64,000 nt of DNA from contig CM072512.1 of NCBI GenBank assembly GCA_036898135.1, forward strand, positions 10,662,428-10,726,427, given 5' to 3'. Shown piece by piece: positions 1 through 64,000 of the stretch. Below the pieces are notes generated by a model. It was not told the DNA's origin, made no database searches, and saw nothing but the letters and a program-made list of their open reading frames with translations. Within the stretch, counting starts at the first letter, position 1; each line of letters opens with the position of its first letter. Origin of the DNA: Oncomelania hupensis. Taxonomy: Eukaryota > Mollusca > Gastropoda > Littorinimorpha > Pomatiopsidae. The translations under genes were made by a program, and so were the position numbers.

Positions 1-587
1 TCTTTCTTTCTCTCTTTCTTCCTTTCCTATCTTCTTTTTTTCTGTCGTACTTTCGTTTTTGTCTTACCATTCTGATCGGATTGTTTTTGTCCGGATTCAG
101 TCTTTCCTGTTTTTAGCTTTCCTAGGAAAATCATCTTTCTTTCTGCAGCGTGACAGATCTATAGAAAGATAGGTTACCACACGCTTCCACAGGCATACAC
201 ACTCACGCTCATTCACAGTTCTTAGACTTTATTGCAAAATACTGTACAGATTTGAAGAAAAACCAAGATGGCAAGTGAAGCCATTCAAATGTATTCTCAG
301 ACATTCGCACTTAGGAACCGGAACAACGAAGCTTAACGTCCTATTGCATCAGCGTTAAGGACGATCACCACGTCGCCACCCTGACAACAATGATTATCAT
401 CATCATATCAAAGATCAGATCCTACGGATCTTTGTCCATTTATTCGCACTTAGGGTTGTTTCAGCAGATCTTTTATACGGATCAGGGGTGAGCCCACTTT
501 CAACTAAATTGTGGTCCTGATTCGGCTCTTTGCAGTCCGCTGGACTAACTAACTAACTTCAATAATGGTACAGGACGCAGTCAGTAT
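1..587. other. Intergenic sequence, no gene seen
   Basis: No coding region is supported here. The left edge is pyrimidine-rich. A fragment at about 445-560 matches the 3' end of the retroposon family described at 16090-16783: it keeps the stretch about a GTTGTTTCAGCAGATC block and the closing GTCCGCTGGAC block, followed by a short (CTAA)n tail. It is therefore a 5'-truncated retroposon copy. Confidence 0.5.
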
Positions 588-784
588 ACAAATTTCAAAA
601 ATTAAAAATCGATTTTCTTTCCGTCTTCCAATAGCGATCTCCCTGCCTTTACACCACCTGTTTGAGTGATTGGTGTGTATCTGGTGTGTGTGAGGGTGGA
701 TGAGACAGGTGAGCGTGTATGTTGGTATAGATCGCCGCGCTTTGAGCCTGATTGATTTGGGGAAAGGCGCGTATATAGCATCCT

Positions 785-865
<81 letters not shown>
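588..865 (+). repeat. SINE-like repeat ending in an (ATT)n tail
   Basis: A moderately GC-rich block that includes GCGATCTCCCTGCC, GATCGCCGCGCTTTGAG and GGCGCGTATATAGCATCC runs into about 75 bp of ATT repeats. The same blocks recur in reverse orientation at 17204-17398, again next to an AAT array, and as a fragment near 11955-12025. The shared 3' microsatellite tail and the scattered, truncated copies suggest a non-LTR-mobilised short element. No clear pol III boxes were identified. Confidence 0.6.
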
Positions 866-868
<3 letters not shown>

Positions 869-904
869 AACCAACTTAAATAGCAAATTTAAAAAAAAAA
901 TACG

Positions 905-1115
905 TTTTTTCACAGGAGTGTTGGCGATGTTGAGACTTGGTTTCATCCTAACGAAACAAAATCCTATCCTATCCTGTCCCGTAACCCGGAGATCGTTTAA
1001 CCAGCATACTCCATCTTTCTCTGTCCTCAGCAGCCCTGATGGCTTCGCTCAGTGTCAAACCAGTCCATTCTCGAATGTTGTCCTCCCACCTCTTTTTCGG
1101 TCTCCCGAAACAAAA
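905..1115 (-). mobile_element. RTE-like LINE, 3' end fragment
   Basis: The minus strand encodes the C-terminal tail of a reverse-transcriptase ORF, with a [13 protein letters not shown] motif followed by LSEA. The same tail occurs at 23340-23570, 58395-58510 and at the right edge of the window. It ends in GGATAGGAT repeats, as does the copy in TM9SF3 intron 3. Only the 3' end is present, as expected for a 5'-truncated LINE insertion. Confidence 0.7.
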
Positions 1116-1323
1116 TAAAACCATGAAATGATAAGACACGATAACCATACTTCTACCTTATTTGGGCAAATGTTTTTGCATGGAGTGAACGAGCCTTTGC
1201 GTCCGCCATAATTAGCCTACTTGGGTCCCGAATTCCATACGCGTTGTCTTCCGAAATTGAATACCCTGTCTATAACTGTGTTAGAGGACTGAACAAGTTT
1301 CAATCAACTACATGCTTTTTGCA

Positions 1324-1329
<6 letters not shown>

Positions 1330-1408
<79 letters not shown>
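1330..1408. repeat. (TC)n microsatellite
   Basis: About 78 bp of uninterrupted TC dinucleotides. It produces a spurious serine-leucine reading frame. Confidence 0.95.
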
Positions 1409-1411
<3 letters not shown>

Positions 1412-1496
1412 TATACATACATTGTGTTCTTACTCAAGGTTATCTGTAAACATGTCATCGTTTTATTTATTTATTTATTTATTTATTTATTTTAAT

Positions 1497-1885
1497 GAGC
1501 AAAGGCAGACGAGAAGAGATGAGTTTTTAAGTTCTGTTTGAAGAAGGAGATTGAGGGTTTGCTGCAGAGAGAAAATGGGAGTTGATTCCTAGCAGACGGT
1601 CCAAAGGTAGAAAAAGAGCGGGATCCGGCAGAAACAAGTTTGTTTCGAGGTACTCGAAGAGTCAGAGGATCAGAAGCTGAGCGGAGGCTTCGAGCTGTTG
1701 TTAGAGATGGATGCTGTCTGAAAGGTAGGAAGGAACAGAACCGTTGATGCACTTGAAGCAGAGAAGGTTAACTTTGTAGAGTATTCTGTGTGAGACAGGC
1801 AGCCAGTGAAAGGAGGATAACAGTGGGGTGATATGATCAGACCTTTTTTTTTCCTTTTCAAGGTCATGGAAGCTGCATTTACCAA
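1497..1885 (-). mobile_element. CR1/L2-like LINE, C-terminal RT fragment
   Basis: On the minus strand, two overlapping frames together encode the distal part of a non-LTR ORF2. One frame carries RSDHITPLLSSFHWLPV and a KCINGSVPSYLSD stretch. The other continues with LRSASDPLTLRVPR and ends near LKTHLF. The change of frame shows that the copy is degenerate. The same [14 protein letters not shown] motif occurs in the longer fragment at 11250-11891. The fragment is 5'-truncated. Confidence 0.75.
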
Positions 1886-1931
1886 TAACAACAATAGATA
1901 TCATTTTCGAGATGAACTCCACAGAGTGTAA

Positions 1932-2048
<117 letters not shown>

Positions 2049-2227
2049 TGCACCTTAGAAATCGAATAGATAAAAGGACGAAGTCCCAAGAGTAAAACAA
2101 ACAAACAAAACACAAACAAACAAAACAAACAACAATAATTATAAAGGGCAATGTGTTCAGTCAAGTTATCCAGATAATAACAAGCAAGCGCCTGTGTGTG
2201 GTCTTAAAAAGCAAACTAAATCAGATT

Positions 2228-2298
2228 TTTCCCGCCACGAACATAATAATCTTTTGGTACGTATTTTGACGTCACGTGCGATTAGTTCGGCCATCTTG
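2228..2298 (+). promoter_or_regulatory. Candidate promoter of the zinc-finger gene
   Basis: Three recognisable motifs sit within 70 bp, about 360-430 bp upstream of the start codon at 2655. They are an E2F-like TTTCCCGCC at about 2228-2236, an overlapping CRE and E-box (TGACGTCACGTG, 2267-2278), and a YY1-type GCCATCTTG at 2290-2298. YY1 sites of this kind often lie just downstream of transcription starts. No TATA box was seen. The match is by eye to known consensus sequences, so the promoter role is an inference. Confidence 0.45.
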
Positions 2299-2654
2299 AA
2301 ACTTTTTTAAACGAATGTTTCGATAAAACGAAGACATGGGCATACACGCGTTTGAATGAAACTTTGTGCTCTTCGACAAAGCTGTTTTATTAGAAAACAC
2401 TGGGCGGCCATATCTTGTACGTATAATCTTATCCAATTTGGATTCTCCTTTGACAAATAAATCTAGACTTAAATTTTTGAGAACACAACAGTACTTCATA
2501 ACTTGTGCGGTTTCCGTGACTTTATGGGCCTATTAAGTAATACATTCGTTTTGGATTTAGCTACCTTCGCAATTTCTTTCCCCTGAAACTTTAAATGTCG
2601 AAAAATTTATGCTGAAATGTAGGAATATGTCAAGTTCGAATCTAAAGTAGTAAA

Positions 2655-4823
2655 ATGGAAGCTCAGCTGGACGACGTTAAACAAGAATCGGCGCTCGAAG
2701 CTCTGCAACTAAAAGAGACTGCTGCTGTCGAATCTACTAGCGTCAAAGTTGAAATCAAAACGGAAGTCCAAGATTATGCTGTAGAAGTTTTTAACGTGAC
2801 GCTGGAATCAACGCTGGAAGCTCTGCAACTGAAAGTTGCTTCTGCTGTCGAATCTTCCTCGAGCATCAAAGCTGAGATCAAAACTGAAGTCGACGACTAT
2901 GCTGTGGATGTTTTTAACGGCCTGCAATACGCACAAGGTATGATTCAGTGTACTATCAACTTATCAAGACACATCATCATCATCATCTGCCATCTATCGT
3001 CACCATCGTCATCGTCGTTGTCGTCGTCATTGCTATAATGGATAGGTGATTGTGACACTAAGACAGGGAAACATGTTGAAGCATGGTTAGTCATTCGGTT
3101 AGTTGGTGGAAAATCATGAGCAGTTCAAAGGGTATGACTAATTAGCCTAGACTGATAACGACGAAGATGACGATAATGATGATGATGATGATGATGATGA
3201 TGAAGACAGCGACGTTGACGATGACAGTTAATTGATTCTTAGAAACCATATGTTGTAATTTGTATTTGTAAATAATATGTCTAGTATTTAATTTATGAAC
3301 AGGTACTGATCCGCAATTCTTTAGGTTTGCGAATGTTGGAGCTGAAGTTTACGAGTTACCGCTGCAACGTCAACAGTTTGTGAAAACAGAACACGAAGTT
3401 GATAAGTACTCAGCTGACCCCCAAAACACCCCAATTTTGGGCCAAAAATTACAACGCAGAACTCTAAGCTACTCCCATCAAGACAACGCTGTTCAAAATT
3501 CCTTGCATCAAAACAACATTGATACTGAAACAAAACAGGTTACCATGAAGCAACAAAAGCGCAAAAACTGGGATTCTGTCGTACAAAAAAGACTCAAGAA
3601 AAGCAGCAATCGAGATCTTGAAGGGAAGTCCGCCATTCCTGATGCTGTGTGTAAGTTCGATGCTTGGAACAAGGTAGAGAGTTCCAAGAAAAGAAAACGA
3701 GCAGCAGCAGCCGAAAGTGGAGAAACTTTTAGGCTACAGAAGAAAAGATCCCCAACTGGAGATAACCATATTTCCTGTAACGAGTTGAAGGCGGTAAATC
3801 CAAATGGCAATGGAAAGGCTAAAACTTTAAAGAAAAAAAGTTGTTGTCTACAATACAATTCTCTGCAGTACGAAGTCCAAACGCATCGAAAACATGAAAA
3901 TGTATACTGCATTCGGGATAACATTTTTGAAGAATGGCCAGACGTTGCAGTACCACATAAGCAAGAGGGGAACTCCAACAAACAAAGGAACCTCTCGTCT
4001 ACTGTGAACCAAAATTACTCCACAAATGGGGTAACGACGGAAGAGCAGGATAAGATTTCTTTTGACAGAATTCCTCGGGTGGTGTTGACTGACTGTTTGC
4101 GAGGGCAAAGCGAGTGGGGTAAATCTTTGCAGTACGTCCGAGACTACCCGTATCGTACGTTCACCCAAAATACGGACAAAGCAGACAAATTCTCCTCGTT
4201 CAGCCTCGACTGTCAAATTTCCAACGCCTGTTTTGAGAACCGCAAATATTCCCTGGACATTGAAAGCACTACCTGTAGATTGGAACAGGAAAACGCCAAG
4301 CGCGGCATACTGGAACCAGACAACACAAATCCCTTGTCTAAGTCTGGAAGTACAAGCATGAACGAAAAACCGAACTTCGAAACTTGCGCACCTGAGCAAA
4401 AACATTACACGCTCGAGCATAAAAACTGCACGCCTGAGCAAAACTATATTCCGCAATTCGGCAACAATAACAACAACAGCAGCAACACAACAGAATTCGA
4501 CGACCAGAAGTACGCGCCCGAATTTAATAAAAAATACTGCACATCAGAATCCCAGGGCAAAAATTATACGGGTACATTTGGCAACAGGAACTGTTCTTTA
4601 AAGTTAGAGCCACCTATGTGGAAGTGCGACGATTGCAGCAAAGAATTCCAAAGGTATCGAACATGGCTCTTGCATCAAAAGATGCATACCAGTCCTGTAG
4701 AATGCCCAATATGCCAAAAGGTCTTCCCCAGCGTTGGGCAGTTAAAATCCCACAACAGGTAATGATGACACTTGGAAAGAGACAATGGGAGTGAGGATAA
4801 TGTTGGGGATGATTAGGAGGTGA

Positions 4824-4899
<76 letters not shown>

Positions 4900-6423
4900 C
4901 CGCGACTACGATGATGATGGGATGTGGATGAAAAGCAGGTGTTTGTGTATTAGTAATGTACATAAATTTAAAATGTGATTCGGCGCCTGCTGTAATTCTT
5001 TTGGGGGTAATAAAGATGTCTTGTGTTGCATTGTATTGTATGGTATCGTATTGTATTGTATCATATTGTGTTGTACGAGGATGATGATGATGGTGGTGAT
5101 GATGATGATCCATTTACAATCCAAATTGCATGAAAATTAAAGAAAACAAATGGATGTGAAGGGATACAAAACTCCCAAAGAAAACACGATGGCAAGCCAC
5201 CAACCTACACTCAAGAAGGAAAAAAAATCAACTAAAAGAGCAAAACCCATGGCATATAACTCACATGCTCCTTTTGGAACTCGCAATATTTAACATGAAA
5301 ATGAGTGCCCAGAAAAAAAGAAAATGAAACGATGGCATTAAATGCTGACTTTAAAGTTTAATCTTTTTATGCTCTTAACATTTAGATGACCTTGACCTCC
5401 GGCTCCAAATACACTTATATACTATCAAATATACTACAATAAAAGTTGTTTTATGCTATAATTTTTTTTTAAAAACCAAAGTGGGACTTTAGTATGACTT
5501 GGCTTTGAGTGTGCTTGATCTTCACGTGAACTCTCATGCATGTCTGATCAAATAACCCAGTGTTGGGTTAAATAAATTATAAATAGCCATTCTACTGTAC
5601 GATTACCTATTTTTTAAATATGTGTTTTGCGTGTGAGTCAAATAATTAATTTGAATCAAAGGACTTTTGGACATTTGTGTATCAAAGGGGTCTGCGGCTA
5701 CTAAAATTATGCTTCTATCTATGTATATGAAAGGGTCCATGACGGTCAAAAACCGCACCAATGCAGCGTGTGCGAGAAAAGGTTTTCTCAGGCTGGAGAC
5801 TTGAAGAGACATTACCTGAGACATCACTCGTCCAAACCATGCAAGATCCTGTGTCATTACTGCGGGAGAGGCGAGTACCTTAAACGCGCTCAATTGTTCT
5901 GCTTTCGTTGCATACAGAGTGTCTGAGTCTGCTGAGGCATGCGTCGCAAATTGACTAAAAGAAGACTCTGCACAACCTTACCCTAGTCTGCCAGTCAGCG
6001 CGTGCACGTTCTTTCTCTGTTACGAGAACTAACGACTAATTCGGAAGTACAGGCAACTCTACGACACTTTTAGTGTAGGCCAGGCTTTATTATAAATTAA
6101 ACAAAGCAAGACATGCGCCTCAGCAGTTTCAGCTACGCAATGTATGATAGGTTATAGGTGGTGGTGGTGGTAGTAGTGCTGGTGGGGGTGGTTAATGACG
6201 AGGACAATAATGATAAATAATAATACCAAAAGATGGGTAATTTGGCGTTGTAACAGTGTTACACGACAAAGGTCGATTCATCTTCGATGCTTTGCTCTTG
6301 TGTTACTTGAATAATTCATGAATTATTCATTATCCGTGCAGCCCTTTCGTTCAGTAACAAGGCAGGGTTCGTTGTTATAAAGGTGTCCAAACAACACCAA
6401 CTGCCTACAAAATCTAGTTTACC

Positions 6424-6464
<41 letters not shown>

Positions 6465-8626
6465 CTTTTATTATTTAACAAGCAGACTCATATAGAACAA
6501 TGCAAACCGTTTCAGAATGCCGCAATCAACAACAAAACACAATAAAACTCGCTCCCGGAGTTACGCAGGAGCCACTGTAACCTAATGGTAGTGCTTCGGA
6601 TTGCGGATCTGAAGGTCCCGGGTTCGGGCCCTGGCCGGGCCATTGTGTTGTGTCCCTGGGAAAGACACTTTACTCCTGTTTTCGGATGAGAGTATAAACC
6701 GAGGTCTAGTCTGTGCGTCGCATACATTCCATCATAAGGGACTTTAGAGTCGCTCATGTCCTAGACGGGTGAGTGCCGGTAACAAGAACACACCCAGCAT
6801 GCACTTGGTCCTTCTCCCCCATCCCTGGCTGCCCAGGATTGTGCTCAGTTGTCCGGGCGTCAGACCATGCGCCCAAAGGCTGCGAGTGGGCGTCTCGGGT
6901 GGTTTGAGTTAGATCCGGTGTCGGCCAGCGCCTTGATCCTTACAAATGACGAACATTATTACATTAGGTACTGTATTACCTCATAGAACATTCTACATAC
7001 TTCGAAGCTGTAATGAGCTGTTACTAAAAAGATCTCAAATCTTCTATCAATACACGCACATTATGTAAGACCCCTCCAGCAACAACCTAGATCAAAGGAA
7101 ACTAAACTGCTATAACTGCACACCTTGTAACTGTAGATTATAGTCACACGACACCGAAGCGTTTAGGCGACTACTGGTCACATTATTCTGACACCAGCGA
7201 ACCAAGGGGAAAATAATATGGTCACACATTGGCCAATCCGGGATTCGACCCAGGTACCTTTCGGTTACTTGTAAGACGCTCTACCAACTGAGCTACCCGG
7301 CCTCTCAAACAGACCTTGTGGCTAAACATTCCTATTTATACAGTAATGCTGGTTTTATGTATATCTTTCCTGAAATTTTTGTGTTTTAGAGGTCTAGACT
7401 GATTCTGAATAATTTTGTATGGTCTTGATTCGGCTCTTGGTAGTCCGCTGAACCTTAAAAGCATTGTTTATCTATAGATCTTACAATGCGTGTCTCAATC
7501 GTAATAGACAGTTGATTGGCTAGTCAGTCTTTTTTTTTTTTAAGTTGTATCTACTGAAGCTGGTAGTAAAGATGAGGATGCTAAGAACGAAGACGATATT
7601 AATGATGATACTAACTGATTTGAGGGTTTGGGGTAATCAGTCTCGGATTGTTGATAGACTATCACAATGTTAAAGTTTCATCTGATGATGTTTAATGTTG
7701 ATGTTGATGATGATGATGATGATGATGATGATAAGAATGACGAAGATACTAATAACAGGTTTGATGGCTTTTTATTAATCTGTTGGTTAGTATTCAATGT
7801 TAAAGTATCATCTGATGATCATGGTGATGATGAATCAATAAATGAACGTTGAAGTTTAACGTCTACACCCACCATTGGCGATATGGCAGACGGGGATAAC
7901 CATCCCAGGAAACAAAGGGTAGGGACCTAAATCAACACTGAACCACCGTGATATTCATACTGCTAAAATGGCCAGTATAAAATGGCCACTTTTATCTTGC
8001 GAGATTCGAACTTGCGCATCGGTGTGGCCAGGCGATCTCTCTACCACTTGAGCTACTTGAGGTGGGACTATGATGATGACGGTAATGATAAACAACGACG
8101 ATGTTGACGATAACAGTAACTGATACCTGTCTGTTGGTTGGTTTGGTACTCCATGTTCAAGTTTGATGATAATGATGACGACGACGAGACGACGATTGTC
8201 ACGATGTCTACAGGGTTCGTGCACAGAGGCGATTTCAACAAGCACGTCCGAATTCATACTGGCCAGAAACCGTTCCGTTGCACGTTGTGTCAGCAGTCAT
8301 TCAACAGGTCCTCCAATCTGCAACGACACATGGTGTCACACAGGTGCGTATCACTGCGTATAGGCTACAGCAGTACTACGCTCATGTGTTCGGGGACGTT
8401 AAACCCAAAATCGGTTTGTCTGACCTCGCTTGGCACACCGATGACCCAGTTTTTTGGGAATCCCTTGATGGGCCTATCTTAACTGGAAGGTTCGTGGAAG
8501 TTCGCGAACCTTTTTTCCGAGGTTCGGGGATCCCAAACCTAGGTTCTTCAACCTACCTAGGTTCCTGAACCTTTTGGAAAAGAACAAGTTTAAGGTTCGG
8601 GATCTGAAAACTTCGAAACAAAGTTG

Positions 8627-8660
<34 letters not shown>

Positions 8661-11600
8661 GTTTGGGAACTTATGTTTAGGATTTGAGAGTGAGAACCTT
8701 GGGAAGAAAAAAAAAGTTATCGAAGGTTCACGCACCTACCAACTAAGACATGCCATAAAAAAAACATACACCTTTCACTGTCCGTTCACCCGTGTAGGTG
8801 CCGGTGGTTTCTGTATAAATAGTATCCCCACTTTCGGTAAATTAAGTGCATTAAATTCTCCCTGTCGCTGTCTTTCTCCTTTGTTCTTTTTCACTCCTAC
8901 TCTGTTCTATCAATCTGCTATGCAATCTTCTTCGCTGAACTATTCACCTACCATTTTTCTTGAAAACTCTTCCAAAACTCATCATTTGTTTATGAGGTCT
9001 GTTGGGTCAGGTTTGGAAATATTGGACGTTTCCTGTCAAACGGTCACTAAGGCTTGCTATGATGTTATTATTTAGCAAAGTAGGCATTTTATATGTGTTT
9101 TGTTGATATTTTATAATGATGTTTTTATTTTGTTTTTGTAAACGGGGGTTCGATAAATTAGAGTATAGTCTCAGCGTCCCCTGCGTGGGATGCCTTTATT
9201 GTAAAGTGACTGGCTGGTTGAGTGCCTTTAATGTTCCCACTAGGGTTGTTTCAGCAGATCGTTTTATAGAGATCAGGGTTGAGTCCTCTTTCAACCAAGT
9301 TATGGTCCTGATTTTGTGGTCCCGATTCGGCGATTTGCAGTCCACTGGATCATGGACCCTGTAAGCAATGAATTACTAACTTTCACTGTCCGTCTGAGCA
9401 GTATGACCCCTGTAGTGGGCCAGTTTACGTTTAGATCCCTGCCCTCTTCTTCATTCAAAAACATTTATTATTAATCCACATCGTTCAGTACAGTGTTTCT
9501 ATATTTGACCCTAGAGTTTGCAACAATATTGGGTTATTGGATCATATAAGACTTATGTACATCAGGGATCACATGAAGGTCATTGTAACTGAAAGTCAAG
9601 GTCCTCCCAAGATCACTGTGTTGTGTTGTTTTGTTTTGTTGTTTTGCATAGTACAACTTTTGCTGTAGTTTATGTGAACCTACAATAGTTTATTTGGAGC
9701 CGGAAGTCAAGGTCATGTCAAGGTCAAGAGCAGCGAAAGATGAAAGTCTTTTTAATGCTACCGTTTCGTTGTTTGTTTGTTTGTTTGTTTGTTTGTTGTT
9801 TTTTTTCTGGACGCTCATTTTCGTGTTAAGTATTGCGAGGTCCTTTTTTTTTTCTTTTTTTTTTTTAACCCGCATTTTTATCTAGGACTGACTCACTTTA
9901 ATTGCTTTCAATACCAATTTGAATAATTTGCTACATGGCAAGCCCCATACAAAAAACGTATACAATGTTAACTGGTGTGTCTGACCGCCGCAGTTCTGAA
10001 AAGGCTTTCCTGTGCGACCTGTGCCAGACGCACTTTTCGCACCAGGACTATCTCCGGCGTCACCTGCAGCGTCACATGCTGGGACCCCACGACCATTGCC
10101 TTTCAACAGCGCAGTCACCCAGTTTATATAATCAAATGATCTACTGCAATATCTGTGGAAGGCTCTTCTCTCGAAAATGTCACCTCAGGACCCATATGTT
10201 TCGTCATTCTGTTGGCGGTAAGATCCATAGGGTAGGCATTACACAAAGTTGGGTGCATGTAGCGGACCCTTGATAGCACAGCGGCAGGTAACATACATCC
10301 TTACGTATGACGGATAGGCGGTCCCCTTAAGGTAGTCGCGTAGGTTGATTCACACAATCATCGTTCTGCGCATTTATATTGATATCCAACTGTTCGACAT
10401 GGCGCAGACGTTACTAGTCAAAAAATTTGTCCATCGTACCTAAGTCTGAAGAAATTACAATTAAATATTTTTGAAAGCACCGAATTAGTGCACAGAGAAT
10501 TCTTTCTGGAAGTATTTATCAGTATTCGTATAAATGTCAACACGAAAACTCGCAATTACAACATGGCAAAATCGGAGTTCATTAATATAGTGAAAAGGAC
10601 TCTGTGAAGCAGCAGCGTCGCTGACTTGCATATCTAAATTCTCTGCCCGGGCAAATGCAATGGATTCAATCTTTCACGAAGTTATTAAGCAATTAATTAC
10701 TTCAGCTTCTTCAAAATTGAGTTGTGATGGTTGGCCGGCTAGCAGCGAGCACGAAGAAATTGAAGGAAATTCTTAATAGGGGAAAAACAATCACCATCTT
10801 ATTCTCATCTTTTTCGAATTATTTTCGTTGCACAGATGTTAAGAGTACCAATATGAAATCGCTCAGCTTGGTGAAGAGGTGACGGCATTTGTTTGTGAAG
10901 AAACAAAGCGTGAAAAGTTCCAAAATAGATTTTGTGTCTTGTGTGCTCCACGACATCCCGATCTGTACAAAGGATGATGACAAAAATGCAAAAACTGCCT
11001 GGTTTTTGTTCCCGGATGATGTTAAAAAATTAACAGTAAGTTAATTCCATTCGCCAGTATCAGAATTTTGCCTCTGTTGCCACATGTTTATTTACCTGCA
11101 CGAGAAATATTGTTGTTTCCATTTTACATCAACAGAAACTGAACCGTATGAACGATCACATCGTTCGGACCAGAAATCAATATAGATATAGATGTGCAGA
11201 GAAATATCTCTATAGGTCAAGTAGTTTGTTTGTGCGGAACAGTTTGTTTTTAATAAATGTCAGTCTGCAAGGGGTAATATAATCTCAGATATGCGCTGAC
11301 GATATTTCGAAATTCCGGCGCGGGGTGTGTGTGTAGGGAGGAGGTGAAGAGGGAGAGGAGATGGTGGGCGTGCGTGCGTGTTTTCTTAACAGAGAGTTTG
11401 TACTCTATGCGTGCTTGCACAGGAAGCCAGTGAAGGGAATGTAGTAGAGGTGTGATGTGATCGCGTTTCTTTGCTCGGAATACTAGTCTAGCTTTTTGTA
11501 GTTTGTCAATGATGTGTTTTGGGGAGCCAGCGAGGAGAGAGTTGCAATAGTCAAGACGAGAAAGGACGAGAGCGCAGACTAGGGTTTTGGTGGCAGTGAC

Positions 11601-13943
11601 TGTAAGATAGTGGCGAAAGGAACTGATTTGGCGTATGGCCGTGTATGCAGAGCGACAGACGTTGGAGATGTGGTTGTTGAGGGACAGATCGGCGGAGAGA
11701 ATGTAGCCGAGATTTCTTGCTGAGGATGAGAACTGAATGTTTGTTGTCCCTACTGTGAGCGATGTTGGGAGAGGCGAGAGTGAGGAGGAGGTGTTGTGCT
11801 TGTGAATGAGGAGGGCTTTGGTTTGATTGTCATTAAGCTTAAGCTTGTTGAGTGTCATCCATGACTTAATGTCTGTGATGCAGTTCTCCAAAGTCCTTGA
11901 CGCACGCCGATTGTTGTTCTTAACCAGTTCCCGATGGCGCTGTTGTGGAGGACTTCATGAGGTTGATACAGATCGCCGCGTTTTGAGTCTGTCACTCCCA
12001 TTTTCGGTGGTCGGTGACCTGGTACCTGTCATAAACTTCCCGTTCGTGTTATAAAAATAATTAGCATTATTCTCAGAAGATTCTTACAAACTTGATATTA
12101 GTTTGTAAACAGTTTTTAACGTTCTAATTTCACGTATACATCCATTCCTCAAAAAGCCTTTCTTATACAATTACACAAGTTGAGACAGAGAGATAAACTT
12201 GAAATAGGCTTACTCGAGACATAAAACACACAACAGTTGGAACACAACACCAATATACGTTTTGCTAATGTTGTGATTCTCTTCTTTCTCACTTAAAGTA
12301 GTAGAATAATAATTAAAACGGAATTCAAAGAAACTATAAGACCTAAAGTAATAAAATAATAAATAACTGAATTATAATTGAATCTTATTTTTCTCTCAAG
12401 CATTTCCGTTTCCGGTTTAACAGAAAATTAGGCTACATTTATCAATACATGTATAATTATGAAAATATTTTATGCATTTATAAAATTAGTTTCAATATTA
12501 TATTTCCAACAAGCAAAGTATAAAATATTAACATTCATATTACCGTGTCTGTCATGAACAGAATTCAAACAGTCTTTATATAGCCGAGTTTCATCACTAA
12601 AATATTAATGAACTAGAAAATATATACCAACGCAAAGCGAATGCATACGCCACGTGCCTATATCAACAGCCGTCGCTTGCGTACTAACTCTATAAACACG
12701 TGATGTATACACAAATGTAAAGATTTACCAATTCAATTCGTGAAAGTACCATACAAGATCTATTCCCCAACCTTCAATTCCATCGGACACTAAACACTGC
12801 AGATAATCCGACCTGTATTGTGGCGCTGCATTGCGTCTGCGACTCTTGAGGAGAAAACATGAATTGTGTTGGCAGTGAGCGTCTGCCTTGCATTGAATAA
12901 AACGTGTGTACCAAGTTTCAGTTCAGTTGGACCGTTAACATACGGAGATCAACAAATAAACAGGCAAGCACACAGACACAATGTGACAGACATTCAAGCA
13001 GACAGACAGACAGATAGACAGACAGATATAATGCATCCTATGCACTCCAACCTTTACAAAGGGAGTGTAACAAGGTGATGATAATGTCTAAAAAATTTCA
13101 AAACATTTTGAGTACTTTTTCATGTAAAGTGTTTTCCAAAAAACGGCTAGCTTTGCCTAAGGGGGTATATTAAGTGTAACATCTATAGATTAAAATTTAG
13201 TTTGGCGACATATGTTCATTTCTGGATGTGAATAACAATATGAGAATAATGATTGTGCTTGCAAAGTTTCAGGCAATACTATCATATTCTTTTATTTATT
13301 GTAAATTTAATCTCTGACGGGAATTAAAATTGCAATTTTGTTAGTCTTTAATAGTGTTAATGACTCACCCAAATTTAATATTTTATCACAAAAATGTTCG
13401 AAATTTATTTATAAAGCATACTTCTTTCTACCTTGCTGGTGTTATCATGCTCAAATTTTTCTGTTCTTTCCATCTTTGCAGCTGTTTACTAATATACTAC
13501 TTTTCTCTCAAGTTTGACACCCTTCAATGTAGAAATTATGCTTTAACTTGAAAAGTAGCACGGCGTGATATTTTTTAAAACATTTATGTTTTCCTAGGAT
13601 GTTTGCTTTAAAATAAACCTTATTTTAGGAAGTTCTGTCCACTTTGATTTCAACGTACTCGACTACATTAAAGCCTTGTAGAGATATATATTATAGTTAC
13701 GGCTATGCGATACCTAATGCTTCGCTATAGAGGATCCTCTACACTGCAGGCACCCAACTTGAGTAATACCCAAGTGGGATGATGTAACCAATAGCATGAA
13801 GTGAAATGCGTTACCATAATTGTTGTCGTTATCGTTTTATTAACCTCATCGTCGTGGTCGTGTTAATCGTCGCTGTCATCATTACCACCGTCGTTTTCAA
13901 TTTCATTATATACATTTCTTGTCATCCTCCTCCTTCTCCTCCT

Positions 13944-13993
<50 letters not shown>

Positions 13994-14052
13994 ATCATCA
14001 TCATCATCACCAATACCACCACCATCAACACCAACCCAATCATCATTATTAT

Positions 14053-14084
<32 letters not shown>

Positions 14085-14738
14085 TCATCATAATCATCAT
14101 CATCACCATAATCGCCTTCATCATCATTATGACAATCGTCACCATCATTATCATTACCACCATATTGTGATCATCGTCACCCTCATGATGCATATCATTC
14201 CCACTACAATTAAGTCGAACCCTTGTTTTTTTTTAGTTTGGTTGATTGAATTGGTTGATTGGTTGATTAATTAATTTATTGATAGATGTATTGTTTGACG
14301 GGTTCTACATATGTATTGACAGGAAAACATGCTGCTGACAAAATGTATAATCTATAATTATTATATGAAGAAAAAAATACAGTTATTATAATTTACCCAC
14401 AGTGAGTGAGTGTTATTCATTTTCTAATGAGTTCAAAAGGCCCCTTGGATGCTACCAAAATAGGCTAGCTACACAGTTTGTTGCTAATGAGACTCCTATA
14501 ATTTTCTATCTTGCATATCCTTGCATAATCTGTATCAGATGACAAGCCGTTCCAGTGCGACGTGTGTCAGAGGTCATTCGCTATGGAAGTCTACCTCACT
14601 CAGCACAAGAAGATCCACAGGAGCGACAACCCTAACGTCTGTCCCTGTGGCAAGCGCTTCTCCAAAGCCAGCGCACTGCGCGTACACCAGAGAACGCGAA
14701 AACACAGAGAATTAATGAAAACACTGCACAACGTCTAA
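2655..14738 (+). CDS. Nine-finger C2H2 zinc-finger protein, six coding exons
   Basis: Exons are 2655-2937, 3303-4758, 5734-5870, 8214-8343, 9994-10217 and 14539-14738 (TAA). They total 2430 nt, an 809-residue protein, and every phase closes. The ATG follows an in-frame stop 12 nt upstream. Residues 11-47 and 51-88 are an internal tandem duplication. Each copy has two overlapping SUMO-type psi-K-x-E motifs, and further motifs occur at residues 8-11, 121-124 and about 527-530. The middle is low complexity, Asn- and Lys-rich, with a KKRKR nuclear-localisation-like patch. Nine C2H2 fingers run from about residue 536 to 800. Finger 4 is split between exons 3 and 4, and finger 2 between exons 2 and 3. 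The last finger is atypical, with C-x-C and H-x5-H spacing. Intron 3 appears to use a GC donor at 5871. No KRAB, BTB or ZAD domain is visible. A nuclear DNA-binding regulator is the family expectation; the target is unknown. Confidence 0.88.
4824..4899. repeat. (GAT)n microsatellite in intron 2
   Basis: About 75 bp of GAT/ATG repeats directly follow the donor of exon 2. Related GAT-rich stretches occur at 3174-3204, 5080-5110 and 7706-7733. Confidence 0.9.
5290..5590 (-). repeat. AAGGTCA-family repeat fragment
   Basis: In reverse complement this matches the distal half of the AAGGTCA-rich family. It has the GGGTTATTTGATCAGACATG block, the GTATTTGGAGCCGGAGGTCA block and the GGGCACTCATTTTCATGTTAA block in the usual order. 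It lies in zinc-finger intron 2. Confidence 0.75.
6420..6462. repeat. Poly(A) tract
   Basis: About 30 adenines in zinc-finger intron 3. It may be the tail of a degraded retroposon, but no element body was recognised next to it. Confidence 0.6.
6568..6955 (+). repeat. tRNA-derived SINE
   Basis: The head has an A-box-like TAATGGTAGTGC and a B-box-like GGTTCGGGCCC at about 6621-6631 within a tRNA-sized block. The body contains CCTGGGAAAGACACTTTACTCC and GAGTATAAACCGAGGTCTAG. A second copy of this body lies at 35085-36640, where other elements interrupt it. The internal pol III promoter plus an unrelated body defines a SINE; the source tRNA was not identified. Confidence 0.7.
7231..7302 (-). repeat. 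tRNA-like sequence, probable SINE head
   Basis: On the minus strand a 72-nt block reads TAGCTCAGTTGGTAGAGC, a D-arm and A-box, and later GGTCGAATCCC, a T-arm and B-box. The first and last four bases are complementary. The anticodon arm does not form a good stem and the acceptor pairing is weak past four bases, so I read it as a tRNA-derived repeat or pseudogene and not a functional tRNA. Confidence 0.55.
7415..7460 (+). repeat. Retroposon 3' fragment
   Basis: A short match to the 3' end of the family at 16090-16783, with the GATTCGGCTCTTGG and AGTCCGCTG blocks. It is strongly 5'-truncated. Confidence 0.5.
7998..8068 (-). repeat. Second tRNA-like SINE head
   Basis: The minus strand reads GTAGCTCAAGTGGTAGAG and then CAAGTTCGAATCTCGC, good matches to the A and B boxes at tRNA spacing. 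The sequence differs from the copy at 7231-7302. No long 3' body could be separated from the GAT-rich intron around it. Confidence 0.5.
8495..8740. repeat. GGTTC-rich repeat, possible MITE
   Basis: The pentamer GGTTC/GAACC recurs many times in both orientations around a poly(A) tract at about 8632-8658. The outer parts are imperfect inverted repeats, with an AAGTTCGCGAACCTT-like end on the left and AGGTGCGTGAACCTT on the right in reverse complement. No target duplication could be assigned, so the mobile-element reading is tentative. Confidence 0.35.
8788..9366 (+). mobile_element. Retroposon of the TATAAATAGTATCCCC family
   Basis: A near full-length copy of the 570-695 bp family. It starts around GTAGGTGCCGGTGG, followed by CTGTATAAATAGTATCCCC, passes through CCTGCGTGGGATG and ends near the GTCCACTGGAT block. 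It is more diverged than the copies at 16090 and 60879, and the target duplication was not recognised. Confidence 0.7.
9520..9885 (+). repeat. AAGGTCA-family repeat fragment
   Basis: The distal part of the family: the GGGTTATTGGATCA block, CATGAAGGTCA, GGAGCCGGAAGTCAAGGTCA, and then the CTCATTTTCGTGTTAAG block. It lies in zinc-finger intron 4, just upstream of exon 5. Confidence 0.7.
10270..11240. other. Intron 5 sequence without recognised features
   Basis: About 1 kb in the longest zinc-finger intron. I see no ORF of note, no microsatellite and no inverted-repeat ends. Confidence 0.5.
11250..11891 (-). mobile_element. CR1/L2-like LINE, RT C-terminal half
   Basis: An open frame of about 213 codons encodes the thumb and C-terminal region of a non-LTR reverse transcriptase. 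It starts inside ORF2 with a [18 protein letters not shown] stretch, continues through DYCNSLLAG and [14 protein letters not shown], and ends soon after. The catalytic FADD motif would lie upstream and is absent, so the copy is 5'-truncated. The open frame suggests a fairly recent insertion in zinc-finger intron 5. Confidence 0.85.
11892..11960 (-). mobile_element. Short RTE-like RT fragment
   Basis: In reverse complement this resembles the region at 24235-24320, which includes the sequence coding an NWFRTT-type motif next to a GVRQG motif. Here it is degenerate. A fragment of the CGCG SINE-like family follows at about 11955-12025. Confidence 0.5.
12045..13920. other. AT-rich intron sequence with one CAGA-tailed repeat
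   Basis: No gene is supported. At about 12895-13075 a segment reads GTACCAAGTTTCAGTTCAG, GACCGTTAACATACGGAG and then (CAGA)n. That looks like the 3' end of a dispersed element with a CAGA tail. The rest is AT-rich and unassigned. Confidence 0.45.
13926..14175. repeat. (ATC)n-rich low-complexity region
   Basis: Two (ATC)n arrays, at about 13948-13995 and 14060-14092, sit inside a wider ATC/ACC-rich tract. Long His, Ser or Met runs in translation are artefacts of the repeat. Confidence 0.9.
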
Positions 14739-15012
14739 AACCCATGAAGTGAAAATGCAGATTAAGGAGCAAGGAGAACGCAGTAGGAGACTAAGAAAGA
14801 CTGGGGGAGAAGAAAGAGGAGCCGGATCAGCAAAATGAAGCATTAACCAAGGACAAAAACAATTCGGATAAAGAAACAACGGCAACACTAATTTAACGCA
14901 GAGATACAGACTAGTGAAAAGAGGAAAAAACAAACAAACAAAGAATCCAAACCCTGAACTGGGACGGGATGTTCAACCAAACCTTGTCTTCGCGATAAAA
15001 AAAGAAAAAGAA

Positions 15013-15025
15013 AATAAAAAATAAA
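15013..15025 (+). terminator. Candidate polyadenylation signals of the zinc-finger gene
   Basis: Two overlapping AATAAA hexamers lie about 280 nt after the stop codon at 14738, in an A-rich stretch. This fits the 3' end of the zinc-finger transcript, but the A-rich context weakens the call. Confidence 0.4.
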
Positions 15026-15319
15026 AATATATATATGGCTGATCGCGTAATTAGTTATTGAGAAGATTCGCACAGCGTAGCTGAGACTCTTCGACTAAAG
15101 GCCCGGTCACCCCGGTGTTACGCTTATGAATTCCTTATGTATTTCTTTGCGTACTCACTAACGTAAAATTTTATAAGGATAGCGCATGTTTGATTTCTAC
15201 TGCAAAAATACGTAAGACCCGGCTTACGAGGATCACTAATAATACCGATAACCAAAGTGAGGCGCGTCATAGGCATAGGCGCTCGCGTGTCCAGATACAA
15301 GCGCCTGTGGTATGCAACT

Positions 15320-15775
15320 ATAGGCCTAACTGGGTTATTTGATCAGAAATGCATGCAAGGTCACGTGAGGGTCAAGGTCATCCCAAAGTCAAGATCAATG
15401 GAGGTCAAGGTCATCCCAAGGTCACGGTTATTTTTTTTTAATTTATTTATTTGGGAGGGGGGGAGTTACTGAGGAGGGAGAGGGGGGGGGGGTGGCATAA
15501 TACAACTTTCGCTGTACTTTTTTGATAGTACATCAGTGTATTTGGAGTTGGAGGTCAGGGTCATCTCAAGGTCAAGAGCATAGAAACATCAAAGTCGGTA
15601 TTACTTTGGATTTTAATGCCACCCTTTCTTCTTTTTTTTCTTTCTGGGCACTCAATTTCCTGTTATATATTGCGAGTTGCATATTGACTTTGCCTTTCTA
15701 TTTTTTATTTTTTTTAAGCTTGTATCATAAGGGCATTTCTATTCACGTTGGGCTCGAAAGATTGCGTGCATGCGT
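15320..15775 (+). repeat. AAGGTCA-family repeat fragment
   Basis: Contains the GGTTATTTGATCAGAAATGC block, several GGTCAAGGTCATCCC motifs, GTATTTGGAGTTGGAGGTCA and the GGGCACTCAATTTCCTGTTA block. A G-rich tract at 15455-15493 interrupts it. Confidence 0.75.
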
Positions 15776-16089
15776 ACGCATAAGTGTGTGTGTGTGCTTG
15801 TAGCGTGTGTCTGTCTGTCCTAGATATTACATGGGCGGATTATACTGTTTGTGGAGTTGATGATGATTTAATTAGTTTTTGAAGCAAGTTCTTCCCATCC
15901 CCCCCCTCCCCCTCCCCCCCCCTCCGTCAAAAAAAAGTTTAAAAAAATAAAATCTAAATGTTTGCAAATCTGTGCGAGATGAGGTCTAAATAGTCCAAAA
16001 ATGACATTAAGAAAACAAACAAATGTCCGTCCATCCGTCTGGCAGTTCGCCGTCTGTGCAGAACTTGCAACTGGATTAATATCAGAACC

Positions 16090-16783
16090 ACCCCTTGGGG
16101 TCATGAGCAATCTTGCCACTGTAGATTGTTCTAACCTATAAAGGGAAAAGTGAAGCCCCAGTTGAAAACCTGTCTTGCCTTTGTAGGCATGACTGATTCA
16201 CTGCGGCAACAGTACCCCCGTTGGAGTGCCGGGGGTTTCAGTATAAATAGTATCCCCACTTTCTGGAAATTTAGTGCTTTAAATTCCCACTGTCGCTGTC
16301 TTCCTCATTTGCTCTTTCCCATTCCTGATCTGTCCTATCACTCTGCTATACTATCTTCTTCTTCGCTAGATCAATGACCTACCTTTTTTCTTGAAAACTC
16401 TTCCTGGACAAGACTCCTTGTTTGTGTATGAGGTCTGTTGGATCAGCTTGGGAGTGTTGGACGCTTTCTGCCGGGTGGTCACTAGGGCTTCCTATGATGT
16501 TATTATTTAGCACTATAGGCATTTTATATGTATGTGTTTTGTTGATAATTTATAATGATGTTTGTATTCTATTTTGTTTTTGTAACCGGGGGTTCGAGTA
16601 GTTGGGGTAAAGCCTCAGCGTCCCCTGCGTGGGATGTCTTTATTGTAAAGTGACTGGCCGGTGGAGGGCATTCAATTTTCCCACTAGGGTGGTTTCGGCA
16701 GATCTTTCATGCGGATTGGGGGTTGTCCGGTCCTGATTTGGCTCGGAAGAGTCCGCTGGACCTAAAGCAACAATCAATCAATC
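16090..16783 (+). mobile_element. 694-bp retroposon with a 12-bp target duplication
   Basis: The element is bounded by the direct repeat AATATCAGAACC (16078-16089 and 16784-16795). It splits an AAGGTCA-family repeat cleanly. It contains GTGCCGGGGGTTTCAG, TATAAATAGTATCCCC, CCTGCGTGGGATG and GTCCGCTGGACC, and ends in an (AATC)n tail next to the right duplication. No ORF of note is present. The long TSD, the simple-sequence 3' tail and the 5'-truncated relatives point to target-primed reverse transcription by a LINE. It is longer than most SINEs. A B-box-like GGTTCGAG occurs mid-element. Confidence 0.8.
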
Positions 16784-17203
16784 AATATCAGAACCTATTT
16801 CAACTTTCACAACCAAGCTTGGTAAGATGGTGTATACCCGTGAGACCCCATAAATGATCATTGAATGAATGACTTCACTTTAAGGTCAAGGTCATAGAGT
16901 CAACAAATGTAAGTGGTTTTTTTTTTTTTTAAATTCAAAACAAAATTTCACTTTTTTTAGGTTGCTAATATTGGATTTATGATTCTTTGAGGCATGAAAG
17001 ATATCAATGAGACACAAATTATGCAAATTTGATCAACCTCACTCCAAGGTCGTCACTGGAGTTGTCTACAGTCTACAGTATTTAGAGACGATATATTGAT
17101 CTTTCATATATGTTCCGTTTTTGCGTCGATCTTGAAGGTCAAGGTCATTTTAGGTCTTTCAAAGATATAAAAAAAATAGGTCATCGCACAGTAGAATGGC
17201 TGT

Positions 17204-17398
17204 TTATTTAATAATAATAATAATAATACCGGATGCTAATACGCGCTTTACTTCGAATGATTTCGAACTCAAAGCGCGGCGACCTATACCAACATACACG
17301 CTCACGTGCAACAAATATATTACAGACACACAACAAGGACAACAGTATACAAGGCATACACGTGGTGTAAAGGCAGGGAGATCGCTATTAGGAAACTG
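17204..17398 (-). repeat. SINE-like CGCG repeat, reverse copy
   Basis: Reverse complement of the family at 588-865. It shares GCGATCTCCCTGCC, GGTCGCCGCGCTTTGAG and the adjacent AAT array. Confidence 0.65.
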
Positions 17399-18358
17399 AA
17401 AGTTAAATAGTTTTTTTTTTAAATTAATTTGACTGCATCCAATATATTTAACCCATAGTTTGCATCGGCATTTTGTTATTTGATCAGACATGCATGAAAG
17501 ATCACATGAGGGTAAAGATCATCCCAAGGTCAAGCTCACTGAAGGTCAAGATCATCCCAAGGTCACAGGTTTTTGTTGGTATAATACAGCTTTTCCTGTA
17601 CTTTATTTGATAGTAGGCCCTACTGTATTTGGAGCCAAAGGTCAAGGTCATCTCAAGGTCAAGATCATAAAAGTTCAAAGTCTGTATTACTTTGCATTTT
17701 AATGCCACCGTTTCATTTAGTTTTTTTCTGGGCACTCTGTCATGTTAAATAGTGCGAGTTCCATAAGAAGCATGTGAGTCTCTCTTTTGCTCTTCTAGTA
17801 CTTCTGGTTTTTAATTAAGTTTCGTTTTAGACTATTGTTAAAATTATTTCGCCTATTAATATTCCTGTTCGTTAAATGAAATTGTAGTTTACTTTAATGA
17901 AATGAATGTTTAAAACTGTCCAGATATGTATATTTTACCATGTTTTAAATAATGTTATTTACCGTTCTACCACTTTTAAAAAATTGAGTTTTTGTTAAAG
18001 ATTATTGTTATTTACCTGTTTGTAATTCTAGCGTATAATTATAACAGATCATTTTGTTGACATTTTTCTCTATATAGTTTGTTTATTCAGTAGAGAAATG
18101 ATGAAATAATATCAATCGATCAGATGTAGTAAGCCTATATATTGACAATAGCAATGTCTATGTATTCACCCTCACTTTCCCTTTCCCCCTCCCCCTCCCA
18201 TTAAAAACCAGATTTTTGCAAATCTGTGCGAGATGAGTCCTAAATAGTCCAAACATTATAGTTTTTAAAAAGTCCGTCCGTGTGTCTGCTCGCCGTCCAC
18301 CGTCTGCCTGTGCAAGAACTTTAAAGTGGCTAAGTACTCCGAGTGTAGGCCTATTTCA

Positions 18359-18953
18359 TCTACATTACATTACATTACATTACATTACATGATTATTGCT
18401 TTAGGTCCAGCGGACTCTTCCGAGCCAAATCAGGACCGGACAACACCTGATCCGCATAAAAGATCTGCTGAAACAACCCTAGTGGTAAAACTGAAAGCTC
18501 TCCATCAGCCAGTTACTTTACAATAAAGACATCCCACGCAGGGGATGCTGAGGCTGTACTCTTATTTATCGAACCCCCGTTTACAAAAACAAAATAGAAT
18601 ACAAACATCATTATAAATTCTCAACAAAACACATACATAATAAAATTGCTAAATAATAACATCACAGGAAGCCCCAGTGCAGTGACCACCTGGCAGAAAG
18701 CGTCCAATATTCCCAAGCTGATCCAACAGACCTCATACACAAATAAGGAGTCTTGTCCCGGAAGAGTTTTCAAGAAAAAGGGTAGATGACTGGTCTAGCG
18801 AAGAAGAAGATAGTATAGCAGATCGATAGAACAGAGCAGGAATGAGAAAGAGCAAATGAGAAAGACAGCGACATTGGGAATTTAAAGCACTAAATTTCCA
18901 GAAAGTGAGGATACTATTTATTCTGAAACCCCAGGCACCCCAACGGGGGTACG
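18359..18953 (-). mobile_element. Retroposon, reverse-oriented copy
   Basis: Reverse complement of the family at 16090-16783, about 595 bp. The 3' tail is (ATGTA)n, seen here as TACATTACAT repeats. A 7-bp TATTTCA flanks it on both sides (18352-18358 and 18954-18960). The TSD is shorter than in the other two bounded copies, and the flanks may have diverged. Confidence 0.75.
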
Positions 18954-19623
18954 TATTTCAACTATCACTACCAAACTATCTCATACCCATGAGACCTCGA
19001 AAATGAGCAGGGAATGAATGACTTCACTTCAAGGTCAAGGTCACAGGGTCATCAAATGCTAGTACAAAAATGACAACAAATTGTTTACACAATTTTACGT
19101 TGTTTTTTTTTGTTTTGTTTTTTTAGGTTATTAATATTGAATTTACGATTCTTTGTTGCATGATAGATATCAACGAGACACACATACTAAGCCATTTTAG
19201 TCAACCTCACTCCAAGGTCAAGGTCACTGGAGTCGGTTTGTGAAGTGTCCTTGACCCTAAACTATGAGAGATATAAAATCCAAACTTGTTGTATTTAGAG
19301 ATGATAGATTGATCTTTCATATATTTTTCGTATTTGCTTTGATCTTGGAGGTCAAGGTCATTTTAGGTCTTACAAAAACATACAAAAAATAGGTAATAGT
19401 ACAGTGTAATGGCTGTTTATTTAACTCATAGTATGCAACAACATTGGGTTATTTGATCAGACATGCCTGAAAGATTATGTAAGTGTAAAGGTCATCCCAA
19501 GGTCAAGGTCACTGAAGGCCAAGGTCATACCAAGGTCTCCTTTTTTGGGACATAATACAACTTTTGCTATACTTATTTGCTAGTACAGTATATGAATGTA
19601 TTTGGGCTCAGAGGTCAATGTTA

Positions 19624-20255
19624 CAGTACTCCTCTCTTAAGGTGACCCCCCACGGGACCAAATTTTTGTTTGATCTTATCCGAGGGGCACCCTAAACAGT
19701 CCTCCGATAAGATCAACTACCAGTAAAAAACTTGATCTTATACGAGGTGCTAAATTTTTGTGTCGTGTGACAGTGTGTGCGTGTGTGTGTGTGTGTACAT
19801 GTGTGCACGTTGGTGCGCGCTTATGCATGTATGCATTACTGAATATGTATTTTTTGTGCGTGTGTATGATGCATAAGCACACACTCAAACACTCAAACAA
19901 ACGGATGCAAGCATGCATACACATACACACACTCACACACACACACACATTGATGCGCACGCACGTGACAGCAGCACAGGAAATGACATCATAAGGAATA
20001 TATGACATCATCTCAAAACAGGAAGTGACCTCATAAATGACGTCATCTGTGGCATCAATTTCTCTTAAGCAGTATTCTCCTCCATTTGGGAACCAAAACG
20101 GGGTTGACGTTATCCGAGGTTTTCCCTTATGCGAGGAGACACTAAGCGAGGAATTCTAAATGGTACAAAGAAGGTGTTTGGCCGGGACCAACAGCCTGAT
20201 TGATCTTATCGGCGTTGTGACCTTAAACGGTAGTGACGTTAAAAGAGGAGTACTG
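19624..20255. mobile_element. Tigger/pogo-like MITE with TA target duplication
   Basis: The ends are CAGTACTCCTCTCTTAAGG on the left and, in reverse complement, CAGTACTCCTCTTTTAACG on the right. TA dinucleotides flank both. The element is 632 bp with no transposase frame; internal GATCTTATCCGAGG-like motifs recall Tigger ends. It interrupts an AAGGTCA-family repeat. A (GT)n/(CA)n-rich stretch lies inside. Confidence 0.75.
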
Positions 20256-20440
20256 TATCTCATTGTCAAGAGCATAGAAAGATCGAAGTCGGTATTACTT
20301 TGCATTTTAATGCCACCATTTCATTTTGTTTTTCATGAGCGCTCATTTTTATGTTAAATATCGAGTTCAAAAAAGGGCATGTGAATAACATGGGCTTTGC
20401 CCTTCTAGTTAAGTTTTTTTTGTTTTTTTTTTTAAATTCC

Positions 20441-21660
20441 AAATAAAGCATTTTTGCGTTAAGGTATTATATAATGGATTCTTTCTTTCTCTTCCATTCA
20501 CTTTTTTCTTTCATTTAATTCTTCTTTCTTTCTTTCACTCAAATCTTCTTCTTCTTCTTTCATCTAATTCTTTTTCTTCTTCCTCTTAGTCACCCCTTTC
20601 CTCTTTTTCGTCATCTCCATCCTCTTGTTCATCCCCCTCTTTCATTCCTTCCTCGTCCTCTAGGTGGGGGAATGGGAGGCGACTGGTTCACGCCTGGGAG
20701 AGAGATTGTCGATCTACTTTCCATTTGTTAATTAATTAGCCTTGGGTGGCTCCTGCTAGGCAGAATCCTTTGGTGTGGCCTTTGGGTTATGCACGACAAG
20801 GCGACACGACTTGTGTGCTCCCCGCCTGACCATTCGCCTTCTGCTTTTGGTGGTGAGCAAGACTACATTGTCGGCAGGCATTTTATGCAAGTCAGTGGCA
20901 GTGACTTGTAGAGACGGTCGTGGCACAAGTAGCCGGCAACCCAGTTTACTTTCAAAACTCTTCACCGCCTTGCAAGTCAGCAATTTTTATGTCTCTCTTA
21001 TCAGGGATGAATGAAAATTAGCAGTTCGGGTTGGGCCGTTGTTCTCAAGGTTGGTGGCCGAGATTTTTTTTTAAAAAGTCAAATACTCCGCTCTGCGACA
21101 TCTATTTTCGTCTTTTTTTCCCTCTTATCTTTTATTCCTTTTCACTATATTTATTGTTTGCATCACCCAACCCATTATTACAACTATGCAGCTATAATCT
21201 ACCAATGGAAAATAATTACTTTTGCACAAAAATAAACTGCGCAGCTTGAAATTGATTTATCCAGTCTAGTCAGTCACTAATACGAAAATAACAGTTAAAT
21301 ACAGCTTACACTAACCTAAATACTTTTGTTTGTTAATTAATTAGCTAAATACAATAGATTTATAATCTACAGTCTTTATAACATTATAATTTGTGCAGTG
21401 CGATTCCTCGATCTCTCTCGTTGTTGCTACGAGAAGGCAAATAAACCCACTTCCTGCTCTGTTTTTTTTTTCTCTTTTTCTTTCTATGAGTGCGCTGAAT
21501 ATATTGCTATAAAGTTGTATAAATCGCGCTGTAAAAATTCTTGGTAGGCCTAACATTATTTTATTCTGCATGAGGATGTGCTTTCCCACGCGTTGAGTGC
21601 ATAACAACGGAATTCAATGCAATGGAGTAGTCTCCCCTACATGCGCCCTCTCGTGGAATG
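20441..21660. other. Intergenic region upstream of TM9SF3
   Basis: A pyrimidine-rich tract (about 20470-20660) is followed by unassigned sequence. A CCAAT-type GGCCAATGG at about 21667-21675, roughly 100 bp upstream of the TM9SF3 start codon, is the only promoter-like motif I can point to. Confidence 0.4.
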
Positions 21661-21775
21661 ATACGTGGCCAATGGAAGAGGCCATTTTCCGTTGCTAACT
21701 GAATTGGAAAGGGGAGTTTTTATCAACGATCATCTGCAAATTGGTTTAAATTATTGTGCCAGTGACAGTTGCAAA

Positions 21776-24753
21776 ATGATCCAAAATATATCTTTTGTTA
21801 TTTTTGCTGTGTTTATTTTGATTTCTCGAGCTGGCTGTGATGAACACGAACACACAGTAAGTACACCCTCCACAGTAAAAGTAGAGCAATGATGTATTTT
21901 ACATTTAATCATTAGTAAGAGATCGCTGTAGTTTATTTGATCGGTTTTAACTGTCAGTTTCAGAAGCATTATAGTCTGTCGTAAGCACAGTATCACGGGA
22001 AACTAATCAGTTGTAGGTTACAATTGAACAGTTTCACCGATTATTGACAAGAATCGTTGAGTTGCTGTCGTATGTCTACGCAGCAGACGACGATGACTCG
22101 GATGAGTGACTGGAAAGGCCAGAATTTGGCAACAGTTTCCTTGTTGTCGTCGTCTGAAGAAGAAAATAAATGTATCATTGTATGTTAATGATTTTTCAGA
22201 TAGATTGGTTTGTCGGAGAAGGTAAATTTCGTCTACTGTTTGCTTGGTTGGTGTCTTTCTGATAGTTGCTTGTCTAACGTAACAAGAAAAGCTTACTGCT
22301 TAGTCTTTACCTCCCTTGACATTCCTTGTCTGCACAAGTTTACTGTTTTGCAAATTTCTTTAGTTGTTGACTTCATAACTTTGTCTCTTTTCAGTACGAA
22401 GATGGGGAGGAGGTAGTGTTATGGATGAACACAGTAGGGCCATATCACAACAGACAGGAAACATATGAGTACTTTTCTCTGCCGTTCTGTCGTGGTCCAA
22501 AATCTAGCATAGGCCACTACCATGAAACGCTGGGAGAGGCTTTGCTTGGTGTAGAACTGGAGTTCAGTGGTCTCGACATAGACTTCAAAGGTGAGTAAAT
22601 GCAGTGTGTATATATATTTCAATGCAAAATCAGTTAAGCGTTTTCTGTATTTCTATTGAACAACTTCAACAAGTGTTCTAAACTTTTTAAGTAGGTAGGG
22701 CCTAGCTGCAGTCACACTAGTCCTATGCGGGAATGCCAATGGGCTCTATGCACAAAGGTGTGGCGGTCACGTGTTGCGGGAATAACACAGCGTGCTCGAG
22801 TTTGAAAATGGTGAAGTACTGTGCTGCGTTTGGATGCTCTCGTCTAACTCCGACGTTGTATGCAGATTTTTTCTTCATCTCTGCTTTTACTCAAGCGCAA
22901 ATGATGAAGCACTGCATGTCGCATGCCAACTCTAAACTGAATGTCAGTGACAAATCGCTCTTTAAAAAAGCCTGTCCTCTGATAATAATTTGTCTGTAAT
23001 GCTTTGCTGACAGTACTACAACAAATTAATTGCAATAAATAAATAAACAAATAAACCAGTTTCATCATAAGTTATATAACTTTGTTGTTGTTGTTGGGAG
23101 TATCTGTTGCCTTGATCTTATGTCTTAGTTAGTAGTTTGATAGTGTTGGAATATTTGTATAAAGGTGATTGCATTGATGTTGTGCAGGTGATTTTGAGAA
23201 GACAGAATACTGTGTAGTAGAGCTGACGGAAGAGAAGTACCAGGCCTTTATCTATGCCGTCAAAAGCCACTACTGGTACCAAATGTACATCGACGATCTC
23301 CCTATCTGGGGTAAGAAATACATCCTATCCTATTCTGTAACTCGAAAGTCGTTGGGTCACCACAGATGATAGTTAACCAGCGTACTTCCTCTTTCTGTCC
23401 TCAGCAACCCCCATGGCTTCGCTCAGTGCAAAGCCAGTCCATTCTCGAATGTTGTCCTCCCACCTCTTTTTCTGTCTCCTCTTCTTTGGCCTCCTTGCAC
23501 CGTGCCTTGCAGGATGGTCTTTGCAAGGCCTGATGCTCTGGTAATGTGGCCATATCATCAGAGTTTCCATTTCGTCACCACTGTGAGCATATTATTGTGT
23601 TGTCCAATTGCTTGTGTGATGGTCTGTTGGACTTTGTCGTTGGTGATGTGCCGGGTATAGGAAATATCCAGAAGTCTTCTGTAGCACCTCGTCACCATGC
23701 TTTGTATTCTTCGTTGTAGGTCTGCTGCGAGGGTCCCTGTTTCACAAGTGTATAGGAAGATGGAGATGACAAGGGAGGGCAGCAGCCTTAGCTTGGATTG
23801 TAGACTGATGGACCTGTCTTTCCAAATGGGCTTCAACCTTACCAGGGCAGCAGTTTGTTCTATCCTGGAGAGGACTTCCTGTCGGGACGCATTGTTTGAT
23901 ACAATGGCTACTAAATATTTGAAGCTATGCACTGTGTTGAGGGATTGGCCTTGGACTTTGATGTCCGTATTGGATGTCCGTATTGATGCCATTGGTGTTG
24001 TTGGTCATCATTTTCGTCTTCTCTGCACATATTTCCATTCCATAGGCTCTGGAGGTGGTGTCAAGCCTCTGTACCAGCTGTTCAAGTTCTTGTTCCTCTC
24101 CAGCCAATCCATCAATGTCATCCACATAACGGAGGTTGGAGATTGCTCTACCCCCTATACTGACTGCCTTTGTGATCTGCAAGGGCAACTGACATGATGC
24201 GCTCCAGGAAGATAGAGAGTGGTGGAGAGAGTAGGCATCCTTGGCACATGCCAGTTGTTGTTCTGAACCAGTTCCCAATGCCGCTGTTGTGGCGGACTGC
24301 ACTGGTAACCTTGTCATACAGAATTTTGATGACTTCAGTAATGAAGAAATAGTGCCAAGAAAATTACTCAGAGTGGGGAACTCTCCTCGGATCCGCTGAT
24401 TTCAGAGGAAATCGGCAGCCATTTCAGAGGAAAAAAAAAAGAGTTCAGAGGAAAAAACATTTGTCCGTTTCCGAATCCAGTAGACCTATTATTACAAGTA
24501 TCCATCCGTGTCCATCACCAGCAAAATTAATGAAGCAAAGCTCAATTGTCAGCTTTTTTAGGAAGTAAAACAACAGTGAACTTGTGGAAGCTAAAATTAG
24601 ACAATGTGCTGAAATGAAACCTCTTTAATTTAACTTGCAGAAACTTATTTGAAAATTTGCTAAGAAGATTGTTTCTATTAAAATTGAACTTGTGAAAGAC
24701 TGAAATGTGCAAGAAGAAACAGACATCCAAAATGTAAAGGTTAGTGGTATTTG

Positions 24754-24804
<51 letters not shown>

Positions 24805-27800
24805 ACGAATACGAAATTGTATTGTCATAAAACACAAGTGTGTGTGTGTGCTCCTGTGTTTGTTCAAGCTTTTTCTAATAATTATTACTTTTCTTTCATA
24901 TTTGGTTGGTTCAGTTCACTATACATTTACTGCACTGTTACTATGCCACTCTTGGTATGGCTTAAAAACGTGCACATTTTCAGGGGGGCTTTGCCCCCCT
25001 GGACACCCTACAAGGGCCCTGCCCCTTGACCCCGCCGGGGCCTAGGCGGGCCCTGGACCCCAGCCTTTTCAGAGTTTTTCTCAATGAGTTGTTCCCCACC
25101 CTGATTACTGTTTGAATCTTGCATATAACATGCGCAGTTTCAGTTAAGGATATATTTGGGCATCGCTTCTGGTTATTCTACGTTGTGCTTTGGGTTAGTT
25201 TTGATATATGTGTGTGTGTGTGTAATTTTATAGTTTATACGCTCTTGTTCTTCAGGCATTGTTGGAGAGATCGATGATGGTGGTGACGGATTTTACATCT
25301 GGACACACAAGAAGTTTGACATCGGCTACAACACCAAGCAGATCGTGGATGTCAACCTCACGTCTGAGGTTAAAGTCAAACTGGAGCCCAACATCAAGCT
25401 CTCTTTCTCCTATGAGGTAATGAAATACAGTCAAGCTCCCAGATTTTGTGTTTCAGGTACACATGCAAATATTCAGTGCTACAAAAGATGTACAAAAGAG
25501 CTCAGGAAGCATGTGGTTGTGCTGGTCATTGCGATGTTTCTGTGGCTCACGAAATGGGACCATTCTTGATGATTTGAAGCCATCAAAAGTATTGAAAATA
25601 AGGGGTTCTTGAATGACACACTACTGATAAGTACTCTCAGAGGTTGTGCCAAGCTTGTATAGATGACAACACACTGTGAAAACTGGACTATATGCTAACA
25701 TTTATCCACACTGTTCTAAGCCATGGGCTAATTTCAAAAATATGTTTGTGCATGTGTATACATTGTGTGTGTGTAGTAGTAGTAGATTGGTCACACATTT
25801 GTGTTGATGATGTTTTCGCAGATGTGGGGTTGTGTTTGTACCTCAGAGCTCATTGTAGCTGTCTTGTTCCTTGCTTTATGTGTGCTGGGGAGACGAAAAG
25901 TGTGTGTAAAACAGATCTATAGTAGCTGTCTCACCAAAAGAAATGGGATTGGAGTTAAGTTACAGCATCTTGGATATAATCCTTGATGTGCTAAGCTCTG
26001 TTGCTGCGCTGGTAAGTAGGTTGTTTTGAAATGTATGGCTGTCTGTATGTTTGTTTTATTGTGCTAATTTGTATTGATGTGTAACATGTGCAGTCAAGAA
26101 ACTTTATTCCAGAAAATCAAACCCCTAGAGGACACAGGGAATTATATAATTATTTATTAATAACTATAAAACTTATAATATAAATACGATAGATAGTAAA
26201 ATACATTTAAAACAGGCTCATTTCTGTGAAACAATAGAGGTGAATCAAGATCTCAATCATGACTTTTTCGAGTTAAAAGCTGCCGCTATTAGGAAATGTG
26301 AAAAACACTCAAATATGATATATATGGATTGCTGCATAATATTATTGTAATGCTGTATAGTTTGTGTTGTGTTTTTCAGGTGAAATTCCACCCCTCCAAA
26401 ATCAAGTTTGAGGATCGTTTTGACAAGTACCTGGACCCCAACTTCTTTCAACACAGGGTTTGTTATACTTTTTCTTTTATTTGAACGACAATACTGAAAA
26501 TGTAGGGTGATGATGAAAGAGGTTTATAAAGTTAATTTAAAAATAGGGTCAGTAGGTAGGCTTTTTTTTTCTCTCTAAGTAGGTACTCCAAGCCCTTCAT
26601 TGGCTCTTGTCCGGTCGGCAGTTTTGACTCAGTTTTCACTTCACTTTCAACACTTATTATTAATGTAAAACTGCATCAAAACGAACAGTGGCTGTATTCA
26701 AATAAAAATTGAAAGCTTTATCTTTACATCTGTGTTGTTTTTAATGCATGTTTATGCGAAAGATTCCGAGAAAACAGCTTTTGAATACGCCCCTATCCGA
26801 GCGCTGAATGGCGGTGCGGAAAAAGTTGTCAGCGTCGTTTGCTGAGAGGGGCTCGTTTCAAAGTCTAAGTGCTTTGCGATACTTCATTGGATGGCCTAAA
26901 AATAAGAACCAATGAGAAGTTCGGATACTTAGCTTCATTTACATATAGGTATTGTGGGGCTCTCGTGTGTAAAAGTTTTGTTACGAGCCGAACAAAGTGG
27001 ATAAAGCGGTTTTGATGTAAGTTTGATTTTAACTAGAAGTTTAAAACTTAGCAAGAAATAAAGAGCAGACTTTCCTTTATAAAACTAGGGTATTTATTAA
27101 TTTGTGCATTACTGTATCGCGGAGCGCTTTGCCGTAGAAAAGCCTACCCAAACGGTGTTCGGGAATTCTTGCGGTCATTGCGTACTCGTAGGCCTGTTCA
27201 ACGACACGCGTGCTGAGCGTAGTAGCACACCAGTAGGCCTATAATTTGCCGGCGCGCACTGCGAATTTGATGATTTCCCAACTTTGAAGCACCAAAACGG
27301 CTGAACATTACATGGGAGAGGCCTGAAGAAAATTGGGCTTGGAGTATAACATATGAAGGGGTTACCTGTCAAAAATCAGCTTCCTGGTATCAATATTGGC
27401 TTCACTTTGAGACTCCAAAGTTGTCAATTTCTTCAATTCCAAAACGTTGCCAAAAAAACACCAACATTCGGCATTTTCAAACATTAATAACTTTTTACCT
27501 ATTTGTCCTATGGGGAAAAAAAATATACCACTGTGTTCAGAATGAAAAGCTCTTTAACCTTTAGGCTGCGCTGTATACGTACGAAGTACGAGGTGCTTAA
27601 AGCCGGCCTAGTGCGATGTCTACGTACGTTGTACGAAGGGAGGTAAAAGCGTTTATAAAATAAATCCTTGGTCATGATAATGAAACAAAAGTTGTTTCCC
27701 TTCAACTGTAATGCTTTGGAAAGAAAATCTTTGGGTTTAGAGGTAATTTTCAAACAAAAGTCACGTGTCGAAGCACTTGTTGCTAGGGCGAAATTTTCCG

Positions 27801-30428
27801 CCTCGTTCGTCGCCATCATGGCACGCAGAACATACACGGCAGAAGAGGTGGCGCAAATGTTTCCAGAAGAAAACTTTGATGATGATAGTGAGGATAAAGA
27901 TTTTGATACGGGTGATGATGTTTATTTGACGGAGGCTGTAGGGAGTAATTACGATTCGGACGAAGAAGAAGATCGCCGCATACAATCTTTAGCAGACGAT
28001 GATAGGTGAAAAAAACTTCGTTATTTTCACTAGATCTATAATAATATTATTTGCCTTTTACACAGACTATTTCTGCATTTATCAGACTTTCATTACAGTC
28101 CATTTTGGTTCACATAATTTTTGGTAATAACTCTTATTTCTATTTTTGCAATTCTTTGCGTATGACTTCAAGAATGGGTGTGCAATTGAGTGAGAGTGAA
28201 TTTGTTTGCTCATGCCCCTAACTTTCCATCCCATAATTGTACTAACCAACAATCTTACACTTTTTTGTCTGTTCTTTGGAATCTTTATTCAATTTCTTTT
28301 CATTTGATATATACTTTTATATATCTAGGTGTAATAGTTTAGCAACAATGGCATATATAATAAGGCATGTGTGTTTTTAATCGTAAATCAAAATTTTCCT
28401 TAGCACAGAGCAGGAAAAACGTGTCAGCAGGCTAAGGGTTAAATCTATGTCAGTTTTGTGATGAGGAAATCATTTTTTTAAAATGGCTTTTGACTACCTA
28501 CTCTAAGCCTTTTCCACCTTGGGTGTGACCTTTTTGTCATTTTTTTAAATTTTTATATATTGGTTGGGATACCGTAAACAGATTTTTTTTGGAGGGGGGG
28601 GGGGGGGGGGGGGGGCCTTATCTTTTTTCCTTAAACTACAACACAATCGTCACGTGCATCAGGGATTGCTTGTAATAGATGCCACCTTTCTGTGCATTCA
28701 CCCATTAGTCGTTGCAACAACATGAAAATGCGTTGTAACAAATTACATCCATTAATAAACTACAAGTTGCAACATATTTTATGGGTGCGATTTTTGACAT
28801 ACTGTTATTGATTGTTAGGGTTCTTCTATGTGTGCAGATCCACTGGTTCAGCATCTTCAACTCATTCATGATGGTCATCTTCTTGGTGGGTCTGGTCAGC
28901 ATGATTCTCATGCGTACACTTCGCAAGGACTACGCCCGTTACAGCAAAGAGGACGATCTTGATGACATGGTGAGTCTTTGTTAGGGTGATTTTGCATATT
29001 GGGCCAGTGACTCTGTGTGTTTTGAGTTTCTTTTCATGGTTTATCCCCATTTGTAGTTGTGCACTCTGTGTAACCTTGGTAGAGACTTAACAGAACTGGA
29101 CAAGGTTGGTTAGTTTGGTGACATCTTGTGTATCGTGAAGGTTAATGCCCGATGTAGTTTTTGTGTTTGACTCCCAGTCCACAGAGAGCAGATCGCTATA
29201 GAAATGTTGTTATTATATATTATTAATATTATATATTATTATGATTGTTTAATTTGTAGGAGAAAGACCTAGGAGATGAATACGGCTGGAAGCAAGTTCA
29301 TGGCGATGTGTTTAGGCCGGCATCCAACGCGATGCTGTTTTCCGCACTGGTGGGAACTGGATACCACATCTCTCTGGTCTCCCTCTGTGTCATCTCCTTT
29401 GCCATCATCGGAGAACTGTACACAGAGTAAGTTTTGACTCGCCCGTTAGTGTCCAATCATACAGAGTACATTTATGCTAGGCTTAAGTTTCAGTCATGAA
29501 TTTTAAACGTTTTGTCAGTGGCCAGCCCAGACAGAGATTGGAAGATAATCTATCGTGAATTGGACAGAAAATAATTAATACATTTTTGACTGGCATGCAT
29601 AGCAATGTGATCCTATATAATCACCTCCCCCTCTTCCTCCCTTTCCTCCTCCCTGTCTCGCCCTTCCCCTGCCCCTTCACCCCAAACAAAAAATTTCAAG
29701 ATTTTTGCAAATCTGTGCGAGACGAGTCCTAAAACAGTCCAAAAATCAGGGCTTAAAATCCTCCTCGGATCCGCGGTTTTCCTCGTGAAAGTGATCTTCT
29801 TCCTCGGAAAAATAAATAAATTTCCTCGGAAAAAATATACCCTTCTCAATAAAAATTTAGAAGCATAAGGTGCGCTTTATTCGCAAATGGTTTTGATTCT
29901 CAAATGGCTCAAGTCATCAGTTGGTTATTTTGTTTGGTTTGCTAGCTACATTCTTTGCTACTAGTCAAAATGGCGGCGGCAACGATTGTGAAACGAGGAG
30001 ATTCTTTTAATGACAGATGGAACCGAATGGCTTTTGAAAAAAAGTTTAAATTATGTGAAGACTTGAACTGAAATGCTTTGGACCTTGTTGATTTAAGATC
30101 AAGATATAGAGGGCTAAACAGTAACTTCACAAATTGTCTTGTTAAGTCAGTACCGAGTAGGCATATTTCCTTAGTTACAATGGAAAAAGAACAACTCCAA
30201 TCAATCCTCCAATCAGTGACAAAAATGACTTGTATGATTCAAGAGAGAGTGAAGATGAAGAAACTGGCGTTATTTTGCCAAGACTTATGATTGTGTGATG
30301 CTATCAAAATTTGATGCACTCATTGACTCAGAACGTTAGTAATGTTAAAGAAAGAGATGTTTTGGTTGAAGGGTGTGTGACTGGTGGTGTCTATGCTGAA
30401 AATTTCTAGCAACATCTCTGATAGCATA

Positions 30429-30495
<67 letters not shown>

Positions 30496-33400
30496 GAATT
30501 GATTTAGTAAAGCAAAGCATCCATTGAATTGTATACATTAGACTGTTCCACTTGATTGGAAATGCAAGTTAATTTGTGTGTGCGGGGAGGGAGTTGGAGG
30601 GGATTTTTATTCTGCTTTATTCATTTGATTTTGTGTTTAATATGATAAACTATTGTAATCAGAATGGGGTCAGAGAACATTATACATTAAAATTAAAGTG
30701 GAAAACAAAAAATATGCAAAATAATTACCATCTGTGTTGAACTAATGAATACTTTGTTTCTTTAGAGTGCAAACTACATTCACAGACAAGCTTACGGCTA
30801 CTTTAAACTGAAAATGTAACCAAAAAAAACAATGATGTTATGCTTCAAAACATTAGCAAAATGATATTGGTTCGTGTTACAAAATGGATGTTTTTTTGTC
30901 TGTAACAGGAGAGGCTCCCTGCTCAGCACAGCGATATTTGTGTTTGCAGCCACTTCCCCAGTAAATGGCTACTTCGGGGGTAGTCTCTATGCTCGCATGG
31001 GTGGTACGATCCTGCAACTTTTCCTTCCTTTTGCCATAACTGTTGGTCATGTTGGAGTGTATTGTTACTCTGTGCAAAGTGTTTCATGATGAATATATCT
31101 GTTAGTCTTATTATGAAGAGCAAGGTTTTATTACAAATTCTATTTGTAAGAATGGATTTGCCATTACAAACATTGCGTTTTCTTATGAACTGTGCAATAA
31201 TTACTTGCAGGGTTCGTACAGAGTCATGGAAGTCTGGAAAAGCTATGGAAAATGGAGAAAGTGATTTCCAGGGCTGGAAAAGCCATGGAAAAAATTCATT
31301 TGTCTAGATAGGTATGGAAAAGTCATGGAAAAAAACCCACAAGGCAATCTTTCAGTTTGACAAGCATTTTTCTTCAAAAGAAAGAAAAATGAAAATACCG
31401 TTTATTTGAGATGTTCTCCCGGCGATGTTGCGATTGAAACCGAAAGTAGCAAATTAATTTTTCTTTTAGCGCGGTTATTTCCCTTGCTAACTCTTGCGGG
31501 TTAAAGACACAATAAACCTACTGTTTTCTTTCTCATCCGGCCGATGCAGAACAGAAGAAAGAAGATGTGGACAGAATCAATTTGCAGTACACAGACTTCT
31601 TATCAGAGTGTGCTTCTGCTGATAACTTTCAGTCTTTTGACAGGGATAAAGACAGATTAGACAGACTCTTCTTCTCTGCACTGGCCAAGCGAAAGGAGTT
31701 GAGTGGCCTTTGGAGTGTTGTGAGAGAAGTGCTGCTTTTTTCTCATGGCCAGGCCAGTGTGGAGAGGGGATTCTCTGTTAATAAAGAAGTAATGACTGAC
31801 AACATGTCACAGAAAACCCTAACAGCACAGAGAATTATAGCAGACCATTTGGCTAAGGCAGGTGGAGCCAGTCAGGTGCCAATTACAAAAGCACTCCTCT
31901 TCAATGCAGCTAGTGCAAGATCCAGATATGAGGTTTACCTTGAAGAAGAGAAGAAAAAAAAGAAAGTTAGTGTTAGATGAAATTAAAGAGCTGAAGTCAA
32001 AGAAGAAACGATTGGAACTGTGTGCAAAAGACCTGCTTAAATCTGCAGATAGGGCAGAGCAGAGTGAGAGCCTATCACTTCTGTCCAAGGCCAATGCTTT
32101 GCGCAGGTCAGCGACAAAAAAAAGAGGCAGAAGCCATTACTCTAGAGTGCCAAATTGACCAGAAGCTCAAAGAAATAAAACAGTAATTGTGAATTGTGTG
32201 TTCATTCTCAGGAAAGTTGACACATGAAAAAATGCAGGGCATATTTGTTTATTAAAATCATATGGACTGTCCGTATCACAGATCATAGGCTGTCTTGTAT
32301 TTTGTAAGTACACGTCTCACAATTCTTTTCTTTTTTTTTATGCCGGTGTTTTTATGTGATAAGTATTCTAATAGAATTTCTATGTAGAATTGTTTGTTTC
32401 TTGCGTGTGTAAGATGGTCTTGAAAATGTTTAGGAAGCCATGGAAAAAGTCTGGAAAAAGTATGGAATTTTGTTTTCCCAAACTTGTGGGAACCCTGTAC
32501 TTGTAAAAGTTACTTCCATTGGTAATTGCCTGACAATTAGGTTATCTGTGCAGAGGTGCCAACCAGTATGGATTGACCATATTTAATTCCGGCAAAGTGA
32601 ATTAAATACGGAAATACGATAGCTTTTATAAAAATACGGAGAAGTTGCTGATCGTTTATCTTTGCCAGTGGTGCTTTTGTACCGGTTTCTGGTCTCATTC
32701 AAGATTCAAGATTCTTTATTGTCCAAACACAAGGCATGGATATTTGTTTAGCAGTGCAATAAGGAAGGAGATAACAACATCAAAATTATTACAAACATGG
32801 ACATACAATATTGATACATTTGATATACTATCAAAAACAACTTCCATACCAAAATACAAATCTATAAACACTAACACACATGCATAAACAGATAACCAGC
32901 CACATACCCATGCGTACACATTTAACACACAGATAATTATTCCACAGTATATGTATACACAACTACAACACTCACCCATTCTTCCATGCCTTAGATCCAT
33001 CCTAAATCATAATAATAATAATAATCATCATCATCATCATCATTATAATAATAATAATAAGAGTAATAATACAAAATAATCATAATATTAATAATAATCG
33101 TAATCATTAGAGTAATTATAAAAATAATAATAATAACAATGCAACTACAACTAATAATAATAATACAACAGCAGCACCAAAAGACAACTAATAATTAATA
33201 TATGATAATAACAATACTACTACAACTAATAATAACAACTAAAAGAATACAAAACCAAACTTCATAATAATCTCGGGGAACAAAATTAATAAAAATAATA
33301 ATAATAACAAGAACAACAACCAAATTAACTAATTGATAAAATCTCTGGTCAAAGTTGAGTAAGAAAAGAACACCACATTCTCATATAATTGTTTGCAGCA

Positions 33401-36400
33401 GATGTATTGCACGAAAGCAAATTGCCTCCTTTATTACAAGGGTTAGCATTCTTATCGCTGGAGCGTGTCGTTTGCCAGTCGGATGGCTGTTGGAAGGTAT
33501 GAATTCTTGAAGCGCGTCGTGCGACACTTCATAGAGAGGAAGCGCCCCTCGCTGCGCCTCATAATAGTACTCCTGCACTCACTGAACGTCGCTGTGTTCA
33601 ACAAGCTGATTTTCATGGTTATTTTAGAGTAAAACTAGTTTGGTGTTCAACAAGCTGATTTGCATGGTGATTTTAGAGGACTGAAAATAGCCTGCTGTTT
33701 CAGAGGGAAGCCTGTCGTTACTTTATAGTGTCATAGGCTGGGTTTTGCGATTACAAAAATACTGACAAGTGTTAAAAAATATTGTCAAACTGGTCCGGAA
33801 ATACTGACAAAAAGATTAGGGGGTTGGCACATCTGTCTGTGCATTCTCATTGTCATTCAAGCAAAGAATCAATTGCATCTTGATTGTATTTTGCTGACGT
33901 TTTACCTAAATAGTCTTTTTGATGTAGTCGCCTGCCCCCCAAAAATGCCCAGATTGTTTGCAAATCTGTGCGACATGAGTCCTAAATAGTCCAAAGATGA
34001 TATCAGAAAAAAGGTCCGTTCGCCTGTCTTCCGCTGTCTGTGCAAAAACTTCAAAGTGGCTAAGTACACGCTTACTATGCAAACCAAGGTCAAGGTTACT
34101 GGAGCTGTCCATAGTCGGTTTGTGTAGGTAATTTGAAGTGACCTTGACCCTAAACTATGAGAGATATAAAGTCAAAACTTGTGTATTTGGACCAAATAGA
34201 GTGATCTTTTATATATGTTCCGTTTTTGCGTTGATATTCAAGGTCATGGTTATTTTAGGCCCTGCAAAGACATACACAAAATTGCTTTGGAATGGCTGTT
34301 TATTTAACCCATAGTATGCAACAACATTGGGTTATTTGATCAGATATGCATGAGAAGTCACATGAAGGTCAAGGTCACTGAAGATCAAGGTCATCCCAAG
34401 GTAACTATTTGTTTGGGCATAATTCAATTTAAGCTGTAGTGTTTTTGAAAGTACGTGTGTATTTGGATTCAGAGGTCATCTCAAGAGCATTGAAAAAAAC
34501 AAAGTCGGTATTTGCATCTTAATGCTACCATTTAATTTGTTTTTTCTGGGCACTCGTTTTCATGTTAAATATTGCGAGTTCCATAAGGAGCATGCGAGTT
34601 CTAATGCTTTGACCTTCTTTATTTATTTATTTATTTAATGATTATTTATTTTATCTAATTTTGTTTTGTTCTATATTTAGGCAAAGTGTGGATCCGCCAA
34701 ATGCTGCTAAGTGCCTTCCTGATGCCGTCCGCTGTGTGTGGTCTGGCGTTTTTCATCAACTTCATCGCTATTTACTATCACGCCTCAAGGGCTATCCCCT
34801 TTGGCACCATGGTAAGCTAGTGGTTGACTTTGCAGCAGTCAGCACACACTAAGGCGCTAGTTACATTAGTGTGAAACTTTCACTAGGCCATCTCCTGTCC
34901 AAATGTGGCTGGTTCCACCCCACATTTTTTGTAGCTACTGTACATTTCAGGGGTGGCATCTAGGTAACATATTTTCAATGGATGGAGATTCGCACATGCA
35001 TAAATAACACTAAAAGTACTAACACAATCCTTGTACATTGTGGCCAGGTGGCAACATCTTCAGGGGGAGGGGGGGGGAGGGAGGGGTATATGAGGGGAGT
35101 ATAAACCGAGGTCTAGCCTGTGCACCCACAGTCCTTCCATTGCACAGACTTTAACTCTTCGTATCCTATATCGCACCCCACCGCATATGCCAACAAATCC
35201 TGAATCGCTGTAAACCACAACGAAATGGGTACCGAAATCAAAACTGATGTCATACATTCTTGTCCTTTTTTATAACTTTAAACTTTTAGTACACAACATC
35301 CGGCTGTCTTTCTTCAATGTTTGCAAATGGGCATGAACTTCAGCCAGTCTTTTTTCAATGTTTTTTTTTTACAATAAATTTTTGAACGGAATTTTTTTTC
35401 TGGTATTTTGCAATCGTAATGGCAGATTTTGACAGTGATAGTGTTGATGGTTTTGTCAATTAAAAAAAAACAAATTATCAAGATCAGGACTTAGGTTTTT
35501 GATAAACAAATGATGTTTCTGTGTGTGGTGTGAATACTAGCAATTTTACTAACTTTGATAGTGAAATATTAATCAATTTCTTGTGTGTCTTGGTAGCTTC
35601 TGACGCTGGATCGACTGACTATAATTAGGATCCAAGTAATGAAGATTTGCTAGTTTTATATGTCTTATGTAAAATCTGTGAATATTTTCTGCCACTTTTA
35701 TCAAACTTAGATTTTGCGAAGCAATCAGGTAAGCGGTAGTAAATGGGGACAGGTGTTAGGATTTTTTTTTAATTATCGAGTGTATGCATTGATTGGAGCC
35801 AATGAAAAAATTGTTGTGCATGCTTATTGTACTAAGCTTGCCTTGTATTATTTGTTCAGAGTATCACATAATCATAATCACTGTATTTCTGACTTTATTA
35901 ACAATTTTACTAATTTATCTGTGATTATTGATTAAAAATCAATATTGACAGGCTCACGATATGCAGAAACTTAAAATAACATACAGGGTGTTCCAAAAGT
36001 CTTGGGCACATTTTGACATTGAATATTTCCGAAACTACTAAGGATATAAAAACACATCTGGTAAATTCAGAAAGCTTGTAATCTCAATTTTTACATGGAA
36101 TGTTCAAAGATGTTCAATGTGAGCACCATTGGTCACACGACACACATCAAGCCGATAGTCAAATTCTTGCCAAACGCGTCCCAGCATTTTCTGGTTGAGT
36201 GAACGCCATTAATGGGTCTGAAAAGAAATTAAAAAAGCAACAGCTTTACAAAAAACTTAATTTAATTAGCTTTAAAATGGCACAACTTTTATCTTTCTAC
36301 CATTCATAGTAATTGAGATATGGGGACTTAAATGTGCCCAAGACTTTTGGAACACCCTGTATTTACTGCATAGTACATTCAGCAATCAACACTTAATGCA

Positions 36401-39318
36401 AAAACAAGATAAGAGTACAGCAACCCATTTTCTGGCATTTTAAAAAATATAATTCCTTGCAGGATGGAGGTGTGTAAGCAGTAAGAGCACTACAGGATGC
36501 TAAGAGTTAAAAATACTGACGCTCGTGAGTGCCAGGTGCACAAATATTTCCAGCAAGCACTGGGACACTGTTCCTCCCCTCTCTTCCACCCACCCTATCC
36601 ATGTTCACTCGGGATTGTGCTCGGTTAAATTCTTCTCGGTTCTGTGAATTCTTTCAAGCTTGATATCTTGCGGAGCCTGCAACAAGGTTTTGACAGAAAT
36701 AATAACGAAAGTTTATACTCAAGGTGCATAAAGCGACAATGCAGGTAAACTGTGCCTCTTAAGGAACTGTGCATTTGCCTCTGGACATAACAAATTGAAA
36801 ATATTTATTTATTCCTGCGCAGGTGGCGGTGACGTGTATCTGCATCTTTGTGATCCTGCCCTTGAACCTGGTGGGCACGGTACTGGGGCGGAACTTAGCA
36901 GGGACCCCGAACTACCCCTGCCGCATCAACGCTGTGCCCAGGCCCATCCCCGAAAAGAAGTGGTGAGTACTGTTTGAAATGCAATACAACTGTCGATCCC
37001 GTTCCCATATTAATGACAGTTTGGTTGCTGCCCTTCATCAGCAGCATTTCGTTTTCATTCGCAACTCGCATAGCAATGCGAGTCTGTATTAACCATAACA
37101 TCTTTTTAAATCCTGAGTTTTTGCAAATCTGTGTGAAACAAGTTATAAATAATCCAAAAATTACAATTAAAACAAAAAAATATGCCCGTCTGTCCATCTT
37201 TCTGTCTGCTGTCTGCCGTTCACCGTCTCGATGTGCAAAACTTGCAAGTGGATTAATAATATCTCAGAACGTATTTTAACTATTACAATCGTATTTCAAC
37301 TATCACAATCAACTTTGGTATCAGTGAATGAATGCACATCAAAGTCACAGAGCCAACAAATGTTAGTAAAAAAAGTTAATAGTTATTAATGTTGAACTTA
37401 TGTTTCTTTGCTGCATGATAGTAGGTACTCCAAGCCCTTCATTGGCTCTTGTCCGCTCAGCAGTTTTGACTCAGTTTTCACTTCACTTTCAACACTTATT
37501 ATTAATGTAAAACTGCATCAAAACGAACAGTGGCTGTATTCAAATAAAAATTGAAAGCTTTATCTTTACATCTGTGTTGTTTTTAATGCATGTTTATGCG
37601 AAAGATTCCTAGAAAACAGCTTTTGAATACGCCCCTATCCGAACGCTGAATGCCGCTGCGAAAAAATTGTCACTGTCGTTTGCTGAGAGGTGGCTCGTTT
37701 CAAAGTCTAAGCGCTTTGCGATACTTCATTGGATGGCCTAAAAATAAGAACCAATGAGAAGTTCGGATACTTAGCTTCATTTACATATAACTTATGGAAG
37801 GCTCTCGTGTGTAAACATTTTGTTACGAGCCGAACAAAGTGGATAAAGCGGTTTTGATGTAAGTTTGATTTTAACTAGAAGTTTAAAACTTAGCAAGAAA
37901 TAAAGAGCAGACTTTCCTTTATAAAACTAGGGTATTTATTAATTTGTGCATTACTGTATCGCGGAGCGCTTTGCCGTAGAAAAGCCTACCCAAACGGTGT
38001 TCGGGAATTCTTGCGGTCATTGCGTACTCGTAGGCCTATTCAGCGACACGCGTGCTGAGCGTAGTAGCACACCAGTAGGCGTATAATTTGCCGGCGCGCA
38101 CTGCGAATTTGATGATTTCCCAACTTTGAAGCACCAAAACGGCTGAACATTACATGGGAGAGGCCTGAAGAAAATTGGGCTTGGAGTATAACATATGAAG
38201 GGGTTACCTGTCAAAAATCAGCTTCCTGGTATCAATATTGGCTTCACTTTGAGACTCCAAAGTTGTCAATTTCTTCAATTCCAAAACGTTGCCAAAAAAA
38301 CACCAACATTCGGCATTTTCAAACATTAATAACTTTTTACCTATTTGTCCTATGGGGAAAAAAAATATACCACTGTGTTCAGAATGAAAAGCTCTTTAAA
38401 TCTATGTCAGTTTTGTGATGAGGAAATCATTTTTTAAAAATGGCTTTTGACTACCAATTCTATGCACATTTGGTCAACCTAACTCCTATGCCAAGGTCAC
38501 TGGGGCTGTCCAAAGTCATTCAGTATAGGTACATTGAAGTGAACTTGACCCTAAACTATGAGAGATATAAAGTTCAAAACTTGTATTAAGAGCTGATTGG
38601 TCTTTCATACATATTCTGTTTTTGGGTTGATCTTGAAGGTTAAGGTCATTTTAGGCCTTGCAAAAACATACACAAAGTAGGTCATTGTAAGGGGGGAAGG
38701 GGGGGAGGAGGGAAATATATATAAATATGAAAATAAATTAAATATATACATAAATAAATAAAGTGAAAGCAAAACATGAAATATCAAATCAGAACAGGTT
38801 CACACACAAACACACACACACCTACACACAAATGGCCATGACTGAGGTTTTAAGTATTTGACGAAGAAAAGTTCAAGATTGAGATTTAAGAATAGACACT
38901 GTTTTAATGTGTTTTCAGTCTAGAGTGAAAGGAAAGGTAATATTTAATTATTTTTTAGAGTTTGTTAAATTCTATTTTAAAATAAAAATTAATTAGCTTA
39001 TATTTAAAATGGGTAAATTTAGCTTTCAGTCGATTATGAACTTCTATATTTCCAAGTGAACACTTAAAAAAAAAAAATTTACAACTTTGGGTTATTTGAT
39101 CATACATAGCATTACATGTCACATGAAGGTCAAGGTCATCCCAAGGTCAGGGTCATAGAAGGTAAATGATCAGATAATGAATTACCCCTTGAAGGTTAAG
39201 ATCACAGTGTCAACAAAGGTTAGTTGTTTTTTTTAAAAGTAGACAGTTCACAAAATTTCACTTTTTTGTTTCCAAGTTACTAATATTGAACTTATGATTC
39301 TTTGATGCAGGATAGATG

Positions 39319-39373
<55 letters not shown>

Positions 39374-42300
39374 ATTGCATTTATACAACGCATTTTTCAT
39401 TAGAATAACAACTCAATGTTAGATATCAATGAGACACACACCCTATGCTCATATGGTCAACACTCCCAAAGTTAAGGTCACAGGAGCTATCCAAAGTCTG
39501 TCAGTATTGGTACTTTGACCTTGAGCCTAAACTATTGATCTTTCATATATGTTCGATTTTTTCGTTGATCTTGAACCCCAAGGTCATTTTAGGCCTTGCA
39601 AAAGCATATACGAAATAGGTCATAGTACAATGGAATGGCTCTTTTTAACCAAAAAAATACAACATTGGGTTGTTTGATCACACATGAGCATGAGAAGTCA
39701 TGTGAAGGTCAAGGTCATTGAAGGTCAAGGTCATCCAAAGATCACATGTGTACAGATAACAGATAACAGAACTTTATTTCGCCAAGTGACAAGCACGAGG
39801 AATACACTTTGATGTTGGCACACATATTTATACAAAACACAATAACAAAGCCAACCACACCTACGCGCAACCATCCACTTGCTGACACACTCATACAAGA
39901 CTAGGAATAATAATAATACAGTTGCTCTAAACAAGAATTCCCAGCGCCGGTGGCATGTGGCAGCGTCCGTCTTCCAATTCATGGAATATTTTATGTATTT
40001 GAATCGCATCACCCCTGATCCTGCACCTATGCAGAGAAAGTGTGAATCTTTTATGATGTGAATAACTTATTTATATTTTATGGTCTTTGCTTCTGTTGTA
40101 TTATAATTTGTGTTTTGAATGTCTTGCTTTGTGTTTTTCAGGTTCATGGAGCCTTCCGTTATTGTGGTGCTTGGCGGAGTCCTACCATTCGGTTCCATCT
40201 TCATTGAAATGTAAGTCCTATTATTTTTAAGAATCTAGTTGGAGACGTCGTTACTTTTCTTCTTCTTCTGCTTCATGTTTGCGTTCTCGAAGAATATATT
40301 TAACCCTCTAACCCCCACAGGAGCCTAAGCCTTATCTGCTTCTATTTCCTAGGTCAAGGCAAGTAACTCCGTCAAAATGCTACACCATGCACATATAAAA
40401 ATTAATTAATAATGCACCACCCAAAATTATGTTCCACTTATCATTATTAATAAATCAACCACATATTTTTCTTCAAAATGAAAGAATGTCAACATTGCAT
40501 ACTGCACAACATGCAGCAATACGATCACTGACTCAAATAATAAAGCACCGATTGTTCATCGTTTTTGTTATTCAAATCCGACAGAAAAAGATCGTCAAAG
40601 TGAAAGTCCAAATCACTTTCCTCTCCATCATTAACCTGCACCAAATTGGCTTTCTAAAATCCTTCAAATAGGTCATTTTCTTCATCAGATTCTGCAAGAA
40701 TCTGACGCCATAATTCTCCGCCTCTCAAACTTCAAACTTTAATCAAACTTTAAAAATTCACTGTGTGCGTTCTACACACTAAAAATGCCGTGAAAACGCC
40801 GCCGGAAACAGCAGGAAATCACGATCACGTGTGCGAGAATCTCGCGCGTTTGCTATAAATAGATTTCCACATGGCAGCCTCTGATCAGACCATGTCATTA
40901 CCGGCCGCTGCCGGTCGCTCCACGAGCATGCACATAGCAAAAATATCGGTCGCTCTAGGTCGCTCCGCGTGTTAAAGGGTTAACCTGTTTTCAGTAATCC
41001 AGATTTGAAATCATAAATGTCACAGGAACAGTTCATTTGGGTAAATGTCATTTTAAAAAAATCATGGCAAAATTTTCACTCGAAGATTTATTTTTGTGTG
41101 TGTGCATTTTGTTGTTGTTAAATCTACCTCTGGCCTGCATTCATTGATTTTTATGAACAATTGTGCATTAGGAGAGGAAGATGTGGGCAGTGGCTAAGAT
41201 CAGTACCCCCATTTTCATCTACTACTTCATTTATCGTCCACAGTCGCAGAAAATGTACTAAAAGGTTGAGATTTGGTGCCTACACTAACCTGAACGTTTA
41301 GGTTAACTGAAACGCGTTTCCTTTTATTTATTAAATTTTTTTTTTTGGCATGGCTCCAGTGATTGAATAAAATTGTGTGTCTTATGACTTTAAGTCTATC
41401 CCTAAATGACATGAATTCCAAACCATTTTCAGAGGTGCCTACCGTACGCGCTGGCGCGTATTTTTACGAATTTTCAACATAAAATACGACAATACGAGCA
41501 ATTCCTTAAAAATACGCATTTTCGTGGTGTAAAAAAAAAAAAAAAATCACACTGATTTTATGTTTCGATCTGCTATTTTATTTACTTGCTGACCCTATAG
41601 CGCATGCGCAAAAGTAAAATCTCGTGCGTGAGAGGTAGTGCGAGACTTTGTATCCGCCATTGTGCTAAACATGGTGTCGCGAAAGCGTTTACACGAGAGT
41701 GACGATGAGAGCGAGTCTGAAGAAAAGCGGGATAAGGTTGCAAGTAAGCAAAAAGCGCCACAACATTTCTTACGCGAATACCGTAAACGTTTTTGAGGAA
41801 TAATCGAATGTTCAAAAGGAGTTCATTATGCTCACTGCAACAAAGAGTTCAGCATTGCTATGCATACGACATTCAGCGACACTTAGATTAGGTATTACGG
41901 ACAAACATTTTATTTTGGTTCAGGATGTTTTATTTTGTTTTTATTATATAGTACAAACCTTTAGAAGATTTAAAAAAAATTTAAATTGTTAAAATAGGTC
42001 AATATTAAGGCACTCATACAACTGTTCAAAGTAGGTAACCCTCACATAAAATAAAACGCGTTTTTCCCAAAAGTGGCTCAGCCTCAGGTGTCTAAAATTA
42101 ATACAAAGTGGATAAAAAGGCACTGTATTTACACAACAAAATGCAGAACACTCTAGTATGCTCAGAAAACAAAAAGTGTTGCCAGTTTCAGCAGAATATA
42201 CGAAAATAATAATGCATTTATATATATACATAATTCATATTAATTAATTATTGGACAATATGAAGATCCTTTGGAGGAGGAGGGGGTGGAGGGGTATGGA

Positions 42301-45300
42301 GTAAAATACAACACAAAAATAATATATTAGTGTGCATTTGTGACCATAACTTGTTGAGTTCTATATTATTTTGTTTCATGAGAGGATTAAAATGGTGAGC
42401 TGGAATTAGTATGAATTGATGTTTTGTGAATGTGGCAGTTTTCATGACAATAATTCTTTGATCAAATGTTGCGAGTTGCGCGAAATCTGACATTACACAA
42501 AATACACATTTTTCATGCAGCCAGTACACAAATGGTCAGACTGGGGGTAGGCACCTCTGCATTTTAATGTTGTTTTTTTTTATTATTATGATCAAATTTA
42601 TTGGTTTTTGTGTTGTTAAAGTTACTGTTTTAATTGGTTGTTTCATGTTATATTGAAAGACTGAAGATCGAACAACGGTTGATCGAAAACTTGTCATCGA
42701 AACGTAGATTGAACAATGTAACCTAGGATCAGAACATCTTTAGATTGAACCGACACATGATCGAAATCATCTCAAAATCTAACCGTCAATATATCGAACA
42801 GACAAGTAATCGAACCAGTGTGTGACAGGGTAAATCTTATGAAAATATATAGGCTTGACTGGGGCTTTACAATGTGTGTTTCAGTTCTGCTTTAGGGTAA
42901 TCAAGATTTCTTGACTTGACTTAACTTTCATTCTACTTTGATAAATCGATTTTTCCCTGTGTTGATAATTTTAAATGATTGTGAAAGTCTGTTTATTTTT
43001 TTTAATATTTTTGCAAAATAATAAAATCAATAAAATAAACATTTTGGACGTGTGCAGGTACTTCATCTTTACATCGTTCTGGGCCTACAAGATCTATTAC
43101 GTGTACGGCTTCATGCTGCTGGTCTTCATCATCCTGACTATTGTCACAGTCTGCGTCACCATTGTTTGCACCTACTTCTTGCTAAATGCAGAAGACTACA
43201 GATGGTGAGTAATAATGTTGTGACTGGCACGCATGCAGCAGTGTGTCTTAATTTACTTTGCCCTCCCCCCACTCCTCTCCCCACACACACACCCACCTCC
43301 CCACCCCCCACAAATAACAGCAAACAAAACCAACAAAAATATTCAGATTGTTTCAGATCTGCATGAAATGAGTCCAGAATATTCCCAAAAATGATATTTT
43401 GTAAGCCTTGTGTTTGTTTGTCTGTCCGTCCCTCTGTGCAAAACTTCACAGGGGCTAATTACTTCAAAGGGACTAATTATTCTGAAACTATTTGACCTAT
43501 CACAAACAAACTTGGTTGGATGGTGTACATAGCCATGAGAGCTTTTAAAAGCTATCAGTGATTGAATGACCTCACTTTAAGTTCAAGGTCAGGGACAGCA
43601 CATTTTATTCAATCTTCACAGGAACATTACCTGGGTTTGTGTGTCTGGAAATGCATTTGAATGGCTTGCCTTCTTGTTATTTACTTTTCATTCTTAACAG
43701 GCTGGTGAACTCTCAGCGGATACGCTGATTTCTGCATTTTTCTTGCAAGATTCAGTAAGGTGGGAAAAAATTCATTGAAAAAAAAAAATCGGTAATTTGC
43801 AATTGATTGTGTGTTTTACTGAGTGACTATGTCCACACCCTGTAGGCGTGACTTCCCCAGCATTGGGCACGTGTGCCTTTGAATGCAACTTCCTGTTCCT
43901 TCTTGATCTGATTAAGTACTCCGGTGGCAGAATTGACGAGTATTGGAGAACAATAGATTCGCAAGCCTATCCAAACTTGACAAAAGTGGCCAAATCTCTA
44001 CTGTCTTGTTTCCATGGACCATTGGGGGAGTCCTCCTTCATTGCCATGGGAGATCTCGTGAATGAAAAGACCCTGGCACATGCTCTGTGAAACTTATTCT
44101 GGCCTGCAAACAGTCGGGTTCCATCTCAAAGCAAAAGGCAAAACATTGTTGGATTTGTTTTCCATGAAAGGTCCTGCGTGTGAACCAGCTGACAAAAGGC
44201 TGTGCAGTTCTATGCAAAAAGCATGGAAAAGCAGGAAGGAGCGTCAGGAAACAAACAAAGCAAAGGCCACTTTTTAAAAAAGTACTTGTTGCCTCACTTG
44301 ACAAGGCATCCACAAAAGAAGCTGACAAGGAAGCTTTTGATGCACAGGCAGCACAATCAAGAAGATTGACATAAAGAGACTGCAAGGTTGAGTCGGACAG
44401 TGTTTTCAAAAGAGCAAGGCATGCTAAGAATGTCAATGGCAGTGACAGTGTATCACTGTCAAACAGCTCTAGTGGCTTTAGTCACAAGAACATCCAACCT
44501 TCATGCAGCATAGAAAATGCCATCCAAACACCGCTCTCAAAACCAAGTTTTCAAGTTAAACAGAGTACCGATAAATGTTTTAAAAGTAAACTATGTTCAG
44601 TAGGCCTTGCCACATCATGTATGGCTGTGCATGATTTTTTATTTTTTTTTACCTCTCTAATTTCATACTCTAATTTTTGTTTTTATTTCCAAGAAAGAGG
44701 TCACAATTTTAACACTTGTGTGCCCACCATGGCTCTACAGAAGCTTTTCAGATTTTAAGGCCTGGTCAGCCAGGCTAGCTATAAATAGCTTCGCTGATGC
44801 TTTCTTTCACTGGAAGGGGGGTGCCGGCAAGCTATAAATAGCCTGCAGATTGAGAAACATGGAGGCACTGAACAGTGCTGCTCACATTGGAATTGAGCTG
44901 GTGTGTGCCATGAGGGGGTACACATTTGCCTTTAAAACAAGATTTTCTTTTAGCCCCCAGACCCGCTGAGCAGGCCATAGCCCTTGCACACCACCGGGAC
45001 CTTGGCGGCCCCTGGACACTGACCATATTTCAGTGTTTTTCTCTTGGACTTATTCTTTATCCTGTTGTTAAGTCGTTTCATTTATTTATTTATTATTACA
45101 CTTTGGTTGTTTATATTTTATTAATTGTTTCTATTACTGAAATTGAAAACAAAAAGTTATGAAAAAATTGTTTATCTATGTACCAGGCAATGGACAAGTT
45201 TCCTGGCTGCTGGGTCCACTGCTGGATATGTCTACATGTATTCCTTCTACTATTTCTTCTTCAAAACAAAGTGAGTACTTCTTCTTAAGGGCAGACCCCC

Positions 45301-48300
45301 CAAGTTACTAAGTTGTTCACTGATTTATGGTAAATTTCAGCTTTTTAGGTGAGAACATGTTTAGAATTACATAAAATACAGTTCATTCAGTGTGGTGAAG
45401 GATAATGTTTGGACGCTAGCTGAAAATGTGTTGAAATGTACAAAAAATATGACAAAACTGAGGAAACTAATGTTTTGTTATTGAATCAAAGTGGCATGTT
45501 GTTTGCAGTGTTATTTTATACATATATGGCATCTGAATGGGCACAAAGAAGGATTTTTGTTGTGAGGTGCACTTTCAAAAATATTGGCCGTGGAGCAATA
45601 CACCCCTAAAATTTAGGGGTAGGCATACAGTGTAGCATGAAAAAGAAAATAAGTAATAGACAGACAGGAAAAAGCTTCTTTACACCCATAAAGACATAAT
45701 TTTGGAACAAAACACAAAAGAAATTACATGTTTATCTCATTTACTTCCCGAGATATCATTGTCCTTGTACAAGTACCAAAATGAAAATCACGATTCTGAG
45801 AAAACGGCCGTCAAAGTTTTCACGCACCTTTTACTCCGCCAAAATCCAATTGTTTCAGTCCAGCTAATGAAATATACTGTTATATACAGTTCTTGTTGAC
45901 CTTTTACTGGTCAGCCATCATGCCTTGACCATAGACCTCCCCCTCAGCATCATGCTGGCGAGCTTGATTGCCCTGTTCCTGGAGACGGAGACGGCGCCGG
46001 CGCTGAATGAAGCCTGGTTGGGATGCAGTCTCTGCTTTCTTTATCCTGTCTAGGTCCTGGCCCATCAGCAATTGCAGTGTGGTCAGGTTTACATCCATGG
46101 ACAGGTGGTTCATCGCCTCTGCCAGGTGAAATCTGCCCCTATTGAACCGCCCTACTGCTGCGGCAGCAGCGGCATCCACTCGCCTTTTGCCAACAAAGCG
46201 CCCCTTTGGCAAGATCGACCACAGCAGAGCATTGAATGATTCATTTGGGTTCTGGGTCTTGCCATGGACTACTCTCTGCAGAAGCTGGTCAGAAGACATC
46301 CTGCGGTAAAGCGGCACCAGCTCCATCGCAACTTCATAGCACAGCGAGGTCTTGACATGTCGCTCGTGTGGGCCTGGATTCTCGCCACGAGCACGTGCAC
46401 GCTGCCAGAAGCACCACGAATCTGTCTCTGTTGACATAAGAAAAGATGATTTTTGTTTTTTTTAGAATGGATGACAATACTCCAGGTTATGACTACTGGT
46501 ATTCACACAGCTGACACGCAGAAAAACATGCGCATGAATAACAAACACACGCACAAATTTTAAAAATGCACGCACCTTGTGGGCACCTCAGATGGTGTGG
46601 TTGACGGTCAGTGGAGGAGCAGTGGAAGAACGTAGCCCAGATAGCATTCTTCATGAATTCGATGCTGTTGTGGTTCTGTCTGATGGCCTTCTGGTAATAC
46701 AGTTGCAGCTTGCCGCACTTCTCAAGCGTCAGGCGTCCAGCTCCCCTTCCTCCAAGCTTTTTTTCCTTGGCCAGTCTCCGCAGCGCAGTGCCCATTCTCT
46801 TGTGGACGTGGTTGATGCAGTCTAGCTTGGTAGGGATGCGGTTGTCTCCATATGGTCTGTCCCTCTCAACGGCGGTGAATGCAACTGAATCGCCATCAGA
46901 CAGCATTGTCCTGTGACACAAAGATTGAAAGAAAAAAATTCAGAAATTGAAAAAAATAGGTATAGCAGAAAGATTTACCCAACCATTGTAATAATGATAA
47001 AAGTCAGTCCAATGAATAAACATGAATCTCGCACTATAATACTGTTCACACACAAGAGTAAACTGAATACATTTGAAATATAAACAAACATGAATCTTAC
47101 ACTATAATACTATTCACATACAGAGTAAACTGAACAGATTTGAAAATATAAACATGTACCTGTAACGAAATCCTGTTCTTGCCACCGAGTTTCTCCACAG
47201 AAACTAGGTACTCCAAACTGAATTTCACATCTTTTTAAAAATTTAAAAACTTTGTGTTTTCTGAAAGGGCATAATGCACTGATTAAATTGATATCAAATC
47301 CATATCTGTAGCTTAATTAGAAGCAAAGTTATGATTTTTTTAAATAATTAACTTTACTCGCAATTTGTACTTGAATAGTTACACCTTCCGAAATGAGATA
47401 AAACACCATTTTTAAGGTCCAGTAACTTGTCTGTTTGCAATAGCATAAGCCCCATTTTCAATTTTCTAATTCTCCAATATACAATGTTATAGCTTGATTT
47501 TTTGCAAGTTGTTACTAAACCTAATACTTGAATGATTAGTCACTAAATAAGACCAAAAACGTCAAAATCGGTGCATATTTGTTATACGCCATTTTTCCAC
47601 CTTCAGCAAAAAGTGTAACTTTGCTTCTAATTAAGCTACAGAAATGGTTTTGGTATCAATGGAAAGGTCTTATTATTTGTAATTCAGCTAGAAACACCAC
47701 TAGTTAATCAAACTCAAATTAAAAAAGTTAAGCCAGGTTAATTTTTAAAAAAATTTGAAAAATTACGTTGAAGGATATGGCAGCAGCAAGAATTTCTACA
47801 ACAGCCTGCTGTAGGCTTCAGCAATGGCTTGAATGTCTGCAACTTGCCAAACTCTGCCATCATTGCTGACAGGCAGCACCTCTACATCCCAACGAAACAC
47901 AAATTTGCTTTCAACTTGGGCAACGTCTTCAAGTCTTGGCCACCTGAAGTAGTCTCTACGACCTTTAGTGTTTTCAAGGAAGGTGACATGGGCTGCTTCA
48001 TTGCTCAGAATGTCCAAGACTTGGCCTATGAAGAATCTTTCATCGTAGTAGACAGCAACCCATTGACCTTGCCTGGAAAACTGATGCGGTCCACTTGGAA
48101 TGAAATCCTCTGTCCGTTGACGCTTTGATGGAGGAGGATCCAGTAGTTCGTCATCACTGCTGGAGTCATCAACCTCATCGGGACGTGGTCCCAAGTGAGC
48201 CTTGAGAGCTTGCTGCAGTTCACCAGTTGTTGATGTTATTTTCAACCCTTTCCCCACTCCAAGAACTTGCTTCTGAAACCGTACTTCATCCTTCAGGGCA

Positions 48301-51300
48301 TTCAAAATTCTAGGTTTTGAAGCGCCATCCCTCTTCAGTTGCTGAACAAGTCTACTGACATCACTGCCAAAGCAGCATGGTCCACCATGACGACGGACTC
48401 TATGGAGAATACTTGCTCTCTGTTGTGCCACTTTGGCCTCCTTCCTCTTCCGTTCTTGCTCGTTTTGAAGCAGCTTTTCTTTAATATGAAGTTTTACAAG
48501 AATCTCTTGTCTCTTGTGTTCTTCTCGTAGTGCCTTGCTTTTTCTTCTAGCCATTGCCATGATGTTTCCAGCATCTTCTTTGTCTTGAAGCCATTTTGTT
48601 GTTCTGTTGTGCTTCATCATGAGAAGGCTAGTGTGATGATGAAAGGAGGCATTATGAGATTTGTTGATGTTGAAATCCATATCTCCAAACACATTTTCTC
48701 CTAAAAGATTGGTGATGGGACAGTGCTTCAGTACTTCTACAATCTCAGGTGGCTGATCTTGTCCATACTTTCCACCAGCTAGGAAGTCTGCTAGCTGCAA
48801 ACGAGTTACTACAAGGAAGTCTCGCATGATGACTTCAAGTGCGTGTTTCACAGTATCGTGATGTTCAGATGCAAACTTGATTACAGCTGCTTTCATGACA
48901 GTGTTGACTTGGAACTCCACGCCAAACACCCCTTCAAAGTGTGCATCCATCAGTTCACTGGCATCTTCCATCCACCTCTCGATACACCTCTCCAGCCTCT
49001 GGATATACACAAACAGCTCGTGGTACTTTTTCTCACTCTCGAGCAGTTTCCAAAATGGCCCAGTGATGGTAATGTACAACAGTGCTACAGCACAGACAAG
49101 TGCAAGCAAGTTTAAGTCTTTTATATCTTCTGCCAGGCTGTCGATCTTCAAGTTTGAATGACCCAGCAAACCGCTGTGGAGGAAGGTGTTCATGTCTTGC
49201 AGATGGTGCATGACAGCAGCTGCTGACACAAAAAAACAGTTGAACCTGTTTGAGCGGTAACTTGTCAGCAGGCTCTTGTTTTCCAGGAAAGCTAGCCACT
49301 CTGCCCTGCAACCATTTTTTTCATCACCACGAGGCCCCATGAGACTAGACGCTAACCGTATCACTCTCGCAGTTGCTGGTTCATTGTTTCGGAAGCGCTG
49401 AAATTTCTGCAAAATGTCTCTGCCTAGCTTCCTTTCCAGCTGCTCTATCAGCTCTACTTCAATAATCTTCAGTGAACTCTCGCAAGATCTACCAAGACCA
49501 AGCAGAAAATGGGCATTGCATTTCAGAAAGTGCATTGTAATGTCTTGCCCTAACGTGGAATTTACAAAAGTGGACAGTTTTGTGCCAAACAGCTTCATAA
49601 CTGCAGCTCTATCCGACATGCAGCTGGTGATCTTGGAGAGAAGAGCGTTAAAAATTTCTTCCTTTGTCTCATTTGTTTCCTCATCAGCATAAACATCAGA
49701 TAGTTCTTGCAGAATTGAAATTGTTACTTCGAGTAATGTTTCCGAGTCTTCTGTAGCCACAGTTTTTAGACCTAGATTGAGTGTGGTTCCATTGTCCAAT
49801 GTTATCTGTTGACCCACTATTTTATTGCCGCTTCTAGAGGTTCCATCTGTATGAAGTGTAATGTTATCTGATGCAAGAATTTGTTTGGCGGCCTGAACTT
49901 TGGCAATCACATGCCCTTCATCTGCAATGTTAATAGCTGTTTGAAGGCATGGCAGCTCCTCTCCACATAGATTAGTATTGAATAAATTGTTTGCAACAAT
50001 GCTGATCACTTTACTACATTGCCCTGCTGCAACGTTGGCATCACCTTGGAGTGACATTATTGTTTTTCTTACACCATCGCTGTAACGGTTTTTTTCACCT
50101 GCTCTGAGCTGAACCTTTTTCTCTTCAGCAGGGGTAGCAACGACTTCATTAAAAAGGTCTTGCACTTGCTGTCGTAATTCATCATTCTCTTTTTCCTTTC
50201 CCTTCATTGCAGTTTTTAGTTTACTGGCTTGCACTCTTGTTCTCTGTAATGTGTTTCTCACCTCCTCAAGTGTTTTCTTTGCAACAGTTTCTTTCTTAAG
50301 TGCCATTCGAAGGTCATTTCTTGTCTTCTTTAGCTTCCTTTTGAATCCATTCAGCTGGCGAATTATGTATTTGTTCTTTGCCTTTGTACATGTAGTTTGT
50401 AGTTGTTGAACTGTTGTCTGTAGCACAGCATTTTCTTGGGTCTTTTTGTCAAGGTCCGCAGTAAGGCTGATCTTTTCTTTGGTCACATCTTCCAGAGCTG
50501 CCTTTAACACAGCCAGTTCTACTTTGAGATCCTTTAGGTTTTCTTGTAAAACACCATTTGCTTTGCTGAGCTGTTTGATCTCTTTTTCTTGTGGAGTCAA
50601 AAGAGTGGCCGTTGGTTGTGTACTGGCTGAAGAGTTGTGTTGGTCTACGGTTTCAAAAGGCGTTGACAGAAACAAAGAAAGAGCTTCCTTTTGATGGGAA
50701 TTCTTGCATAGCCGTTTGTAAGCCTCCATCAGTTTTTTAATAGTTTTCCTCAGGAGTGCATCTGGTGCAGTTGTGAGCTTAACTGACAGCTTCTTGATCC
50801 ACTGATGAGTAAAATTTTCTGGCTGTTTCTCTTTACATCTAAATAGTTCAAGGTCAATAACAGTTTCTTGTGTCAGGGCTTGTAAATGGTCAGGTTGTGT
50901 CCACTCACTCTCTTTCAACAGTTGACCTCTCTTAAGACCAATCTTAGATAACGAAATAGATATATGATCAAAGTCGACGACAGTCCTCAGAAATGAGTCC
51001 ATGTCTCCACCATCTCTTTGTAGTTCTTGGAATTTCTTCTTCACTCTGTCTAGTGCAGCACTAAGACGAGAAGTTGGGTAGCTGACATCAGGGAAAAGCA
51101 TGTTGAACCATTGGGAAACCTGAAACATACAAATTTAATAATGTCAATAATAAAAATTTAAATAAATAAGTAAGCCAAACATTTTAGAATGTCCGAACAA
51201 ATTTAGTCTTTTGTGGTCAAGTTCATCATATTAATTTATTAGCAAAAGTATTATGATTGGTTTAAAAAAAAAAAAGTGCTCTTCAAAACAAAACCACACT

Positions 51301-54300
51301 TTTTAAAAATTCATTACATCATTTGATGTCTTTTTTCCTTCATCCTGAAGCTTCTTCAGCTGTATCAGTAGACAGTTTGTAAGGTGCACTTCTGGCAGTG
51401 CGGGAGGTCTGCCTCTACCAGGAAGGAAGCATCTTTTCAGATGTTTGTAGATGTTATCATCTGCAAAATGCACAAGCAACATGTTTTGTTACATTTATAC
51501 CAATAATTAATAGTGATGAGAGAGGGAGGGAGTGAGGGAGAGAGAGGTGTGCTATGCTAAGGATAGTTTGTGAATAAGAGACAGGTGCTATGATAAGGAT
51601 ACTTATAACTGACAAAACTAAGATCCATACCAGCCCAGGAATATAAATAGTGCATCTTTTCAAAGTTTTTAGACAAACACCACTTTGTACAGATTAAGTT
51701 TTGCCCACAACACATCAGAAGGGAAAAGACTGCTTTGCAGAACAATTTCGAAAGTAGGTTGTTCGGCGGTCACGTGACCTACCAATGTACGGAAAAATAA
51801 GCTATTAATCGCTTAAGGTGACGCATGGCGTGCAAAAACACACATTTTGCATTATTGGCAGTTTCTCCTAGACTTCTCAACATATTTTGATGAAACTTGG
51901 CAGGAATGTTGCCCACATAGTAGCAGAGGTGCATGCAAAGTCTGATTAATTTGCATCATCAAACAAAAAGGTTATGAGAATAAAAAAAAAAATAAAGAAC
52001 AATTAATTTGTGTCCATTTTTGCCCCCTTGGGTACAGACAGACAGAATGCACTAAAGAGCTAAGTATTCATGTTCTGTCATGTTTATGATTTGAACAGTG
52101 CAATAAAAGTGTTAAAATTGTAAATTTGTAAGAGGAATTGGGTATGTGCTTAAATGAGTATATCGTCTTACACAAGAAGCATGTTCACACACTGCTGATC
52201 ATGTATAACTCAGAAACTATGTCACTGACAGTTTTCATTGTGGTTTTATTGCACTCAGGATGCATTTTTACTTCAGGGTGCCAAATTTTATGCATGAACT
52301 ATTATTTTAATTTAGAAAAAACTGGGGGGCAAATTCGATACATAACGGTAAAGTGCTATTCTGAGAAAATGGCATTTGAAAAGAAGAGATGCTTTTGCAA
52401 CTATATACATATGAATAACATAATGTACTGAACTAAGAAACATAACCAAATCATAAAACACTATTAACTACAACCCCAGGCAAAACACACTCAGTTCTAG
52501 AACTGCCCTGCACCATACACCTGCCCCTCCCTCCCCCTGCGAGCCTCGCGTTCCTCGCGACGAATATTGTCCATTGTCTTCCGACGCTGTTTCGCCTGCT
52601 CGCTGCTCTTCCCTGTGGCCTGTTGCACCCTCCTCACATCAGCTCTGACTACAAAGTCCTCAGCAAGTTGTCCTGCCACCAGGTCTAGCTCTGTTATTAC
52701 ATCCAGCAGGGCTGAGGACCCCTTGTTGAAGCGCTGGACAGCTACGGCCACGGCGATGTCGACAGTGCGCATGCAGGCCCACCGCTCCTTGGGGCATGAG
52801 CGCCACACCATGGAGTGGAACGCCTCATTTGAATTTTGGGTCTTGCCACTCAGGCAGCGTTCCAGCAGTTGGCGGTCCCCCAGTCGCTTGTATACTGGTA
52901 CCAGCTTTGACATAACTGGCTTTGGGATGGGATGGGGGTGAGGTCGAGGCGGGACACCGGCAGCCTGGTCACGCTGGTAGAAACACCAAGAGCTGGGGCC
53001 TTGAGGGCATCTGGCATGGTGAGGGTCCTCATCTGTACTGGAAGTATGGAAGAAGGAGGCCCAGACTGCCTGCTCCATCTTGTCAAGGTCGCCTGCGTTG
53101 TCCTTGATGGCCCTTCCATAATAGTTTGTCAGCTTTTTTATACGGGCATCTGTCAGCTTCCCCCTCCCTCCTATCGACTGGCCTGCTGCCTTGCACTTGT
53201 CCACTACATTGCGGAGAGCAGTCCCCATGCGCTTGGTCACATGGTTGACACACTCAATCTTGGTCACGGGATGGTCCTCGCCATAAGGATCATCTGTGAC
53301 CACAGCCGAGTGTGACTTGGCGTCACCATCCCCCAGCATGCAGGTGTAGCGGAACTTGTGCAGCTCCACAGACCTGCCAAACATGATGACGGCTGCCTTA
53401 GTCTCCATGGCTGCAGCAGAACAGTCAACATTCTTTTGGCAATTGGACTCGTGCTTCTGCCACCACTGCTGGTACTCCGGTGAATCTTCTGCAGGACCTG
53501 CTTCGCACGCCTGGCAAAAGTTGCTCAAAGTAACAAAGTCCAGCACTACTCCAGTGTAAACGTCTATGACAGAAGCAATGCCTGTGTGTGAGCTGTACCC
53601 TCGTTTGTGCCAGGACCCGTCGAACGAAACGCTAATGTCCAGGATGCCATCAGTGTCTGGGACACCAAGATACATCTCCTCATAGGTCCTCCGCACTTGA
53701 TCAGCTGCTTCCTGCAGGTGTCGGTCGGCAGCCCTATTGGCACCAGCAGACAACCGCTTCTGGTAATGCTGCCAGGTCTTCAGGTGCATTGGAGGTGGCA
53801 TATTCAGGAGGGCAAACAGGCGGGTAAGCTGTGTGAAGCCCACTCCATTGAGAGAGGCAGAGGTGATGAGGCGGCGGTTGATATCATATCCTGTGTGGAT
53901 GACACCAGTTCTCTGGGAACTCTTTCCCTCGCTGAAGATGTTGTCACAGTGGCTGCACTTCAGCTTCAGATGACAAGCAGCACCCTTTCGCTCATTGGTA
54001 TCATTGATGAGGCAGAGCTGTAATCACAAGAAAATACAACTAAGTACCCCTGAAGAAAACAAAATAATAATTAAATCAATCATGGAGAGATAGGAAGGGG
54101 GTGGGATGGGAGAGAAGGAATGGTTTGCTGCAAAGTAGAATACACAGAATGTAATAACAATCAATCATGCCTCACCTACCCATCTCTCTACACAAAAAAT
54201 AAAAACAAACAAAAATCACACATGTATCAGCTGGTTACTCAGGAAAATGGAGTTGAGGAAAAAACGTTTGCTGCAAAGAATGCACAAAATGTTGTGAAAA

Positions 54301-57300
54301 AAATGCAGTTAAACAGTAAAATGCATATATAACCTTTTCCACCCACCTCCACACAAACACTATGTTTATAATAAAATACAATTAAAAAAGGCATACAAAA
54401 TTGTTTCAGTAGCTGAGTAGGCCTACTTACACTATGTCCACAATCACTACACTGGACAGGTGACAGCAGATCATTCAAAGCTGGAAGATTAGCGATGAAA
54501 TTGATGTCTTCAGGAAAGGCCAGCACTTCATCAAAATCTCCAACAGCGCCAACAGTTTTTCTTTTTTTGTTTGGTACACTGACTGGGTCAGAAAAAAACA
54601 AAAGTTTCTTTGACGATGTTGAAGGCTGATCGGTTGACAGTGTTTCCGGAGCTGGGACACTCGGTTCAATCACAGACTGCTGGCTAGCAGTTTCCGATCT
54701 TCTCTTTCTCCTTTTCTTCCCGAACTTATGTATGGTTCGAAACTTCGTTCCCTTCTTGTTAGGCATCTCGAATGATGATAAACGTTGTAAAAGAGCTTGT
54801 GAACTTGTTGATCGAACTACGAAAAGCGAATATAGTTGTAGAAGAAAGCATCCCGGAAGTTGCTGTCGTGTTATGTTTGATTGGCCCATAGACCCGATCA
54901 CGCACTGTGCACATGCCCTTCGACCAATCGGAACATCGGCTTTCAGTGACCTTCGAACCGAGCCAATGAACGTACGAGTTTGTCGAAGACAGTCCTTATA
55001 CGTTTCTAGCTCATTTTCCCGTTTCGCTAAAAATAGCGCGATGAAGTGGCTATCAATGAATAGACGAAATCGTCAGCTTTACGTTGATAGTAAACATGGC
55101 GGCATTCGGTGCGGAGGAACGCGTGTTACTAGGGCTTGAAAAGCGAGTTTTTTTGGATGTGTTTGAGTGTATGCGGAAAATTTAGCCATACCCCACTGTC
55201 ATAAAGAGCTTTATTTACACAAATATCGCTAACAAAAATCAGAAACAGTTACAGAGCCATGAAGCAAAGACATCAGTGGACCATTTTTTGCAAAAATCTC
55301 AAACATGCCAAAATGACCATTTTTCATCATACCACCATGCCGTGCGTCACCTTAAGAATTTTAATTACCAGCGTAATTTTTATCCTTAATCATTATGCTT
55401 TCAAGTTCCATTTACATTCTTCGACAAGTAAAGTTTATAATAATTCTCTCGATCTATCTCTGAACCTACCTAGTAAAGAACAACACAGCCACTTCCGGTT
55501 CTGGTTAAAATCGTACAGTGGCTGAATGAAATAATTATTAAACACAAAATATGTTTACACAAAGCGATCACTCAAAATACAAATAAAACTTTATTCTTTG
55601 TACTAACCAACAAGAGAATCTAGAGTCTTGGATGATGAGTGAGAAGGCATTGGGCTGTTGACAAAATCAGAGTCTGATGGCAACACTGATGTTGACTGGT
55701 CCGCCATTGCGACGCTTGTTTAGTCGAGCGAGGAAGGCAAATTTCGCGAATACCGTCTCTCTTTGATTGGCGATCGCTTCGCGTAGAAGTCTTTATATGA
55801 CTTCTAATGTGGCTAATTTTGTTGTAGAAAGATTCTTCTACAATCTGATATTTTTGGGTCTCCGTCGGTTTTGTCTTTCTTCTCGAAAATTGACTTCGAA
55901 GTTTTCAAACCCTCACAATTTTTTTTAGTTTACTTCGCCATGCTCGCGAGTGGTATCAAAACGAGGCTCAGCCTCTCTTCTTTCATTTGGTTGGTCAATA
56001 TTTATAGTGGTGACACGTAATGCAAAGCGAAACGAGTTTTATTGAGAGTGACTGGAAAGGTCAACTGGTGCATCAAATGGCTTCGCGCTCGGCGAGTGAT
56101 CGTTGGGTGAGGTGTAAAAAAAATCATTTAAAAATACAATTGGTTAAAATAGACACACACACAGTTACAAATCAAACAAGCAAAGACTATTTATTTATGT
56201 GGTGTAAGTTTTGGTTTATTTTATGTTATTTTACCTTGTCTACCAGCGATTCAAAACAAGGCAAAAACAGGTCAAACAGCTTAACTTTCCTGCTTTTGAG
56301 GCAGAATGGAGTACCTACAGAAACAAAGCCGCATCTTTTTCCATAGCTTTTGAAGATGCATAGTGGTTGCGCTGGCACTGTTCACGATGTGTCTCCATCC
56401 ACTCGTCCCGCTGCTCCTCGGTGAACTGCGACAGGCCTTTCAGCTGGCATTGGTGGCAGTACGTTGACATGACGTAAAAGTCAATGACATAGCCTGTCAA
56501 CACGTCTACAACAACGCCGACACCATAGTGTGAGACATGGCCGCGCCGCTGCCACGTGCCATCAAATGCCACATCGATCCACTGTATTCCGTCAACATCC
56601 CAGTCATCTGTGGCGTCATCACTTGCAGTGACGGGATACTGTTCAGCATATAGTTTTTTCACTACTTGCAGCACCTTTGGCATGAGGCTTATTTCGTTAG
56701 CTTGTACCTGTGCAGTGCACACGTTTTCCTGAAGTCGCTGAAATGTTTTTTCAGTCATGTTTGGTATCCCAAACACACTGCACAATTTTTGCAGTGTGCT
56801 ATACCCTCCCCCTGTTTCCATGCAGAATAACACAACACGTTGGTTCACATCAAAGGGGTGGTCATTCCTGTCACTGTCAAATGTTCGCGGCGAGGTGTAG
56901 GCGGAGTTCATGTATACACAGTTGTCATCTGTGCATCGGAGCACCATCTTCCTAGAAAGTCCTGATTTGTCCCCAAACTGGAGAGACACCGGAGCGCTCT
57001 CACAAAGTGGACACGAAATGTCGGACAACACTAGGTCGAGTTGACCTCTTTCAATCACAGACCACTCGTGGCATCCAAACACGGACTGATCTTCCCGCAA
57101 GCCGTCTTCATTCTCGTCTTCGTATTCGGCTACACGAAGCAACTTCTTCACTGATGCTGATCGGTATGGGCGTGTCGGCTGGTTCGAAGGATTGTTCACA
57201 CTGGCATCGCAAAGTGGGGAACTCGAGTGTCCATTTTCAGCAACAAACAACACTTCCGTGGCAACAACATCGCCGACTTCATCGCTATTACAACGCCGCT

Positions 57301-60300
57301 TTTTCGCTTCTCGCATTTTCTCCATGCGGGTCTTCTGTCCCCTTGATTGTTTACCATGTTTTGCCGTAGAAATGGTGCATTTCTTTGTTCTACCCATAGC
57401 ACTGTCACCTTTTCTTTTTCAATCAGACGCAGAAAATCTTTACTCGCTTGGCGTGCTTTCTCTCAGGAAGTAGAATTGTGGGATACCTTCTTGGGTGCCG
57501 GAGATTCCCGAAGTAACTAGAACGAACTGACGGAGCATGCGCAGCGATATGCAAATGACTTCCGACCAATCGGACGCAAGGATGTGCCATATAAGGAAAT
57601 ATCCGTAGAGTTTCTCCCAGTCATTTGAGTGACTGTTGAGCGTTTGCGACTAGGAATTTCCCCATGCAAATGAGGTTACCGGAAAGTAGACGTTATCACG
57701 TTTATTTTGGTATACGGGTTTCCCGGTAGCGCGCGGTCATTCTGTCCGTAACCAAGGCTCAAATATACGTAAAATTGGCTGCCTTGAAACAAAAGCTTGC
57801 ACAAACCATGACAAAGGACTTCACAAAAATACTTTATTTTACCCATTTTCGGCCCATACTGAAGCAAAAACTATTTATAGGATGATTGTAGAAGGTTTGA
57901 AGATGCCAAAACAGCAAAAAAATAAAAACACGTTTTTTCAAGCAATTTTAGCATTTGGGGGCTGGGAGGTCTGGCCTTAATCTAAGATTAACTCGGTAAA
58001 AGTCTACAAAGCAGAATTTAGGGGATGAAGGGACAAATGGATTTTCTACAAAGGAGATTTCAAATTAAAAGTGTAGTTTAGTGTTTCTTTTTTTCTTCTA
58101 GGAGCTAATCAATATTATAAAGAGGATATTTCAACCTATTATTGAACTTTTTTGTGTGACTCGCATGCATAGCAGTGTAAATCTATGTGCTCAAACCTGA
58201 AAAAAAAAATTCAAGATTTTTGCAAATCTGTGCGAGATGAGTCTTAAATAGTCAAAAAATAATATTGGAAACAAATTTGCAAAAATTTTAAAGTTGCTAA
58301 GAGTAGGTCCTTATGAATGATCAATGAATGAATGATTTCACTTCAAGGTCAAGATCACAGGGTTATCAAATATTAGTCAGAGAGTGACCATTTTTCACAA
58401 AGGTAGAAGAAAAGGGAGACAAAGAGTTGGGAGGACAACATTCGAGAATGGACTGGCTTGACACTGAGCGAAGCCATGAGGGGTGCGCTGGTAAAACGAT
58501 CATCTGTGGTGCCCCAACTAGTAGTTGGCACACAGACCGAGCTAAACATATAAATGTATTAAGATTAGTCATAGGGTGATTAACTCTTAGTCTCATATAG
58601 CAAAACAGCACGTTGATCTTCTCCTTCATGTAAGGATTTGACAAAAACAAGCCAAAAATAGGTGCATGTGTTTAAAATGCTATATCTACTGAACGGTTGG
58701 TCAGAGCTTCATGGGACTTAGTCAGTGTGTAGATGATTGGTAACTATGCAAGTATTGAGTAAGCTTTAGTTCTGTCAGTGTCATCTGTCTGTGTTACCTG
58801 CTATTTTACCTGTGATTATGGGTAATTTAACAACCAATTCTTCGGATGATGAAAGGTCCGATCTGTAGTCGGAAAGATCGCTAGTGTGCACACTAGACAC
58901 TGACAAATCACTCTGATTTTCATTCCATAACTGATCAGCCCTTTCATCTACTAATTGCTGCCACAACTGCTCATATCATGTAGACTCATTGTCGGAATCA
59001 GATTCTGCCATTTTTAGAGTATCCCCGCTCTTGAAAACGCGACCAAAAACTAAACAAAAACTTCGATTAAAACGTTTTGTTGACACAACTGCAGTTGACA
59101 GGAAGGAAGTACAATGCTTTTAGAATAAGCTAGTGCGCATGCGTAATTGGAACTGGTTTCCGTTAAGCCGGAGAGAGGTGCTAAAAGTAGACGGTAACTA
59201 GGCGCGGTTTACCGCGCTTCATGAGCCGTGACGAACCGCGGTTTACCGCGCTTCATGAGACTAAGAGTTAAACTAGCCGATTCCCGCAGACGAAAGATGA
59301 GTGGGTAATAGCATTCCATTGTGCAGAGCCCAGCAACAATAGACCCACCATCACACAAATTAAAAGGAAAATAAAAGTTTGCGAATGTAAAAACAGCACA
59401 AAAGACCAAGTGTACAAGGCTGGGAAAAGCATAAATGAATTACAAACCACTAACAATCCACATTTTTAAACAACCACTATTACAAATAACACACTTAATT
59501 TTTTTCTAGATAGATTAACCAGTAAATAATTGTTAAATAATGGTGCCAACAAACGCCAAAATTTCATATTGCCACATGGAAAAAGTATGCCGCTTGAAAG
59601 GCCTAAGTGAAGCAACAACTGACAAAGGCCATAAGCTTTATTTCAGCAGGAGAGATGACAGGCATGAACACGGTGTTGGATTCTTGGTCCACAGAGACAT
59701 TCTAGCCACTGTTATGGATTGTCACCCCACGGCTGTTCATAAGCGGGACTTTCAGGCTATGGCTAAAAATAACTCTTGTGCTGTTCATTATCACTGGCTG
59801 AACTGCTTGTAGCCAGATCCGAGACGCTGGCTGTGCATGGGTTTCGCACGGCTTGGCCTGCTGGCGTGGCTAAAAATAGCTTACAGCTGGTGGCTGAAAG
59901 TTTACTTTCAATGAAGGAAGTTTCAGCCGTGACCCAGTCTCGAGTAGAGACCATCTGTTTGAGAGCAGCCCTTTCAACATCATCATCATCCAGGCCTATG
60001 CCCCAACATCAGACTACGACAACAGCGAAGTGGAGGATTTCTATGAACATCTACAGGCTGTCCTTGACAAGTGCTGAAGAAGGACGTAGTCATAGTGCAA
60101 GGCGACTGGAATGCCAAGGTTGGCCATGATGTATACCACAACTGGGTAGACACATGTGGACCCCACTGCAACAACCAGACAAATGACAGGGTTCTGAGAA
60201 TTTAAATTAAAGTTTCAAATTTTATATATCTCCTGTCACCTGTCATGAGAAACAAATTGTAACCACGCTAGTTTGATGGACCATACAGCTTGGATTAACT

Positions 60301-62119
60301 GAAAACTAAAAAAACAAGGGATGGTGTTGCATAGCAGTTTTCGCTATGCTGGGCCTAGTCTTGCACTTGTGGTTTCAGCAAAGAAACAATTGCTTCAGTT
60401 ACTTCTAATAAAATCTTTTTTTTTTTTTAAAGAAAGATGAAAAAAACCCAACAACAGCGGAGATACAAAAACTATCAAGAGTAATAACTCAAGTTTTGTT
60501 TAACACAAATAGATCAAATGTACGGTGAAAGGCAAGAAAATAACTTTGATCATTTATCATGCATCCCATTTCAACACCAAACACAAAATGACCAGCACAA
60601 ACTACGATCATCTAACTACAAACTACGCTGTCCAAACACTAAATTCAGATAAAGGTTTGGCATATCGACTTTTAAAAACTCAATAAACAGATTGACATCC
60701 ACACTTTCCAAGGCTATGTTTTATTTGTTCCATCAATTATCTCAAAATGTGCATTGCCATCGCTTCAGTTGAACACTCCGCGATAACTCGCGAGCAACAC
60801 TCAAGATTTGACCGGATTTGAAGGTGCTCGGTGTGATTCTATCGCGCTTTGCTCACTTAAATATTTGACGAAAACTACATTACATTACATTACATGATTA
60901 TTGCTTTAGGTCCAGTGGACTCTTCCGAGCCAAATCAAGACCAGACAACCGCTGATCCGCAAAAAAGAACTGCTGAAACAACCCTAGTGGTAAAACTGAA
61001 GGCACTCCACCAGCCATTCACTTTACAATAAAGACATCCCACTTAGGGGACGCTGAGGCTATACTCTACTTTATCGAACCCCCGTTTACAAAAACAGAAT
61101 ACAAACATCATTATAAAATATCAACAAAACACGTACATATAAAATGCCTAAATTGCTAAATAATAACATCATAGGAAGCCCTAGTGACCACCTGGCAGAA
61201 AGCGCCCAATATTCCCAAGCTGATCCAACAGACCTCACACACAAATAAGGAGTCTTGTCTAGGAAGAATTTTCAAGAAAAAAGGTAGGTGACTGGTCTAG
61301 CGAAGAATAAGGTAGTATAGTAGATTGATATAACAGAGTAGGAATGAGAAAGAACAAAGGAGAAAGACAGCGACAGTGGGAATTTAAAGCACTAAATTTC
61401 CAGAAAGTGGGGATACTATTTATACTGAAACCCCCGGCACCTCAACGGGGTTGACGAAAACTACCATATTTGGCGGATTCACAACAAATTGTACTTTCTA
61501 GCACATCTTTTACGTCAATGATCTGATGGGTATTCAAATTACAAAAGGTTAAAAGTTAGGCGATTTTTCTTCGTCTATGCATCCAAGCGACCATTAATTT
61601 AATTTTAAAAAATGTAACCACTCAAGAGTGGAAAGGGGCTCTTTAGCAGTCGACACTATTTCCAAGTTTTGAATGAAGTTATTTTTAGGGAATACTAGGA
61701 CCAAAGAGACACACCACAGAATGTTGGTACTTTCAGCAGAGAACTGGTATTCTCGCATGGGACTAGAGTGACAGCAGCTACCTAGTTAAATATCATGAGT
61801 TACATAAGGATCATGTGAGTCATGTGGGCTTTGACCTAAATGTTTTTTTTTTTTGGTCTGCTGCGTTAAATCTCTTTTTCTGCTTTTATTTTATCTTCTG
61901 TTTCAAAACTATTAGTTTTTGCAACAGGCTTCCTTCTTCTTCTTCTTCTTCTTCTTCTTCTTCTTCTTCTTCTTCTTCTTCTTCTTCTTCTTCTTCAAAG
62001 CTGATTGTTTTAAAAAAAAAAACGATTTGTTTTTGTTTTCAGAATGTATGGCTTGTTTCAAACGGCGTTCTATTTTGGGTACATGGCTCTCTTCAGTTTA
62101 GCCCTGGGTATTATGTGTG
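21776..62119 (+). CDS. TM9SF3: TM9SF3, nonaspanin; 14 coding exons, 3' end outside the window
   Basis: Exons: 21776-21856, 22395-22590, 23188-23310, 25256-25416, 26380-26457, 28838-28969, 29260-29426, 30909-31003, 34681-34811, 36823-36962, 40142-40210, 43058-43204, 45187-45270, 62043-62119. All junctions are GT-AG and in phase, giving 560 codons plus one base; vertebrate TM9SF3 is about 589 residues. Exon 1 encodes a signal peptide ending near the DEHEHT segment. Exons 2-5 encode the lumenal domain ([32 protein letters not shown]). Exon 6 holds the first membrane span ([19 protein letters not shown]), and exons 7-14 the polytopic region ([55 protein letters not shown]). The final exon, expected to carry the C-terminal retrieval-type signal, lies beyond 64000. 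An in-frame ATG at 21665 would add 37 residues and break the signal peptide, so I prefer 21776. The family acts in Golgi and endosomal membranes. Most intron sequence is transposon-derived. Confidence 0.97.
21857..22394. other. TM9SF3 intron 1
   Basis: About 540 bp with no recognised repeat or coding fragment. Confidence 0.5.
22808..22860 (+). pseudogene. THAP-domain-like N-terminal fragment
   Basis: An ATG in TM9SF3 intron 2 begins the peptide [12 protein letters not shown], which matches the usual start of a THAP zinc finger, with C-x4-C at residues 5-10. The similarity stops within about 15 codons, and no downstream CxxH or AVPTIF-type motif is seen. It may be a remnant of a THAP-bearing transposon such as a P-like element. 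The match is short, so chance is possible. Confidence 0.35.
23325..24330 (-). mobile_element. RTE-like LINE, 3' half, degenerate
   Basis: On the minus strand, frames at about 24317-23925, 23992-23558 and 23570-23373 together encode the RT palm and C-terminal domain. Visible motifs include [13 protein letters not shown] (a changed FADD motif), [10 protein letters not shown] and [13 protein letters not shown]. It ends in GGATAGGAT-type repeats only about 15 bp downstream of the TM9SF3 exon 3 donor. Frame breaks make it a dead copy. A related copy on the + strand occupies 62160-64000. Confidence 0.85.
24369..25103. mobile_element. hAT-like element with 6-bp target duplication
   Basis: The ends are CAGAGTGGGGAACTC and, in reverse complement, CAGGGTGGGGAACAACTC. 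The 6-bp direct repeat ATTACT flanks them (24363-24368, 25104-25109). The 735-bp element holds a (GT)n array at about 24760-24801 and a GC-rich right part, but no transposase frame. Subterminal CGGATCCGCTGATTTC recurs in the element at 43698. Confidence 0.8.
25417..26379. other. TM9SF3 intron 4
   Basis: About 960 bp without a recognised repeat, inverted-repeat ends or coding fragment. Short GT-rich stretches only. Confidence 0.45.
26580..28500. mobile_element. Non-autonomous element with C-type ends, carrying a nested piggyBac-like element
   Basis: The left end is TAGGTACTCCAAGCCC and the right end in reverse complement is TAGGTAGTCAAAAGCC. The 7-bp direct repeat CTCTAAG flanks both (26573-26579, 28501-28507). 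The left 12 bp are the same as the left end of element C (47205), and the TSD length is also the same. Removing the nested insertion at 27558-28438 leaves about 1035 bp that aligns almost throughout with the copy at 37422-38456. The 65-codon frame shared by both copies lies across non-coding sequence and is not supported as a gene. The element lies in TM9SF3 intron 5. Confidence 0.8.
27558..28438 (+). mobile_element. piggyBac-like element, internally deleted, TTAA duplication
   Basis: The ends are CCTTTAGGCTGC and, in reverse complement, CCCTTAGCCTGC, flanked by TTAA at 27554-27557 and 28439-28442. An ATG at 27818 opens a 63-codon frame ([18 protein letters not shown]...) followed by an acidic Asp/Glu-rich stretch, ending at 28009. 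That is the usual look of a piggyBac transposase N-terminus. The catalytic domain is missing. The paralogous repeat at 37422-38456 lacks the insertion and has a single TTAA at the same point. Confidence 0.85.
28594..28615. repeat. Poly(G) tract
   Basis: Twenty-two consecutive guanines about 220 bp upstream of TM9SF3 exon 6. Confidence 0.9.
29590..29746 (+). repeat. AAGGTCA-family repeat, 5' end fragment
   Basis: Begins near GGCATGCATAGCAATGTGAT and contains GCAAATCTGTGCGAGACGAG and CTAAAACAGTCCAAAAATC, the proximal blocks of the family. It stops where a CAGGG-type end begins. Confidence 0.6.
29747..30613. mobile_element. Possible degraded hAT-like element
   Basis: The left end, CAGGGCTTAAAATCCTCC, is followed by CGGATCCGCGG, as in the hAT-like elements at 24369 and 43698. 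A candidate right end (GGGGATTTTTATTCTG) is only loosely complementary, and no target duplication was found. Inside, a coding-like stretch starts at the ATG at about 29970 and continues past one stop toward 30287. An (ATT)n array lies at 30430-30489. The boundaries are uncertain. Confidence 0.4.
31208..32497 (+). mobile_element. hAT-like element with a C-terminal transposase remnant
   Basis: The ends are CAGGGTTCGTAC and, in reverse complement, CAGGGTTCCCAC. The 6-bp repeat TACTTG flanks them (31202-31207, 32498-32503). TCATGGAAAA-type subrepeats lie near both ends. The central part encodes the C-terminal, dimerisation-like region of a hAT-type transposase. The element sits in TM9SF3 intron 8. 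Confidence 0.8.
31567..32158 (+). pseudogene. hAT-type transposase C-terminal fragment, frameshifted
   Basis: The frame at 31567-31980 contains [18 protein letters not shown] and [10 protein letters not shown], a recognisable hAT C-terminal dimerisation-type motif around an [11 protein letters not shown] core. A lysine-rich run then breaks the frame. The continuation at about 31940-32158 is in another frame, with a Lys/Glu-rich coiled segment ending in [12 protein letters not shown]. The N-terminal zinc finger and catalytic domain are missing, so this is a remnant. Confidence 0.75.
32551..33835. mobile_element. hAT-like element with 6-bp duplication, interrupted by a LINE fragment
   Basis: The ends are CAGAGGTGCCAACC and, in reverse complement, CAGATGTGCCAACC. 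The repeat TCTGTG flanks both (32545-32550, 33836-33841). The end sequence is related to the element at 41430. Subterminal AAATACGGAAATACG motifs are present. A LINE 3' fragment (about 32694-33605) occupies most of the interior. Confidence 0.8.
32694..33605 (-). mobile_element. CR1/L2-like LINE, 3' end with AT-rich 3' UTR
   Basis: On the minus strand a short frame ends [24 protein letters not shown], the usual C-terminus of a CR1/L2-group ORF2. It is followed by a long AAT-rich 3' UTR and ends in TCTTGAATCTTGAATG-type repeats. It is 5'-truncated and is inserted in the hAT-like element at 32551-33835. Confidence 0.7.
33920..34612 (+). repeat. AAGGTCA-family repeat copy
   Basis: A compact copy with all blocks in order: GCAAATCTGTGCGACATGAG, GGTCAAGGTTACTGG, GGGTTATTTGATCAGATATG, AAGGTCAAGGTCACTG, GGGCACTCGTTTTCATGTTA and the closing CATAAGGAGCATGCGAG. 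It ends about 70 bp before TM9SF3 exon 9. Confidence 0.8.
35155..36506 (+). mobile_element. piggyBac-like element, internally deleted, with a nested MITE
   Basis: The ends are CTCTTCGTATCCT and, in reverse complement, CTCTTAGCATCCT, flanked by TTAA (35151-35154, 36507-36510). An ATG at 35419 opens [14 protein letters not shown] before a stop, an acidic piggyBac-like start. The element at 58584 has the same CTCTTAG end. A mariner-like MITE is nested at 35984-36359. Confidence 0.75.
35984..36359 (-). mobile_element. mariner/IS630-like MITE, TA duplication
   Basis: The 376-bp element has near-perfect TIRs of about 30 bp starting CAGGGTGTTCCAAAAGTC, flanked by TA (35982-35983, 36360-36361). The minus strand keeps a short transposase C-terminal-like peptide ([18 protein letters not shown], then IEHL and a stop), the usual tail of an IS630/mariner-type protein. 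The rest of the ORF is deleted. Confidence 0.85.
37050..39740 (+). repeat. AAGGTCA-family repeat, long and interrupted
   Basis: It starts near GCATAGCAATGCGAG and proceeds through GCAAATCTGTGTGAAACAAG to 37421, then resumes at 38457 after the C-type element. A second partial copy follows (39080-39740), carrying an (ATA)n array at 39315-39371. Many GGTCAAGGTCA motifs are present. Confidence 0.7.
37422..38456. mobile_element. Non-autonomous element with C-type ends, empty-site copy
   Basis: It is nearly identical to 26580-28500 without the piggyBac-like insertion, about 1035 bp. The left end is TAGGTACTCCAAGCCC. The right end is damaged, reading CTACCA where the other copy has CTACCTA, and the flanks give no TSD. 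Comparison with other AAGGTCA repeats suggests about 16 bp of the host repeat was lost at the junction. Confidence 0.75.
39750..40050 (-). repeat. Retroposon 3' end-like repeat
   Basis: Begins with an (AGATAAC)n-type short tandem repeat and GAACTTTATTTCGCC, which in reverse complement reads as the tail of a non-LTR element. No coding motif is visible. Confidence 0.4.
40304..40979. mobile_element. piggyBac-like MITE, TTAA duplication
   Basis: The ends are CCCTCTAACCCCC and, in reverse complement, CCCTTTAACACGC, flanked by TTAA (40300-40303, 40980-40983). The 676-bp element has an acidic coding-like stretch on the minus strand (about 40620-40560), but no complete frame. It lies in TM9SF3 intron 11. 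Confidence 0.7.
41430..42559 (+). mobile_element. hAT-like element with a BED-type N-terminal remnant
   Basis: The ends are CAGAGGTGCCTACC, identical over 14 bp in inverted orientation. The repeat CATTTT flanks them (41424-41429, 42560-42565). An ATG at 41671 starts [20 protein letters not shown]. After a stop the same region encodes a [11 protein letters not shown] motif, like the N-terminal BED-type zinc finger of hAT transposases. A perfect NRF1-type GCGCATGCGC lies about 70 bp upstream of the ATG (41600-41609). Confidence 0.8.
42566..43057. other. TM9SF3 intron 11, right part
   Basis: Mostly unassigned. At 42660-42822 the motif ATCGAA or a close variant (ATTGAA) recurs about ten times at irregular spacing, in several cases followed by C. 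No element ends were found. Confidence 0.4.
43325..43615 (+). repeat. AAGGTCA-family repeat, proximal fragment
   Basis: Contains CAGATCTGCATGAAATGAG, the CTGTGCAAAACTTC block and TTCAAGGTCA. It is diverged from the other copies and lies in TM9SF3 intron 12. Confidence 0.55.
43698..45064 (+). mobile_element. hAT-like element, degraded, with a C-terminal remnant
   Basis: The left end, CAGGCTGGTGAACTCTC, is followed by CGGATACGCTGATTTC and resembles the element at 24369. The right end in reverse complement is CAGGATAAAGAATAAGTCC. No convincing target duplication remains. A GC-rich block near 44950-45010 parallels that at 24975-25065 of the other element. Confidence 0.6.
43848..44373 (+). pseudogene. 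hAT-like transposase C-terminal remnant, frameshifted
   Basis: The frame from 43848 to 44090 reads through [20 protein letters not shown] and [19 protein letters not shown], a hAT-like C-terminal core. After a frame change near 44085 the similarity continues with [19 protein letters not shown] and a Lys-rich end at 44373. It is a broken copy with no catalytic domain. Confidence 0.65.
45904..47197 (-). CDS. Element A transposase, C-terminal part (three segments)
   Basis: The segments are 47197-47160 (rest of exon 1 after the duplication), 46910-46576 and 46427-45904 (stop). Junctions are GT-AG and in phase with the N-terminal part. Visible are MLSDGDS (second Asp), CINH in [14 protein letters not shown] (the CxxH motif found after the second Asp in Kolobok, MULE, hAT and P-type transposases), and [11 protein letters not shown] (candidate catalytic Glu). 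The C-terminus is Arg- and Gln-rich. Apart from the C insertion I see no stop or frameshift, so disruption by C may be the first lesion. Confidence 0.85.
47796..55707 (-). CDS. Element C protein: coiled coil, RNase-H-like core and Tudor-like domain
   Basis: Three exons on the minus strand, 55707-55608, 51460-51318 and 51119-47796, join in phase (GT-AG) into 1188 residues. Element B occupies intron 1. The N-terminus is Ser-rich. A helical region contains [13 protein letters not shown] and [19 protein letters not shown] long Lys/Glu coiled coil covers about residues 258-408. An RNase-H-like pattern follows: HTDGTSRSG (Asp about 506), MSDRAAV (Asp about 584), CNAH (C-x2-H, about 615-618) and [12 protein letters not shown] (candidate Glu about 889). 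A basic helical part comes next. The last 80 residues ([18 protein letters not shown]...) look like a Tudor/SH3-type chromatin-reader fold. I infer a transposase, because this is the only gene of a TIR-bounded element and has the D/D/CxxH/E layout. I do not recognise a named superfamily; P, Dada and hAT relatives should be compared. No stop or frameshift is seen. Confidence 0.8.
51817..55351 (-). mobile_element. Element B: Kolobok-like transposon, apparently intact
   Basis: The ends are GGTGACGCATGGCGTG and, in reverse complement, GGTGACGCACGGCATG (14 of 16 identical), flanked by TTAA (51813-51816, 55352-55355). The 3535-bp element holds one two-exon transposase on the minus strand and lies in intron 1 of the element C gene. 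The TTAA target and the transposase type agree with Kolobok. Confidence 0.88.
52497..54766 (-). CDS. Element B Kolobok-like transposase, two exons, open
   Basis: Exons 54766-54431 and 54017-52497 join in phase, for 618 residues. The N-terminus is basic ([16 protein letters not shown]) with a nuclear-localisation look. CSDCGH and later CSHCDN are CxxC pairs. The catalytic pattern is VSFDGSW (Asp about 245), LGDGDAK (Asp about 342-344), CVNHV (C-x2-H about 368-371) and [11 protein letters not shown] (Glu about 510). It shares all these motifs with the element A transposase but differs widely between them, so the two are related but separate families. An upstream in-frame ATG at 54901 exists; I prefer 54766 because it begins the basic segment. 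No stops interrupt it, so it could be active. The C-terminus is rich in Arg and Glu. Confidence 0.87.
56318..57397 (-). CDS. Element A transposase, N-terminal 360 codons
   Basis: The ATG at 57397 starts a basic N-terminus ([10 protein letters not shown]), followed by an acidic linker and a possible zinc-binding part (CPLC at 129-132, then C155 and C160). A catalytic first-Asp motif, VAFDGTW, has its Asp at about residue 279, in an RNase-H-like fold. An H-x3-C-x2-N segment and AMEKDAAL follow. The frame ends at the codon before the TAG that belongs to the inverted repeat of element C, so the apparent stop comes from that insertion and is not the true end. Removing C with one 7-bp duplication joins this exon in frame to 47197-47160. 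The intact protein would have 658 residues over three exons. This copy is disrupted. Confidence 0.85.
58150..58385 (+). repeat. AAGGTCA-family repeat, proximal fragment
   Basis: Begins with GACTCGCATGCATAGCAGTG and contains GCAAATCTGTGCGAGATGAG and TTCAAGGTCAAGATCACAG. It ends where a LINE fragment starts. Confidence 0.65.
58395..59290 (+). mobile_element. RTE-like LINE 3' fragment, split by a piggyBac-like element
   Basis: 58395-58510 matches the [13 protein letters not shown] tail of the LINE family at the DNA level (GGGAGGACAACATTCGAGAA). The sequence after it is interrupted at a TTAA by the element at 58584-59267. Confidence 0.55.
58584..59267 (-). mobile_element. piggyBac-like MITE, TTAA duplication
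   Basis: The ends are CTCTTAGTCTCAT, perfect over 13 bp in inverted orientation, flanked by TTAA (58580-58583, 59268-59271). On the minus strand an ATG at 59011 begins [11 protein letters not shown] and, after one stop, an acidic Ser/Asp-rich frame continues to 58781. That resembles a piggyBac N-terminus. The catalytic part is absent. GCGCATGCG, an NRF1-like motif, lies upstream near 59135. Confidence 0.75.
59540..60205 (+). mobile_element. LINE endonuclease-domain fragment
   Basis: The first frame includes [20 protein letters not shown], typical of the apurinic-type endonuclease of an RTE-like LINE. Further on, out of frame, are sequences for [14 protein letters not shown], [14 protein letters not shown] and [20 protein letters not shown] stretches. 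An unrelated insert of about 210 bp (59727-59935) breaks the domain. Frame changes mean it is dead. Confidence 0.75.
60210..60864. other. TM9SF3 intron 13, unassigned part
   Basis: About 650 bp without recognised element ends, microsatellite or coding fragment. Confidence 0.4.
60879..61450 (-). mobile_element. 572-bp retroposon with a 14-bp target duplication
   Basis: The 14-bp direct repeat TTGACGAAAACTAC bounds it (60865-60878, 61451-61464). In reverse complement it runs from CCCCGTTGAGGTGCCGGGGG through TATAAATAGTATCCCC to GTCCACTGGACC, and then an (ATGTA)n tail. It is a full copy of the family at 16090-16783 without that copy's extra 5' segment, so this probably marks the usual 5' end. 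Confidence 0.85.
61465..61930. other. TM9SF3 intron 13, right end
   Basis: Mostly unassigned. Around 61795-61850 GAGTTACATAAGGATCATGTG resembles the closing block of the AAGGTCA family. Confidence 0.4.
61935..61997. repeat. (TTC)n microsatellite
   Basis: About 62 bp of TTC repeats, only about 45 bp upstream of TM9SF3 exon 14, within the polypyrimidine side of the acceptor. Confidence 0.9.
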
Positions 62120-62159
62120 GTAAGTGGACTGTTTATTATTTTGGTGCAAAGTTGAGGCT

Positions 62160-64000
62160 CAAAGGAGTGCATATTTCTAATGACAAGGTAGACAGAAATT
62201 CTAAATGAAGAGACAGAAACATCTGAAAGAAATTCATAGAAATCTGAGATATGTACAGACCAAAGAAGCTGTGGATCATTCCTGAACTATTGGACCTGTG
62301 TGACAAACCAAGAGAGATGAAAGGATAAAGAACACCTCACAGGGTGCTGATACTTACCAAAAAATCAACAGTGACATCCAAAAAGGATGCGCACAGCAAA
62401 GCAGAACTGGGTAGAAGATCAATGCCAGGAAATAGAGAAAAGTCTGAACAAGCACAACAAGAAGGCATATGAGACTAAAGCAGCAGACAAGTGTTAAACA
62501 GCTCAAGGTGTGCATGATCCAAAGCACGTCTGGCTTGTGCCTTACAGAAGAACAAGAAATCTTGGATAGATGGACAGAGTACTGCTATGGCACTTACAAC
62601 CACACACTAAACGGAGACCCATCAGTTCTAGCATAACCCCAGAACAGAGAAGAAGAAGATATCCTCCCAATTCTCAGAGAAGAAGTTAAGGCAGCAGTGC
62701 ATTTGCTGAAGAATGGGAAATCAGCGAGAGTGGACAACATACCAGCAGAATTGCTTCAAGCAGGAGAAGTTATGATTGACGCCCTCACCATCATCTGTAA
62801 CAAGATCTGGAAGAGTGGGGAGTGTCCTACATCATGGACCCAGTTGCTTGTCATCATTCTTATCAAAATGTGTAACCTTCACGAGTATCAAAACTATCAC
62901 ACTATCAACCTCATCAGCCATCCCAGCAAAGTCCTCCTGAAAATGATACTCAACAGATTAAAACCCCAAGCTGAACAAATCCTAGCTGAAGAGCAAGCAG
63001 TATTAGGGCAAAGTACCACTGAGCAGATTTTCAACCTCAGAATAATCTATGAGAAATACCTAAAGCACCGTGGATATAATGTGTTTGTAGAGTTCAAGAA
63101 AGCGTTTGATTGAGTCTGGTGTGCAGCTCTGTGAGCAACCATGAGAGTGTACATCAGCCCCAATATTAATAAAGTCATCAAAAGCCTGTATGACGAGTCT
63201 AAAAGTGCAGTCTTCCCCAACAGCGCCAACTGGAACTGGTTTAGAACAACAATCAGCATTCTTGAATATCTGTCTAGAGTGCATCATGTCAGATGCCCTT
63301 GCAGATCACTAAGGCACAGTCAGCATAAGGTGTAGAGCAATCTCCAACCTCCGTTTTGCAGATGACATTGAGGGATTGGCTGGAGTGGAACTTGAACAAG
63401 GGCTTGACACCACCTCCAGAGCCTATGGAATGGAAATAAGTGCAGAAAAGACCAAAACGATGACCAACAAAATCAGTAGCACCAACGCCGATATCAAAGT
63501 CCAAGGCCAATCCCTCAACGCAGTGCATAGCTTCAAATATTTAGGAACAATTGTATCCGACAGGAAGTCTTCTCAAGGATAGCACAAACAACTGCTGTCC
63601 TGACAAGGTTGAAGCCCATTTGGAAAGACGGGACCATCAGTCTACACTCGAAGGTATGGTTGCTGCACTGCCTTGTAATCTCCCTCTTTCTATACTCTTG
63701 CGAAACATGGACCCTCACAGCAAACCTACAACTAAGAATACAAAGCATGGTGATGAGGTGCTACAGAAGACTTCTGGGCATCTCCTGTGCCAAGCATATC
63801 ACGAACAATGAAGTAACAACAGACCATCACACAAGCCATTGGACAACATGGTTATTTGCTCACAATGGTGAAGAAACGGAAACTCTGATGGTATGGCCAC
63901 ATCACGAGAGCATCAGGCTTTGCAAAGATCATCCTGCAAGGCACGGTGCAAGAAGGCAGAAGAAGATGGAGACAGAAAAAGAGGTGGGAAGACAACATTC
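62160..64000 (+). mobile_element. RTE-like LINE reverse-transcriptase region, degenerate, open at the right edge
   Basis: The main frame (62697-63113) includes HLLKNGKSARVDNIPAELLQ, EYQNYHTINLISHPSKVLL and FVEFKKAFD, then a stop. Later frames carry NWFRTT, SNLRFADDIEGLAG with an intact FADD catalytic motif (about 63341-63382), YGMEISAEKT and HSFKYLGTIVSD. The right edge cuts the copy in the KKRWEDN tail region. Stops and frameshifts make it inactive. It lies in TM9SF3 intron 14, between exon 14 and the missing last exon. Confidence 0.85.

Follow-up and report, generated by a model that had tools for sequence, protein, structure and literature searches.

The list of eukaryotic transposon superfamilies with DDE-type transposases is short, and a further one, if real, would add a new enzyme architecture. 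In the excerpts that represent each source cited here and below, Repbase holds 20 eukaryotic superfamilies with DDD/E transposases (PMC9587614), and another count gives DDD/E superfamilies as 21 of 23 (PMC10045372). The P element transposase carries D230, D303, D339 and E531, a spacing of 73/36/192 (PMC8230255); Galileo, of the P superfamily, makes 7-bp duplications (PMC2775673), and the terminal consensus quoted for P is YARNG (PMC2820524). The hAT superfamily belongs to the C/DxxH group (PMC9587614) and makes target-site duplications (TSDs) of 8 bp, or of 5, 6 and 7 bp in hAT5, hAT6 and hAT7, the last a fungal group (PMC12730594); one described hAT, BuT2, is 643 amino acids long (PMC3942097). 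Dada is said, in the excerpt of PMC3706591, to have no terminal inverted repeats (TIRs) and to insert in small RNA genes. Kyakuja is given CA..TG ends and no TIRs, and Zisupton and Dileera 8-bp duplications, in the excerpted part of PMC12730594.

We analysed a 64,000-nucleotide stretch of an Oncomelania hupensis contig, here called the window, which contains an element (element C) at 47205-56317. Its TIRs are perfect and 11 bp long: the left one (47205..47215, plus strand) reads TAGGTACTCCA and the right one (56307..56317, minus strand) reads TGGAGTACCTA on the plus strand. They are flanked by perfect 7-bp copies of CAGAAAC at 47198..47204 and 56318..56324. A scan of the window for exact 11-bp inverted pairs lying 300-15000 bp apart, with matching 7-mers immediately outside, returned this pair and no other, which bears out exactly the short TIRs and 7-bp duplication proposed in the first-pass annotation. 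A looser scan (TIR of at least 11/15, TSD of 7) gave 8 pairs in the window and 1-5 per dinucleotide shuffle (n = 20), a result not taken to be beyond chance; the element C pair, at 13/15, heads the list.

Element C is inserted in a protein-coding exon. Removal of the element and one TSD copy rejoins the reading frame of a Kolobok-like (PF20700) gene on the minus strand, whose 5' part lies at 56325..57397; the ORF listed at 56315-57397 extends through the TSD into the last 3 bp of element C. PF20700 homology is restored across the empty-site junction, where the match to a second Kolobok-like protein, encoded inside element C, continues to residue 170 of that protein, as against residue 154 at the filled site. 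The exon that follows in the interrupted gene falls within the ORF at 46493..46921 on the minus strand (PF20700, E = 3.2e-15). The inner Kolobok-like transposon occupies 51813..55355 (minus strand, both TTAA included) within the first predicted intron of element C, and its gene matches PF20700 at E = 5.7e-55.

The transposase gene of element C is predicted to comprise three minus-strand exons: exon 1 at 55608..55707, with the start codon at 55707; exon 2 at 51318..51460, containing an AT-hook-like GRGRPP; and exon 3 at 47796..51119, encoding residues 82-1188 and the stop codon. The last exon lies within an uninterrupted 1110-amino-acid ORF, and the predicted borders, identified by eye, are GT-AG. 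Joined, the three predicted exons give the 1188 residues first proposed, free of internal stops. The predicted protein contains the string D506, D584, C615xxH618 and E889, spaced D-78-D-31-CxxH-274-E; a catalytic role for these residues is suggested by their position and context. The D/D/CxxH/E pattern attributed to the protein is present. The DDE/RNase-H core is putative: profile, sequence and fold searches gave no match that confirms it, an observation that counts against the explanation we favor.

Neither Pfam nor NCBIfam yielded a transposase match to the element C protein. In Pfam, there was no match to hAT dimerisation, DUF4371, BED, P-element, THAP, MULE/MuDR, PF20700, piggyBac or KDZ models, and a 561-amino-acid core matched 0 families at E values up to 10. 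Searches of PDB sequences gave nothing for the ORF (E up to 1) or the C-terminal piece (E up to 10), and for the core a single match at E = 0.55, taken as chance; PHROGs gave one weak match, of unknown function, at E = 0.044. A single-sequence model (pLDDT 37.9; best Foldseek E of 1.3) led to no conclusion on the fold, including that of the segment before E, where the P superfamily has a GTP-binding insert. The zinc-finger spacings of described transposases were likewise absent: the protein contains neither the THAP (C2CH) spacing C-x2-4-C-x35-53-C-x2-H, nor a BED-like spacing, nor the CCCC and CCHC spacings of Dada, and it has no CxxC at all.

On either side of the core, the protein was originally described as having a long coiled coil and a C-terminal Tudor/SH3-like domain. 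Support for the coiled coil comes from SMC matches below cut-off (NCBIfam, 4.6e-05; query residues 161-361, about residues 240-440 of the element C protein) and from heptad periodicity between residues 253 and 420, where 3 of 5 windows had a fraction of at most 0.01 of shuffles reaching the observed value; periodicity alone is not specific, since 4 further windows elsewhere reached the same threshold (7/41 overall). A Tudor/SH3-like character of the C-terminal domain is weakly supported, by a HAS-barrel match below cut-off (the best in Pfam for this region, E = 0.14) and by three consecutive strands in a single-sequence model with a pLDDT of 39.8. The best Foldseek match to this model has an E of 1.3, and several Tudor domains occur among the insignificant matches (50 of 196 matches listed). 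For the proposed catalytic core, Chou-Fasman values are only mildly strand-like in strands 1-3, which random core segments outscore in fractions of 0.17, 0.14 and 0.11, and are unremarkable in strands 4-5 (0.37 and 0.35), which also counts against the favored explanation.

Searches for relatives were made in viral and prokaryotic collections, where the lack of a match says little about a eukaryotic transposon. Back-translated patterns matched 5 stretches of viral contigs with the 1109-amino-acid query, no viral stretch with a 407-amino-acid core piece, and 11 stretches of prokaryotic genome contigs; none was a relative. A degenerate NRFN-type block occurred at 18 viral and 13 genome loci and a WVAV-type block at 4 viral loci. 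At three of these loci (L001, L007 and L016) the motif sits in frames of 35 residues, and these occurrences were taken as chance. With the 1188-residue protein as query, tblastn reached a best E of 0.16 on the first 22 pattern loci and, with low-complexity filtering, of 0.84 on all 35. Among the matches listed in a literature search, largely outside subscription journals, there was no transposon with the ends or domain set of element C.

Several described groups could be set aside. Element C resembles Dada in its duplication length (6-7 bp in Dada), its C/DxxH group and its large, multi-exon transposase, but we rejected Dada: element C has perfect 11-bp TIRs, a protein-coding exon as its target and none of the Dada zinc-finger spacings. 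Across the whole window, ARAGORN predicted no tRNA and nothing matched Rfam at gathering score. Kolobok, represented by the genes around and inside element C, shares the D-D-CxxH order, yet was rejected on duplication (7-bp CAGAAAC versus TTAA), ends (TAGG..CCTA versus RR..YY) and the PF20700 profile; piggyBac was rejected because element C has neither a TTAA duplication nor a piggyBac DDE profile. The claim that element C is distinct from its two Kolobok neighbors and from piggyBac is supported. Among KDZ elements, Kyakuja also makes 7-bp duplications, whereas element C has TIRs and TAGG..CCTA ends; Zisupton and Dileera differ in their 8-bp duplications. Pfam contains a KDZ model, which does not match. 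MuDR was compared by Pfam only, where its profile is unmatched.

The probably autonomous element was observed in a single copy, a further point against the favored explanation. A non-autonomous element at 26580..28500 (unstranded), with the 7-bp TSD CTCTAAG, shares its left 11-mer (11/11) and TSD length with element C, and its right end, which reads TAGGTAGTCAA inward, agrees at 9/11 positions; it measures 1036 bp without an 889-bp TTAA-flanked insert (27554-28442). A second copy of this repeat (37422..38455, unstranded) is 97.6% identical over 981 bp, but its right end is damaged and no TSD was found for it. By itself the looser scan does not exceed chance; the definition of the 26580 element relies on the shared 11-mer, the second copy, and the count of TAGG..CCTA pairs with 7-bp duplications, 2 observed versus 0.36 expected. 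For comparison, the Repbase rule for placing a non-autonomous element in a superfamily, as excerpted, asks for equal TSD lengths and agreement over the 11 terminal bases, with 1 mismatch allowed (PMC4455052).

Taken on these features, element C is most probably a cut-and-paste transposon, and probably an autonomous one, within the C/DxxH assemblage of hAT, P, MuDR, Kolobok and Dada. In favor of this reading are the unique TIR and TSD pair, the target rejoined at the empty site, the frame open over three predicted exons, the motif string and the 26580 element. Element C fits no named superfamily on the features tested (for MuDR, Pfam only); for P, for hAT and for Kyakuja, one or more of these features are lacking. 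Both ends begin TAGGT, which fits YARN but has T in place of the final G of YARNG (4/5 positions), and YARNG ends are also a hAT consensus. The P superfamily (P element, Galileo, THAP9) shares with element C 7-8 bp duplications, the D-D-[C/D]xxH-E order and a long segment before E. A divergent P-superfamily member, with a large insert before E, would accord with the 7-bp duplications of Galileo (PMC2775673), the similar spacing (78/31 versus 73/36; PMC8230255) and the fit to YARN (PMC2820524). We consider this placement unlikely: element C has CxxH where the P element has DxxH, its fifth terminal base departs from the consensus, and it shows neither THAP finger spacing nor a Pfam P-element match. 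We are equally doubtful that it is a divergent hAT, although the proposed last E lies in an ExxF, which recalls a hAT motif. Two elements of the window that we take to be hAT-like from their end sequences also differ from element C, with CAGAGGTGCC ends and 6-bp duplications. Short TIRs, membership of the C/DxxH group (PMC9587614) and a 7-bp TSD, which among the hAT lengths fits the fungal hAT7 group alone (PMC12730594), favor hAT, whereas the 1188 residues compared with 643 in BuT2 (PMC3942097), the fifth base, and the missing dimerisation, DUF4371 and BED matches and BED-like spacing speak against it.

We find it slightly more probable than not that the lineage has been catalogued before, in Repbase or Dfam for instance, or among unnamed proteins of many animal genomes, and lacks a Pfam model; Pfam has no match to the protein. 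Similar unnamed proteins presumably occur in fish and cnidarian genomes; a slight point on the other side is that the literature matches listed for the terminal sequence are unrelated by title. These placements exclude neither one another nor the mechanism outlined below. The first-pass annotation regarded element C as unplaceable and possibly an undescribed superfamily. The first part agrees with the lack of any named-superfamily profile match, but undescribed status does not follow, because a lack of matches from one sequence is also compatible with distant membership in a named superfamily. An undescribed superfamily is possible, though less likely than not. It would be a eukaryotic DDE superfamily without a name in Repbase, defined by TAGGTA..TACCTA ends, a 7-bp TSD, a core in which CxxH is followed by an insert of ~270 residues, a preceding coiled coil, a chromatin-reader-like beta domain behind, and its own non-autonomous elements in the same genome. 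In the excerpt of PMC4455052, the Repbase criterion for a new superfamily is that PSI-BLAST does not converge with another.

Under the cut-and-paste reading, the N-terminal part with its AT-hook-like motif would bind DNA and the coiled coil would serve multimerisation; next would come a putative DDE-type core of the C/DxxH group, in which a long segment separates CxxH from the last E, and a putative beta domain would form the C-terminus. That a Tudor-like domain directs the element to chromatin is a guess. Once bound to the TAGGTACTCCA ends, the transposase would cut element C out and reinsert it at a target cut with a 7-bp stagger. The perfect ends, perfect duplication and open frame suggest that element C is probably autonomous and recent. 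This seemingly intact copy, whose ends are exact and whose target can be rejoined, would lend itself to an excision assay. The nesting, in which one Kolobok lies in element C and element C in another Kolobok, dates the three insertions relative to one another. The non-coding left end of element C, 3' of the gene, also contains a long imperfect palindrome (47223..47760, unstranded) with arms at 47287-47339/47608-47660 and 47223-47243/47740-47760.

The window, taken to be eukaryotic DNA because its transposon genes contain introns, is transposon-rich, and one of its transposons, element C (47205-56317), is real and well delimited, with an intact-looking gene. It ends in perfect 11-bp inverted repeats at 47205 and 56317, with CAGAAAC immediately outside each. 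A scan of the whole window for exact 11-bp inverted pairs spaced 300-15000 bp apart, with identical 7-mers outside, returned this pair alone, and when its flanks were compared at 4 to 11 bp they matched only at 7. The right flank corresponds to the 5' portion of an outer Kolobok gene on the minus strand (PF20700, E 4.8e-34), whose next exon (ORF 46493-46921, minus strand; PF20700, E 3.2e-15) is reached from the left flank. When element C and one CAGAAAC were removed in silico, the outer Kolobok frame was open across the junction, and its alignment to the protein of a second, inner Kolobok reached residue 170 of the latter, compared with only 154 for the filled site. Because both the rejoined frame and the homology cross the junction, element C must have inserted within an exon of the PF20700 gene. 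This restored homology confirms the 7-bp duplication independently of the TIR search, and the short TIRs and duplication of the first-pass annotation are upheld.

The inner Kolobok (51813-55355; PF20700, E 5.7e-55) is TTAA-flanked and lies in intron 1 of element C; its ends were recovered again in a looser TIR/duplication scan of the window. Its GG..CC termini are consistent with the RR..YY rule described for Kolobok (PMC9587614). The order of insertion is outer Kolobok, element C, inner Kolobok, and by arithmetic element C measured about 5.57 kb before the last arrival. The left non-coding end of element C (47223-47760) contains a long imperfect palindrome with arms of 53 bp (89%) and 21 bp (90%), which may be where the transposase binds or else a foldback element nested there; none comparable occurs in the 609 bp of the right end.

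Three predicted exons with GT-AG borders join to give the 1188-residue protein reported earlier, and the final exon alone is covered by an ATG-started ORF of 1110 aa. The D/D/CxxH/E pattern is present as D506, D584, C615-N-A-H618 and E889 (spacings 78, 31 and 274). With about 0.04 [C/D]xxH motifs expected by chance per given 20-residue interval of this protein, the string is suggestive, but it was picked post hoc. Near residue 49 there is an AT-hook-like GRGRPP. Residues ~240-440 behave like the coiled coil proposed previously: they give SMC matches below cut-off, and 3 of 5 windows show heptad periodicity, although four windows elsewhere are also periodic (7/41 overall).

AlphaFold models built without relatives had pLDDT of 37.9 (core) and 39.8 (C-terminal domain), and neither gave a Foldseek match at E below 1. 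The best 50 of 196 C-terminal matches repeatedly include Tudor structures (SND1/p100, Drosophila Tudor, TDRD1, 53BP1), none significant, and no transposase is among the best 50 of 151 for the core. Chou-Fasman values mildly favour proposed core strands 1-3 and do not favour 4-5 at all. Because of the low pLDDT, the lack of significant Foldseek matches and these weak values, we treat the RNase-H core and C-terminal Tudor domain as hypotheses that these results neither back nor contradict.

Against Pfam, the 1110-aa ORF gave three sub-threshold matches, none to a transposase, and the 561-aa core gave none at E up to 10. A 180-aa piece from the N-terminal half had one sub-threshold match, the 156-aa joined N-terminus had none, and the C-terminal piece matched HAS-barrel at E 0.14. 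The library is effective on such proteins, since it recognised an ORF of 142 aa in the neighbouring Kolobok at 3.2e-15; a no-match from a single sequence is nevertheless compatible with distant family membership. Pattern scans of viral and prokaryotic sequence collections yielded no relatives.

Element C is, as first noted, unlike the neighbouring Koloboks and piggyBac, which duplicate TTAA rather than 7 bp. Dada elements lack TIRs, lie in small RNA genes and have two zinc fingers, features not seen here. For MuDR, compared by Pfam alone, there was no profile match. Zisupton and Dileera are described with 8-bp duplications and Kyakuja with 7 bp (PMC12730594); the latter length agrees with element C, but Kyakuja's CA..TG ends and absence of TIRs do not. 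By duplication length, element C could be a hAT member, its duplication equalling the 7 bp given for hAT7 (PMC12730594), or belong to the P superfamily, where Galileo likewise duplicates 7 bp (PMC2775673). However, neither Pfam nor spacing patterns supported the diagnostic domains of either group, and at the fifth terminal position element C carries T in place of the G of YARNG. Element C most likely moves by DDE-type cut-and-paste. It is possible, though less likely than not, that it stands for a superfamily still without a name. Fish and cnidarians presumably have unnamed proteins with a comparable layout; if that likeness is true, element C would belong to a widespread, perhaps unnamed, group.

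The left 11-mer of element C, TAGGTACTCCA, is also present at 26580 and 37422, where repeats 97.6% alike over 981 bp begin. The first is a non-autonomous element (26580-28500) with right end TAGGTAGTCAAAAGCC (read inward) and CTCTAAG on either side; it is 1036 bp long without an 889-bp TTAA-flanked insert (27554-28442), which by eye is piggyBac-like in its ends and a short frame, N-terminal only. In the 37422 copy the terminal bases on the right are missing, and no duplication was found. Of 4440 TAGG..CCTA pairs within 12 kb, two have a 7-bp duplication (0.36 expected), namely element C and the 26580 element; in a looser scan without fixed ends, shuffles also yield pairs as good as the latter. 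The Repbase rule asks for equal TSD length and 11 like terminal bases, one mismatch permitted (PMC4455052). Because the left ends agree under this rule and the right ends (9/11) do not, mobilisation in common is likely, not proven.

Two candidate non-autonomous elements, hAT-like and with ends of the CAGAGGTGCC type, were also noted at 41430-42559 and 32551-33835; their 6-bp duplications are CATTTT and TCTGTG, and hAT6 is described with 6 bp (PMC12730594). An ORF at 31567-31980 (plus strand) resembles by eye the C-terminus of a hAT transposase; Pfam matched nothing in it at E up to 0.01. Fragments resembling LINE reverse transcriptase lie at 23925-24317 (minus), 11250-11891 (minus) and 62697-63113 (plus), of which only 23925-24317 matches Pfam (PF00078, 1.1e-05, below its cut-off). 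A 460-aa ORF at 3380-4762 (plus strand), with a C2H2 zinc finger (PF00096) at its C-terminus, is perhaps a host gene exon.
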